From NCBI RefSeq assembly GCF_050003625.1, contig NC_134398.1:104631253-104695252 (forward strand): a stretch of 64,000 bases of DNA, written 5' to 3'. Below the pieces are notes generated by a model. The model saw nothing but the letters and a program-made list of their open reading frames with translations, was not told where the DNA came from and did no database searches. The translations under genes and the position numbers were made by a program. Source of the stretch: Haematobia irritans (lineage: Eukaryota > Arthropoda > Insecta > Diptera > Muscidae). Each line of letters begins with the position of its first letter. Positions within the stretch are counted from its first letter, which is position 1. Of the stretch, positions 1 through 64,000 are shown piece after piece.

Positions 1-2679
1 ATACGATTTGGTTGCCCATTTCCGGTTTCATACAAAAGTTAGGAGCCTTGGTAGTTTTGCAGATATCGCAATTTCGTATGAAATCACGAATATCTCGAAC
101 CAAACCAGGCCAAAAAAACCATCGCTTTATAAGAGAAACTGTCTTCGACATGCCACCGTGAGCCGCTGTAGGAGGTTCGTGAAACCTCACAATCAACTCA
201 CGCCGAAGATTTTTAGGAATCCACAGCTTCCAACAATCCTGTTCGTTTTCCTCCACTCCATCATAATGTCGTGTTCTAATATATACAAATCTGTCAACGA
301 TTTTAATGTCGGGGTAGTTATTTTGATTCTGAGTGATTTTCTCCTTAAGCTCCATATAATCCGGATCAGTAAAGGCCGAGGAATTAAGATCTATTTCCGG
401 TCCCAAATGAGACATCTCCTCCACATAACACCGCGACAGCGAATCGGGTACGATGTTGTCCTTTCCCCTACGATGACTTACCGTAAATTTAAAGGATTGA
501 AGTTTTAGCACCCATCGGGCTAGCCGGCCATTCAAGTTTGGCTGACGCATGAGCCAGACCAAGCTTGAATGATCAGTGATGACTTCGAATTCTTGTAATT
601 CAAGGTAGCATCTAAATTTCGCTATAGCCTCCACCGCCGCAAGACATTCGCGTTCGGTGACGCTATAGTTCCTTTGTGCGCTATTGAGCTTCTTGCTCAT
701 AAAGGAAATAGGGCGTTCGTTGCCCTCATCATCTTTCTGTACCAATACCGCGCCTATGCCATAATCACTGGCATCGCAGTGTACGTAGAATTTTTTTTCA
801 AAATTCGGATTAATGAGCACAGAGGTGGTACTCAGAAGATTCTTAATATCCTCAAAAGCGCGATCAGCGTCCTGAGTCCAAGTAATTTTTTTCCTGTTCG
901 AAAGCGTCTCAGTTATGGGATAGACAACAGTGGAGAAGTTTTCTATGAATCTCCGGTACCAACCGGCGACTCCTAGAAATCCTCTCACTTGTCTCAAATT
1001 CTTCGGCATGGGCCAATTCCGAATTGCGGCTACTTTCTCAGGGTCAGTGGCTATGCCACCATCGCCTATTACGTAACCCAGGTATTTTACCCGTGTTACA
1101 CAAAATCGACTCTTGGATACATTCAGAGTTAAGTTTGCGGTCCGGAATTGTTCCGAAATTCGAACCAACGTAGCTAAATGTTGAGAGAAATTCTCAGAAA
1201 CAATAATAAGGTCATCGAGATAACCAAAAACACTCGTCTTCAAATCGGGAGGAATTATTTGGTCCATCAACCGACACATCGTCTGTGGGGCATTGCACAG
1301 TCCGAATGGCATGACCACAAACTGATAGAGTGGTCTACCAGGGACTGTGAATGCCGTCACAGCTTTCGATTTGTCGGTGAGGCCAATTTGCCAATAAGCG
1401 TCCTTAAGATCCAATTTGGAAATTAAGTTAGCTTTTGGTAGACGCGCCAAAATACCCTCGATTGATGGCAACGGGTAAGCGTCTTTAATAGTCACAGAAT
1501 TAACTTTTCTTGCATCGAGACACAATCTAACTTTATGTGGTTTCACAACCATGCGCATGGGCGAAGACCAGGGTGAATTCGAAAGTTCAATTACCCCCAT
1601 AGACAACATTCGATCGATTTCGGCGTACATGAGTTTCTCCACGGCCGGAGACACTGGGTAGAACCTCTGCTTTATGGGTTTACTGTCGCCGATATCGATC
1701 TCGTGTTGTATCAAACTGGTTCTACCTAAACCTTGTGCCTCGAAATTAGGAAATAATGATATCACAGCGTCCAACTGTCTTTTTTGATCTTCACTTAAGG
1801 GGAAATAATACTCCTTTATATCATCTTCGCCAACAGGCTCTAATGGTGTCCCCCTAGCACAAAACGATTCTGAAGTCCCAAGATGTACAATCGACTTATC
1901 TATAACGTCGATAGACCCCACTATGTTAGGAATCAAATTGAAGATTGTGATGAAATCTATGCCTAATATAAGACGCTGCGAGATGGACGGGATTATAAAA
2001 AAAGTTAGATCATGAATTTTCCCTTTAAAATTAACCGGTACACATAGCCAACCTATTACCGATTGAGGACTTCCGTCAGCTGTTTTTACGGTAGACTTGC
2101 ATTTTGTGAAGGTAGGACAACTTCTAAAGTCCCCTTGTGCAAGATCCCCACCAATACAGGAGATTGAAGCCCCTGTGTCTAAGAGACCGAACTCGGTAAA
2201 ACTCAAGAAATCCACTTTAGCGTAAAAACGTTGATCATTCGGAAAGTTGACAATTGCGGATATTAAAAGTTTGGAACAAGCCTTTTTGGCTTTATAAAAT
2301 TTTCTCAAACGGACAGTGTTACGTTTGCTGCGCCTTGGAACTAATTCGGTAACGTCATCATCGTGAAAAATCTCATTGCGCCTAGATAAGTATAATTCCA
2401 ACCTTTTATGGTATGGGTTCCTTGGATAAATGATCCTAGCTGGGTTAGAAAGTAGTTGGGTATCCTCTCTTTTTAAAATCCTAATAGGGTCGAATTTATC
2501 ATTTATCGAATCAGAACTCTCAATTGACGTAGAAAATGGTAATTCTGATGAAAACGAAGTGTCAAGTTTGGGTAAATTGTCGAATTCGAGTAAATTGTCA
2601 TATTTGGTTAAAGATTTATTTATGAATTGGTCTGAAGTTACTTCTATGTCGGATCTTTCATTGTAATTGGATTTCTGTA
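1..2679 (-). CDS. pol: Pol polyprotein of Gypsy-A (PR-RT-RNH-IN zinc finger), partial
   Basis: Entered by -1 frameshift from gag. In order: a linker of about 165 codons; aspartic protease with DTGAS at 2179; reverse transcriptase with a typical DLKDAYWQI-like block and catalytic YLDD at 1222-1211; the connection segment (GFLGVAGWYRRFI region near 990); RNase H with the HCDASDYGIGAVL and TDHSSLVW motifs (about 790-550); and the HHCC integrase zinc finger (His-x-His...CDIC) at about 190-60. The frame was checked at several points and stayed constant. It leaves the window before the integrase DDE core. It would make the enzymes that process Gag, copy the RNA and integrate the DNA. Confidence 0.9.
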
Positions 2680-3903
2680 GTTTTTTGACTTGCGGTTTGC
2701 ACACCTTTTGCAGTGGGGCTTATATGTATCTTTCTGCCCACATCCGTAGCAAAATACAATCCTAGTCTCTAAACAGTCCTCCCAGGTATGACCGGGTTGA
2801 TCACAATTCCAGCACAGAAAAGGACTTTGAGCTGACTGAATAGCAGCAATATCCTGTGGCGAATTGTTCTCACTATCAAATGGAATGTCTTGAGTGGAAT
2901 TAATTTCAGAAATCTGTCGTTTAGAATTATAATTCCGACGAACGTACTCTTCACTCAAAAATGTTTCTCGCATTTGAACGAGTCGACGTAAATGCGAAAT
3001 TGAGTCAATGGGGATGTATAGTAATTCTTGCCGTATTTCAGGCCTCAAATTTCGAGTAACTATTTCAATTAATTCCACGTCATCCATTGGTGTAGAGAGA
3101 CGGTCCATTATGGACGAAATGGCCTCATAAAATGTGTCGAATGATTCTCCCACTCTCTGTTTGCGATTACGGATTTCCTCCCGGATATCTGAGGTGGACT
3201 TATAATCCTTATACTGGAATCTAATCGCATCGCAGAAGCTGTCCCAATCAACATTTCCAACCTGCTTCCGGTATCTCCAGAACCAGTCACGAGCCTTTCC
3301 GGAGAGCAATATATTCAAATTCTTACAAATGAGAGAGAAATCTCCATTGAAATGGTCGTTGGTCAGTGATGTCACCCGATACAAAAATTCCTCCACATTC
3401 AAGGATGTGGGAGCCCCATCAAATTTTAATCCCCAATTTTGAATAATTGAGGTTACTCTTTCAATTTGAAAACTACTACTCGACAAATTGGAAGATATAT
3501 TAGGAGATATATTATTCTGTGGAGTTCGCGGATCTTGATTCCTGACATTAGGACAAAAATTAGAATTAGGATTAATACTTGATTTCTGTGGTTGAAGTGG
3601 TGGTGGAAAATTATATTGTTCAAAATTGGGATTCGGTAATGAAGCATTAATGTTCATATTCCTCAGAATTCGAGTAAGACTAGTCTCAATTATTCTGTTT
3701 AATTCCTGATAATCTACTACGACTGCCTGTGGCTGTGCATTCGTTGGCAATAAGTTCCTATCGATACCACTGTCAAATTGAGATTCGTTGGCCAAATTTC
3801 GTCTTACCCCAACAGTTTCTGTAGGCTCCGCATCCGTATTGGTCCTAGAATGATCGGGATTGGAATTCTTAAGATAACTGCGAGTATGATACTGTTTTGC
3901 CAT
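2644..3903 (-). CDS. gag: Gag polyprotein of Gypsy-A (419 aa)
   Basis: Structural protein of the retrotransposon particle. A central region of about residues 150-290, with motifs such as WFWRYRKQ and ESFDTFYEAI, matches the capsid-like retrotransposon Gag fold. Near the C-terminus is a CCHC knuckle (CWNCDQPGHTWEDC) followed by a second, irregular Cys-rich knuckle (CYGCGQ...HCKRC), as expected for nucleocapsid RNA binding. The ATG at 3903 is chosen because it lies directly after the RING ORF and the protein has a normal Gag length. The reading frame is intact. The tail overlaps the pol frame, with a -1 slippery heptamer 36 nt before the stop codon ends the Gag frame. Confidence 0.93.
   Translation of the reverse strand: MAKQYHTRSYLKNSNPDHSRTNTDAEPTETVGVRRNLANESQFDSGIDRNLLPTNAQPQAVVVDYQELNRIIETSLTRILRNMNINASLPNPNFEQYNFPPPLQPQKSSINPNSNFCPNVRNQDPRTPQNNISPNISSNLSSSSFQIERVTSIIQNWGLKFDGAPTSLNVEEFLYRVTSLTNDHFNGDFSLICKNLNILLSGKARDWFWRYRKQVGNVDWDSFCDAIRFQYKDYKSTSDIREEIRNRKQRVGESFDTFYEAISSIMDRLSTPMDDVELIEIVTRNLRPEIRQELLYIPIDSISHLRRLVQMRETFLSEEYVRRNYNSKRQISEINSTQDIPFDSENNSPQDIAAIQSAQSPFLCWNCDQPGHTWEDCLETRIVFCYGCGQKDTYKPHCKRCANRKSKNYRNPITMKDPT
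2680..2686 (-). promoter_or_regulatory. -1 ribosomal frameshift site, A AAA AAC
   Basis: In the gag frame the codons read TCA AAA AAC, giving the canonical X XXY YYZ heptamer A AAA AAC with correct phasing. A one-base backward slip gives AAA AAA CTA, exactly the frame that continues into the protease at 2179 (DTGAS). The gag stop (TAG at 2646-2644) lies 36 nt downstream. I did not identify a convincing downstream stem or pseudoknot by eye. Confidence 0.8.
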
Positions 3904-3915
3904 CGCCCCCCGTGG

Positions 3916-4269
3916 CTACCCTTTACCCTTCCCAGTTACAGACGGACCCGCCTTTTGCAAATCGGATAGCTGACAAGGCTGACTACAAATCGGACATACA
4001 TTCGAGTTACCAAGATGTTGTTCAATGCACGCACGATGAAATACATCACCACAGCCGGCTAAACGCAAACATTCTGACTTTTCATGCATAGTCGCATTGC
4101 AAATGTCACATGTAAATGGTCTGACAGAGCCAGGAGAACTAAAGCGTGGGGAAGCATGAGCCCCAAGCAATTGCTCATCGGACTGTTCGGTATGTTGGCC
4201 GCGAGTTGGGTCTGTAGCCCTAACAGCACCTGACGCTCTATTATTCGGTGGTGAATGACTTAGCGACAT
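3916..4269 (-). CDS. RING-finger ORF upstream of gag (117 aa)
   Basis: Small protein with a Cys/His cluster typical of a RING domain: Cys54-x2-Cys57, then Cys73-Gly-Asp, His78, Cys81, and Cys92-x2-Cys95 (CPIC). The residue usually occupied by the first RING histidine is Asp75, an Asp-for-His replacement; Cys67 is a spare cysteine. The N-terminal 50 residues are polar and low in structure, and the C-terminus is basic (GKGKG). RING domains usually bind E2 ubiquitin-conjugating enzymes; that function is inferred here. The ORF ends in TAG (3918-3916) and lies in the same frame as gag, whose ATG follows after only four codons. It could be a separate ORF or, by stop readthrough, the N-terminus of a RING-Gag fusion. 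Confidence 0.8.
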   Translation of the reverse strand: MSLSHSPPNNRASGAVRATDPTRGQHTEQSDEQLLGAHASPRFSSPGSVRPFTCDICNATMHEKSECLRLAGCGDVFHRACIEQHLGNSNVCPICSQPCQLSDLQKAGPSVTGKGKG

Positions 4270-4840
4270 CTTGGAATATAATTAATGCAGAACAGTAAAA
4301 TTGTTTATAGTAAATGCTTAATAAATCATACATAAAAGTTTTCCTCACATAGAATACTTGGGCTAAATAGATATTGAATAATTTGGAGATCACAACTGGA
4401 ACCAAAACTGGGCTATTGGTTAGTTTAAACAAAATTAGCAACATCAAACGTTTTCTTTGAAAAAATTCCACACACTTCCTTCTTTCATTAAATCACTGAT
4501 AACTATCGGATGTCGACTAGCACCTTGCCAATACAACATAGTCCATTATAAATATCTGGTTTAATGCCAAAAGTAAGAAAACCAAATTTGCAAAAATCTG
4601 AATAAACTTGCAATAATGTTTATGGGCTCTAATATTCTGCCTATTTACATATCAAAGTATCGAACAGGGGATAAACGGTTAGAATTTTCGAACTAAGCTC
4701 CTCAAAAATCTAAAATCCTGAAAATCATGTACGACTATTTTTATGTAATAGAAAAAACAATAGAACTACAAAACATTAAGGTAAAATTTACTCTTAAAAA
4801 TAATTTTGGAGCCGAAATGACCGAAAATGTTGGACATTCT

Positions 4841-4859
4841 GGCCCCACGTTGGGCGCCA
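4841..4859 (-). other. Primer-binding site, tRNA-Lys type
   Basis: The minus strand reads TGGCGCCCAACGTGGGGCC, the classic tRNA-Lys (Lys1,2-type) primer complement, 4 nt after the inferred LTR end. This fixes both the orientation and the 5' end of the element. The 570-nt leader between it and the RING ORF (4270-4840) shows no coding signal I can support. Confidence 0.85.
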
Positions 4860-4863
4860 TTTA

Positions 4864-5076
4864 TGTAATGTAATATACCATTTGAATTTTGATACTGTTA
4901 TAGAAAAAAAATATTCATTGTTATTCCTAACTCTATGAGAAGAATGGAATTTTTTGAGAGGTCATATAAGAAGGAGACGTGGGAGCCATTTACACGCTAG
5001 CATGCAGTCGGGAATTGGGGGAGGTTCTTGTCTCCTTCTATTTGCCATAAGTTTTTTTTTTATTACACTACTTACA
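4864..5076 (-). repeat. Probable 5' LTR of Gypsy-A (about 213 bp)
   Basis: Read on the minus strand the segment starts TGTAAGTAGTGTAAT and ends TATTACATTACA, so it has TG...CA ends and a short TGTAA/TTACA inverted terminus. It is followed by a 4-nt spacer and the primer site. It lies in a TATATATA run, a common kind of Gypsy target. The second LTR is outside the window, so both boundaries are inferred, the outer one less securely. A TTATATGA stretch inside could act as a TATA-like promoter element, but this is not demonstrated. Confidence 0.5.
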
Positions 5077-8000
5077 TATATATATAGACTCCCTAAAAAT
5101 ATTTGATATTAAACTACTAACTGACGGGCCAGAAGCTTATCTACTTGCAAACACAAAAAAAAATCCCATAGTAGATAGCCAAGTAAAAATTGATATTGAA
5201 AATTTGTATAGATCCCCACATAGTTTGGGTGATCTCGAGATATTTTGAGATCACGGCCTCATCACCCTCACCTGCCTTTTCCTAGTGGCGACAATTTTTT
5301 TTTAGGAACCCATATCTATTTCTATTTAGCCGTTTCTATTCCATAGAGGAAAACAAAATGTTTAATTTAGCAATTCATATTCCAATTAAAATTTTTATTA
5401 TAACCCTGTGTTCATTTTTTTTTTTTTTGATAATATAAAAACGATATTCATATAAAATTACTTTCAATAACAAAACAAAAAAAATTATGAAAACATTATA
5501 CTTTTAAACGTATCTAAAGAAAAATTCAATGTAATCGACACCAGTGCCAAAAAAAACTTACGAGCAAGAAATAAAGTTTTACTGTATAGCTACCACTGTA
5601 TCAAAGAAAGCATCACATATTACTTTCCTTGACCTAGTTGTTTGTTGTACGTAAAAATCAAAACAAATAATATTTGATGAAAGTAAGCAAGTAGAAAGAA
5701 AAATATAAATTATTTTATCACAACAAAAAATGCAAAAAAATTACGAACGAGACGAAATCAATGGGACCCAAGCAAGAAGAAGAATCACTGCTCTTCATAG
5801 TATCATCACTGCTTTGTTGTTGCCAAAGTGTACGAATAGCGTAAAACTCATGAATGAATAAAATAATGACTTAAGCACAAATCATTGATACAAATTTCTT
5901 TACAAGCACTTCATAGCAATGATGATCTTTGAAGAGGAGAGAGAAGTGAGAAGCCGACAAAGAACTGAACGAAACAATCAGAATAACTCAAAAATTTACT
6001 CATTCATTGCTTTAATCCCATTCATTTCTTTCTCTCTTCGTTACTTATTTTTTATGAATGAATGCAATAGATCACAAAGAATTGGTTTTGGGTTTTATAG
6101 TAAAATTTACAACAAAATAAATATTAGACTCACCAACTTTGCTGCATCAGAACGAAGAGGCCTCAGCGGTCCAATGTAGTGTTGTTGCTGTAAATCTTTT
6201 AAGGTGTTATTAATATTTATTTGCGTGCATTCATATCATACACTTTGGCTAACTAGTTTAGGGTAACTTTCTTGGCTGGTTTTTTTTTTCTTGTTTTTTT
6301 TTCTTTGACACTGGTTGGAACTGCTGGTCTCACTGTTTCTTCTTAACACTTCAAGTCTACTAATTATGTTAAATACGAGTTTCATTTAATTTGATCAGAT
6401 CTTGAGCCTAGATGCCTCTGCTTCAGAATTTGTTACCATAGAGCATCAGTGAAGGTTGGTGTCTTAATTGTTGACCGTCACCAGTTGTTATTGGTACAAT
6501 TGTAATAAGATCACGTTTTGGTACTTTCATGAAGGGGGTCTCCACAGATTTCTATATTCGGGTTGATGCCTTGGGGACAAAAATTGTCCCAATTATGAAT
6601 CAATCTGCCCAATATGTCCCGAGACTCTTTTTTTCTCCTTACGCGTTGAAGACTAGTGGAAACTCAATAGAAGACAATATTCAGGACCCAGATATTGAGC
6701 CCTGGATGGTCCAGTCACGTGGTATTGGACCGGAATCTAAATATTATAAAAAATTCCAATAATTACCGTAGTAAAATTATTAGATTTCTCTCCTCACCGT
6801 AGTTGTACAACAAATAAAACTTGTAGTTAGGGAAGATTTATGACTGAGTCCAAATAAAAGTTTAGGAGCCTTCCACAGCAAGAAAATCCAGTGTACCACA
6901 CTACGAGTCCTACTGTTTTGTTGCGTTTTTGCCGAAATTTTGATTTTCAAATCATAAAAGGTTTATTCAGGATTTTATAATTTCATTAAAATTCGCAGAA
7001 AAATAAAATTTAGTAGGCGAATAACTCAGGATGGCAAAAATAAAATAAAATTTTTACTATCTTTATTTTTTTCTTTTTATGGTTTACGATTTAGTCTCAA
7101 CAGCTCACGCCAAATTTCTTTCGATAAAGAGGAAGTCTCTCTCACCTCGATTAGCCAATAGCTAAAGAAAAATAACACCAAAATGTACGATGGTACGAAA
7201 AAGAGGTATTCAAGCACAAAGGTACGATAAGATTACCAATAGGGATGCCATTGCAGAAAAAAAAAATATGTTTAGAAATCAACCTAAAGACTAGTCGAAT
7301 CTTTTTTTTTTTTTCTACGATGTCATTAAACTGATGATGCCTAAGGTTATTTATTTGTAGGTATATATTCTACTATCTGGCCAAGAAATATAAGAAAAAC
7401 ATTGAAATATTATATGCTTGGATAACACAAAAAAAATCCATTGTATCTGTGAAACGAGTCTTTCTATCGTTCATTACAAAGTGAAAACTAAATCAGTAAG
7501 AAAAATGCATGAAATTATACATATTTGTTGCAAATTTTATTATAACTTGATGGGGAAAAACCCAAAGCAAATTTTCACAAAGTTTGTATTCCTTAAAATG
7601 GATTATTAAAGAAAAGTAATCGTGAAAAAATTACTTTTTTAGCGGCTAAACTCGAACTTAATACCCACCTAAACACTTAATTGAATTTGGAAACGGATTC
7701 AATTAATACGTTAATTGATTCAATTAATTATTTAATCAAATCAGAATAAAATCCAATTAACAAGATTATTGATATTTGTTACGTTTGCAATTAAGGTTTT
7801 AATTGATTCAATTTAATCAATTCGGAAATAATTTTCAGCTACACACGTGATTGAAAACTTTTCCGAACCAAATTAAACATGTGATTGAAATTGAATAGTT
7901 TTGAAAGATGGGGAAAAAGAGCGAAAGGAGAACAAGTGCGAAAGGAGAACTATGGAAGGAACTCGTATCGAATGGGTTTTGCTTTTCGCGTGAATTGGAA

Positions 8001-8619
8001 AACATTAGTGGCGAAATTGTGTCTGCTGCTTGCGAAATGTGTGCATAAATATTTGTAATACAATAACCAGTCATACAAAAGGGTTGAAATATATAAAGTG
8101 AAGTAAAATAATATATTTTTTACAATTAATTTCGTTATTGAGCATTTTTATTTCGTCAAATTTGTCAAATTTGTCATTACCTCTATCATTTTAAGTAAAA
8201 ATCATCTAGTATACAGAATATTTGTGCAATCAAAAGGTGGATACCGTATTGATGTATTAAAATTATAAATTTTTTTCACTAGTTTTCTTAAAAGCAATAG
8301 CGGTATGGACGCTTGAAAGACGAAGTAGCGTTGGCAAACGAAGTTCTATTTTTGTTTTACCTTTTTTTTCAGTTTGAACCCAAAATATGAAAAATATACG
8401 AAAATCGCAATAAATGTGTATAATAAAAAATGCATTTTCCATTTATATTTTTTATTTCCAGAATTTGCAATATATCAATATAATTCCAAATATTATATTG
8501 CTTTGCCATTTTTCTTGTCACTGCTTGGTTCAAATTTTAATCAATGTGTGGAAATTTAGAAAAGGAATTGCTACTAAAATTAAACCTGCTGATCCCGTAA
8601 ATGCTAAGAATTCAATTTA
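5077..8619. other. AT-rich region without recognised genes
   Basis: About 3.5 kb of AT-rich sequence with many homopolymer runs. Short open frames (for example 5919-6179 and 6529-6762 on the plus strand) show no recognisable domain, no biased composition and no convincing start, so I do not call them genes. A degenerate ATTGATTCAATTAA repeat patch lies at 7670-7830 (listed separately). The segment may be host intergenic DNA or unrecognised transposon remains. Confidence 0.5.
7670..7830. repeat. Degenerate AATTGATTCAATTAA minisatellite-like patch
   Basis: The near-palindromic word ATTGATTCAATTAA and variants recur several times, separated by AT-rich spacers. The same words, plus the shared phrase TTGATATTTGT, recur at 20680-20880. 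The two patches look like relatives of one dispersed repeat. Confidence 0.5.
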
Positions 8620-9862
8620 ACAGATTGGCTGATAAGTCCCCGGTCTAACAAAGAAAAACACATTTTTTTGTCAAAATTCGTTTTTATTATTCAACATAGT
8701 TCCCTTCAAGAGCAATACAACGATTATAACGACCTTCCAATTTTTTGATACCATTTTGGTAGTACTCCTTCGGTTTTGCCTCAAAATAGGCCTCAGTTTC
8801 GGCGATCACCTCTTTATTGCAGCCAATTTTTTTCCCTGCGAGCATCCTTTTGAGGTCTGGGAACAACAAAAAGTCGCTGGGGCCAGATCTGGAGAATACG
8901 GTGGGTGGGGAAGCAATTCGAAGCCCAATTCATGAATTTTTGCCATCGTTCTCAATGACTTGTGGCACGGTGCGTTGTCTTGGTGGAACAACACTTTTTT
9001 CTTTTTCATATGGGCCGTTTTGCCGCGATTTCGACCTTCAAACGCTCCAATAACGCCATATAATAGTCACTGTTGATGGTTTTTCCCTTCTCAAGATAAT
9101 CGCATCCCAAAAAACAGAGGCCATTACATTGCCAGCGGACTTTTGAGACTTTCCACGCTTCGGAGACGGTTCACCGGTCGCTGTCCACTCAGCCGACTGT
9201 CGATTGGACTCAGGAGTGTAGTGATGGAGCCATGTTTCATCCATTGTCACATATCGATGGAAAAACTCGGGTGTATTACGAGTTAACAGCTGCAAACACC
9301 GCTCAGAATCATCAACACGTTGTTGTTTTTGGTCAAATGTGAGCTCGCGCGGCACCCATTTTGCACAGCGCTTCCGCATATCCAAATATTGATTAATGAT
9401 ATGACCAACACGTTCCTTTGATATCTTTAAGGCCTCTGCTATCTCGATCAACTTCATTTTACGGTCATTCAAATCATTTTGTGGATTTTTTGACGTTTTC
9501 GTCGGTAACCACCTCATTCGGGCGTCCACTGCGTTCACCGTCCTCCATGCTCGTGAAATGAGCTTCCATTTTGCATACCAATCAATTATTGTCGATTTCC
9601 CTGGGACAGAGTCCGGAAACTCATTATCGAGCCGAGCTTTTGCATCTACCGTATTTTTCCCCTTCAGAAAACAGAAAGTTATCAAAACACGAAATTCCTT
9701 TTTTTCCCATTTTTTCACAATAACAAAAGTTGCTTCACAAAAGACGTTCTATCTCACAAACTAATTGGCTTACAGACGTCAAATTTTGACACGAATCAGT
9801 TCAAGGTTGGTACTATATAAAAATAATATGCATTTAATACTAGCGATGCCATCTATGTGTAA
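8620..9862 (-). mobile_element. Himar1-like (irritans subfamily) mariner, right end truncated
   Basis: The left terminus (8620 onward) reads ACAGATTGGCTGATAAGTCC, the mariner inverted terminal repeat of this subfamily, next to a TA target. The element runs through the transposase to untranslated sequence ending CTATGTGT at 9862. The outer right terminal repeat expected there is missing; sequence of the neighbouring BEL-1 LTR follows instead. The element has thus lost a terminus and could not move. Confidence 0.9.
8690..9718 (-). pseudogene. Mariner transposase, irritans (Himar1-like), frameshifted
   Basis: Translates in two main frames. The N-terminal part (9718-9038) carries the paired helix-turn-helix region and the first catalytic Asp in VTMDETWLHHYTPE. 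The C-terminal part (9009-8687) carries the second Asp in HQDNAPCHKS and the PPYSPDLAP block before the third Asp. There is at least one internal loss in the N-terminal DNA-binding region, a frameshift near 9090-9040, and a further frameshift just after SPDLAP, which removes the third catalytic Asp (DD34D type) from frame. Family identity is very clear; the gene is dead. An intact enzyme would perform cut-and-paste transposition into TA sites. Confidence 0.92.
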
Positions 9863-10084
9863 CATGAGTGAACATGAATGCGATAACGCCGACAATAAAA
9901 ATATCTTAGAATTGGTCCCTATCAGAGATTAGAGACGCATTTGTTTACTTAGGATCGCCATAAAATCATTGTACTGATAAGAGCGCATGTGTGTGGGATC
10001 TTAATGTAACAAAATAGATAAGAGATAGCTGTGTGCGACGATCAGTTGGTCTAATGCACAGGCAGTTTAGTTTGTAAGTGTATA

Positions 10085-11341
10085 AAGGGTGATATGGGCA
10101 AAATTTGGTCAATATAAACTTGACGTATTTCTTTCAATTTTGCATTTAAAAACCCTGAACACCCCTCATTTTGAAGGTGTTTGTGTGTAAAATGTTGCTC
10201 TTATTTTGATTTTGGAATTCACTCTTCAGTTGTCAAAATGCCGTCCAAGCAAGAAGAGCAGCGTATCAAAGTTTTGCTCGCGCATCGCGAAAATCCGAGG
10301 TACTAGCACGCAAAGCTGGCAAAATCTCTAAAAGTTGCCAAATCAACCGTTACAAATGTAACTAAAGTGTTTGGGGAACGTTTGTCGACAGCCAGGAAGT
10401 CTGGATCGGGGGGAAATCGAAAACCGGAAGCCGCTGAGACGACAAAGAGAGTTGGCGGTAGTTTCAAGCGAAACCCTAACCTCTCTCTCCAAGATGCCGC
10501 AAATAAGCTGGGTGTATCGTCTACAACCGTGCATCGAGCCAAAAAACGAGCTGGACTATCGACTTACAAGAAGGTAGTGACTCCAAATCGCGATGATAAA
10601 CAAAATACGACGGCCAAAGCGCGATCCCGGAGGCTGTACACGACGATGCTGACGAAGTTTGACTGCGTGGTAATGGACGACGAAACCTACGTCAAAGCCG
10701 ACTACAAGCAGCTTCAGCGACAGGAGTTTTATACGGCAAAAGGAAGGGGAAAGGTAGCAGATATTTTCAAGCACATAAAACTGTCAAAGTTCGCAAAGAA
10801 ATATCTGGTTTGGCAAGCCATCTGTACCTGTGGCTTGAAAAGCAGCATTTGCATAGCTTCCGGGACTGTCAACCAAGAAATTTACGTGAAATAGTGTTTG
10901 AATAAACGTCTGCTGCCTTTCCTGAAGAAACACGGTTGTTCCGTACTGTTTTGGCCGGATTTGGCATCTTGCCATTACGGTAAAAAGGCCATGGAGTGGT
11001 GCGCCGCCAACAACGTGCAGGTGGTTCCCAAGGACAAGAACCCTCCCAACACGCCAGAGCTCCGCTCAATTGAGAAATACTGAGCTATTGTCAAGCGGAA
11101 CCTAAAGAAGACCAAAAAAACTGCTAAGGACGAGCAGCAGTTCAAGGCAAACAGGCTTTCTGCGGCGAAGAAGGTGAGGCCCGGCAATTCGGATTTGGAA
11201 AAGCGAAAGCCTAACTGAATATTTTTCCTGAATTTTATACTAATTGAACTTGAAAAAGAAATTTAATTTGATTTTTTAAATAAACGATTTCACCTATTTG
11301 CACGCGTTTTCCCTTGACCAAATTTTGACCGTATCACCCTT
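10085..11341 (+). mobile_element. ITmD37E (DD37E) Tc1/mariner transposon in the BEL-1 LTR
   Basis: Starts AAGGGTGATATGGGCAAAAT and ends with the inverted counterpart (…TTGACCGTATCACCCTT), about 28 nt of imperfect terminal repeat. It is flanked by TA at 10083-10084 and 11342-11343. The intact 3' LTR at about 20340 carries the uninterrupted site (GTGTATATAAGGAAG), which proves the boundaries and the TA duplication. It encodes a disabled DD37E transposase. Confidence 0.95.
10238..11217 (+). pseudogene. DD37E transposase, disabled
   Basis: The start MPSKQEEQRIKVLL at 10238 soon meets a frameshift and stop near 10303. The helix-turn-helix and first catalytic Asp (VVMDDETYVK) are in 10367-10894. 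The second Asp (FWPDLASCHY) and the Glu (LRSIEKY) are in 10898-11083. I count 37 residues between that Asp and Glu, which defines the ITmD37E family known from mosquitoes and other insects. In-frame stops occur at TAG 10892-10894 and at TGA 11081-11083, the latter replacing the Trp after IEKY. The gene is non-functional. Confidence 0.93.
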
Positions 11342-11789
11342 TATAAGGAAGAATATTTTTGTAAATAAATTAGTATGAAAAGAGTACTCGTCTTGTTTGT
11401 TGATTATTCAAACATTTCGTCCTTCGAAAAGAAAAAAAATAAATTGAGATATCCCCCACCCGAGGTAAGATACTCAATACGAACCAGACCTAAAAAGTAA
11501 AACCAAATCCTCTGAGAAAGTAAAGATCAGGGAAGAAGCGTCCCCGTGGCTTAGACAACGGGAATAGAAAAAAGCCGAAGTAGGCATCAAAGTAAGAAAA
11601 AGCCAGAAGGGCTATAACAAAGTTAAAATAAACGCTAAACACGGCAATTATACAACAAGAAAAGCCAAAGGGGCTAAATCAGATAAAATAAAAAACTCCG
11701 AATATATATAAAAAGGCACAAAAGAAAAACAAAATAATACACATTTGGAAAAAAAATACAAGGAAAAAAAATAAAACGAAGGCAGATAG

Positions 11790-13960
11790 AATCACCCTCT
11801 ACAAAATTCAACAGCAAATACTCAAGGAAATGACGGAAATTTCCGAAAAACTGAAAACCGGAATGGTTAGAAAGGCGGCATTGGAAGCCTTGGACTTGGA
11901 CAGTCGCTAGAAATTAAAATGGACGAGGCAAAATTAAATGAGTACAAGTTAGGACTAATGCCCAAAGCAAACGATAATTATTTTAAAGATAATGTATGGG
12001 AGAGAATCGAGAGCACCTATGAAAGTTGCAAGGAACTCATACAGAAATTAAAATAAGAGCCCGAAAATAAGGAGGCAGTAATTGAGCGGCCAATAACAGA
12101 GCCAGTAAGAGAAGCAGTGGTCACAGAAAGACCAGGGAGTCAAGGGGCCAGCATGGAGTAAATGGCTGCGCTAAACGAAAGCATACGGATGCAGATTCAA
12201 TTCCACCAACAGCAATGGATGAGACAGCAAGAGGAATAGTTACGGCCACACCAACATTCGTAATATAAACATACAAACATTATTACCTATATGAATATAT
12301 GTATGCCACCCCAACATCCGTAATATAAACATACAAACATTCTTACTTATATGTATGTATGTACTCTTGCATATTGACATGTGCTTCCACTGCAATCAAA
12401 GCCAATCCTATAATTATATGGAATTAGATCAAACGACTTACTTTCATTTGTCCAATATTCTACCTTTATTGCAAATGCAACACTTTTCTTTCCACAACCC
12501 AAATTTAATTCATTGGAACGGCATCACTTCGATTGCTGTTGACCATAATTTGCTAACACAAGGATTTCGACAAATAAATTCCCGGTAATCAGTCTGGCCA
12601 AATGTTAATGTTCTCTTTTTCATTCTTGATTTATCCATATAAATAAGACTCATATTTTGGAGATATAACCAGTATTCATTTTGGTCATAATTGCGCATTA
12701 CCGCAATTCAATAAAGAGTATTCATAAAATAAAATAATGTTTTATTTTTCTTAAAAAAGAATAATAACATCATATCTAGGAATCTCAGAAACGAATGATG
12801 GAGCAGATGCTGCAAATGCAGGAAAAGAAGACCTTATGGGAGAAAGGGAGCTGGCAGCGGTGGTAGTTACCACACAAGGAATTAATGAGAAAAAAATGCG
12901 TTGCTGTCTCAATTCCGAAGGAAGATAATAAAGCTGTCCGATGCCGTGGATGTACAGACTTCTGGAGTTTCTAAATACGCATTGGAAACTATGAAGGCTA
13001 CGTGGGAAAAACAATTCGACGGCATCAAGCAACTGCATTTAGAACTTAGCACGGAGTATGGGATGGAAGATATAGAAGCCAAGATGAACGGAAAAATAGA
13101 AAACGTAATTGAGATAAGTGGCTTAAAGGAAGAAGCTCACGCTGTAGAGCTAAAAAGAATAGAGATACCATGTTTTAATGGAAACGTGGAGGAATGGAGT
13201 TCCTTCCACGACTTGTTTAAGAAAATGATTGATGGAAACAGGCAACTATCGGAGGTTCAAAAGCTGTACTATCTTAAAACTAACTTGAAAGGAGAGGCCT
13301 TCCGGTTGGTGCAGCACTTGCAGGTGACGGATGCGAATTATAATGCAGCGTGGGAATTGCTTGAAAAAAGATATAACAATAAGATAATTCTATTCACGAA
13401 GCTGATCGATAAAATTCTGGATCATCCGAATATAAACAGCCAATCAGCAGGAAGTTTGAGGAAGTTGTTGGACAGCGTGAATGAGAGTATTCATGCATTA
13501 AGAGCAATGGAGATTCCGTTGGATCATGCAGACCCAATTCTAGCCAGAATTGTAATACGGAAACTCGATAAAGATGGGCTCATTCAATACGAGCACATTG
13601 TAAAAAGATCAAAGGAAATTCAAAGGCTCACCGATGTGTTGGACTTTTTGGAACAACAATACCAAGCATTGGGAGCTTCAGAGGGCAGGAAGCAATTCAT
13701 CTCAGGAATATTCAAGCAGCAGGACGTATCTATATCGGCGGAAAGGAAACAGTGCAAGTTTTGCAAGTTCTTTGGTCACGACATTACTACTTGCGAGAAA
13801 TTTGCTGCACAAACATGCAACGAGAGGTATAGTTGGGTAAAGGCGGCCCAATTGTGCTTCAGATGTCTGCGAGTGCAAATGCCAGAAGTGCGGATTGAGT
13901 CATAACACCTTAATCCATTTGGAGAGAATAAGGAACTCGAAAGCAATGACAACCAACACA
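11790..13960 (+). pseudogene. gag: BEL-1 gag (interrupted)
   Basis: An N-terminal piece (about 11790-12240; motifs such as ESTYESCKELIQK) is frameshifted near 11905 and then broken by a foreign insert. The main piece, 12950-13905, matches the DUF1759 BEL/Pao Gag domain: FNGNVEEWSSFHDLFKKMI, LYYLKTNLKGEAFRLV and YNAAWELLEKRYNN. A C-terminal zinc knuckle (CKFCKFFGHDITTC) and a second Cys cluster (CFRC...CKCQKC region) follow, with a frameshift near 13880. The stretch 11415-11789 is leader with no coding signal. The ATG at 12901 is not the native start. Confidence 0.88.
12245..12770. mobile_element. Unclassified insert within BEL-1 gag
   Basis: Gag coding sense stops near 12240 and resumes near 12775. 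The intervening AT-rich segment begins with two tandem copies of about 63 nt (12245-12365, both containing CGTAATATAAACATACAAAC). It ends with TATAAATAAGACTC-like and CAATAAAG motifs that could be a promoter and a polyadenylation signal. This would suit a solo LTR or a small non-autonomous element, but I could not define target duplications. Confidence 0.4.
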
Positions 13961-14117
13961 GTAGCAAATGTTCTGCTGGCTACCGCCCAAGTTCGTATCA
14001 AATCCATACAGGGAGAATATCACATTAAGGGCATTAATTGACCAAGGATCTCAAATAACATCGGTATCACAAGACGCGGCACAGTTGCTACAACTACCAA
14101 GGATGAAGACAGGGCCC
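13961..14117 (+). pseudogene. BEL-1 protease region, 5' part
   Basis: Contains the retropepsin-like block ALIDQGSQITSVS (about 14030-14070), in which the usual D-S/T-G triad reads D-Q-G, a variant seen in BEL/Pao (DUF1758-type) proteases. It is cut at 14117 by the inverted-repeat insert and resumes at 14844. Confidence 0.8.
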
Positions 14118-14843
14118 AAATCACCGCAGTCGAAATCGAGTACTTCGTCTTCGTAATGTAGTTTACGCGGATCACCGCAGTCGTTATCGAATTGTTTCTA
14201 CTCGAAGTTGAACACGATAGGTAGCATGCTATCGAAAACGAAGTATGTGGTGATTTTTGAGCAGAAAAAAGGTAAACAAAAAGAAACAAGTAGTTGGTGA
14301 AAATGGAAGTATTTATGTATTTTGGCAAAATACATTTAAGAAAATATAATATTACTTGCATTTAGGGAAACGGAACAATGAAAGTAATGCTCAGTAGCCG
14401 CTTCAAAAAAACTCATTTTTCAAGAACCTATTTAAAAGCTTCTTTTGACAGACGAAAGCGTCTTTTAAATCTATGGATGTTAAAAACACAAATAGTTAAA
14501 AGCACTCACTTCAAAATAGAATCACAGGCAATGCTAAACGACTGATTTTGTCTCGAATATTTTTCCTTATTAATGCCACTTTGTACTCATCCTCTGAATC
14601 CGAAGACGAGGAAAACAAAAACACATGGATTCATAATAATTTTTACACATATACATATTTTGATCACAAAAAGTTATTTTGAAATCATATTTTGCTTCCA
14701 ATTTTTATTACCGTATTTTTACAGCAATGTAAAAAAAAGTAGTAGACAAAATAAATTACGATCGAATGCGGTGATCCAAAATTTTACAGCGATCGAAATG
14801 TTTCTCGATACGAAACAGAACTCGATGACGAATGCGGTGATTT
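14118..14843. mobile_element. Non-autonomous inverted-repeat element with nested TIRs (726 bp)
   Basis: The left end AAATCACCGCAGTCGAAATC is matched by the inverted right end (...ATGCGGTGATTT). A second inverted pair lies just inside: GGATCACCGCAGTCG near 14168 and CGAATGCGGTGATCC near 14763. The two tiers share the core ATCACCGCA, so each end carries two direct copies of it. There is no transposase-like ORF. The flanks are GC-rich (GGGCCC / GGCCCC), so the exact target duplication is ambiguous. It is a MITE-like element of unknown superfamily. Confidence 0.7.
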
Positions 14844-15117
14844 GGCCCCAGATGTAGGACTACGAGGTCTTGGAGAGACCATGGTGGGAGTGGCAAAATC
14901 AAAAGTATTGCTGGAAATAAGACCCAGATTTTTCAGTGATACCAAAATCAAAATCGAAGCACTGGTTCTGCCGAAGTTAGCTTCAGCTCATCCAGATAAT
15001 AACTTCCAGTACAATGTGGGAAGATGGAAAAACATTAGTCTGGCAGATCAGAACTTCAATAAGTTGGAAAGGATCGATCTAGTGATTGCGGCTGACCTTT
15101 TCCCGCAATTGTTGGAA
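14844..15117 (+). pseudogene. BEL-1 protease/linker continuation
   Basis: Continues the DUF1758 region: VLLEIRPRFFSDTKIKIEAL, WKNISLADQNFNKLERIDLV and AADLFPQLLE, which is the IDLLLGAD-type block of BEL/Pao proteases. It is cut after GAA at 15117 by the next insert. Confidence 0.85.
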
Positions 15118-16550
15118 CACCCAGAAAAAAAGTGCCTTCGAAACTAAAGGAAAAAATTTTCATCAATATAGTTTATCCATTTTATTTCCATTAAGGTAAA
15201 TTTTTGTGAAAAATAATAAAATTTACTCGTTTCAGTAAAAAAATCCTAAACTGTAAGCAGTTAGGAATAGTTCATTAACTAGAATAAGGCATGGAATTTT
15301 ACTCATACTATTTTCTTCGCTGGGTATAAGAATTTACTACTGAAAAAGAAAATTTTATTCACCGATAACAAAGCATGCGTAAAAATAAACAAAAACCGAA
15401 CTAAAACCAAGTTTCTTCAAAATTAGTAAAATTTCTTATAAAATGATAATTGCGACTTCCTATATAATAGAAAGTTTTTCATACATACGAACAACACTTG
15501 GCATAGAAAAATATTTTAGTTCATTCGTACTAAGAAGTATGCAATCCTTTCAAAACTTAAGGAAACACACTTGTTAGAATATAGGAAATTTTCCTAAATT
15601 TCTACTGTCTACCTGTAATCGATACCTGTCATCGTAATCGATGTGTTTGCGCGTGGGTGTAATCGATATATTTGCGCGTCGGTTGTTTTTTTAGTTGGAA
15701 TCGCGTTGTTTTGGTATACGGAGAGATTGTTAAAAAATAATATGGTAAAATAATATAATAAATAACAAATAAAATATATAAAATATTTGTTATTTTAAAT
15801 TAGTGAGAAAAATTTTCGTTTTTTTAAATAAATCTATCAATGTTCGTGATAGTGTATAAAGAAAGAAAACACCAGCAGAATAACAACCCTTTCATTTGTC
15901 TTCATTTTGGAATCTTCAATTATCAGGTAATATTCAGTGACGCTAACCTTTTGCAACAAAAATGTTTTATGATTTTTTATATTTCTAGGTATTGAAATTG
16001 TAAAAGGAGGACAAAATCGTTAGGCAGCAACTTATTAAAAGTGAAAAGTACAAGAAGAAGAAAAAGTGCGTTTTACAGTTGATAATATCACACGGAAATT
16101 GGAAATAGTGGAATAATAAACTAATATTTCAAAGAGATTCGATTCTGTTGATTCTTAATAAATATATTCAATATATTAATAAAACATGTTTTTATTGAAG
16201 ATAAAATTGCTTATAGAAATAAATAAAATTGTATTTAAAAACGAAGGTAAGCAGTTCTAATTATGAAGTAAAAGTTTTACCACAAATGTGTAAGATTTGT
16301 CGAAATGAATGAAAAAATTTCAATAAAATCATTCCATATATGAATTCAAATTAGTTAATTTTTTTCATTCTGTAGTATAGTGGTATATAAATATAGGAAA
16401 ATGTTAACTAATATATGGAATGCATTATTCCTAATTTCTACGAAAATCATATCGTTCAAACAAATAAAAATGTCTTTGGCGCTATACGAAGTTCAACTTT
16501 CTTCACAATTAGTTCATTTTAACTTAAAGAAGAGGTCACTTTTTTCTGGG
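15118..16550. mobile_element. 1.4-kb DNA element with CACCCAG termini in BEL-1
   Basis: The left end CACCCAGAAAAAAAGTG is inverted at the right end (CACTTTTTTCTGGGT). Removing the element with a 3-bp GAA duplication restores the BEL-1 reading frame (QLLEEGVRHDE), which supports the boundaries. The inside is very AT-rich, with no recognisable transposase. The 3-bp duplication and CAC terminus would suit a CACTA-like or Harbinger-like element, but the superfamily is not established. Confidence 0.65.
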
Positions 16551-19200
16551 TGAAGAAGGAGTGCGTCATGACGAGTCGATTGTGGGACAAAACACGAAAT
16601 TAGGCTGGATCCTGTCTGGAACAGATCGAATGAAGCCTGGAAACAACAACATAAGGCCTGCTGCAACAACAACGATTGAAAGGTTTTGGGAAATTGAAGA
16701 GATAGAGTATGAGGAAGCGCTTGTGGAAGATGACTATTGCTTAAAACTCTATGAAGATACAACACGAGTAGACTCTTCGGGAAGATTTGTAGTCAGATTG
16801 CCGTTGTCTGAAAACAAGGAATTGGGTGAATCACATAAAAGAGCAATGGCTAAGTTTTTGAGTCTGGAGAAAAAGCTGGAAGAATGTGCAGACTTGAGAG
16901 CATGAATATGTATATCCATGGGACACATGGTGAAAGCAGCTCGGGAGAAACAAGCGAAATACTATATGCCGCATCAAGCTGTGGTACGATAAACAAGTCT
17001 TACCACAAAGATAAGAGTGGTATTTGATGCATCATCGAAAACATCGAACGGAAAGTCCTTGAATGATATCTTTCTTACGGGGCCAAGACTGCAGAGAGAT
17101 ATATTCGACATTATTACCAAATGGAGATCATCAGCCGACGTGGAAAAATGTTCAGGCAGATAAAGATAGAAGAGGTCGACCAGGAATATCAATACGTACT
17201 CTGGAGAACTGGCAAGAACGAGCCAATTCAACAATATAAGCTGACCACAGTTACATATGGTACAACGTCAGCACTGTTTCTGGCTATAAGGACGCTAATG
17301 GAAATTGGTAAGAGATGTCAAAATGTAGACATAGGCCGAAGAATCCACGAAGATTTCTACATGGACGATTTGCTGACAGGAGCAGATTCAAGGGAAGAAT
17401 GCCTGGAAATTCAGAAACAAATATCGAGAGAACTGGAGACTTACGGGTTCCATCTAAGGAAATGGATCGAGGAAAATAAAGTATTGCAAATACAAGAGGA
17501 CGAGTTTCTTAAAACATTAGGGTTACAATGGAACCCCACTACGGATTGTTTCATCTTCAACATACAGATAGATGACGAAGATAAAATAACAAAGCGATTG
17601 GCGTTGTCGAGTCTAGCAAAGATTTTCGACTCGTTGGGATGGCTGACACCTGTTACAGTAACTGCTAAACTATTTATTCAATATCTGTGGAAGCAGCAAA
17701 TAGAATGGGACTTAGCATTGGAGGAAGATTTATGTGTTGAGTGGAAAAAATTCACGCGAAATTTGCAAGCGCAGAAAACCGTGAAAATACCCAGATGGTA
17801 TAATATAACACCAGCCAGTGGAGTGCAGCTACAAAAATTACGATAGTGGCCGCAAAAAGCAAGGTCAATCCGATCAAAAATGCCAAGACTCTTCCAAAAT
17901 TGGAACTTAGAGCTGCACATCTCCTAGCAAAACTACTGCAAAAGATAAGAAAAAGTGTGGCATCAGCGATAAAAGTTTATGCATGGAGTGATTCCATGAT
18001 TACGTTAGCATGGATAAACAACTCAAAAAATAAGGACAAATTTATGAAGAATAGAGTGGTGGATATTTAGGAACGAATCCCTGAAGGGAAGTGGGGATAT
18101 GTAAAATCAAAGGAAAACCCAGCAGATTTAGGCTCAAGGGGCGTTTCCCCTGAAACATTAGTAAACAACCATTTATGGTGGAATGGGCCTGAATGGCTAG
18201 TAAAGGATGAGATGGGATGGCAAAAAATGAACACGAATTCGACTGTGTCAGCAGCGACGCGAATTGCAGCAGAAGAACATTTCATGAAAGACATGAAATT
18301 TTCGTCATTTAAGAAGCAACAAAGAGTTATGGCGTACGTTCTCCGGTTTATATAAATTTTGAGAAGAAGAAATAAGCCAGGAAGTGAGCATTTGACAGCA
18401 GGAGAGCTTGAAGAAGCCGAAATGACAATAATTAAGCTTCATCAGGAACTAGAATGGCCGGCTGAGATAGAAGCAAATTAGATTTATTGTATCCGAAATT
18501 AGACAAAGCTGGAGTGATGAGGGTAGGAGGACGACTGCAATATTCAGCGTTGCCGTACAACCAGAAACATCAGATTATAATCCAAAAGTCGAGGTTAGCC
18601 GGGAACATCATACGACAGACACATTGTGAAACTTTACATGGGGGAATACGGCTAATGGAAAATGTGATTAGAAGGAAGTACTGGATTATCGGGGCAAAAA
18701 GCAGAATTAAGCTATGCATAAGATGCTGCCCAAAATGTGTACGCTATCGAGGTGAAGCAAGATGTCAATTGATGGGGGACCTACCAGCGTGTAGAGTGAA
18801 TATAAGCCAGCCATTTCAACATTGTGGAGTTATTATGCAGGACCAATTCAACTGAGATGTTCAAAAACTAGGGGAACTAAAACCATGAAAGGCTATGTAG
18901 CTGTATTTGTCTGCATGGTAATAAAGGCAGTGCATTTGGAAGCAGTTAGCGAACTTACCACGGATGCATTTCTTGCAGCGCTTGCGCGATTCTTTGCAAG
19001 AAGGGGCAAGGCAAGTGACATCTACTCGGATAACGGGACGAACTTCATTGGAGCATCAAAGCAACTAGACAAATATTATGTAGAAGCCTTGAAAAATAAC
19101 ACTAAAGTTGCATCAATTATGGAGAGTGAGAAAATAAGATGACATTTTATCCCCCGGCAGCTCCTCACTTCGGAGGAATATGGAAAACTCACGGCCAAAG
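16551..19200 (+). pseudogene. pol: BEL-1 pol: RT, RNase H and integrase (many lesions)
   Basis: Linker (NTKLGWILSGTD, RFVVRLPL) at 16561-16905. Reverse transcriptase 16980-17846 has [20 protein letters not shown] and the catalytic YMDD at 17358-17369. RNase H remains (LPKLELRAAHLLAKLL, YAWSDSMITLAWI) lie at 17846-18070, continuing through NPADLGSRG to about 18480. Integrase: zinc-binding HCETLHGG...CIRCCPKC at 18610-18740, then core blocks VKAVHLEAVSELTTDAFL-like and YSDNGTNF at 18900-19050, and APHFGGIW near 19170 just before the catalytic Glu region is lost. Breaks include frameshifts near 16905, 17130, 17846 and 18840 and stops near 18068, 18352 and 19140. Confidence 0.9.
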
Positions 19201-19783
19201 AGGGCACATAGGATCGAGATAAGGTCCACATCATTATCAATGGTGATGATGTGGACTATGATGGTGAACCTCAGCTTGGAGATGTCGTCTAAAGGTTCAT
19301 TTGTACAGGAACTGAATAGTTCCACAGCAATGTATTTGGACCCTATATCGCAAATCAATATGGCCTCATCGTCGTGGAATATGATCATATATTTTGAGAT
19401 GAAACCGTATTTGGATACTTTGGAGCTTGCTGCAGGTTTGGAGGTTACTGAACACGTCGAAGGAGATATGTCCAAAGCTGCAAACATTGGAGGACCAGTG
19501 CTGGTCGGTTATAAGAAATATGGAGCAAAAACTAAGTAAAATTAAGGCGAATAACCGTTTATTCATAAGGCAGGATAAACGACAGCGAAGCGGAGCTCAA
19601 CTGAAGTTTATAGGATTATTTCAACATTGGGCCTTCGATGTGATGGATGACGATGATCGCGTGGCAATGGAAAATAACATGAGAAATCTGTTGGCCAACC
19701 AACATGATCTTAAAGCATTAACAATGAAGCAGACATCAGTATTTGACTCTACGGTCAATCTGCTAAAAATAACAACAGATTAA
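19200..19783 (+). pseudogene. BEL-1 env-like remnant
   Basis: Downstream of integrase, in the place where some BEL/Pao elements carry a third gene. The frame at 19427-19783 has a basic furin-like site (KRQRSG, near 19575) followed by a hydrophobic/glycine stretch and a long helical segment with many Asn/Gln. This layout is that of insect retroviral Env proteins related to baculovirus F fusion proteins. The preceding frame (19200-19540) would be part of the surface domain. There are several frame breaks, and the C-terminal membrane anchor is not found before the LTR. Family placement is by motif layout only. Confidence 0.55.
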
Positions 19784-20079
19784 GAGTATTTCATTTCACA
19801 CTTTATGGAAGTAAATTCTATATTTGGACACATTGTTACCACAATGATTATGTATAGATTATTTCTAAATTAGATTATTCCTAAATAATACGTTAATGAT
19901 TATAAATTTATATAACTCAAACATTAGAACGTAATTATATAATACAGTCCACTAACTTAAGAATATAGCCCGGTAGAATGTTGAAAGATCTGGGCACTTA
20001 GCATTTATTTTTATTATCCTAGTATTAAAAATTCTCATTTTATAACAATGCTCAAAAAGAGGCAATATTAGACATTATT
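19784..20079. other. Non-coding end of BEL-1 before its 3' LTR
   Basis: AT-rich with no coding sense. A weak purine-rich tract (AAAAAGAGG near 20056) lies upstream of the LTR start. Confidence 0.5.
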
Positions 20080-20418
20080 TGTTCCGGCCGGCAGAATGTT
20101 CAAAATAAATATCTTTTGAACATGAATGCGATAACGTCGACAATAAAATATCTTAGAATTGGTCCCTATCATTAGATAGAGATTAGAGACGCATTTGTTT
20201 ACTTAGGATCGCCATAAAATCATTGTACTAGCTGATAAGAGCGCATGTGTATGGGATCTTAATGTAACAAAATAGATAAGAGATAGATAGCTGTGTGCGA
20301 CGATCAGTTGGTCTAATGCACAGGCAGTTTAGTTTGTAAGTGTATATAAGGAAGAATATTTTTGTAAATAAATTAGTATGAAAAGAATACTCATTTCGTT
20401 TGGTTGTTTACCCAAACA
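20080..20418 (+). repeat. 3' LTR of BEL-1 (about 339 bp, uninterrupted)
   Basis: Starts TGTTCCGGCCGGCAGAATG and ends ...CCCAAACA. It matches the split 5' LTR except for small indels (for example TAGATAGA versus TAGA) and scattered substitutions. It serves as the empty-site reference for the ITmD37E insertion. Confidence 0.85.
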
Positions 20419-20861
20419 GTTATTATGATAAGGAGGATAATGATCTATATAGCTCATTTTTTCACCCTTTAGTTATGGATCGTAATTGTATGTGTAAGTT
20501 TTGTTAGAACAAAACACACAAATAACAAGAATTAATTTCTTTTGTTTATAGAATAATTTACAAAAATAATATATTGAATATTTTTATAAGAAACGCATTA
20601 TTTCAAACAAAATTAAATAAAATTTTGGTTGCGCAATTTATTATATTTTTTTTTTGTTATTAAAATTTATTGACAATATCAATTATTTATTTAATTGAAT
20701 CAATCAAATAGTTGATTGATATTTGTCGCGAAATTAATTAAAATATTCATTGATTCAATTAAAACATTGATTGAATTTTATGTAAAAAAATAATCATTTT
20801 TTTTAATTGATTCAATCACACAATTAATTGATACCGTGACAAAAGTCAATTAAAACTTTAA
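20419..20861. repeat. AT-rich spacer with AATTGATTCAATTAA repeat patch
   Basis: From about 20680 to 20880 the words ATTGATTCAATTAA and TCAATTAAAAC recur several times, related to the patch at 7670-7830. No coding signal is seen. Confidence 0.5.
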
Positions 20862-20899
20862 TTGAAAATCGTGTTGGTTTTCAATCAAAAAAAGTGTCC

Positions 20900-21560
20900 T
20901 CAACCGATTGCATGTTACAACAAAACAATGTTTGGCAGCTCTTTCCAACATGAGACTGCGTCATGGGATCCACTCCTCCACCTCCTCGTTAAAAAGTTGG
21001 ACAAAAGTGTTCATAGTAAATATGAACAAATGATCAAAACCCGAAGCAACTGCAAACCATAAGCGACTTCCTATCGTTCGCGGAGAACTATTTTCATACT
21101 TTGGAAGCAATGGGATTCAAGGAAAAGACCTCTATCAATAGTTCCAAAACTTACTCCTTGGCTTCCCAGCCGAGTCCTGAAAGCCGACATTGCATCATTT
21201 CTAGGAAGTACTTTCACCAATTATACCGATGCCAGGAATTCGGTCTGCTCAGCACAAAACACCGTCTCAAGCTTGTACAGAGGCGGAAGTTTTGTGTAAA
21301 TTGCATTAGCAGCAGGCATTCCACTAAACAATGCACGTTTTGGTACGCTGCCAAAAATGTGGGAGAGAGCACTATTCACCTTGAACAGTTTCCGACACAA
21401 TCCTCTAATTCTTCAATTAAATCAATCAGAGAAGAGCACATGGACCATACCATGACGCCAGAATCAGCAACAACTTCCAACCAATCCACGCAATCTCGAC
21501 TCGAGATCGCAAGTCAACATATTTATGGAAAGCAGCACGATTCGGACTACCAGCTAGGTC
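20900..21560 (+). pseudogene. gag: BEL-2 gag, C-terminal part
   Basis: Shows the end of the BEL Gag domain (TASWDPLLHLLVKKLD) and then, after a break near 21062, the zinc-knuckle region (LYRCQEFG..., KFCVNCISSRHSTKQC). The N-terminal half and any 5' LTR are absent. Confidence 0.8.
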
Positions 21561-21567
21561 TACAACT

Positions 21568-22461
21568 ATGTCAATCAGTGGTATAGAAAGATGCCAGACC
21601 AAGGTTCAACACAGAGTGAACATTACGCTTCAGTCGAGATCCAACAATTTCTCAACGCGCTTGGAGGCATTTGTACTACCACAAATTCAATTTGTTCACA
21701 TTGATAAATGGCTAATTCCCAGCAACGTAACGTTGGCAGACCCTTCATTCAACCGTCCGGGCAAAATCGACATCCTATTAGGCGCAGAATATTATCATCA
21801 GTTACCCGCTATTGGACAAATTAAACTAGGATAGAAACTTCCAATCTTGCAAAACACAATATTTGGCTGGATAGCATCAGGGAAGGGATCTGACTGAAGA
21901 AGACAGCATGAACCAGAAAATCGAACGATTCTGGAAACTGGAAGAAGTCGGTAATACACAGAAACAATTATCGACGTATGACGCACAGTGCGAAGGTCAC
22001 TTTAATCAGCATACTGGACGTGACAAAGACGGAAGATTCATCGTAAGCCTCCCATTTTGTACCGAACCAATTTCGTTAGGAGAGTCACACAGTATCGCTT
22101 TCACACGTTTCCTGTCATTGGAATGACCATTAGCCAAAGACTAACATATACCTTAAAACAACAATATACAAAGTTAATGGATGAATATGACTAAAGTCAA
22201 CATAGGCAATGTGACAGGAGCAAAATATTTTATTCCCCACCACTGCGTTCTACGACCCGAAATCCGTACCACTAAACTTCGAGTTGCATTCGATGTTTCA
22301 ACAAAAACATCGTCAGGGAAGTCACTGAACCATGTTTTGCATACTGACCCACCACTACAGAATGATCTGTTTGCTATTTTGCTACGCTTCAGCTTACCGC
22401 GCTTTGTGTTTACCACAAACATAGAAAAAATGTTTCGTCAAATACTGATCCATCCTAAAGA
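21568..22461 (+). pseudogene. pol: BEL-2 protease linker and RT start (first tandem copy)
   Basis: Contains NVTLADPSFNRPGKIDILLG (protease end), then FWKLEEVG, RDKDGRFIVSLPF, and the RT start YFIPHHCVLRPE, TKLRVAFDVSTKTSSGKSLN and EKMFRQILIHPKD. Stops and frameshifts lie near 21832, 22124 and 22190. Cut at 22461 by the start of the inserted element that is complete in the second copy. Confidence 0.88.
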
Positions 22462-23564
22462 CATTAGCGTAGCTAGACAATTTTCCTAGCTAAAAATTTA
22501 TAGATTGAACTTATAGGTTCAATTAATGTTTTATTTCATAAAAATGAATAAAAAATTAGACATCAAAATAAATCAAAAAATTAGACAATAAAAAAGGTTC
22601 AACACAGAGTGAACATTACGCTTCAGTCGAGATCCAACAATTTCTCAACGCGCTTGGAGGCATTCGTACTACCACAAATTCAATTTGTTCACATTGATAA
22701 ATGGCTAATTCCCAGCAACGTAACGTTGGCAGACCCTTCATTCAACCGTCCGGGCAAAATCGACATCCTATTAGGCGCAGAATATTATCATCAGTTACCC
22801 GCTATTGGACAAATTAAACTAGGATAGAAACTTCCAATCTTGCAAAACACAATATTTGGCTGGATAGCATCAGGGAAGGGATCTGACTGAAGAAGACAGC
22901 ATGAACCAGAAAATCGAACGATTCTGGAAACTGGAAGAAGTCGGTAATACACAGAAACAATTATCGACGTATGACGCACAGTGCGAAGGTCACTTTAATC
23001 AGCATACTGGACGTGACAAAGACGGAAGATTCATCGTAAGCCTCCCATTTTGTACCGAACCAATTTCGTTAGGAGAGTCACACAGTATCGCTTTCACACG
23101 TTTCCTGTCATTGGAATGACCATTAGCCAAAGACTAACATATACCTTAAAACAACAATATACAAAGTTAATGGATGAATATGACTAAAGTCAACATAGGC
23201 AATGTGACAGGAGCAAAATATTTTATTCCCCACCACTGCGTTCTACGACCCGAAATCCGTACCACTAAACTTCGAGTTGCATTCGATGTTTCAACAAAAA
23301 CATCGTCAGGGAAGTCACTGAACCATGTTTTGCATACTGACCCACCACTACAGAATGATCTGTTTGCTATTTTGCTACGCTTCAGCTTACCGCGCTTTGT
23401 GTTTACCACAAACATAGAAAAAATGTTTCGTCAAATACTGATCCATCCTAAAGACATTAGCGTAGCTAGACAATTTTCCTAGCTAAAAATTTATAGATTG
23501 AACTTATAGGTTCAATTAATGTTTTATTTCATAAAAATGAATAAAAAATTAGACATCAAAATAA
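21601..23564 (+). repeat. Tandem duplication, 993-bp period
   Basis: 21601-22571 is repeated at 22594-23564, with a 22-nt linker between. The copies look nearly identical; one difference noted is GCATTTGTA versus GCATTCGTA. The repeat spans BEL-2 protease/RT and the first 110 nt or so of the inserted element at 23455, so the duplication happened after that insertion. Confidence 0.95.
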
Positions 23565-24474
23565 CTCGACAATTAATTTATAATAAAGCAACAAAAAGTA
23601 GTTCCACATTTTTCCCAGCAAAAAAATGAGAGTTGTTCTAAAGGCACAACTTTAAAAGCACTTCCAAAAATTCCCTCACAAAGAAGTTAATTATTTTAAG
23701 TTTTAAGATTTAAGAAGTTTTTTTACTTCATTTTTTTCATATTTTAATGTGTAATTTTTTGTTTTCTTTTTTTTTAAATAGTTTAAAAAAGAGTAAGAAT
23801 AAATAAAATGGTACAAGTTATTCAAATTTTGCCACAAAAATACTAAATCCATTATAGAAAAATCGATCATTTTTGCAAATATTCGATGGAAAACGTTTCA
23901 AACAAGCGTTAGAATGCATTAAAAATCATACAAAATATAAAAATTATTTATTTGGGAAAATATCACAAAATTTTTTAATTCACTTTCAAAACAAATTCAT
24001 TGCAACGGCTGTTGAATCGGTGGACATTCGTCCTATGACAAGTTCATATTTCATTCATCGCTTCTCCGCCAATTTTGCATCACTTCCGGACTCAAAAAGA
24101 ACATTTTCACTTCTTTTTTGCAACGCTTTTTTGCAGCATTGGTAAGATATTAATTTATGAAAGAATAGTTTTATTATCAATTACTTTTTTTTAATTAAAT
24201 TGACTAAACAAAATAATACAGGAGCTTTAGTTATTAAGCTAAATCATAAGTTCAACCACATCTTTATTTCATAAATATCAGACTGCAAAAATTGCCATCG
24301 GCAACTGCTAACACAACCCAAGTAAATCGATTGTGCATGAAAGTCTTTAGCGGAACTTTGTGCGGTAGTATATACTTTTTTAATTTTTATAAAGATGGAA
24401 AATTGTAAATAAGTTTTCAAATTCTGGGGAGGGCTAAAATATTTCTGAGGGGTCTAAGCCTTCCTACGCTCATG
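23455..24474. mobile_element. Non-autonomous DNA element with 8-bp TSD (1,020 bp)
   Basis: Ends CATTAGCGTAG... and, inverted, CATGAGCGTAGG. It is flanked by the direct repeat CCTAAAGA at 23447-23454 and 24475-24482. Removing it joins BEL-2 RT exactly (...HPKD + RPYQIILL). The 8-bp duplication is typical of hAT or P superfamily elements. No transposase is recognised inside. A diverged relative lies at 54036-54890. Confidence 0.88.
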
Positions 24475-24622
24475 CCTAAAGACAGACCATATCAGATTAT
24501 CCTGTTGCGAAATAATACCACCGAACCTATCAGCTACTTTACATTAAATACCGTTACATATGGACCAGACCAGACCAGACCCATATCTGGCAATCAGATG
24601 TCTGAAAGAAATAACTCGGGAA
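24475..24622 (+). pseudogene. pol: BEL-2 RT fragment
   Basis: Continues RT with RPYQIILLRNNTTEPISYFT and LNTVTYG, then, after a small duplication (CCAGACCAGACCAGACC), PYLAIRCLKEITRE. Ends at the LINE target site. Confidence 0.88.
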
Positions 24623-24770
24623 TAATGAATAAATAATTATTCAACCGTCGAACGGAACGGACGTGTTTTTTAATAGCGGTTAAACTCATCGTAATAGGTA
24701 CCTACTAAGAATTTCAAGTGTGGTGGGATATTAAGCCACCATACAGCGAAATTCAAAGTCATCCACTGGG

Positions 24771-25679
24771 TTGCTAACTTCAGGGCCCAGTGGACGGGTA
24801 TCGACAGGAGTTATAAATTTGGACAATGACCCAGAGTTAGCCCCAATTAGTCGACCTGTAGACGGGCTGGAAAAAGGGAACGATCACCCTGAGGCTGGAA
24901 AAAGGGAACGATCACCGGATGAGCTGCCATCCTCCAAAAGGGATCAAAGATCGTTTGCCTCAGTTGCTAAAGACAGCCTTGTGATGGCTGAGCATTGTAC
25001 GGTATGGTTCCAAAGCAAAAATGGGGGGGAAATTGAGAATGCTCTGTCTGTCGTCTACTCACAGGTGCTGGAAAAGTTTCCCGGTCCAGATCCTCGACAC
25101 CAAGAGGCTGGTTGGTATCAAGGACGATTTAAGCTAGTCGCATTTGAGGACCAGAGGTCTATAGAATGTTTTAAAGCTGCTCTGATACTAATTGGTGAAG
25201 TTTGGGAAGGAGCTGCTCTAGAGTTAGTCGAGAAGAAAGACATACCGGCTAGACCTAGAGCACATGCGTGGATACCTGCAAACCCTTCTGACCCTGAATC
25301 TATTTTAAATAGACTGAAACGATGCAATCCAGATCTTCCAACAGCTGATTGGAAGGTTGGCCGTTTGGATGAAGTGGATGGACCAAGACGGCATGCAGTG
25401 TTTATATTGAACACTCATTCTTTGCCACATCTAGCAAAGTCCCAGGGCCATGTATGTTATGGCTTTCATTATATCCAAATGAAGGCATATAAAAACGATC
25501 AGCTAAAGGATTCAGAAATGGACAAGCCACTGTCTGAATCAGAAGTAAGCGGATCCTCTTGCGAAGTCGAGGGAGATACCAAAGTTGAAGACATGGATAG
25601 ACACCGTATGCGAGAGGAAGTTTCTATTGCCTCAGAACTCACCAATGTTGGTTATTGCGAGAGTCACCGAGATCTCTGA
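24771..25679 (+). CDS. LINE-A ORF1 protein (302 aa)
   Basis: The N-terminus is polar with basic residues (KRERSPDELPSSKRDQRSF). The middle part (about 70-230; AEHCTVWFQS, FEDQRSIECFKAAL, WIPANPSDPESILNRLKRCN) resembles the DUF4780-type ORF1 domain of arthropod LINEs; no CCHC knuckles are seen. The acidic C-terminal coding sense seems to continue in another frame (25640-25779, EEDILDDSIEAVD), so the native ORF1 may be frameshifted near 25640. Such proteins bind the element RNA; that is inferred from the family. Confidence 0.7.
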   Translation: MLTSGPSGRVSTGVINLDNDPELAPISRPVDGLEKGNDHPEAGKRERSPDELPSSKRDQRSFASVAKDSLVMAEHCTVWFQSKNGGEIENALSVVYSQVLEKFPGPDPRHQEAGWYQGRFKLVAFEDQRSIECFKAALILIGEVWEGAALELVEKKDIPARPRAHAWIPANPSDPESILNRLKRCNPDLPTADWKVGRLDEVDGPRRHAVFILNTHSLPHLAKSQGHVCYGFHYIQMKAYKNDQLKDSEMDKPLSESEVSGSSCEVEGDTKVEDMDRHRMREEVSIASELTNVGYCESHRDL

Positions 25680-25723
25680 AGAGGACATTCTTGATGACTC
25701 GATTGAAGCGGTTGATGTGACGG

Positions 25724-28700
25724 TTGTTGAAAATATCGATGGTCCTACGGATCCTCCAGATAAATCTTCATCATTGTAAGGCTGCATGTGTTGCCTTAAA
25801 AGTTCTCCTGATGAAATGGGACATAGATATAGTTCTTATTCAAGAACCATATGTTTATAGAAACAAAATATGTGAATTAAGTACTCCGGGGTTCAAACTA
25901 TTGCAGTATACTGGTAATGATGTAAATCGAGCCTGTATAATTGCTAAAAACGAGCTCAACTTGTTTCTGCCTCCTTCAATGTGCAATACTGACACTGTCG
26001 TTGCCAGTTTAGAAATAGCCAAATGCAAATATTGGGTATCTTCGGTCTACATGGGACATGACAGGGAGATGCCTCCATGTGCCGTTAAGACCTTAGTGGA
26101 GGAGTCACTGAAAACAAAGACGAAACTCATTATGGGATGCGATGCGAATGCACATCATAGTATATGGGGAAGTAGTGATACTAATGCAAGGGGAGAGTCG
26201 ATAATAGAGTTTATTTTGCGTACTAATCTGGTAGTTTGCAACAAGGGAGATGTCCCAACCTTTGTCACTAAAAACAGGCAAGAGGTTTTGGACATCACCT
26301 TGGCCTCGCAAGAACTGAATGAAATGATATCTGAGTGGCAGGTTTTAAGTGAACACAGTTTTCAGATCATCGCTACATCAGTTTCAAATTTGATGTTCAT
26401 ATCACCAAGACCATATTTCCGCAAAATGTTAGGAAAGTATATAGGGAATCGTTCAATATGATGATACCGGAAATAACAGAGACAAATATGAGAAATGTGC
26501 AAGTTATCGAACACGCAGTGGAGCGGATTACTAAGGCCTTCAACATCTCACTGAAAGCTGCATGCCCTAGAGGGAAGCCAAGGGGGAAAAATCGACCACC
26601 ATGGTAGTCTACGGAATTAAGTAATATGAGGAAATCCTGCAGGAAGCTCTTTAACAAGGCAAAGTCCACCAGAGGCCCTGAGGATTGGGACGCTTACAAG
26701 AAAAATCTGAGAGAATACAAGCGAGAACTGAGAAAGGCTCAGCATAACTCTTGGAATGATTACTGCAGCAGTACTGATAATACGTCCGAGGCTTCCAGAC
26801 TACGGAAGGTGCTAGCATCCACGAACTCCGCTCCAGGTTTCATTAAAACATCGGAGGGCAATTGGACAACGTCCAGTAAGGAGACGCTGGAGGTACTATT
26901 GGACACACATTTTCCTGGAAATCAGACGGTTGAACCATGTACTGGCGGTGCCACAGTTGCTCAGCGGTCGTTTCCTTTCGAGGAAATTGTATCGGAAACT
27001 AGAATAAGATGGGCGCTAAATAGCTTTGGATCATTCAAATCCCCCGGACCTGATGGAATTACTCCGGCGGAGTTACAAGCAGTAACTGACAAAATTATCC
27101 CCTGGTTGTCGGCGATATATAAAGGATGTATCAACTTATCTTATATCCCAGGAAAGTGGAGGGAAACAAAAGTCGTTTTCATACCTAAAGCGGGAAAAGC
27201 CTCTCACTCGAGGGCGAAGGATTTCCGACCAATCAGCTTATCCTCATTCCTACTTAAGACTCTGGAGAGGATGATAGATATTTATATTAGAACTAGCATC
27301 GATTCAAGTTTGTTCTCGAAACGACAGCATGCATACTCGAAGGGCAGGTCTACTGAGACCGCATTACATGAACTAGTCAGCTTTATTGAAAGCTCACTAT
27401 CTGTCAAAGAATACACAATCGTTGCGTTTCTAGACATCGAAGGGGCGTTCAATAATGTCCATCCGAGCTCGATATTAAATGGACTGACAACTCTGAATGT
27501 TGATCCATGTATACTCAGGCTGTTAGACGAACTGCTAATGAAGGGACGTATTTCAGCCACACTAGGATAAGCAAACATACAAAGGTATGTGAACAGCGGA
27601 ACTCCCCAAGGAGGAGTTGTATCACCTCTTCTTTGGAATGTTGCTATAAATAACCTTCTGGTTACCTTAGAAAAAGAAAGGATAAAAGTGGTGGCATACG
27701 CAGATGATGTGGCTCTAGCCGTCAATGGAAAAATTCCCATCCACAATCAGAGATATTATTCAGAGGGCCCTCCGGATGACTGAGAAATGGGCGAAAGACA
27801 ATGGTCTTGGGCTAAATCCTGCAAAGACAGAATTAGTCGTGTACTGCAAAGATCGCAAAACTCCCACGGTTAGGCCCATTTCCTTAGGGGGTATTGAAAT
27901 TCCCTTTGGTGAGTGTGCAAAATACATTGGCGTTATTTTGGACAGGAAGCTGAACTTTAAGCTTAATATTGAAGAAAGGGTGAGAAAAGCAACGGTAGCT
28001 CTGTACTCGTGCAAAAAGGCAATAGGAAAAAAGTGGGGACTAAAACCAAAAATTGTGCATTGGCTATACACGGCAGTGGTTAGACCTATAATGCTATATG
28101 GTGTTGTAGTCTGGTGGCCGGCACTTCAGAAACCGACTTGTTTAGATAAAGTTCAGCGTATGGCGTGTTTGTGTATTTCAGGCGCATTCAGCAAGACAGG
28201 AACAAATTCCCTTAATGTCATGTTGCATCTATTGCCTTTAGACATTTTGGCCAAACAGTCAGCTGCGGTTGCGCGAGCTATCGCTGTGGTCGGAAAAAAG
28301 TTACGGTCACAGTTCGGTCCTCAAAATAATGCCAGATGTGCCTAACGTAGTGGATTACACTTTGACGAGTCCACTTTTCGACAAAAAGTTTGAGACTTTA
28401 ATCCCCAACAGTGAGGCGTGGTGCACACAGACCCCGGGGAATAAAGAATATATAGATTTCTTCACTGATGGCTCCAATTTGGATGGACAAGTGGGGTTCG
28501 GAGTATATTCTAATTATATGGAACTTCGAATAGCGAAAAGATTACCTAATCACTGTAGTGTTTTTCAGGCTGAAATATTAGCAATAAGAGAGGTGGCGAA
28601 TTGGCTGAGAAGTAATGTTCCAAAAAATGTGGGCATTAATATATACTCAGACAGTCAACCTGCAATAAAATCCTTGGACTCTGCGTTCCTTAACTCGAAA

Positions 28701-29277
28701 ACGGCCATAAACTGCCGCAAATCTCTCAACGAGATGGCTGAGCAGTACAATATTCACCTAATATGGGTGCCTGGCCATAGGAACATACCGGGGAACTGCG
28801 AAGCGGATGAGTTGGCAAGGGTAGGGAACTGGAATTTGTTGGTATGCCCCTGGCTACCTGCAAGCTCATACTGCGTGAGAAGGCTGTTATGATGGCAAAT
28901 GTTCGATGGGAGAATTGCAAGGGTTGTAACGACACCAAGCAAATATGGCCCCATTTCAAAACCGCACACTAGATATGCTAATGTTCTTGAGACGTCAGAT
29001 ATCACTCCTGATATCTGCTATAACGGGTCGCTGCCTGATAGGCGATTTTGCAAAAACTATTGGCGCGAAGTATAATGACTATTGTATGAGCTGTCATGAT
29101 GCGGAGGAAAAAGAATCAATTAAACACCTCCTGTGTGAGTGTCCTGCATTTTGTGTAAAGCGCAAGCACCTTTTAGGAGCATATAGCTTCAGATTACTGG
29201 CGGATCTGGAAAACGTTAACTTAAGCAGTCTGCTAATGTTTTTGGAACAATCTGGTTGGTTCAGCGAAGAAAAATAA
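25724..29277 (+). pseudogene. LINE-A ORF2: endonuclease, RT, RNase H (disabled)
   Basis: Endonuclease: LQINLHHCKAA, DIVLIQEPYV and GCDANAHHSIWGS, frameshifted near 26365. RT: FKSPGPDGITPAEL, KDFRPISLSSFLLKTLERMI, NSGTPQGGVVSPLLWN and catalytic YADDVAL near 27695. RNase H at 28455-28830: FFTDGSNLDG, FQAEILAI, IYSDSQPAIK and WVPGHRNIPGNCEADELA. The C-terminal Cys/His motif (CMSCH...HLLCEC) is near 29085-29145. Lesions: TAG at 26606, TAA near 27568, and frameshifts near 26365, 27740, 28300 and 28830. Confidence 0.92.
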
Positions 29278-29424
29278 TCGAGAAGGTTCAGCGGTTAAAA
29301 CTAGAAGTGCCCATATGTAATAGGTACTTTTAGTTAATGTGGTATCACAATGGACTGAATAGTCTAAGTGAGCCTGAATCTTAATCGGGCTGCCACTTTA
29401 ACCTAACCTAACCTAACTCGGGAA

Positions 29425-29614
29425 AACAAGATGCACTTTCCTTTAGCAGCCAGTTTTTTTTGGAAAAGAACTTCTATGTGGATGATGGTTTGGGTAGAGC
29501 AGACAGCTTGAATACAGCCTTGAAAATCCACCACCAATTTCAACAAGTCATGGCATGCGGAGAAAAATATATGTTGGCAATAAGCATTTAAATGGTTCTC
29601 AAATGCCGCAAACA
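29425..29614 (+). pseudogene. pol: BEL-2 RT fragment with YVDD box
   Basis: Resumes after LINE-A with NFYVDDGLGRADSL, the catalytic YVDD of the BEL RT, followed by the connection block ending KWFSNAANM. Ends at about 29614, where the next insert begins. Confidence 0.87.
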
Positions 29615-30644
29615 TGTTCTATTATTTAAATGATAGAATTTGAGATCATTACATGGTCGGGAAAATCGTGTACCTGACCATTCAATTTTTTTTAGATTTT
29701 TGCAGAGAAAAAAGGATTTTTATAGGTTACATATAGAACATCTAGAATGTGTGTGAAGATAAATACGTATTTAAAACCCTAGACACAAACCAATTGTAAT
29801 AGATTAGGGTAAAACATTTTGGGATTTTTTCGAAAAACTGATTTTTTGGAAAAACTACTGGGAATTTAAAATTAAAATTTCGCAGGAACAATGCCAGGGG
29901 AACACCCTACATAACGGTTTATTTATTTTGGAAATACATTAACCACCGCAAGAGATATGTGGTGGGACATTTGGCAATGGGAGGGGAATCATATCTCTGG
30001 AACGGGATATCCTGCCAGGACTACTTATGCGGCAGTGTATAGTCCTATGAAATACCTATCGAACAAGGTATAGCATATATCAAGATTTGATTTTTAAGAC
30101 ACCAAATACGCTCTTTTAATTTCTGTATTTATTATCCTAAATTTCTGGAGGGGATCAGTGGCCATATCTCAGGAACGAAGCTACCCTCTGACCTAAAATT
30201 TATGACAAATTAATGTGCTTGTAACACCCTTCAATCAGAGGGTAAACATTTGTTGAAGCGATATTTCAGAACTCCAAAATTGTTCCTCCAATATTGGTTA
30301 TTTTACCTATGAATTTTCGGAGGGGAGGAATGCGTCCAGGAGGAGTGGGGTACATCCTGCCGACATAGCTCCCACACAAATCCATACTCCTAAAGACGCC
30401 TTTTCGAACAAAAGAAACAGCGAATCAAGAATTGATTTTGGGATTGCTCCAGCTCCTCATCAATATGACCCTTTTTCAGACCAAAAAATACAAAACTGAA
30501 TAGAAGCAAAGCAGAAAAATTTCGCACCAGATGCTTGGCCAGGAGCAGTGCTAATATCGATGGAACGGGATCTCCTTCCGACATAGCATAAAAACCATTA
30601 TAAAGCTCCAAGAAACACCTATACGGATTGATGTCACTTTATTC

Positions 30645-32020
30645 CAGAATTGATTTTGGTATACCCAGATACGCCTGTTCAAATGTGGCCCATTTCATAG
30701 CAGATTCTGGCCGGGAGCAGTGGCCATATCTTTGGAACGAATTATCCTGCCGACAAGGGATGACCACTGTTGTATAGTCCTAGGAACCTACTTTCCGGAA
30801 TGGTGTCACTTTATTCCAGAATTGATTTCGGTATACCCAGATACGCCTGTTCAAAAGTGGGTAATTTCATAGCAGATTCTGGCCGGGAGCAGTGGCCATA
30901 TCTTTCGAATGAAATATCCTGCCGACACGAGATGACCACTGTTGTACAGTGCTAGGAAGCTACTTTCCGGAATGGTGTCACTTTATTGCAGAATTGATTT
31001 CGGTATACCCCAATACGCCTTTTCAAAAGTGGTCAATTTCATAGCAGAATCTGGCCGGGAGCAGTGGCCATATCTTTCGAATGAAATATCCTGCCGACAC
31101 GAGATGACCACTGTTGTACAGTGCTAGGAAGCTACTTTCCGGAATGGTGTCACTTTATTGCAGAATTGATTTCGGTATACCCAGATACGCCTGTTCAAAT
31201 GTGGCCCATTTCATAGCAGATTCTGGCCGGGAGCAGTGGCCATATCTTTGGAACGAATTATCGTGCCGACATCAAATAACCACTGTTGTATAGTCCTAGG
31301 AAGCTACTTTCCGGCATGGTGTCACTTTATCCCAGAATTGATTTCGGTATACCCAGATACGCCTGTTCAAATGTGGCCCATTTCATAGCAGATTCTGGCC
31401 GGGAGCAGTGGCCATATCTTTGGAACGAATTATCGTGCCGACATCAAATAACCACTGTTGTATAGTACTAGGAAGCTGCTTTCCGGAATGGTGTCAATTT
31501 GTTCCAGAATTGATTTTGGTATACCCAGATACGCCTGTTCAAATGTGGCCCATTTCATAGCAGATTCTGGCCGGGAGCAGTGGCCATATCTTGGGAACGA
31601 ATTATCCTGCCGACAACGGATGACCACTGTTGTATAGTCCTAGGAAGCTACTTTCCGGCATGGTGTCACTTTATCCCAGAATTGATTTCGGTATACCCAG
31701 ATACGCCTGTTCAAATGTGGCCCATTTCATAGCAGATTCTGGCCGGGAGCAGTGGCCATATCTTGGGAACGAATTATTCTGCCGACAAGGGATGACCACT
31801 GTTGTATAGTCCTAGGAGCCTACTTTCCGGAATGGTGTCACTTTATTCCAGAATTGATTTCGGTATACCCAAATACGCCTGTTCAAAAGTGGTCAATTTC
31901 ATAGCAGAATCTGGCCGGGAGCAGTGGCCATATCTTTGGAACGAATTATCCTGCCGACATGAAATAACCACTGTTGTATAGTACTAGGAAGCTGCTTTCC
32001 GGAATGGTGTCAGTTTGTTC
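30645..32020 (+). repeat. 172-bp tandem repeats, left arm (8 units)
   Basis: Each unit holds CAGAATTGATTT(T/C)GGTAT, then GGCCGGGAGCAGTGGCCAT, then a CCGACA...ACCACTGTTGTA block, at 172-nt spacing. The core units are highly alike. More diverged units lie outside (around 30150 and 30390-30600), as in arrays homogenised in the centre by unequal exchange. Confidence 0.93.
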
Positions 32021-32415
32021 AAGAATTGATTTTGGTATACCCAAATACGCCTGTTCAAATTTGGAATCAATTGTAATAGATTAGGGTAAGAAAAAAAATT
32101 TTTTTTTGTGTTTGCAAAAAAGTGGCTTTAAAGAAAAACTATTTTGAATTTAAAGTAAAATTTTGCAAAAACAGTGCCGCCTATATAGCAATTTTGTTCT
32201 TTCTTAAATATATTGACTACAACTAAAGTAGTGGTGTAAGACATTTGGCAACGGACGTATAAAAAACTCCGAAACTCTTTTCCGGATTAATGTAACATTA
32301 TTTCCAAATCAAAGTTGGTGTATGCAGATGCTTTACACTTTTTCCTAAATTTTATTATTAGTGTTTAAAATAAAAATAAATTCGAATAAAATTTTATCAA
32401 AAGTAAGCCAACCTT

Positions 32416-32478
32416 GATTTGAACCTGCATACTTAAATAAACCTTGATTCCAACTCACTCATCAACGAGTTAGGCCAC
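32416..32478 (-). other. tRNA-like box A/box B module, left arm (outward-facing)
   Basis: On the minus strand GTGGCCTAACTCG (box A-like) is followed by GGTTCAAATC (box B consensus) about 50 nt later. It is the arm partner of 34803-34865. It has no full cloverleaf that I can support, so it is a Pol III promoter-like tRNA relic, not a tRNA gene. Confidence 0.45.
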
Positions 32479-32576
32479 TGCCTTGACGATAATCTGCGCA
32501 ACGAAACTTTCCTATGACGTAATTCCAGGTTTTGTCTTTAATTAAACACAGGTAGACCTCAACATACATAGTTTCT

Positions 32577-33400
32577 GTAAGATGTCTACATTTCAATTAC
32601 GCCATTTTGGTTAATGCTGAGGCTTACCTGTTTCAGTTGCTTTAACAGAGTCAAGAGGGTTACCAACTCCGAAAATTAATGACAATTAATTAATGAAAAA
32701 TGAAAAACCTCTGTAGAAAGTTGGTATAATCTCCACACCCAGGAAATGTCATTAGAAGTAAATTGCACAAGTAATGAATTTTTATGAAACCCTTTGCTAT
32801 ATTGGGTTTCATAAAAACTACCACCAAACAAGTCGTGGTTTTGCACCTACTGTAAGTTTTTATTGTTATGATTCTTTAATGCTGAGAAAACTTTCGAAGA
32901 TTGATATTTACCATAAGTAGTGAATTTAGTTGTTTTCCACAAATATCAGCACTGGAACCCAAATTTTTTGTTGCTGTGCATTCAAGAGATTTCTTGGTGC
33001 TAAGCAAAGATTGACTAAATTTATTTAATATTTTTTTTTATCTAATATATTGTTAAAATTCAAAATTTTAAGTAAAATTTATAAATCTTAGACACTGTAT
33101 AGAGCTAAAGTGCATAAGTGCCGTTTAGGATTTCGTTAAGTTTGTAATTAAGTTTTTAAGGTATCTAGCGTACGATGAGTAGCGTAAACTTAAGGTAATA
33201 CTATAATTAAAATGAAGATGTAAACTTAGTTTATTTAGACTTAGTTTGTTGTTAACTATTTGCGTAATACAATTTTTTGCTATACAGTGTAATTCATATA
33301 ATCTTTATACGTGATGCAAAAGATTGGTATCATTCACAATTTGTGTGAATGAGATGCTCTTTGGGTTAAATATAAATATAATTTTAACAAATTTTAAATT
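32577..33400. other. Left half of unpaired core segment of the palindrome
   Basis: AT-rich sequence with no inverted partner by eye; its opposite, 34275-34707, is shorter and unrelated. No open frame or transposase motif is seen in either. These segments separate the young outer arms from the old inner repeat. Confidence 0.55.
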
Positions 33401-33635
33401 CAAGAATATTATAAAATCGCTCAATGGCAACACTATGCCGCACGTGCAATGAGGGAGCAAAGAGAAAATGTATGCTTACCCTTTTAAAGCGCAAGAGAAC
33501 CAATGTCGTAACACCGTTACTATTTCAATTTTTAAGGAAATGAGTGAAACCCCAATACACCCATATAAGAGATCGTTATCATTTCTTGTAGTCGTTTAGT
33601 TGAGCTATTCGCTAAAGTATTCAGTGGAGTTAGGA

Positions 33636-33697
33636 TGGTCTAGTAGGTTAAGCGTTTGGCGTATTTTTCTTTATTCAACAGATGCGAGTTCGAGTCC
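33636..33697 (+). other. tRNA-like module, core of palindrome (left, inward-facing)
   Basis: TGGTCTAGTAGG (box A-like) at 33636, then AGTTCGAGTCC (box B-like) at 33687, followed by T-rich sequence at 33720-33770 that could end Pol III transcription. Diverged from its inverted partner at 33949-34016. Confidence 0.45.
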
Positions 33698-33948
33698 ACG
33701 TTTGATTGACTGTGACACGTTTTTATTTATTTTGATTACTGTATTGTTTTTTTTTTTACTAAAAAATTCATTTCATCGACTCAGAATTTCCCCACAACCA
33801 AGAATGTATAAATACACTCTATGGTGTCTGAAACCAATATTTTAATGCATTACAAACGGATTGACGAATTTAGTATACCCCCATCCTATGATGGAGGGTT
33901 TAAAAAATATGTATATACACATATATATGTATAAATATAGTCAAAAGT

Positions 33949-34016
33949 GGGCTCGAACACCTAACCCTTGAACAAAATTAGATTGTACCGAACGCTCAAC
34001 CTATTCGGCTATGCCA
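33949..34016 (-). other. tRNA-like module, core of palindrome (right, inward-facing)
   Basis: On the minus strand TGGCATAGCCGAATAGGTTG (box A-like; resembles a Ser/Leu-type D-arm) is followed by GTTCGAGCCC (box B-like). Inverted, diverged partner of 33636-33697. No complete acceptor stem is visible. Confidence 0.45.
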
Positions 34017-34802
34017 ATCATTTGAACTATGTGGCGAATAACTCAACTAAACGATATACCACTACAATTGCAAGTGTTAGTTCAAGCTCAAGTATGTGTG
34101 TTTGCGTTTCCACCCCAAAATCCATTTCTCAAAAATTGAAATAGTAACGGGATTAAGTTATTTGGTTCTCTTTGGTTTTTAAAGAGTTAAATGGGTATTT
34201 TCTATTTGCTCTCACGTTAAATGTTGTAGTATTGCCAATGTTCTTTTTAATATACACCATAATATTTATTAGATTTATCTAGTTAAATTACAATAGAAAT
34301 GCGGACATGATTTCAAGAAAAAAACTTATTATTAAATGAATTGCAATGAATTTGGTGCACGTAGGTCACTCGAAAATAAAGTGGTTGCAATTATATTTTT
34401 TGGTTTATAAAGTAAGAATGCCTACACTAAAAACAGTGAACGCACCATGGCATTAAAGTCAACTTAACTTTATTTTAGTTCATGAAAATTATTATGTTTT
34501 AGTTTAAATTTCCCCAATATGAGAAAATTATTTAAATTTAATAATTTTTGTGTGCATGTAGATGAACTACAAAAGAAGAACAAGTTACACAAATGAAAGA
34601 TTTCGTATTTTTCAGAAAAAAGTTTAAAATTTCCTAAAATTTGTAAATTTTGCTAAAAATGTACAATGAATTTCTGGAACATGTCGAAAATTATTTACTT
34701 ATTTTTGTCATATGTATGTTGAGGTCTACCCGTGTTTACTTAAAGACAAAACCTGGAATTACGTCATAGGAAAGTTTCGCTGCGCAGATTATCGTCGAGG
34801 GG

Positions 34803-34865
34803 GTGGCCTAACTCGTTGATGAGTGAGTTGAATTCAAGGTTTATTTAAGTATCCAGGTTCAAATC
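34803..34865 (+). other. tRNA-like box A/box B module, right arm (outward-facing)
   Basis: GTGGCCTAACTCG at 34803 and GGTTCAAATC at 34856. The box B matches the GGTTCRANTC consensus fully. Inverted partner of the module at 32416-32478. Confidence 0.45.
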
Positions 34866-35221
34866 ACGGTTCGCTTACTTTTAATAAAATTTTATTTGAA
34901 TTTATTTTTATTTTAAACACTAATAATAAAATTTAGAAAATGGTGTAAAGCATCTGCATACACCAACTTTGACTTTGAAATAATGTTACATTAATCCGGA
35001 AAAGAGTTTCGGAGTTTTTTTATACGTCCGTTGCCAAATGTCTTACACCACTACTTTAGTTGTAGTCAATATATTTAAGAAAGAACAAAATTGCTATATA
35101 GGCGGCACTGTTTTTGCAAAATTTTACTTTAAATTCAAAATAGTTTTTCTTTAAAGCCACTTTTTTGCAAACACAAAAAAATTTTTTTTTCTTACCCTAA
35201 TCTATTACAATTGATTCCAAA

Positions 35222-36290
35222 TTTGACCAGGCGTATTTGGGTATACCAAAATCAATTCTGGAACAAATTGACACCATTTCGGAAAGCAGCTTCCTAGTAC
35301 TATACAACAGTGGTTATTTGATGTCGGCAGGATAATTCGTTCCAAAGATATGGCCACTGCTCCCGGCCAGAATCTGCTATGAAATGGGCCACATTTGAAC
35401 AGGCGTATCTGGGTATACCGAAATCAATTCTGGGATAAAGTGACACCATGCCGGAAAGTAGCTTCCTAGGACTATACAACAGTGGTTATTTGATGTCGGC
35501 ACGATAATTCGTTCCAAAGATATGGCCACTGCTCCCGGCCAGAATCTGCTATGAAATGGGCCACATTTGAACAGGCGTATCTGGGTATACCGAAATCAAT
35601 TCTGCAATAAAGTGACACCATTCCGGAAAGTAGCTTCCTAGCACTGTACAACAGTGGTCATCTCGTGTCGGCAGGATATTTCATTCGAAAGATATGGCCA
35701 CTGCTCCCGGCCAGATTCTGCTATGAAATTGACCACTTTTGAAAAGGCGTATTTGGGTATACCGAAATCAATTCTGCAATAAAGTGACACCATTCCGGAA
35801 AGTAGCTTCCTAGCACTGTACAACAGTGGTCATCTCGTGTCGGCAGGATAATTCGTTCCAAAGATATGGCCACTGCTCCCGGCCAGAATCTGCTATGAAA
35901 TGGGCCACATTTGAACAGGCGTATCTGGGTATACCAAAATCAATTCTGGAATAAAGTTACACCATTCCGGAAAGTAGCTTCCTAGCACTGTACAAAATTG
36001 GTCATCTCGTGTCGGCAGGATAATTCGTTCCAAAGATATGGCCACTGCTCCCGGCCAGAATCTGCTATGAAATTGGCCACTTTTGAACAGGCGTATCTGG
36101 GTATACCGAAATCAATTCTGGAATAAAGTGACACCATTCCGGAAAGTAGGTTCCTAGGACTATACAACAGTGGTCATCCCTTGTCGGCAGGATAATTCGT
36201 TCCAAAGATATGGCCACTGCTCCCGGCCAGAATCTGCTATGAAATGGGCCACATTTGAACAGGCGTATCTGGGTATACCAAAATCAATTC
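35222..36290 (-). repeat. 172-bp tandem repeats, right arm (6 units)
   Basis: Inverse copies of the left-arm unit, counted from six occurrences of ATGGCCACTGCTCCCGGCC (35351, 35523, 35696, 35868, 36040, 36212), followed by a diverged unit near 36380. The array is two units shorter than its left-arm partner. Confidence 0.93.
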
Positions 36291-37739
36291 TGGAATAAAG
36301 TGACATCAATCCGTATAGGTGTTTCTTGGAGCTTTATAATGGTTTTTATGCCATGTCGGAAGGAGATCCCGTTCCATCGATATTAGCACTGCTCCTGGCC
36401 AAGCATCTGGTGCGAAATTTTTCTGCTTTGCTTCTATTCAGTTTTGTATTTTTTGGTCTGAAAAAGGGTCATATTGATGAGGAGCTGGAGCAATCCCAAA
36501 ATCAATTCTTGATTCGCTGTTTCTTTTGTTCGAAAAGGCGTCTTTAGGAGTATGGATTTGTGTGGGAGCTATGTCGGCAGGATGTACCCCACTCCTCCTG
36601 GACGCATTCCTCCCCTCCGAAAATTCATAGGTAAAATAACCAATATTGGAGGAACAATTTTGGAGTTCTGAAATATCGCTTCAACAAATGTTTACCCTCT
36701 GATTGAAGGGTGTTACAAGCACATTAATTTGTCATAAATTTTAGGTCAGAGGGTAGCTTCGTTCCTGAGATATGGCCACTGATCCCCTCCAGAAATTTAG
36801 GATAATAAATACAGAAATTAAAAGAGCGTATTTGGTGTCTTAAAAATCAAATCTTGATATATGCTATACCTTGTTCGATAGGTATTTCATAGGACTATAC
36901 ACTGCCGCATAAGTAGTCCTGGCAGGATATCCCGTTCCAGAGATATGATTCCCCTCCCATTGCCAAATGTCCCACCACATATCTCTTGCGGTGGTTAATG
37001 TATTTCCAAAATAAATAAACCGTTATGTAGGGTGTTCCCCTGGCATTGTTCCTGCGAAATTTTAATTTTAAATTCCCAGTAGTTTTTCCAAAAAATCAGT
37101 TTTTCGAAAAAATCCCAAAATGTTTTTACCCTAATCTATTACAATTGGTTTGTGTCTAGGGTTTTAAATACGTATTTATCTTCACACACATCATCTAGAA
37201 CCATTACATGACCATAAAGACCATGTACATTGTTTTCGTGACCATTTAATTTTTTAACTTGTTTGCAGCGAAAATAATTTTATAAAAACATTGAGCAGGT
37301 ACACACGATTTTCATCTTGAGCGTCAGTGATGTGTTGATTGTTTCTTGGAATGGACGGAGAATACGGAATTATTGTGTTTTGTGTTAATTTATTTATTCG
37401 GAAGTGGCACGTGGTTTTATGTGAACACAAAAAAGGAAAGTGTAATCGAAAAAAATGTATCTGATTTTTGTTCTGCATTTTGATATATGGTATCATTTAT
37501 TTCTATTTGCTGTTACATGATGTCTGCGTTGGTACATTTGATGGGCACGAAGTAAATATGGAATGATTACTTATTGTTGAAATTGAACCAAAATGGAGTG
37601 TGTAAAAATATGTGAAGTTTGCTTGCACGACATTATAAATACAAATAAACAATGAATTAATTTATAAATAAATAAAAACAAATAAATAAAGTTAATTTTG
37701 TGTTTTCTTTTCTCAAGTGGCGTCCTTTTTTCGACCAAG

Positions 37740-37925
37740 AAAAATTTTTTTCATAAAGATCAAAACATTTTAGGTTGTGACCATGTTCTTTTAACTGAAA
37801 GAAAAACATTTTTGACAAATACCATAACATTTTAGATCGTGACCATTGTCTTTTAATGGAAACAAAATTCTTTTTATCAATATAATAACATTTTAGATGA
37901 GGACAATTTTATTGTTCTTAGAACC
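37740..37925 (+). repeat. Three tandem copies of about 62 nt
   Basis: Repeats of AACATTTTAG(A/G)T...GTGACCAT...CTTTTAA start near 37767, 37828 and 37890. Each carries a GACCAT-type word, so the array adds to the motif cluster at the right end of the outer insert. Confidence 0.65.
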
Positions 37926-38045
37926 ATGTTCACTGAGCCAACATGGTTGCAGGTGAAAATGTTACATGGTCGCCGCAAAAATAGCTCCTATCATGTTATT
38001 TTGCTCTTCGAATATGATTGTGACAATCATGTTTCTTCTCTGCGT

Positions 38046-38405
38046 GCAGCTGCTTCACAACATTCCGGAGTGACCAAGAAGTTAGCCTTGACTTCACCAC
38101 AGAGGAAACCAATTATACCAAAACTTTGGGATTGGCCTGGTTACCCAAAGTTGACCAACTTAAAATAAAGGTCAACCTACCGGCAATCAAGTATATAACC
38201 AAAAGAACGGTCACTTCAGATCTTGCACGTATTATTATCGACCCTAACGGTTAGCTATCTCCTGTAGTCGTCAGGGAAAAAATATTTGTCCAAGCTGTAC
38301 CTTCAGAATTCGACTATCGATGGCGGAACTTTAGAGATAACATCAAGTCACTTGAAAGCTTTCCCGTTCACCGACATGTCTATAAGGGACATTGATGTGT
38401 ATTCT
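38046..38405 (+). pseudogene. pol: BEL-2 RT/connection fragment
   Basis: Resumes with QLLHNIPE, DFTTEE and TLGLAWLPKVDQ in shifting frames, then KVNLPAIKYITKRTVTSDLA, DPNG and LSPVVVREKIFVQ. It aligns block by block with BEL-3 at 61640-61870. Stops near 38168 and 38252. Confidence 0.85.
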
Positions 38406-38739
38406 TGTATGGGGGTCCTCTTTATTGACAAGTCCGATCGCTTTGCCGGTATCATAATGAATAACAATCCTAATCATAATTTTAAGGTAACATGTATACA
38501 TTAGTATTGGTGTACTAAATAGATACATACAAATAAATACATCAACACAGGGATGTTACAAATGGAATGTATCTACGTTTGAAATACATCAACACATCAT
38601 TTCCTCATTTCTTTAAATTAGTGCCGTACATGCATACAAATCGAAATAATAATATTATTATTTACATTATGAATAGAGAAATAATTTTAAAAAATTGTTT
38701 GGATTAAACTCAAAAGAAATAAATATGCTAATAACAATT

Positions 38740-40049
38740 CATTTCCCGTTTGCTAAATCCTTATGATTAGCCTTTGGTTTTTTTCTTAATCTTTCTTTAA
38801 TTGGAAATTGATCTTCAGGCGCAACTGCATCATAAAACTCTTCTTCTTATTCAACCTTCACATCTTCACTCTCAACATTCTCATTATCCGTTAAAAAAAG
38901 AGTCTTTTTGATATTTCTTTAATTAGTTACGATGCGCAACCCTTCTTCGATTTCACACTTGTATTAAATAACGAGTATTTGAAATTAGCTTTTTTATGAT
39001 GCCTCTGACCCATTTTTCGTCGCTATTATACAAAATTTCTTCACCCAACTTTAAATATATTTTTTTTTTTGTTTTATTTAGAACTTTCCAAAAAGTTGTT
39101 CCTTTCCTTAAACTTCTCAACTTTGAAATTTGTTGGTATGTTCGTGTTTGTATTTGAAACCAAATTACGTTGTGTGAAAAACAACGGTGTTATTGGGTTA
39201 TATGCTAATACTAGCTCGCTTGGGCAAATACCAGTGATTGTTGTTGGTGTATTGTGGTATTTAAACAAAAAAGTGAACATCATATTTTGCATTGACAACT
39301 TTTTTGCTTGTACAATCAAGCGACTTCGAGCTACGCTCGTTCTGCCAACCCATTACTTTGAGGATGATGCGCAGGACTAAACATTTGGTTAATACCATTA
39401 CATTTTAAAAACAATTCCAATTCCCCACTACGGAATTGCGGTACATTATCGCTAACCAAAGTGTTGCAAAATCCGAAATTGGAAAATACTAATTTAAGTT
39501 TTTCAATCACAAGAAAAGTCGTCTTATTCAATATGCGGACATCTATCCACTTAGAAAAATCATCAACCTGAATTAAAAAATCTGTGTCTTGGTACTGAAA
39601 TAAATCGATATACACGTTCAAACAGGTAGCAGGACAAGTAAAATTTTGACAATCTTTTGTTCTATTTTGTATTTTTTTGGCAAACCAAACAACTGGAAAC
39701 AAAATTTTCTATATTTGCATTGATAGCGGGCCACCAAACACAACCCCTTGCCAACGACTTCATCCGTACCACACCAATATGAGTGTCATATAGCAATGTT
39801 AAAAATTTTGACGTAAAATGAAAGGTATTACCAACCGATCTGCATAAAAAGACAATTATCCTTTACCTCAAGGGAAAGTTTTACATTTTTGTATGGATTT
39901 AATTCCTTTTTAAATTTTTGAGACCGCGGACACGAGTCATTTTCAACAAACTTCATAATTTGGCTAATGCTATGATCCTTTTTTCAAAATTCTTTTATCT
40001 CAGCCAGAGAAATTGGAATTGAATCCAAATCAAAATTGAAAAAAATATA
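38740..40049 (-). pseudogene. Gypsy-B integrase remains
   Basis: The segment 39702-39331 holds the core blocks IQVDDFSKWIDVRILNKT, LVSDNVPQFRSGELE and HHPQSNGLAERA, which include two of the catalytic acidic positions (the second Asp in SDN). C-terminal basic sequence (KERLRKKPKANH) lies near 38770. Several stops and frameshifts. Confidence 0.78.
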
Positions 40050-41685
40050 CAGTGCTGTTCAAAACATTTGCAACTAGGCCTACCATGAACCTAATCTAGG
40101 TATATCTCCCATAATAATAACTTTATTCTTTCGCTTCCACTTAAAAAATAATCTTTATGGAGTGTTATTTCCAAATTCTAATTGGGAAAATCAATGGGCT
40201 GTTATTAAAAATTGATATTTCACGAAAGGTAAAGAATCGTATGATTCGACCTGTTCAAAACATTTGCAACTACCTATCACCCTGTAATATTTTCTTCTTT
40301 AAGGGCATTATTTTTTGTATTTTTTACCTGGAATAGTTATAAGGACTTATAAGCAGATGGATTAAATGTACAAAAATGACATTGTAGGAGTATCGTTAAG
40401 TTCATTGCTTAATTTGGCCATAAACTGATCGCCATAGGCCTTAATGCCCTATTTTTTGAATAATTCGATAAAAGTACCGGCAATAAGCGCAATCAACATA
40501 ATAAAAAGCAAAATATCGATAATTTTAAAGTTTAGGTATCACAAAAATGAATTTCGGAAGATTACAATATGCAAAAACCAACTGCGTCTCGTGTTATAAA
40601 CAATGGATGCACCAAAACTGTACACTGGTTTAGAAGAAAGCCTAAGATTACGCCAAAAGAAGATCTTAGTTTCAAACGAACTATGCAACAATTTAACCAA
40701 ATATCATCTAAAGAAGTCAAAAATTAAATTCAACTGGGTATATCTCCCATAACGGTAACGAGGTAGAACATTATAAGTCGGAGTGCCATTATACGCGCGC
40801 CTTCAATTTTCACAAAAATACCTTAAATGGCCTCAGGAGCAGTGGATATGTGCTATATTTTCCTACGACTCAAAATTTAACATGCATGGATCGGATGGTA
40901 GAAATTTAGTACGAATGCTGCCAGGAAAGCCTTAATCCAAGAAATGCAAAAAGTTACGTCAATCATGGTGGGACCAATATTATGGTCTGGGGGTATTTTT
41001 CTGGATAAGTTATTGGCCCGATTTATAGAGTCGAGGGTATTTTGCTGTCGGAAGTCTACAAAAACATTTTGTCCCATGTGATATTGCCGTAAGCATTCCG
41101 GGAAATGCCGTCCGCATGGATTACTCAGCGCGATCATGACCTCTAGTACACGTGTAACGTGGTAAAACAATGGATTTCCGATGAAAAATTACGGTTGCTT
41201 GACTAGCTTGTTCAGTCGCCTGAAGTAAAAGTCATAAAAGAACCTTTGGAAAGAAAAAAAACGAAAAATTGGTACGACATTTGCAAAAGGCTTACGAAAT
41301 CTATTTGAACCTGAACCATAGATTTTCATTGACCATTTAATCCTAACCAATGACAAAAAGTTGCGCAGAAGTAATCAAACGACATGGCTTTAGTATCAAC
41401 TATTAACATCTATCGTTAAAAGTTACAAAAACATTAATTATTTTTAAAAATATGTGACACTTAGTATTAGTTGCAAACGTTTTAAACAGGCGAAAATTCT
41501 AATTAAAAAAATATAAATTATCAAAAAATCTTGATCGTTTATTCCGTTTTTTCCTCGAATCTTTAAAATTGACATAGTAAGCAACAACATTGCATTAAAA
41601 TTTTGGTTTTAATATTTTTATTTTCATTATAATTACGGTTTATTTTTAACTGTGAATGTGGTTGCAAATGTTTTGAACAGCACTG
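40050..41685 (+). mobile_element. Tc1-like element with long IR/DR ends (1,636 bp)
   Basis: Ends CAGTGCTGTTCAAAACATTT and its inverse, flanked by TA (40048-40049 and 41686-41687). The terminal word CTGTTCAAAACATTTGCAAC is repeated about 200 nt inside at 40250, with an inverted counterpart near 41475 (TTGCAAACGTTTTAAACAGG). This gives the inverted-repeat/direct-repeat layout of several Tc1 families. Confidence 0.9.
40570..41400 (+). pseudogene. Tc1-like transposase, badly decayed
   Basis: Short in-sense blocks only: RKPKITPKEDLSFKR (DNA-binding/linker), a VMVWGG-like region read as GGTMLWSGG-type sequence near 40970, SEVILP near 41080, and KQWISDEKLRLLD...QSPE near 41165-41225, ahead of the expected final catalytic residue. 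Many stops and frameshifts. Catalytic type cannot be read with confidence. Confidence 0.65.
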
Positions 41686-41687
41686 TA

Positions 41688-42410
41688 TATAAGTTGTTTA
41701 AGCTTGTGCTCCCTTCTAAGGGTAACCTCGATAAGACATCAGCATTTTGTTGTCTCGAGTCAGGTCGATATTTTATTACACAATTGTAATTTAAAAGAAA
41801 AAGAAGCCATCTATGGAAACGAACAGATACGATATTTGCCAAAGCTTTTTGGTCTCCCAAAAGTTTTTCTAAAGGCTGATGATCAGTATACACTGTAAAT
41901 TTATACCCATAAACGTATTTATGACATTTTCTAACAGCAAAAACTACGGCTAAAGCCTCTTTATGAATATGGGGATAATTTTTCTCTGATTTCGTTAATG
42001 TGTGTCAACCAGGGACGTTCCTTTCCATCCACCACAACACTGAGAATAGCCCCTAACCTGTAGGGTGATGCATCAGAAGCAATAACAATTTGTTTTGTTG
42101 GGTCAAAATGTGTTAACAGATTGTTGTCAATAAGAAGTTTCTTACAATCAAAAAATGCCTTTGGTTTGATTACTTCCACCAATTCTTTATATGATTTATT
42201 TGTGGGTTTATCTGGTAGCAAAAGGCTTTTAACTCTTTTATAAGTTTCTGGACCCACCAGTGTAAGAAACAGTGTCATTTTATTTTTTCTTCAATAGCAT
42301 TAATGGAAAACAGCTGTCAAATTCTTTCGAGGTATTCCTCGAAATCATCCCCTGACGAAAATTGTTCTATTGAGCCGATTAACACCATTTCCACAAAATA
42401 CCTATTTTAG
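41688..42410 (-). pseudogene. Gypsy-B gag start fused to RT end/RNase H by deletion
   Basis: The minus-strand frame starts with a Gag N-terminus (FSSGDDFEEYLERI, FLTLVGPETYKRVKSLLLPD) and passes, after about 40 codons of the 42278-41961 ORF, straight into the RT end and RNase H (FDCKKLLIDNNLLTHFDP, VIASDASPYRLGAIL). A further block (YTDHQPLEKLLG, VIKYRPDSRQQNADVLSRLP) follows to 41688 after a frame break. The junction marks a deletion of roughly 2 kb or more of gag/pol that stayed in frame by chance. Confidence 0.78.
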
Positions 42411-42679
42411 TTTTTCCCACTTAATTCATTGTTCAACAAGATGATTTTCTTTTTATATACACAAAACGTTACGGTTTCTTCTTTGTTTTTGTTTTATTTA
42501 TTTTCCTCGTCGCCAAATTGATATGGGGTTTCTCTTTATTGACAAGTTTGATCGCTTTGCCGGTATCACAATGAATAACAATCATAATATTAAGCTAACG
42601 TATATACATTAGGATTGGTGTACTAAATATTTAGATACATACAAATAAATACATCAACAGGGATGTTACGAAATCTTAA

Positions 42680-44020
42680 GGAATGTATTTACGTTTCACA
42701 TCTTCTGCGATTCATCAGAAAAGGCATACTGCGCGGCAGTATACATTAGAACAATCTTACCAAATAAGATTATACTTGTAAACCGCCTTTGTGCGAAATC
42801 TCGAGTAACGCCCCTTAAACAACAAACGCTTCCAATGCTAGAATTGTGTGCTGCACAGCTGGGAGCTAACTTAGCGGTTAAAGTTATGCACGATTTAGAC
42901 ATGATGACAGTACCAATATTTTATTGGACTGATTCTGCAATAGTGTTGAATTGGACAACTCAAGATCATCCTCATTTCACACATTTGTTGCTGAACGTAT
43001 AGCTTCAATTCAAGATGGAGACACGTTAGTTCCAAGGATAACCTATCAGACATCATATCTAGGGGATTAGACCCACATGAGCTATCACAAACAACTCAAT
43101 GGATGCACGGTCAATTCTTTCTTCATGGAATGTATTTACGTTTCACATCTTCTGCGATTCATCAGAAAAGGCATACTGCGCGGCAGTATACATTAGAACA
43201 ATCTTACCAAATAAGATTATACTTGTAAACCGCCTTTGTGCGAAATCTCGAGTAACGCCCCTTAAACAACAAACGCTTCCAATGCTAGAATTGTGTGCTG
43301 CACAGCTGGGAGCTAACTTAGCGGTTAAAGTTATGCACGATTTAGACATGATGACAGTACCAATATTTTATTGGACTGATTCTGCAATAGTGTTGAATTG
43401 GACAACTCAAGATCATCCTCATTTCACACATTTGTTGCTGAACGTATAGCTTCAATTCAAGATGGAGACACGTTAGTTCCAAGGATAACCTATCAGACAT
43501 CATATCTAGGGGATTAGACCCACATGAGCTATCACAAACAACTCAATGGATGCACGGTCAATTCTTTCTTCATGGAATGTATTTACGTTTCACATCTTCT
43601 GCGATTCATCAGAAAAGGCATACTGCGCGGCAGTATACATTAGAACAATCTTACCAAATAAGATTATACTTGTAAACCGCCTTTGTGCGAAATCTCGAGT
43701 AACGCCCCTTAAACAACAAACGCTTCCAATGCTAGAATTGTGTGCTGCACAGCTGGGAGCTAACTTAGCGGTTAAAGTTATGCACGATTTAGACATGATG
43801 ACAGTACCAATATTTTATTGGACTGATTCTGCAATAGTGTTGAATTGGACAACTCAAGATCATCCTCATTTCACACATTTGTTGCTGAACGTATAGCTTC
43901 AATTCAAGATGGAGACACGTTAGTTCCAAGGATAACCTATCAGACATCATATCTAGGGGATTAGACCCACATGAGCTATCACAAACAACTCAATGGATGC
44001 ACGGTCAATTCTTTCTTCAT
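42680..44020 (+). repeat. Tandem triplication, 447-bp period, in BEL-2 RNase H
   Basis: Units start GGAATGTATTTACG at 42680, 43127 and 43574 and look identical. Each unit begins with about 14 nt of the Gypsy-B LTR end, so the amplification followed the Gypsy-B insertion. The junction TTCAT/GGAATG resembles the unbroken exit TTCAT/GGAGAC, suggesting microhomology at GGA. Confidence 0.95.
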
Positions 44021-44358
44021 GGAGACGAGAAACATCGGCCTCCTGCGTTTCTTCCATCTCCTGATTCGGCCATCACTGAAAGAAAGCAGAACCTACACAA
44101 CCTAATGTTGGCCGTTGATGCAGAAAACTTCTTGTACATAATAAACCACAGGAATTCCCTTAAGGCACTCCAAAGAATTGTTGCTTATATTGTAAGATTT
44201 ATCAAAAATTTCAAAACCGGTAAAGAAGAACGACAAAACAGACCAACCCTTACTCCTTTTGCGCTTCACAATTCCCTTATCGTCATAGTCATCACACAGC
44301 ATTCTAACTTCAAAGAAGACATTCAACAATTGGAGAAGTATAGAAAACTTAAAGGTTC
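42693..44358 (+). pseudogene. pol: BEL-2 RNase H (in three copies) and following linker
   Basis: Each unit encodes FHIFCDSSEKAYCAAVYI, LPMLELCAAQLGANLA and FYWTDSAIVLNW, the catalytic blocks of BEL RNase H, and ends in DIISRGLDPHEL-type sequence after a frameshift. After the third unit 43997-44358 continues with MHGQFFLHGDE, YIINHRNSLKALQRIVAYI and QQLEKYRKLKGSSP, which leads into integrase at 49417. Confidence 0.9.
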
Positions 44359-45019
44359 AAGCCCAAAAGTAAACCCAAACCCAAGTAAACATTGTTACAT
44401 TGTTGGACGTGTTTTCAAGTTGCTCCAATTAAAATTAAAATTTCATTATGAATATCTTGCTTAACTTGTGCTAAAACCGGTGCTTAACGTGATCTAAAGC
44501 TTTTGCATTCTGTTCGACATATTTCGTTTGAGCTGTTTTGTGTTGAAAGCTGTATTTTTTATAAAGTTTTATAAAACTGCAAACCATCGAAAGCAATACA
44601 AATATTTCAGTTTTTGTTGGTGTTTCGTGGCTTCTGTAAACAAAGAGAAAAGGCGCTTTGACCTGTGAGTACACAAATTAGAAACGTCAGCTTACTCCTC
44701 ACTCAATAGTGTTGGCCAGCGAAACGTCATTCCACTGTTCTCCTTCTGTTTTGATTGATAAAAGCTCACTTCAAAAGTTTTTCTGTGATTGTTGATCAGG
44801 CTAAATACTAATCACTGGTTGTTGAAATAGCTAAGTACTGAATTTGCTAATCTAAACTCAACTCTGATTTTGTATATGCCTAGAAGTATACTTTGGATTT
44901 TACGTATTAAATTTCACATTTGATTTCAAGTCTGAATCATATATTTATTCATTGCGAAATTGTTGGAAATATATTTGCAACCACATTCTTGTCTTTGACA
45001 TATTAAGAAAAATTGAAAA

Positions 45020-45887
45020 ATGACTTGCCCTATACCGTCGTGTCGTATCACTAAATTGGATGAACAAATGATTTCGTGCTGGATTTGTTCAACAAGTTAC
45101 CATTCAAAATGTGCGCAATTAGCAGCACGCACAATTGACAACATACGTGAAGATAAGGGTCTGCGGTGGTGCTGTGAAAAGTGCAAACATATTGATGGCG
45201 AGTTTTTTACCTTTTTTAAAAACTGTAGAGCCAGACTCGATGATATTTCGAGGGATTTTGATTTGATGTCAGATCGCTTTAAAAAATATAAGAATCTTCT
45301 TGATAATTCTTCAAACTTGGACATAGTGTTACAATCACCAACTGAAAATTCCAGAAAAAGGAAGAAATCTAAATCTAACAAGAATTCATCTAACAATGAG
45401 ATTGAAACAATTTCTCCGACACTAGTTAACGCCAATAATAATATTCAGGATTCAGAGACTGTTGTCATTCCTACTAACAACGCTGAAACTGCACCTTTAC
45501 CTATTCCACCTATTATTATTACCCCGTCGCATTCGAATTCACTGAACACTGGAACAGTAGTGGCACCAGCTACTGTGTTAACTGATACTAATGCATTCTT
45601 TTCTCCTTTTAATACACCTACAAATCAATCGCCTGCTGGTTCAGCTCCAAAACCTTTAAGGGTCTTACCCCCAATGAAAACCATTTTTGCTGCCCGTTTT
45701 GCTCCAGAATGATATCCATTTCTACATAAAATCAAAACTGAATGCAAATGTAGACATTAAGGTATCTAAACTGCAATTTGTAGAGAGGAGGAACAAGTCG
45801 TCATTCAAAATTTTCGTACCCGAGGACATTTTTGACACAGTGGTCAATCCGGAATTTTGGCCTTACAGAGCTGTGGTGCATGAATGA
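45020..45887 (+). pseudogene. LINE-B ORF1 with PHD finger, frameshifted
   Basis: The N-terminus holds a PHD-like Cys4-His-Cys3 pattern: CPIPSC, CWIC, HSKC and WCCEKC within about 60 residues. A coiled, polar middle follows, then a Pro/Asn/Thr-rich stretch (residues 110-220). After a frameshift near 45705 the frame at 45687-45887 gives IKSKLNANVDIKVSKLQF and FKIFVPEDIFDTVVNPEFWP, the conserved CR1 ORF1 C-terminal domain. PHD fingers usually read histone tails; role here inferred. Confidence 0.85.
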
Positions 45888-47291
45888 GATAGAGTTGCCC
45901 GTTTACCTGCACGTCCCGTTGAGCAATCAAAAAACTGAATAAAACCCTGTCTGATACGAATTTTACTATAGTTTATCAGAATGTTAGGGGACTTAACACA
46001 AAATTATGCAACCTATATACGGATAGCTTTGGCTTTGATTATGATTTGATTATATTTACTGAAACCTGGCTTCAAAGTAATATCTTAAATACTGAAATCT
46101 TATGCGACAAGTACCAAATTTATAGATGTGACCGCACAAATGGTTTGAAAAAATCTGGTGGCGGCGTCCTAATTGCTGTTTCTTCGAAATTTGCTTCATC
46201 AAAAATTGATATTCCAAATGAACTTCAAATTGAATATTTAGGAGTGAAAATAAGGTGCGGCCATAATTCATTGTTTGTGACTTGCTCCTATATTCCTCCT
46301 GGTTCTTGTAATGATGTTTATAATGCTCATTTGACTGCTATCCAATCGGTCCTATCTACTGCCTATCTATTACATCCTATCTATTACATGGAAATATTGT
46401 GAGGAAATGAATTACTCCGTACCAATGCTAAGAAATGGATATCAATCTGAATTTGTTGAAAACTTGTTAAAAGATGGTCTTTTTCAAATTAGCAACATAC
46501 AAAATTCGAAAAATAAATTACTTGATTTATTTTTTACAAATGAACTAAAAGATGTGTTTTTATCTCGCGTCAACGCCGTTGTAAATCCTGAAGATGTTCA
46601 TCATCCCACTGTCTGTATGAATATAAATATGTCTTTTTCGAGACCTATGCGAAAAAAACTCGTATTGAAAACTGATAAAATATTCTCTTTTAATAGAACT
46701 GATTACGAAAAACTGAACTCATTACTATTAAATGTGGATTGGAATAAAATCTTACCAGCGAGAAATCTTGATGAATCAATAAATACATTTTATGAAACTT
46801 TGAATTCATTCATTGCCCAATCTGTTCCATTAATTCGAATAACTTCTCACACTGGTCCACCTTGGAATGACAGTAAATTACGTAACTTAAAGAATAGAAA
46901 GAATAAACTTTATAAAAAGTATAAAAAATCTGGATCTGTGACTGACTATGCAAACTACACAATTGCTCGTTCAGAATACAACCTGTGGAATAAACAATCC
47001 TATAACAATTATTTATCGAAAATTAAAAATGAACTGAAGCTTAATCCAAAGTCATTTTACAGATTTGTTAATTCTAAACGTCAATCAAATGTGTATCCAA
47101 GAACCCTTCACTATGGTGAAGGGAATGATAATGAATCTATATGTAATTTGTTTTCAAAGTTCTTTGCAACAACTTACTGCCATAAGGATTTCAAGCAATC
47201 TGATGCGTACCCATAGAAGATACAGGAATATTCGACATTCACTACTCCATTTATTTCTCCTGAGATTGTGATGAGTTATATGGAAAAGATA

Positions 47292-48188
47292 AAGGGTGAT
47301 TCTTTTGAGGTTAGGATTTTCATGCATTAGTATTTGACAGATCACGTGGGATTTCAGACATGGTGTCAAAGAGAAAGATGCTCAGTATGCTTTGACATTT
47401 CATCATGAATAGACTTACTAACGAGCCACAACGTCGAATTTTCAGTGAATGGGCCCTAGAAAAGTTGGCAGAAAATCCGCTTTTTTATCGACAAATTTTG
47501 TTCAGCGATGAGGCTCATTTCTGGTTGAATGGCTACGTAAATAAGCAAAATTGCCGCATTTGGAGTGAAGAGCAACCAGAAGCCGTTCAAGAACTGCCCA
47601 TGCATCCCGAAAAATGCACTGTTTGGTGTGGTTTGTACGCTGGTTGGACCGTATTTTTTCAAAGATGCTGTTGGACGCAACGTTACGGTGAATGGCGATC
47701 GCTATCGTTCGATGCTAACAAACTTTTTGTTGCCAAAAATGGAAGAACTGAACTTGGTTGACATGTGGTTTCAACAAGATGGCGCTACATGCCACACAGC
47801 TCGCGATTCTATGGCCATTTTGAGGGAAAACTTCGGAGAACAATTCATCTCAAGAAATGGACCGGTAAGTTGGCCACCAAGATCATGCGATTTGACGCCT
47901 TTAGACTATTTTTTGTGGGGCTACGTCAAGTCTAAAGTCTACAGAAATAAGCCAGCAACTATTCCAGCTTTGGAAGACAACATTTCCGAAGAAATTCGGG
48001 CTATTCCGGCCGAAATGCTCGAAAAAGTTGCCCAAAATTGGACTTTCCGAATGGACCACCTAAGACGCAGCCGCGGTCAACATTTAAATGAAATTATCTT
48101 CAAAAAGTAAATGTCATGGACCAATCTAACGTTTCAAATAAAGAACCGATGAGATTTTGCAAATTTTATGCGTTTTTTTTAAAAAAAG
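47292..48188 (+). mobile_element. DD41D (rosa-type) element copy 1, right end lost
   Basis: Left end AAGGGTGATTCTTTTGAGG next to TA (47290-47291), inside LINE-B. It matches copy 2 (57284-58210) base by base over most of its length, but the last 22 nt or so, including the right terminal repeat, are absent. The flanking LINE-B RT has lost sequence at the same point, so one deletion removed both. Confidence 0.92.
47405..48110 (+). pseudogene. DD41D transposase, internally deleted (copy 1)
   Basis: A short N-terminus (MNRLTNE) jumps to RRIFSEWALEKLAENP, so the DNA-binding domain and much of the N-terminal half are deleted. First catalytic Asp in LFSDEAHFWLNGYVNKQNC; frameshift in the GLYAG region near 47645; second Asp in MWFQQDGATCHTARD and third in CDLTPLDYFLWGYVKSKVY. 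I count 41 residues between the last two Asp, hence DD41D. Same frameshift as copy 2. Confidence 0.9.
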
Positions 48189-49416
48189 AATTGACTACAA
48201 TGGTTAACGAAGGCTTTAGAGATCGTTTACAGACTGATGTCATTTATACTGATTTTAGTAAGGTGTTTGACAAAGTAAACCATTCACTTTTACTGTACAA
48301 ACTGCATCGCATGGGCTTCAGTGAATTAATGGTATCCTGGTTTGAAAGTTATCTAAAGAATCGTACACAATTTGTAGTATTTGATAACATTATTTCAAAA
48401 TCAATACATGTGCCTTCTGGTGTTCCACAAGGCAGTCATCTTGGCCCTCTATTGTTCTGCTTATTTATAAATGACCTTCCATCAGCCATTAAATATGGTT
48501 ACACTCTCATGTATGCTGACGATGTTAAAATTATAAAGGTTATTCGGAATAGTGATGACCACTCCTTACTCCAATCTGATCTGAATAGCATGTACAGATG
48601 GTGCTCATCAAATATGATGGAACTGAACATAAGGAAATGCAAGCATATCTCTTTTTATAGATTAAATTATATCGACACGAATTATAACTTGAATGGCACA
48701 ACGCTTGAAACTGTTGAATCCTTTAAAGATCTTGGAATACTTTTGGATCGCAGGCTAAATTTTAGATCTCACATTTCTATGACTGTAAATAAGGCCTATG
48801 GATCATTTAGATTTGTCAAGCGCTGGAGTAAGGAATTTTCTGACCCATTTGTTACAAGAAACTGATATACTTCACTTGTGCGTCCTATCCTGGAATATGG
48901 ATCTGTAATTTGGGACCCACAGTACCAAATTCATTGCAATCGTATTGAATCTGTTCAGAAACAATTTTTACTGTTTTGTTTACGTCGGAATAACTGGACA
49001 CCTCAAACCTTGCCGTCTTACAAAGAAAGACTATCGCTCATCAAATTACCTACACTGAAAAGTAGACGTACCATGCTGAATATCTGTTTTATGGTTGATT
49101 TAATTAACGGAAGATTTAAATCTGACTTCCTTATTAACAGCATTCATGTACCCTTTAGACCTACCCGCAACTTTGAACTGCTCCACATTGAATACTTTCG
49201 AACGAGCTTTGAAAACAACGATCCACTTCGCCGTCTTTGTAATGAATTCAATAAATTTTATTATTATCTTGATTTTTCAGAAGAGAAATACAATGTAAAG
49301 AAAAAGATAACATTATTATTAAATACTTGATATATTAACAAACGATATGTATATAATGTAATATATTACTGTTAGTCTGTAAGGGTTTAATCCATAGATG
49401 AAAATAATAAAAAAAA

Positions 49417-50470
49417 AAGCCAAATCAAAAATTTGTCACTGTTCTTGGACGAAAATACACTTAAGAATTGAAGGTAGACTAGAAGAATCGACTTTGAGTT
49501 TTAATGCTAAACATCCCACGCTTTTGTCATTCAATGACCCAATAAGTCGATTAATCTTCGAATCGTTACATAAGGAAAATAAGCATTGCGGCCCCACCGC
49601 ACTCCTTGCTACGGTGAGACAACGTTTTTGGCCCATCAAAGTAAAGCATTTGGCTCGGGAAACTGTTCACAAATGTATACAATGCGCAAGATCGAAACCA
49701 AAGCTTCTGAAACAAATTATGGGAATCTTACCAGAAACCAGAAACCAGGACCAATCTGGGTACATTTCAAAACAAGAGGAAAACGACCTCAGAAAGCATA
49801 TCTTGCGGTGTGTTGCTGCTTTTCAACAAAGGCGGTTCACCTATAACTTGTGACAAATCTTACAACCGATGCATTCATTGGAACGGTGAAAAGATCCATC
49901 GGTCGAAGAGGCCATTGCCAAAATCTATATTGTGATAACGCTACCAACTTCGTGGGAGCGAAAAATCAACTCGCAGAGCTGATTTTCAACCTCGTTATTC
50001 TCGATGGCAGCTCGAGAAAACTTACGAGAATGTGCAACTAGAAACATTACTTTCCACTTTATATGTTACCTCCACGATCACCTCATTTCGGTGGACTTTG
50101 GGAAGCAGCTGTAATATCCGCTAAAGATCTTCTGATAAAATAAATATCGAGCGCATCATTGACTTATGAAGAAATGGAAACCATTTTCATTAAGGTGGAA
50201 GCGATACTAAACTCTAGACCAATAGCACCACTACAAAATAATCCGAATGACGCCGCTGCATTGACTCCGGGCCATTTTTCGATTGGAGAGCCTCTAACTG
50301 CTCAAGTAGACGTCACAGCACAAGCAACATCATCAACCTTAGCAAAACGTTGGGAATTAGTATCCCGAATAAAACACCAATTCTGGAAAAGATGGTCCCA
50401 GGAATATCTCAATGAACTCCAGCAGCGTAACAAGCAGCGTAACGTATTTTACCATACGTCAGAAACGTCG
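49417..50470 (+). pseudogene. pol: BEL-2 integrase
   Basis: Zinc-binding region HKENKHCGP...CIQCARSKPK (49560-49710). Core: TNLTTDAFIGTVKRSIGRRG, YCDNATNFVGAKNQ and SPHFGGLWEAAVISAKDLL, giving all three acidic catalytic positions across frames. C-terminal blocks: VEAILNSRPIAPLQNNPND, LTPGHFSIGEPLT and FWKRWSQEYLNELQQR. Breaks: frameshifts near 49745 and 49850, stops near 50039 and 50141. Coding sense ends near 50450, and the Penelope-like insert follows. Confidence 0.9.
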
Positions 50471-50598
50471 TAAACCTTCGTAAAATACTTAGTTTTTAGA
50501 AATTTTGATTTTATTCGATCTTTCTTTTATTCAATAGAAAATAATTATTCAATCTTGAGATCGTTTTTTGTATGTATTGGTTTCTTTATTCTTCAATA

Positions 50599-50628
50599 TT
50601 TCGCAATTACATTGAATTGCTTCATCAG
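50599..50628 (-). ncRNA. Candidate hammerhead ribozyme core (left end, inverted copy)
   Basis: Minus strand has CTGATGA at 50628-50622, the same GCAATT/AATTGC stem and GAAA at 50602-50599. It is in sense orientation at the 3' end of the element, where such ribozymes are expected. The core is unchanged relative to the other terminal copy while bases just outside differ (CAATTC versus CTACTC before the core). Confidence 0.5.
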
Positions 50629-50905
50629 GAATTGATCTACAACAACAACACATAAAGCTTACAACTAGAGTAGTATCACTACGTTCGTCTGTTACTTTTA
50701 TTGCACTGATTTCCCTCTTGCTTTCTCTAATGCTGAGTACTTGTATATCTACTTGTCTTATTTATGATGTGTCTGTATATGTGAGCAATGTTTTCTGTGT
50801 CTGATTTGTAGTTCATCCTCTTCTCTGTTGGTACATTGTTAATGTACAGCATTTCTAATGTTAATAGTTTGCTGTTACTGCTCTCTCTCCAATACTCTCA
50901 CATCG

Positions 50906-52592
50906 TCAAAGTTCGGGTGATGCTTCGTTGTCGCACAGTGTGTTGCAAGCGCTGTTTTTTTGGAGTTTGTTACTATTGCGAAGTTTTATGTCTGATTTGT
51001 GTCCCGACAGTCTTGTTTTTAATTTATTTTTTGTAGTTCCAATATACATTTTGCCACATGGTTCTTTGTTGTCTCCATTGCATGTTATTTGATAAATAAC
51101 ATTAGATGTTTCCATAATTGATGTCTTGTCTTTAGTTTTTGTGAAAATGTTTTTTAGTGTATTGTAATTTTTATAGGCAATATTAACTTTATTTCTGTCT
51201 ACTATGTTCGAGTTTGTAGGATTAGGATCTGTAAATTTTGGGTTCTTTCTCTATCTTTTCTTGGTCCAAGCAGGGTTTATATGATGAAATTAATTCTTTG
51301 ATTAGTTTTGGTGGAAAATTATTTTCCTGAAATATATTTTGCAGCTTTTGTCTGTTGTTTTTATGAAATTTGTTATCACTGATTGTCAGTACTCTGTTTA
51401 CGGAATTTTTTGCCGTATTTATTAAAATAGATCTTGGATGATTGGAATAGAAGTTCATTATTCTTCCTGATACTGTGTCTTTCTGATACCAGTCTGTGAT
51501 AAGTTTTCCATTTTCTTTTATTAGTAGTATGTCCAAGTAAGGTAGTTTATTATTCGCTTCTATTTCTATTGTAAAACGTATGCTTTTACGAAATTCATTA
51601 AGGCATTTTAAAGTATTATCTATTTCGTCCTCTTTTAGTATCGCAAATAGGTCGTCAACGTACTTAGTCATGATTTTGGGGTTTTCTTTTAACTTGTCCA
51701 TAGATAGTATTTAACAATTTTCCCATTAAAATGTCTGCTATGACCGGAGATGCAGGTGATCCCATGGGTAAACCCTTTTTCTGCCTATATATTTTTCCGT
51801 CGTATTGAAAATATCGATTGTCCACTATACAGAAACGTAGAATTTTCATAAAAAAAATTTCAAATATGACAAATTTGAGTGTACTGTTATTTCATTCCAT
51901 CTTTCTTCTATTATTTGAAGTGCTGCGTCAACCGTTACACTTGGGAAAGGCAATACTACGTCAAACGAAATTAATTTATCATCCTGTTGGATCGTCAAGT
52001 GTTTTATTCTATCTCTAAATTGCACTGAATCCCGAACATTATATTTAGACTTCAAGCATTCAGAATATCTGCCATATATTTACACATCTCCGAGGACGAG
52101 GATTTAACCGACGAACATATTGGTCTTAATGGGTATCCTTCTTTATGGATTTTTGGTAGTCCGTATAGCCTTGGTGCAAACACATTATCTGCCTTAAGGT
52201 TCTTCTTTTCCGTTTCCGATATAATATTATTCTTGAAAAGTTCTTCAACCAACTCATTGTTTCTTTTTTGTAGGGCTTGTGTGGGGTCTTTATTTGTCCT
52301 TTGATATGTCATCATATCAACTACAATTTTTAACATCCTCTCTTTATATTCTTCCTTCTCCATGGCCTCTGTAACGTTTCCTTTATCTGCGTTTAGTATG
52401 TAAATATTCTTGTTGGCACTTAAAAATTTTTTGGTTCGTTCCACTGTATTTATAATATCTTTTTTCTCTTCCATTATAGGACATTTTGTGATTTTCTACT
52501 GATGTTGCGAACTTTGTCCTAGCCTTTTCTTGCTCTTCCTTGTCTTTGTTCATCTGGATACTTGTTGATATACATTTGTTAAAATCTTTCAT
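50906..52592 (-). pseudogene. Penelope-type RT plus GIY-YIG endonuclease, frameshifted
   Basis: Pieces in order: RT start with NIYILNADKGNVTEAMEKEE (52474-52052), YGLPKIHKEGYPLRPIC, KLISFDVVLPFPSV (52055-51846), QKKGLPMGSPASPVIADI (51849-51664), catalytic TKYVDDLFAIL and LPYLDILL (51701-51222), and the endonuclease NVIYQITC...CGKMYIGTTKNKLKTRLSGH (51115-50906). At least four frameshifts or stops separate them. RT and endonuclease of this kind carry out target-primed insertion. Confidence 0.92.
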
Positions 52593-52728
52593 TATTTAAG
52601 AAAAAATGTTGTAAACTAAAATCAATAGTAGCCACTATAATTACTTGTAATTATAAAAACAATTTTTTGATAAATAATTTACATGTCATGATTAAAATTA
52701 TCAAATCCTTTTTATTGTAGATCTACTC

Positions 52729-52758
52729 CTGATGAAGCAATTCAATGTAATTGCGAAA
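52729..52758 (+). ncRNA. Candidate hammerhead ribozyme core (right end of Penelope element)
   Basis: CTGATGA at 52729-52735, a perfect 6-bp stem (GCAATT 52737-52742 / AATTGC 52749-52754) closing a 6-nt loop, then GAAA at 52755-52758. This is the conserved hammerhead core order, except for one extra A between CTGATGA and stem II. Hammerheads are known in Penelope-like termini. Stems I and III and the cleavage site are not convincingly formed by eye, so activity is unproven. Confidence 0.5.
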
Positions 52759-52842
52759 TATTGAAGAATAAAGAAACCAATACATACAAAAAACGATCTC
52801 AAGTTTGAATATTATTTTCTATTTTATAAAAAAAATATAGTA

Positions 52843-53159
52843 AGAAAATATAGACGTACTACTGCCAGTTGGATTTCCCATAACCGTATTAAAATCGGGT
52901 TCATTAATCTCCGTAGTTATTTGTTTGCCCACACGTTGTACCTAAATCCGATTTTCGCCACAACAATTTTCACGGTTTCAGCAAATGGAAAAGGCGTTGA
53001 ATTAAGACTTTTTCACATGCCTTCAATTTGCTTTTGAGTAACAATTTCAAAATAGTATTATTATAAAAACTTCTAAAATATTTCAATATGAGGTTTTCAT
53101 GCCTTAGGATATTAAAAATAGTTTTTGAAATCAAATCTAATGATCCTGTAAGAGTTTTT
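52843..53159. other. Short stretch between Penelope element and env-like region
   Basis: No clear coding sense. It may hold the worn BEL-2 integrase tail or the start of the env-like gene. Confidence 0.35.
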
Positions 53160-54035
53160 GACATTTACTACGTTATTTACGATTTATACAGGTATATTAC
53201 GTTTTCGACGTTTACAACTTTGTGACAGTAGAAAACCAAAAAAATTGCTGCTCGGACCATATCTGAAAGGTTCACCACCCCCAAAACGTGGTAACTTCAC
53301 CACAACCAGCATGCTAATGATCCTTGCATTATTCCTCCGACTAGTGATGTGCCAACAAGTTACCCATACTCAGATTAAGAGCAACCCTGTTATACATTTT
53401 TAGTGTATTGGTAATATTAAGCCAATTTTATCAGAATGGATACTGCTGATATATTTCGAACTAGCATCTCTTCGTAAGGAACTGCAGCTCTTCATCAACG
53501 GAACCAATGCCTTGGCGAAAACATGCAATCACCCACACTTCCGTGACCAATCTAGTAGCCTAATAATCCATTTCTACAATATCCAGAAAGATTTGACAGT
53601 CGGTCCTGAAAATCTCGGTATACGGAAGAAACGAGCGGCAATAGACATAGTCGGCAAAGTAGCAAATACATTATTTAGTATTCTGGACTCAAAATATGCT
53701 GTTAGACACAATCAATATCATTAAAACCGATGAAGCTCGACTGCAAGGCCTACTCCGGAACCAAAGCTCATTCCTGGACTCCACCCTTAACCTCATGAAG
53801 CAATCTGAGGCTCTGAGAAAAATAAACTTTAAAATATCTACCGATCACAACTCATCTTATCTTTGAGTATCCAGTTAATCCTAAGTGCAAGTAACTTGCA
53901 AAAAATGCATGGAAGCATTCGATGGCTGACACTCATCATGCTCAAATCAGCCCTATTCTACTAACTCCACAACAATTTGCTACTGAGGTGGATACCATAA
54001 AGGCTAACCTACAGAAAGATTTAACACTACCAGCA
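53160..54035 (+). pseudogene. BEL-2 env-like remnant, first part
   Basis: The frame at 53158-53403 ends with a hydrophobic, signal-peptide-like stretch (MLMILALFLRLVMC). The frame at 53512-53724 holds a furin-like basic site (RKKR near 53624) followed by an Ala/Ile/Val-rich putative fusion segment, and 53724-53865 continues in another frame with a heptad-like helical region. The layout matches insect Env proteins of the baculovirus F type and the BEL-1 remnant at 19200-19783. Multiple frame breaks; not functional. Confidence 0.6.
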
Positions 54036-54890
54036 GTCTTTAGCGTAGCTAGACAATAGCCCCCTAGCTAAAAATTAATAAACTGAACTTACAGGTGCAA
54101 TTAATGTTTTGTTTTATAAAAATGAATAAAAAATTAGACATCAAAATAACTAGACAATGAATTTATAATAAAACAACTAAAAGAAGTTCCACACTTTTCC
54201 CAGCAAAAAATTGGGAGTTGTTCTAAAGGCACAACTTTAAAAGCACTTCCAAAAATGTCCTCACAAAGAAGTTAATTATTTTAACTACACAGGAATAAGA
54301 GTAAGAATTAATAATTAATAAAATGGTACAAAATATTCAAATTTTGCGCAAAAATGCTAAATCCATTCTAGAAAAATCGATAATTTTTGAAAATATTCGA
54401 GAGCAAACGTTTCAGACATTTATTAAAAATCATAAAAATTATTTATTTGGGAATATGTCACAAAATTTTTTTAATTCACATTCAAAACACTAAATTCGGA
54501 TCACACCTTAAGAAGTGATGTAAATTCAGTGCAATGGCGGTTGAAATGGTAGACATCCGTCAAGTTCATATTACATTCATCGTTTAACCACAGCTTTATT
54601 TCATAAATATTAGACTTCAAACATTCACTTATAATAAAGAAACTAACTAACAATTTAGAGAGAATGTTAAGAAATAAAACTATATATTGCCATCGGCAAC
54701 TGCTACCACAACCCAAGTAATCCGATTGTGCATGAAAGTCTTCAGCGGAACTTTGTGCGGTTGTATTTACTTGTTTAATTTTATATAAAAACAATGGAAA
54801 ATCGTAAATAGGTTTTCAAATTCTGGGGGGGGTGCTAAAATTGTTCTGGGGGGTCTAAGTCCCCTCCCCAGAGTCCTATTTTACCTTATG
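54036..54890. mobile_element. Second copy of the 8-bp-TSD non-autonomous element family
   Basis: Shares with 23455-24474 the start TTAGCGTAGCTAGACAAT, the stretch AATTAGACATCAAAATAACT, the segment near AGTTGTTCTAAAGGCACAAC, and the GGGGGGTCTAAG end region. It lacks some internal sequence and its right end differs. Target duplication not secure. It splits the env-like region of BEL-2. Confidence 0.8.
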
Positions 54891-55460
54891 CCCAAGTATC
54901 CAAGCAGTTTACCATAAAGGTGCACCGATTTGTAGCTGCGAAGTACATCTATTCAACAATGAATCTGATACTAGCTGCAATATCGAAGCATTATCTAACA
55001 ACAATGTGTGGTATCAACTGTTCAAGAAAAATCAATGACTGTTTGCAACTGATTCACAACTAAAATTAAGTACAGTCTGTAATGGTAAAAGCAGCTATCA
55101 GCCTTAACAGGGTACTGGAATATTAACAATACCAACAGGTTGCACGATGAAAAATGAGATGATTACTATCACCGCTCAAGTATCTAAGAAATAAATCGTT
55201 TGCAGGCAGAAGTGAAAGCATATCCACCAACCTCCACCTACTATGAAGTTCATAGCCGGACTGTTAGTTACTTTGGATTAGCACTTATTTAAATCATTGT
55301 TGTTATCTTACTAATGAAGTGCGTTTTAAAGAAAAGAGCCAACTTGCGTATAGCACCACAGCCGAAGATCAACTTGAGACATTTCAGTGGACCCATCCTA
55401 ATCCAAAACTTCTACGACATCATACGTAACCGGAATTAGCTTACGCGAACCTTTCAAAAT
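54891..55460 (+). pseudogene. BEL-2 env-like remnant, C-terminal part
   Basis: Cys-rich ectodomain-like blocks (GAPICSCEVHLF, CNIEALSNNNVWYQLF, ILTIPTGCTM), then a weak hydrophobic region (KFIAGLLVTL, SLLLSY) that could be the decayed membrane anchor. Frame breaks near 55037, 55100 and 55190. The 200 nt after it (55461-55661) are non-coding and could include an LTR piece, not proven. Confidence 0.5.
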
Positions 55461-55661
55461 TACTCACGACCCCCTTAGGGGCCGCAATATGTTTATTCTC
55501 CATGATTTCTTTATTTTGTTTGGCAAAATAAAATAAATCCCAAATAGAATAATAATGGTAATTCATACGTCAGGTATTTAATGGCACACGCAAGAAAATT
55601 TATCTTGCGTATGCTAGTCAAGCTACCAGCCAAACAGTATAAAATTCAATACCGGTCATCG

Positions 55662-55780
55662 ACTGCCGCAAATCTCTCAAAGATATGGCTGAGCAGTACA
55701 ATATTCACCTAATATGGGTGCCTGGCCATAGGAACATACCGGGGAACTGCGAAGTGGATTGAGTTAGCAAGGCTAGGGAC
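55662..55780 (+). pseudogene. LINE-A RNase H fragment
   Basis: About 120 nt match LINE-A at 28711-28828 (NIHLIWVPGHRNIPGNCE block) with small changes, including an added T that shifts the frame after CEVD. An orphan piece of that family. Confidence 0.85.
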
Positions 55781-56450
55781 TGCCTTACAAAGCGGTTCAT
55801 TTAGAACTAGTCTGTGACTTGTCGACACAGGCATTTTTCGTTTTGTTTCGCGTAAAATGTACTCGGACAACGGCAGAATTTTTTTTTGGCGCTGCAAAAG
55901 AATTAAATACAAACCTTAAACGCGTTATCTCTGTGCTACGTGGTAAAATTGTTTTGTGTTACGGGTATAAACAAATAGAGTGGCATTAAAAAAGCTGTAA
56001 AACACATCTGAAGAAAATATCTGGTCAAATACGACACACCTTTGAGGAATTTGCCACTATACTTTCCTCTATAGAATGTTGTATGAACTCTTGACCTTTA
56101 GCTCCACTATCAGGAAGCCAAGATGATCTCGCAGCGCTTATGCCTGCTCATTTTCTAGTTGGCTCTTCCCTCCTATCACTCGCAGAATTAGGAGAAGTTC
56201 CTTCGAAAACCTCTCTATTAAATCGGTGGCGTAAAATTAAAATTATTCAAAAAGAATTCTGCCGCAGATGGAAATCTGAATACTTGTCTGAACTTAATAA
56301 ACTTTTGAAATGGAAAGCTCAAAAGAAAAATTTGGCGAAAATATTTGACCCACCGATTGGCGTCTTGTCCGGGTAGTTAAGTTGTACCAGGAAAATGATA
56401 ATCAGATACGGGTTGTAGACGTTAGAACACAAGCTGACAACCCACAAGAG
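55780..56450 (+). pseudogene. BEL/Pao integrase fragment of another element (BEL-4)
   Basis: Scrambled frames with LPYKAVHLELVCDLSTQAFF, then LAALMPAHFLVGSSLLSLAE (56115-56200), KIIQKEFCRRWKSEYLSELN and the C-terminal VVDVRTQADNP block. It is distinct from BEL-1, -2 and -3, closer to Pao-type integrase ends. No other part of this element was found. Confidence 0.78.
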
Positions 56451-56529
56451 TGACAACCCTCCAGTACATAAGTTAGTTCTTTTACCTCGAGCAGAATAAT
56501 CAAAACACTCAATTATGTCTACTGGTCCA

Positions 56530-57150
56530 GTATGGTTCGAGCCAACAAGAGTATTTGCCTCCCAATAAGTTTGTCTCTGTTCTCCGCAGCAATGGATTTT
56601 AACGATGATTTTCTGTGCCCTTTGTGCATTTCACGGCACCCCTACGGAAATGTCGACTCTTCCTCACTTTGCAACTGCTTGAGAAACAAGCGTTTATTAG
56701 AGCTAAGGACGGGTGTACCAACGGTTTCGCATTGACCCACAAGCTTATTAAGTGTACCAGCTAGGCTGTCTGCAGGGAGTGCGATAAACGCCATCAAACC
56801 CTTTTACATGACTTTCCAGCCAATGGCACTAGTGCATGGATCCAAATGACGGCATGGACCGTAATGTGGACATCCCGCGCACCACAGGTACATTCTCATA
56901 TCCGTGTTGCTGGACTCCAACGTCATGACCAGCTACTACACTCCAATGGCTACCTTTCCCATTGAATGGAAAAAGTGCAACGAGATATGGTCGGTAAGAT
57001 TATGGTGCTTGCGCAATGACGTGCGCACTGTATATTGGTTTTCATTGATTACTGGAAGAAAAACGTCCCCATGAGCTTGAATCTTAAACCCGTTTGCAAC
57101 ATTTACTGACTCGCTGTGATTCGAAACAAGTTTGTTAAAGAACCCCTCAT
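56530..57150 (+). pseudogene. Gag-like zinc-knuckle remnant
   Basis: DDFLCPLCISRHPYGNVDSS in the frame starting 56532, then, after breaks, AVCRECDKRHHTLLHDFPAN near 56765-56825. The CPLC...RH and CxxCxxxHHTLLH pattern is typical of BEL/Pao-related gag ends in flies. The rest to 57150 is frameless and unrecognised. Confidence 0.5.
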
Positions 57151-57171
57151 TATTTGAAATATGGCATGTTA

Positions 57172-57281
57172 GGTTAGGTTACGTTAAAGTGGCAGCCCGA
57201 TTAAGATTCAGGCTCACTTAGACTATTCAGTCCATTGTGATACCACATTAACTAAAAGTAACTATTACATATGGGCACTTC
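57172..57281 (-). repeat. LINE-A 3' end, 5'-truncated, inverted
   Basis: Minus-strand match to the last 110 nt or so of LINE-A (29300-29413), including two GGTTA/TAACC tail units at 57172-57180. Such short 5'-truncated copies are normal products of LINE insertion. Confidence 0.9.
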
Positions 57282-57283
57282 TA

Positions 57284-58210
57284 AAGGGTGATTCTTTTGA
57301 GGTTAGGATTTTCATGCATTAGTATTTGACAGATCACGTGGGATTTCAGACATGGTGTCAAAGAGAAAGATGCTCAGTATGCTTTGACATTTCATCATGA
57401 ATAGACTTACTAACGAGCAACGCTTGCAAATCATTGAATTTTATTACCTAGAAAAGTTGGCAGAAAATCCGCTTTTTTATCGACAAATTTTGTTCAGCGA
57501 TGAGGCTCATTTCTGGTTGAATGGCTACGTAAATAAGCAAAATTGCCGCATTTGGAGTGAAGAGCAACCAGAAGCCGTTCAAGAACTGCCCATGCATCCC
57601 GAAAAATGCACTGTTTGGTGTGGTTTGTACGCTGGTTGGACCGTATTTTTTCAAAGATGCTGTTGGACGCAACGTTACGGTGAATGGCGATCGCTATCGT
57701 TCGATGCTAACAAACTTTTTGTTGCCAAAAATGGAAGAACTGAACTTGGTTGACATGTGGTTTCAACAAGATGGCGCTACATGCCACACAGCTCGCGATT
57801 CTATGGCCATTTTGAGGGAAAACTTCGGAGAACAATTCATCTCAAGAAATGGACCGGTAAGTTGGCCACCAAGATCATGCGATTTGACGCCTTTAGACTA
57901 TTTTTTGTGGGGCTACGTCAAGTCTAAAGTCTACAGAAATAAGCCAGCAACTATTCCAGCTTTGGAAGACAACATTTCCGAAGAAATTCGGGCTATTCCG
58001 GCCGAAATGCTCGAAAAAGTTGCCCAAAATTGGACTTTCCGAATGGACCACCTAAGACGCAGCCGCGGTCAACATTTAAATGAAATTATCTTCAAAAAGT
58101 AAATGTCATGGACCAATCTAACGTTTCAAATAAAGAACCGATGAGATTTTGCAAATTTTATGCGTTTTTTTAAAAAAAAAAAGTTATCAAGCTCTTAACA
58201 AATCACCCTT
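57284..58210 (+). mobile_element. DD41D (rosa-type) element copy 2, complete ends (927 bp)
   Basis: Left end AAGGGTGATTCTTTTGAGG and right end ...GAGCTTGATAAC inverted (AACAAATCACCCTT), flanked by TA at 57282-57283 and 58211-58212. Non-autonomous through an internal deletion. Left flank is LINE-A sequence, right flank is BEL-3 LTR-like sequence. Confidence 0.92.
57397..58102 (+). pseudogene. DD41D transposase, internally deleted (copy 2)
   Basis: The N-terminus MNRLTNEQRLQIIEFYYLEK shows a different deletion joint from copy 1, then the same catalytic region (SDEAHFWLNG, QQDGATCHTARD, PLDYFLWGYV) and the same frameshift near 57640. The start retains the first residues of the native transposase. 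Confidence 0.92.
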
Positions 58211-58212
58211 TA

Positions 58213-58454
58213 CTAAGTCAGCATAAATATTATTTAAGTCATTTACATAGCATAGGATAGATATACGGTACATGTTAACTTAGTATTATGACTAATCATC
58301 AGTTATTTAGTATAAATAACTTGAATGAAATAAAACATCATGCTAGAACAAAATTGCATTCTACATCATTAACATCGACATACGGTTCAAGTACCCTATG
58401 TCCAATATATAACCGTTCTTGTTTTGTACTTGAACAACCCTAGGAAATTAAACA
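58213..58454 (+). repeat. 5' LTR (part) of BEL-3
   Basis: AT-rich, non-coding, ending in ACA just before the primer site. TGTTAACTTAG at 58273 could be the true LTR start; this cannot be tested without the 3' LTR. Confidence 0.6.
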
Positions 58455-58455
58455 T

Positions 58456-58470
58456 TGGTGACCCCGACCC
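58456..58470 (+). other. Primer-binding site of BEL-3
   Basis: TGGTGACCCCGACCC directly after the LTR end. It has the TGG start of tRNA 3'-end complements and a form common in insect BEL elements. The tRNA is not assigned. Confidence 0.75.
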
Positions 58471-58510
58471 CTAAAAAAATATATTAATTGATTTCGAGTT
58501 TCCCCCACCA

Positions 58511-60133
58511 GTGGTAAGGAACTCAAAGGAATTTATTAGTAAATCAGAGCACGCAGTCGATATTGAAGTCTTCCCGTACCAGCGAAATTCAAAAATGGAA
58601 AACTTAAAGGATTTGATAATCCGTCAAAAGGAAAGGGCCGCAAACATAGAAAAAGCGGTAGCCAACATAAAGAAAACTCCACACGAGCGAAGATCTGTGG
58701 AGTATTACACAAAGAAAAAAGAAGATTTAATTGCTCAATGGAAAGCCTTTGACACAGCGGAAAATATCATACGTAACAACCCGATGTTGAGCGAAGATGA
58801 CCCGTATATTGTCGAAGATATCCATAAATCAATATGAATCGTATACAATACAACTATTGAGGAAGTAGAGCAGCTAATTAAAGGTCTGAGCAGGCAAACA
58901 AAGCCATTGCCAGCAGAACGCGGAGCAGGGTTTACCGCAGACAACCCATCCGCATCCACTTCATCATTGCTAGTAAATCAAGGAGCTGGTGCACACCCAG
59001 GCAACCAATCTTCATCATGGTCCAGCGGTACAAACAACATTCATGGATTGATAAGACGTCAAGGAGCACTTAAAGCGTCATTGAAACGTCTAATTCAAAG
59101 TAACGCTATGAAGGAATCACCAGTCCAATCTCTATCTGCTATAGACAGATTATGGCAGAAGATCGAGGCTATCCATTTGGACATTTGGGAAATGTGTGCC
59201 AACCCGGCGGCTGAAGGTTATGACAGTGAAGACTATGAAGCCTTAGAAGAGAACGTGGCAATTCAAATAGCGTCTCTTTCTAAAACACAACAAAGCGAAA
59301 GCATAACCTCGGAATCAGTGCAGCAAGCAAAGGGTAGTTCCAACCTACTGATACCAAATATATCCATACCAAGGTTCAATGGAGATTGCCTATCATGGCA
59401 ACCATTTTCGGACATATTCTCGAAAATGATACATGAGCAAGATATTCCAGCAATCCAAAAGATGTGGTATCTCAAGGCCAATTTGAGCGGGGAAGCAGAA
59501 CGATTAATACGTCACCTAGATCTCACTGAAGGGAACTACACAACGGCATGGAACACGTTGAAGGACAGGTACGACAACAAGCGAGTCCTAGTATCCACAA
59601 TACTTCAAAAATTGTTTGGCTGGGGAAACTTAACGGCCGAGTCCAAATCTCTGAAAGAGTTCCACGACGTCCTCAACGAAAGTCTGTCCGCACTGACGAA
59701 CATTGGGATCAACATCGACAACTGGGACCCGGTACTTTTACATGTGTTGGTCAAAAAATTGGATCGCCAAACACACATCATGTACGAACAATCGCTAGAA
59801 AACCCCACAGAGCTACAGACGTTAAACAATTTCCTGAAGGTTTTACGAAACCGCTTCCAAGCACTTGAAGCTGTTGGTGGAAAGGACAAGGCAAAGCAAT
59901 TTGCAACAACAACAACAACGTACAAATCAAGTGGATGTCCCCTGTGTGAGGAAGGCCATCCAATATATTACTGCAAACAATTCTTGGCAATGAACATTGC
60001 GGATCGCCTTAAGTGGGTACAAAAGAAAGGGTTTTGCGTAAACTGTATTAAACCCGATCATCGTTCCAAGGAATGCACATCCAAGGCATGCAGTAAGTGT
60101 TCATGTAAACACAATTCGCTGCTGCATCTTTAA
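58511..60133 (+). pseudogene. gag: BEL-3 gag (one internal TGA)
   Basis: One frame from 58511 to 60133 with a single TGA at 58835-58837. N-terminal coiled segment (KDLIIRQKERAANIEKAV), then the DUF1759 domain (FNGDCLSWQPFSDIFSKMI, MWYLKANLSGEAERLI, TAWNTLKDRYDNKRVL), DUF1758-linked zinc knuckle CPLCEEGHPIYYC and a second Cys cluster (FCVNCIKPDHRSKEC, ACSKCSCKHNSLLH). Stops TAA at 60131 and 60140 separate it from pol, which lies in the same frame, as expected for a former single gag-pol ORF. Confidence 0.92.
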
Positions 60134-60140
60134 AAACAAT

Positions 60141-63100
60141 AAATTGCCAGCAACAAACCCTCACAATCTAAAAGTGAAGCATTACACTCAACCTCAGTGG
60201 CATCAGCGAACGCTCGCCCGGCAAGGATTCTACTCGCAACAGCATTAATAAAAATAACAGCCAACAATGGACGATCTGGAAATTTCCGAGCATTGTTGGA
60301 CTCAGGATCCCAAATCAACATAGTCTCCGAAAGACTAATTAAAGCACTATCCATTAAACCAGAACAAGCAACACTAGGTATTCAAGGAATTAGTGGAAGA
60401 TCCAGACAAGCTACACAGCGGGTAAACGTTAAATTCGAGTCACTCACAAACAAGTTTTCATCCAGGCTGGAGGCTTATGTTCTCCCAAACATAATACCAC
60501 ATCAACCTAGTGCATCGTTCGACATTTCATCCTGGTCTATTCCCAAAAACATAATGCTGGCAGACCCATCGTTCCAAAATTCGGCAAAAATTGATGTGTT
60601 ACTTGGCGCAGAGTTTTACTTTCATCTTCTGTTATCAGGAACATTACACTTAGCAGGCAATTTACCAGTCCTGAGGAACACAAAACTTGGGTGGATCGCC
60701 AGTGGACGATTAGCCGACGACAGCACAACCGAAGCAACATGTGCAGTTTTTAGTGAAGACGATATAGCAACAAACGAACTACTTGAAAAATTCTGGAAAA
60801 TCGAGGAAGTTCCTGCAGAAAGTAATCTCACAGTTGCAGAACTGGCGTGTGAAACTCACTTCATTCAAACCACAACCAGAGACCTCAATGGAAGATTTGT
60901 TGTTCGACTACCCCTGTCTGAGGATGCCGCAACACTTGGTGAATCAGAAACATCCGCATATTCCAGGTTCCTTGCCTTGGAACGACGATTCAAACGCGAT
61001 AACAATCTTGAAAAACAATACAAGGAATTCATGCAGTCATACGAAGATCTTGGTCACATGACTCAAATCGATCCCAAAAAACTGCCAGGCCCTCGGTACT
61101 ACATTCCGCATCACTGTGTTTTGCGTCCGGAGAGCAGCACAACTAAACTTCGAGTCGTATTTGATGCTTCAGAAAAAACGTCAACAAATCGGTCACTAAA
61201 CGACATTTTGCTGACTGGTCCAACAGTGCAAGGGGACATATTTGGAATGCTTCTGCGTTTCCGACTACCCAGATTTGTCTTCACCACCGATATTGAAAAA
61301 ATGTATCGTCAGATTCTCGTGGACGAACGAGACAGGAACCTTCAACTCATTTTATGGAAGGACAATCCAGGGGAGCCTGTACGACATTTTCAACTAAACA
61401 CCGTCAACTTATGGAACATCATCAGCTCCCTATCTGGCGACAAGGTGCCTACAAAGGCTAGCGACTACTCGGATGGAAAAATATCCACTTGGCGCAACGA
61501 TCCTGAACCAGGACTTTTACGTCGATGACGGGATGAGCGGTTCAGATAGTTTAGTAACAGCTAAGGAAATGCAATCTCAACTCACCTCCTTACTTAAGGA
61601 AGCCGGCTTCAAGTTGCGGAAGTGGTGTGCAAACCATCGCCAACTCCTTCAAGACATACCGCAAGATGATCAAGAAGTCAATCTTGATTTTGAAAACGCG
61701 TCAATCAAGGCATTGGGACTAATATGGAGCCCAGCATCGGATCAATTCTGCCTTAGGACAAATCTTCAGCCAGTCTCAGTGATAACAAAGCGATCTGTCA
61801 TATCAGATGTAGCACGAATCTACGATCCATTGGGTATAGCAGGCCCAGTCGTAGTGGCAGCCAAGATATTCATTCAACAACTTTGGGAGGATCAGATATC
61901 TTGGGATGATGAACTCCCTGAAGATCGAACAACAAAATGGCACGCCTTTCGTAATGCACTAAATATGTTAGACAACACCCACATCCCACGCCACGTTTTC
62001 GATGGTCAAACTGCGAAGCACATTCAAATGCATGTCTTTTTGGACGCATCAGAAAGGGCTTATGGAGCCGCAATTTACATTCGATCTAAACTCCCAAATA
62101 AAAGGATAATCGTCCGGCTATTGTGCGCCAAATCCAGAGTTGCGCCTATCCAAAAGGTATCGCTGCCAAGGCTAGAACTTTGCGCAGCACTTCTAGGAGC
62201 AGAACTGGCCAACAAAATAAAAAATGAACTAAGATACGAAGACAAACAGCTCTTCTTCTGGTCTGATTCCGAAATTGTCTTGCATTGGATAAATTTCGGC
62301 ATCATCATCACTCAAAACCTTTGTGGCTAACCGAATCAGCAAAATACAAGACCTCACCATCAACAGTCAATGGAGACACGTCGACTCCAAAAACAATCCC
62401 GCAGACTTAATCTCCAGAGGTTTAAAACCAGAACAATTACCGGAGTGCAACATGTGGTTCTATGGACCCCTTTTTTTACATGGAAATGAAGACAGTTGGC
62501 CTAAGGAATTCGCGAAGGAATTGCATCCAACAAGTGAATTAGAATTCAAACGAAAGCCTGTTATTGTCACTGCAGCCGCGCAAATGGGATTAGAACAAAT
62601 CATCTACAAAGTCAACCACCGCAATTCGTTCGGTTGTCTTCAACGAGTTGTGGCTTATATCCATTTATCAAAAACAGCAGGACATCGTCAGCCGACCGAC
62701 CAGCAACCAAAGTACTAAGCCCAATAGAGTTAACTTCAGCTTTGCATCTAATAGTCAAAACCATACAATCAGCTGACTTCAAAGACGACATTAACAAGTT
62801 AAAGACAACCAAAGAACTCAGCAGATCCAGCCCAATTATCAGTCTATCCCCCTTCCTTGACAAATCAGATATTCTTCGAGTTGGCGGAAGACTAGATGCG
62901 TCAAATCTCTCATACGAAATGAAACATCAAATAATATTGCCTTATAATGACCCCATAGTCAAACTAATCCTCGTGATGCTGCACAATGAAAACCATCACT
63001 ATGGTCCACAAACGTTGCTAAATACTACAAGAGAAAGGGGATTCTGGATTATAAAGGGCAAAACAATGGCAAGGAACACAGTTCACAATTGCATTCGTTG

Positions 63101-64000
63101 TACGAAGTCCAAACCAAAAATGTACCAACAGATAATGGGTGATTTACCAGAAGACAGAATAACGCCATGTCGACCCTTCTTAAACACTGGAGTAGATTAT
63201 TGCGGTCCATTTTGGGTACACTACAAGCTTATGGGGAAAGCGTCCACACAAGGTGTATATCGCAGTCTTTTGCTGTTTTGCCACAAAGGCAATCCACATG
63301 GAAGTTGTGACAGATCTAACTACAGACGCCTTTATTGGAGCACTAAAAAGATTCATCTCCCGACGCGGGCGATGCCAAACGATATATTCAGACAACGGCA
63401 CAAACTTTGTTGGGGCTAGAAATCAACTGAAGGAGACTATTGGAAGGGCATGCAGCAAAGAAATGATCGAATTTAAATTCATCCCTCCCAGAGCCCCCCA
63501 TTTCGGAGGCCTTTGGGAAGCAGCGGTGAAATCAGCCAAGCATCTTCTTCTGCGTTCAGTGTTCACCGCCTCCCTTACTTATGAAGAACTGGAAACGGTA
63601 GTCATAGAAATTGAAGCAATCTTAAATTCAAGACCACTAACTCCCATATCTTCAAACCCCAACGATCTAACCGCACTGACGCCAGGTCATTTCCTTATAG
63701 GGGAACCCCTGACCGCACAAATTGACGCCAGAACAAACCAGCCACCAACACCACTATCTAAAAGATGGAAACTCGTGTCAGAACTAAGACACAGTTTTTG
63801 GAATAGGTGGTCCAGTGAATATTTGTCACAACTCCAACAGAGACACAAATGGAGAACGACATCAGCAAATATCAAACCCAACCAACTTGTCATCATCAAG
63901 GAGGACAACGTACAGGTCATGCAATGGCCACTTGGACGCATCATCAAAACCTACAAAGGAGAAGATGGAAACGTGCGTGTAGTCGATGTCAAAACTTCAT
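60141..64000 (+). pseudogene. pol: BEL-3 pol (PR-RT-RNH-IN), few lesions, partial at edge
   Basis: Protease FRALLDSGSQINIVSERLIK near 60285. RT: LRVVFDASEKTSTNRSLND, TDIEKMYRQI and catalytic FYVDDGMSG at 61520. Connection: VITKRSVISDVARIYDPLGI. RNase H: HVFLDASERAYGAAIYI, LPRLELCAALLGAEL and FWSDSEIVLHWI. Integrase: zinc-binding HNENHHYGP...CIRCTKSKPK (62985-63115), core DLTTDAFIGALKRFIS, YSDNGTNFVGARNQ and GLWEAAVKSA, which keep all three acidic residues, and the C-terminal LGRIIKTYKGEDGNVRVVD. Frameshifts near 61410, 62310, 62655 and 63250. The integrase part from about 63260 is open to the window end. Confidence 0.93.

Follow-up and report, generated by a model that had tools for sequence, protein, structure and literature searches.

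A 7,445-bp element, lying at positions 29747-37191 of the 64,000-nucleotide stretch of Haematobia irritans DNA that was analysed (the window), is likely a non-autonomous foldback transposon, with inverted arms composed largely of 172-bp repeats. The initial annotation had already proposed a non-autonomous mobile element of foldback type, and the one copy at hand, with its exact ends, target site duplication, repeat-bearing arms and no stop-free stretch above 82 amino acids (aa), gives that proposal good support; the reading is drawn from this single copy, which by itself cannot demonstrate the status of a family. Elements of this kind and size are already known, and Tetris and a 9-kb copy of Galileo are close structural precedents in the portions of the published descriptions at hand. 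What is new here is that the flanking domain of the arms aligns with decayed 172-bp units, that the terminal module (A) recurs as a second copy (A'), and that the core contains an older palindrome. A literature search returned no report pairing 'foldback' with 'Haematobia', and within the scope of that one search the element is apparently unreported in the horn fly.

The element is bounded by a direct repeat, within which lie the two arms:

29739-29746, no strand: left copy of the target site duplication, CATCTAGA (or 9 bp with the following A)
29747-32570, plus strand: left arm, about 2,824 bp
34711-37191, minus strand: right arm, about 2,481 bp
37192-37199, no strand: right target site duplication, CATCTAGA

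The exact inverted termini between direct 8-bp copies that had been described at the outset are borne out. The outermost 60 bp on both sides match perfectly when one end is inverted. The 20-mer ATGTGTGTGAAGATAAATAC has a single occurrence in the window, at 29747, and its inverse likewise a single one, at 37172; on the plus strand of the window CATCTAGA is found at 29739 and 37192 only. By simple arithmetic, the chance of a given 8-mer matching at a fixed place is 4^-8, about 1.5e-5. Since an A follows both copies, the duplication could alternatively be 9 bp long, CATCTAGAA, if the terminal A/T is excluded from the inverted repeat; an 8-bp duplication with a perfect inverted repeat is the simpler reading. 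No empty (uninterrupted) insertion site was found within the window. A search with the 20-bp end returned a single match, of 23 bp, in a viral contig; with no similarity better than E 0.5 over the rest of the element, it was taken as chance. Template switching can generate long palindromes, and an inverted duplication arising from replication or repair, instead of transposition, could in this way account for the arms; a direct 8-bp repeat placed exactly at both outer ends is unexpected under such an origin, which we regard as very unlikely.

The element appears devoid of an enzyme of its own, as had been supposed. Across all six frames, stop-free stretches reach 82 aa at most, and a Pfam scan of 10 of the 47 stretches of at least 50 aa gave no family at the curated cutoff (best sub-cutoff match, E 0.015). 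Searches with the translated 172-bp unit and the flanking-domain frame found no relatives, nor did DNA-pattern searches with the 172-bp unit in viral and prokaryote collections or with a 22-bp block. A retroelement protein located 23 kb from the element shares 93-96% identity with four horn-fly proteins.

As in foldback elements, the target site duplication lies at the outer ends, the long inverted arms hold internal tandem repeats, and flanking, array and inner domains make up each arm on either side of a non-coding middle. The features of the arms are the following, those on the right being mirrors of the left where indicated:

29788-29980, plus strand: left terminal module A, starting 41 bp inside the end, aligned to A'
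29792-29812, plus strand: 21-bp block AATTGTAATAGATTAGGGTAA, exact copy 1
29990-30483, plus strand: left flanking domain, made of decayed 172-bp units (its length fits about three)
30517-32064, plus strand: nine 172-bp units (L1-L9; L1 strongly diverged)
32065-32254, plus strand: left A', the terminal module repeated in direct orientation, 66.5% identical to A
32069-32089, plus strand: 21-bp block, exact copy 2
32271-32329, plus strand: remnant of about one third of a unit on the inner side of A' (score 42; maximum 30.5 in 200 simulations)
35028-35216, minus strand: right A', mirror of the left, hand-placed from the arm alignment and the 21-bp block
35192-35212, minus strand: 21-bp block, exact copy 3
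35217-36420, minus strand: seven 172-bp units (R1-R7)
36454-36947, minus strand: right flanking domain, decayed 172-bp units, mirror of the left, hand-placed from the arm alignment
36957-37150, minus strand: right terminal module A, mirror of the left, hand-placed from the arm alignment
37126-37146, minus strand: 21-bp block, exact copy 4

Global alignment of the two arms over 2,831 columns revealed 69 mismatches, three 1-bp gaps and two 172-bp gaps, and these last confirm the earlier observation that the arms differ in length by two 172-bp units. The description of the arms as nearly identical holds for their outer 1,114 bp, which are separated by one substitution and one indel (99.9% identity), and does not extend to the whole, as identity is uneven and falls to 96.2% in the inner domains, 3.8% of which differ (1 mismatch in 1,114 columns of the outer tract versus 19 in 505 of the inner domain; Fisher P 3e-9). 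Assembly or polishing could partly create perfect long-tract identity in an assembled palindrome. An outright assembly artefact, in which the assembly duplicated one arm, or joined it wrongly, as its own reverse complement, would also yield the 99.9% identity of the outer tract; against it, the flanks beyond the duplication differ, the arms are two whole units apart in length, the units of the arrays are reshuffled and the inner domains have diverged, whereas a simple fold-back artefact should leave equal, identical arms without a direct 8-bp repeat. We therefore hold such an artefact to be highly improbable.

Unit spacing is exactly 172 bp throughout both arrays. When units are paired by position between the arms, L1 and R1 show one difference, and L2/R2, L4/R5 and L5/R6 none. 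L2 to L9 differ from one another at 4-22 of 173 alignment columns and from L1 at 43-48. A second perfect tract, L4-L5/R5-R6, spans 344 bp and is flanked by diverged units; at the inner-domain rate its probability is about 2e-6, a value calculated for a pair picked after the fact. L3 is equidistant from L4 in its own arm and R4 in the other (7 differences each), and no clear partner could be assigned to R3, L7 or L8. Because some units are as close to their own-arm neighbours and others are partnerless, the array alone is no proof of copying between the arms. In the outer tract, the decayed units and L1 differ by 25-40% from the inner units of their own arm. The near-perfect identity of this tract to the other arm, despite such divergence within the arm, fits long-tract copying better than unit-by-unit homogenisation.

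The flanking domain (29990-30483) aligns to the 172-bp unit with a score of 126.5, the maximum being 42 in 200 simulated sequences. Taken alone, the outer third (29990-30170) scores 99 (simulated maximum 28) and the inner third (30345-30518) 45.5 (28.5); the middle third (30170-30345), on its own, bears no likeness to the unit, its score being equalled in 137 of 200 simulations. In both arms, module A is repeated directly as A', which borders the array on its inner side. The 21-bp block common to A and A' is present in four exact copies, with none elsewhere in the window (allowing up to 3 mismatches, the expected number is 0); it is a candidate recognition site. A degenerate version of the block in every 172-bp unit was sought and rejected, as 22.8% of 1,000 simulations scored equally on the same strand and 87.5% on the opposite strand. 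Since the unit shows no sign of the block, the idea that each unit acts as an additional transposase site, as in Galileo, finds no support.

Between the arms, the core is more than a simple spacer:

33369-34289, no strand: older core palindrome, centre near 33829, halves about 60% identical

The doubling of the terminal module, in direct orientation in each half, could be taken to mean that two inverted copies of an older, shorter element inserted near each other and trapped about 2.1 kb of other DNA, the pair not being one mobile unit. The spacers on either side of the core palindrome (32571-33368 and 34290-34710) resemble each other only weakly (at best 79% identity over 34 columns, E 1e-4, in sequence that looks AT-rich), and this weakness also suits two insertions. 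On the other hand, CATCTAGA at the outermost ends is accounted for by a single insertion, and the core is itself partly palindromic with a centre of its own; we find the double insertion unlikely and retain a single foldback transposon.

Two other origins of the core were considered and rejected. Additional arm-derived units are not supported, as similarity between core and arms does not exceed that of simulated sequences (12 and 11 of 40 score equally). A SINE-like, tRNA-derived core was suggested by one A-box/B-box pair at 33636-33696, a combination absent from 40 simulated 64-kb sequences; the pair has a mirror copy, at about 33940-34045, whose alignment to it scores 52 (simulated maximum 27.5, n = 200). 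Another stretch of like appearance, in the inner arm, gives poor alignments to both core copies (5 and 12 of 200 simulations equal). One Rfam search returned nothing up to E 1, and another gave five matches, none to a tRNA family and all below the curated score. ARAGORN found no tRNA in the core at default and 90% settings; looser settings gave hits in the core, but also 19 and 15 hits across the element. Of four tRNA-like stretches that were folded, none looked like a cloverleaf by eye and one (33945-34036, minus strand) had a better fold than the majority of its shuffles, 3 of 200 doing equally well.

The initial annotation had set this element apart from its precedents by its size and missing enzyme, a distinction that comparison with Tetris and Galileo does not support. 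In the consulted text of its description, Tetris (D. virilis) has duplications of 8-9 bp in three complete copies and 9-10 bp in four rearranged ones, arms made of an outer flanking domain of up to 866 bp, a tandem array of variable unit number and an inner domain, a non-coding middle, and no transposase that was found (PMC4079207). Duplication length, arm plan, non-coding middle and lack of a recognised transposase are thus common to both. In Tetris, too, the flanking domain and the array unit are similar over 37 bp, and unit number varies between alleles (PMC4079207). Its unit is about 220 bp and its arms reach 1,735 bp, versus 172 bp and about 2,824 and 2,481 bp here; the inner direct copy of the terminal module and the palindromic core, compared by description only, find no mention for Tetris in the passages at hand (PMC4079207). 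A Galileo copy of D. willistoni measures 9,021 bp, with arms of 4,246 and 4,680 bp, tandem repeats of about 140 bp and no transposase segment in the available account (PMC4168063). In D. willistoni and D. mojavensis, the longest Galileo arms belong to copies without a transposase frame, and unit number may differ between the arms of one copy, much as observed here (PMC4168063, PMC3573991). Galileo differs in that transposase segments are known for it, and in its duplications, usually 7 bp (8 in three D. willistoni copies) with a preference for GTANTAC, versus CATCTAGA (PMC4168063, PMC3573991).

The length of the duplication and the plan of the arms point to a Mutator-type transposase as the mover of the element, a proposition whose chances we consider evenly balanced. 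A duplication within 8-10 bp together with terminal repeats longer than 100 bp, as found here, is typical of Mutator elements, and dipteran members have duplications of 8-9 bp, most families also having long ends that bear repeats, according to the sections consulted (PMC5225508). The Mutator-like elements of Aedes aegypti, including Muta1, and Tm1 of root-knot nematodes (duplications 8-10 bp) resemble the element in duplication length, composite repeat-bearing ends, variable repeat number and many enzyme-less derivatives (PMC5225508, PMC3169594, in part). They differ in their end-repeat units, 9-15 bp in Aedes and about 14 bp in Tm1 versus 172 bp, and the ends of Muta1, at 145 bp, are far shorter than the arms described here (PMC5225508, PMC3169594). 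Plant Mutator-like elements with tandem terminal repeats, mostly enzyme-less, likewise have a terminal module doubled directly at both ends; as far as the excerpted account goes, their copies were retained when less than 600 bp apart, whereas about 2.1 kb, mostly 172-bp array, separates them here and the outermost 41 bp are absent from the inner copy (PMC3310237).

A transposase of P, hAT or Merlin type could instead move the same foldback element, an option that we consider less likely. An 8-bp duplication is equally compatible with Merlin (8-9 bp), P and hAT. The hAT duplication pattern nTnnnnAn is a preference rather than a rule, and CATCTAGA departs from it, its second and seventh positions being A and G. 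Merlin ends carry a conserved 5'-GG, at odds with the ATGTGTG found here (PMC8101967). Galileo, a long-armed fly element of P type, has 7- or 8-bp duplications (PMC4168063, in part); the 8-bp length fits, CATCTAGA does not follow GTANTAC, and only 2 of 7 positions pair in a hand count of the P-type palindromic motif centred on the duplication, a weak objection from one site.

For the preferred foldback transposon, we propose that a transposase encoded elsewhere would move the element by cut-and-paste, recognising the outer ends and perhaps also the 21-bp block. The arms may have grown by tandem amplification of a unit adjoining, or inside, the duplicated terminal module, with later unequal exchange altering unit number in each arm separately. 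Occasional copying of long tracts from one arm onto the other would hold the outer 1.1 kb at 99.9%.

A more elaborate scenario, which we judge improbable, is that of a self-templating nested palindrome, in which three stacked arm generations (outer 99.9%, inner 96%, core 60%) would reflect fresh arms built repeatedly outside older ones, arm-to-arm copying would restore the outermost tract, and the transcript would silence the element's own autonomous partner, as a fly counterpart of maize Mu killer. Under this scenario, transcription would yield a naturally occurring double-stranded RNA that carries the transposon's own ends and is perfectly paired over more than 700 bp. In the portion of its description at hand, Mu killer is likewise a natural locus with inverted halves both bearing transposon ends, which was proposed to give rise to a hairpin RNA of about 4 kb; it differs in having transposase coding sequence, by which the present element is not matched, and silences MuDR (PMC3440606).

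Foldback-like elements have been linked to inversions and new satellite DNA, in the part of the source consulted (PMC4079207). The horn-fly element, near base-for-base equal between its arms over the outer 1.1 kb, is a record of arm upkeep. To our knowledge, the means by which giant foldback arms stay alike are poorly known. The presence of A' on the inner side of the array provides a testable starting point for how foldback arms grow.

As far as structure can be tested on a single copy, the element at 29747-37191 (7,445 bp) appears to work like a foldback element, the tests possible on one copy all agreeing with this reading. The initial annotation had described a 7.4-kb palindromic element, and its inverted ends are indeed exact over at least 60 bp; the 20-mer named there and its inverse each occur once in the window, one per element end. 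The 8-bp target duplication claimed at the same time was likewise recovered, with CATCTAGA present on the + strand at 29739 and 37192 only in the whole window. Each copy of CATCTAGA is followed by an A, so that the duplication could instead span 9 bp, provided that the ends are slightly imperfect. The reported lack of a transposase is upheld by a longest stop-free stretch of 82 aa in the element, and a Pfam scan of 10 of the 47 element stretches of at least 50 aa returned no match above cutoff and three below it, the best with an E-value of 0.015.

Arm-versus-arm alignment covers 2,831 columns, with 69 mismatches, two 172-bp gaps and three 1-bp gaps. Both arms are built from a terminal module (A), tandem 172-bp units numbered from the outside inwards (L1-L9 in the left arm, R1-R7 in the right) and a second direct copy of the module (A') at the inner edge of the array. 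The right arm mirrors the left plan, with seven units.

Features of the left arm, from the outer end inwards
Outermost 41 bp: found at the outer end only, outside module A
29788-29980: module A
29990-30483: flanking domain, decayed 172-bp units
30517-32064: nine 172-bp units, spaced at exactly 172 bp
32065-32254: A', repeating A in direct orientation
Inward of A': 59-bp unit remnant
Inward of the unit remnant, ending at 32570: about 240 bp of other sequence

The flanking domain (29990-30483) matches the 172-bp unit with a score of 126.5, when 200 simulated sequences reach at most 42. Taken alone, the first and last of its three pieces pass as resembling the unit, and the middle piece (30170-30345) shows no resemblance, its score being equalled in 137 of 200 simulations. 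Unit L1 differs from the other eight left units at 43-48 positions, and those eight differ among themselves at 4-22. A' is 66.5% identical to A, and their alignment scores 135, where none of 200 simulations exceeds 46. The block AATTGTAATAGATTAGGGTAA occurs in exactly four copies in the window, namely in A and A' of both sides, and no further copy was found elsewhere in the window with up to three mismatches allowed (0 expected by chance); we infer that it is a candidate recognition site.

Similarity between the arms is uneven along their length. The outer 1,114 bp carry one mismatch and one indel, with a perfect run of up to 774 bp in that comparison, and L4-L5 match R5-R6 over 344 bp with zero differences. 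Candidate partner units between and around the matching tracts differ at 5-14 positions, and the inner domain differs between arms at 19 of 505 positions (outer tract versus inner domain, Fisher P = 3e-9). The outer tract, the L4-L5/R5-R6 match and their diverged surroundings therefore show that the arms agree in tracts. The short L4-L5/R5-R6 tract is favoured by the analysis itself, because unit pairs were picked by least difference; the outer tract is colinear and independent of such picking. Among the units compared, R3, L7 and L8 lack a clear counterpart in the opposite arm, and some units are equally near an own-arm neighbour, as with L3, which has seven differences from L4 and seven from R4. 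Tract-wise agreement is consistent with a long tract being occasionally copied from one arm onto its partner, alongside unequal exchange, through which the two arms would have altered their unit numbers independently. Polishing of the assembly could mimic some of this pattern.

The 2.1-kb core between the arms contains in its middle (33369-34289) an older palindrome, which aligns with itself at 60% identity and 182 bits over 982 columns, a length that includes each half twice; 60 simulated cores reach at most 55 bits. The spacers flanking it resemble each other weakly, and no similarity between core and arms rises above simulation. A single Pol III A-box/B-box-like pair lies at 33636-33696 (+) and has a diverged inverted partner near 33940-34045 (-), inside the palindrome. 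Neither Rfam nor ARAGORN, the latter run with its default and 90% settings, detected a tRNA in the core. The two core halves (33369-33829 and 33830-34289), otherwise about 60% identical, share a 20-bp block, CCGTTACTATTTCAATTTTT, without any change; it is possibly a functional site.

Among known systems, Tetris shares the plan of the element, with a flanking domain, variable-number tandem units, an inner domain and no enzyme (PMC4079207). Complete Tetris copies have 8-9 bp duplications, its authors suggest placement in the Mutator superfamily (PMC4079207), and its autonomous partner is still called unknown in a later paper (PMC6278893). Galileo includes a case longer than the element (9,021 bp, arms of more than 4 kb, tandem repeats of about 140 bp; PMC4168063) and, like the element, unit numbers unequal between arms (PMC3573991). 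Duplications of 8-9 bp with mostly repeat-bearing ends are reported for Aedes Mutator-like elements (PMC5225508), and of 8-10 bp with composite ends for Tm1 (PMC3169594). Plant Mutator-like elements also have directly doubled terminal repeats, but nearer each other than here (PMC3310237). A Merlin assignment was considered and is unlikely by end sequence, because Merlin ends are described as starting with GG (PMC8101967). A search of one paper library for 'foldback' together with 'Haematobia' found no paper, and three papers there combine 'foldback' with 'Musca domestica' and 'transposon', PMC5225508 being one of them. The DNA collections scanned for relatives were viral and prokaryote, and they yielded no match to the 172-bp unit.

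Among ten scanned window frames outside the element, Pfam detected retroelement domains in five (six counting DUF1759) and a Transposase_1 piece in one. The retroelement protein frame at 60143-61525, 23 kb from the element, has six Haematobia irritans proteins among its best 120 of 948 matches. Four of these six show 93-96% identity in alignments covering 47-91% of the query, and the other two are 85% and 47% identical; Musca proteins among the matches listed are 42-57% identical. The window therefore probably derives from the horn fly (H. irritans) or a close relative. Frames at 50906-52495 (-) are presumably Penelope-like, judged by eye; the one stretch scanned within them (51222-51710) gave no Pfam family. 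Mariner-like copies were also recognized by eye in the window. Two of them (47290-48190, lying between LINE-like frames, and 57282-58182) are 97.8% identical, and the one frame scanned in the first (47541-48110) gave no Pfam family. The horn fly is reported to carry very many mariners (PMC5940159). A 116-bp sequence recurs in inverted orientation at 29302-29417 and 57168-57283 (98.3%); the former copy lies some 320 bp to the left of the foldback element, and the latter abuts the second of the two mariner-like copies. At 42680-44023, within coding sequence that looks retroelement-like by eye, a 447-bp (149-codon) segment stands three times head-to-tail, all copies identical, which is explained either by in-frame triplication in the very recent past or by an effect of assembly. 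In a tandem duplication of about 1 kb (21601-23599), the two copies are 98.5% identical and the left one overlaps an open frame.

In maize, the Mu killer locus, which has inverted halves and two copies of a MuDR end, silences its autonomous partner, and read-through from flanking genes was not upheld as its source (PMC3440606). If it is transcribed, the present element would yield a duplex whose uninterrupted perfect stretch exceeds 700 bp and bears transposon ends; by analogy, the element might be a fly counterpart of Mu killer.
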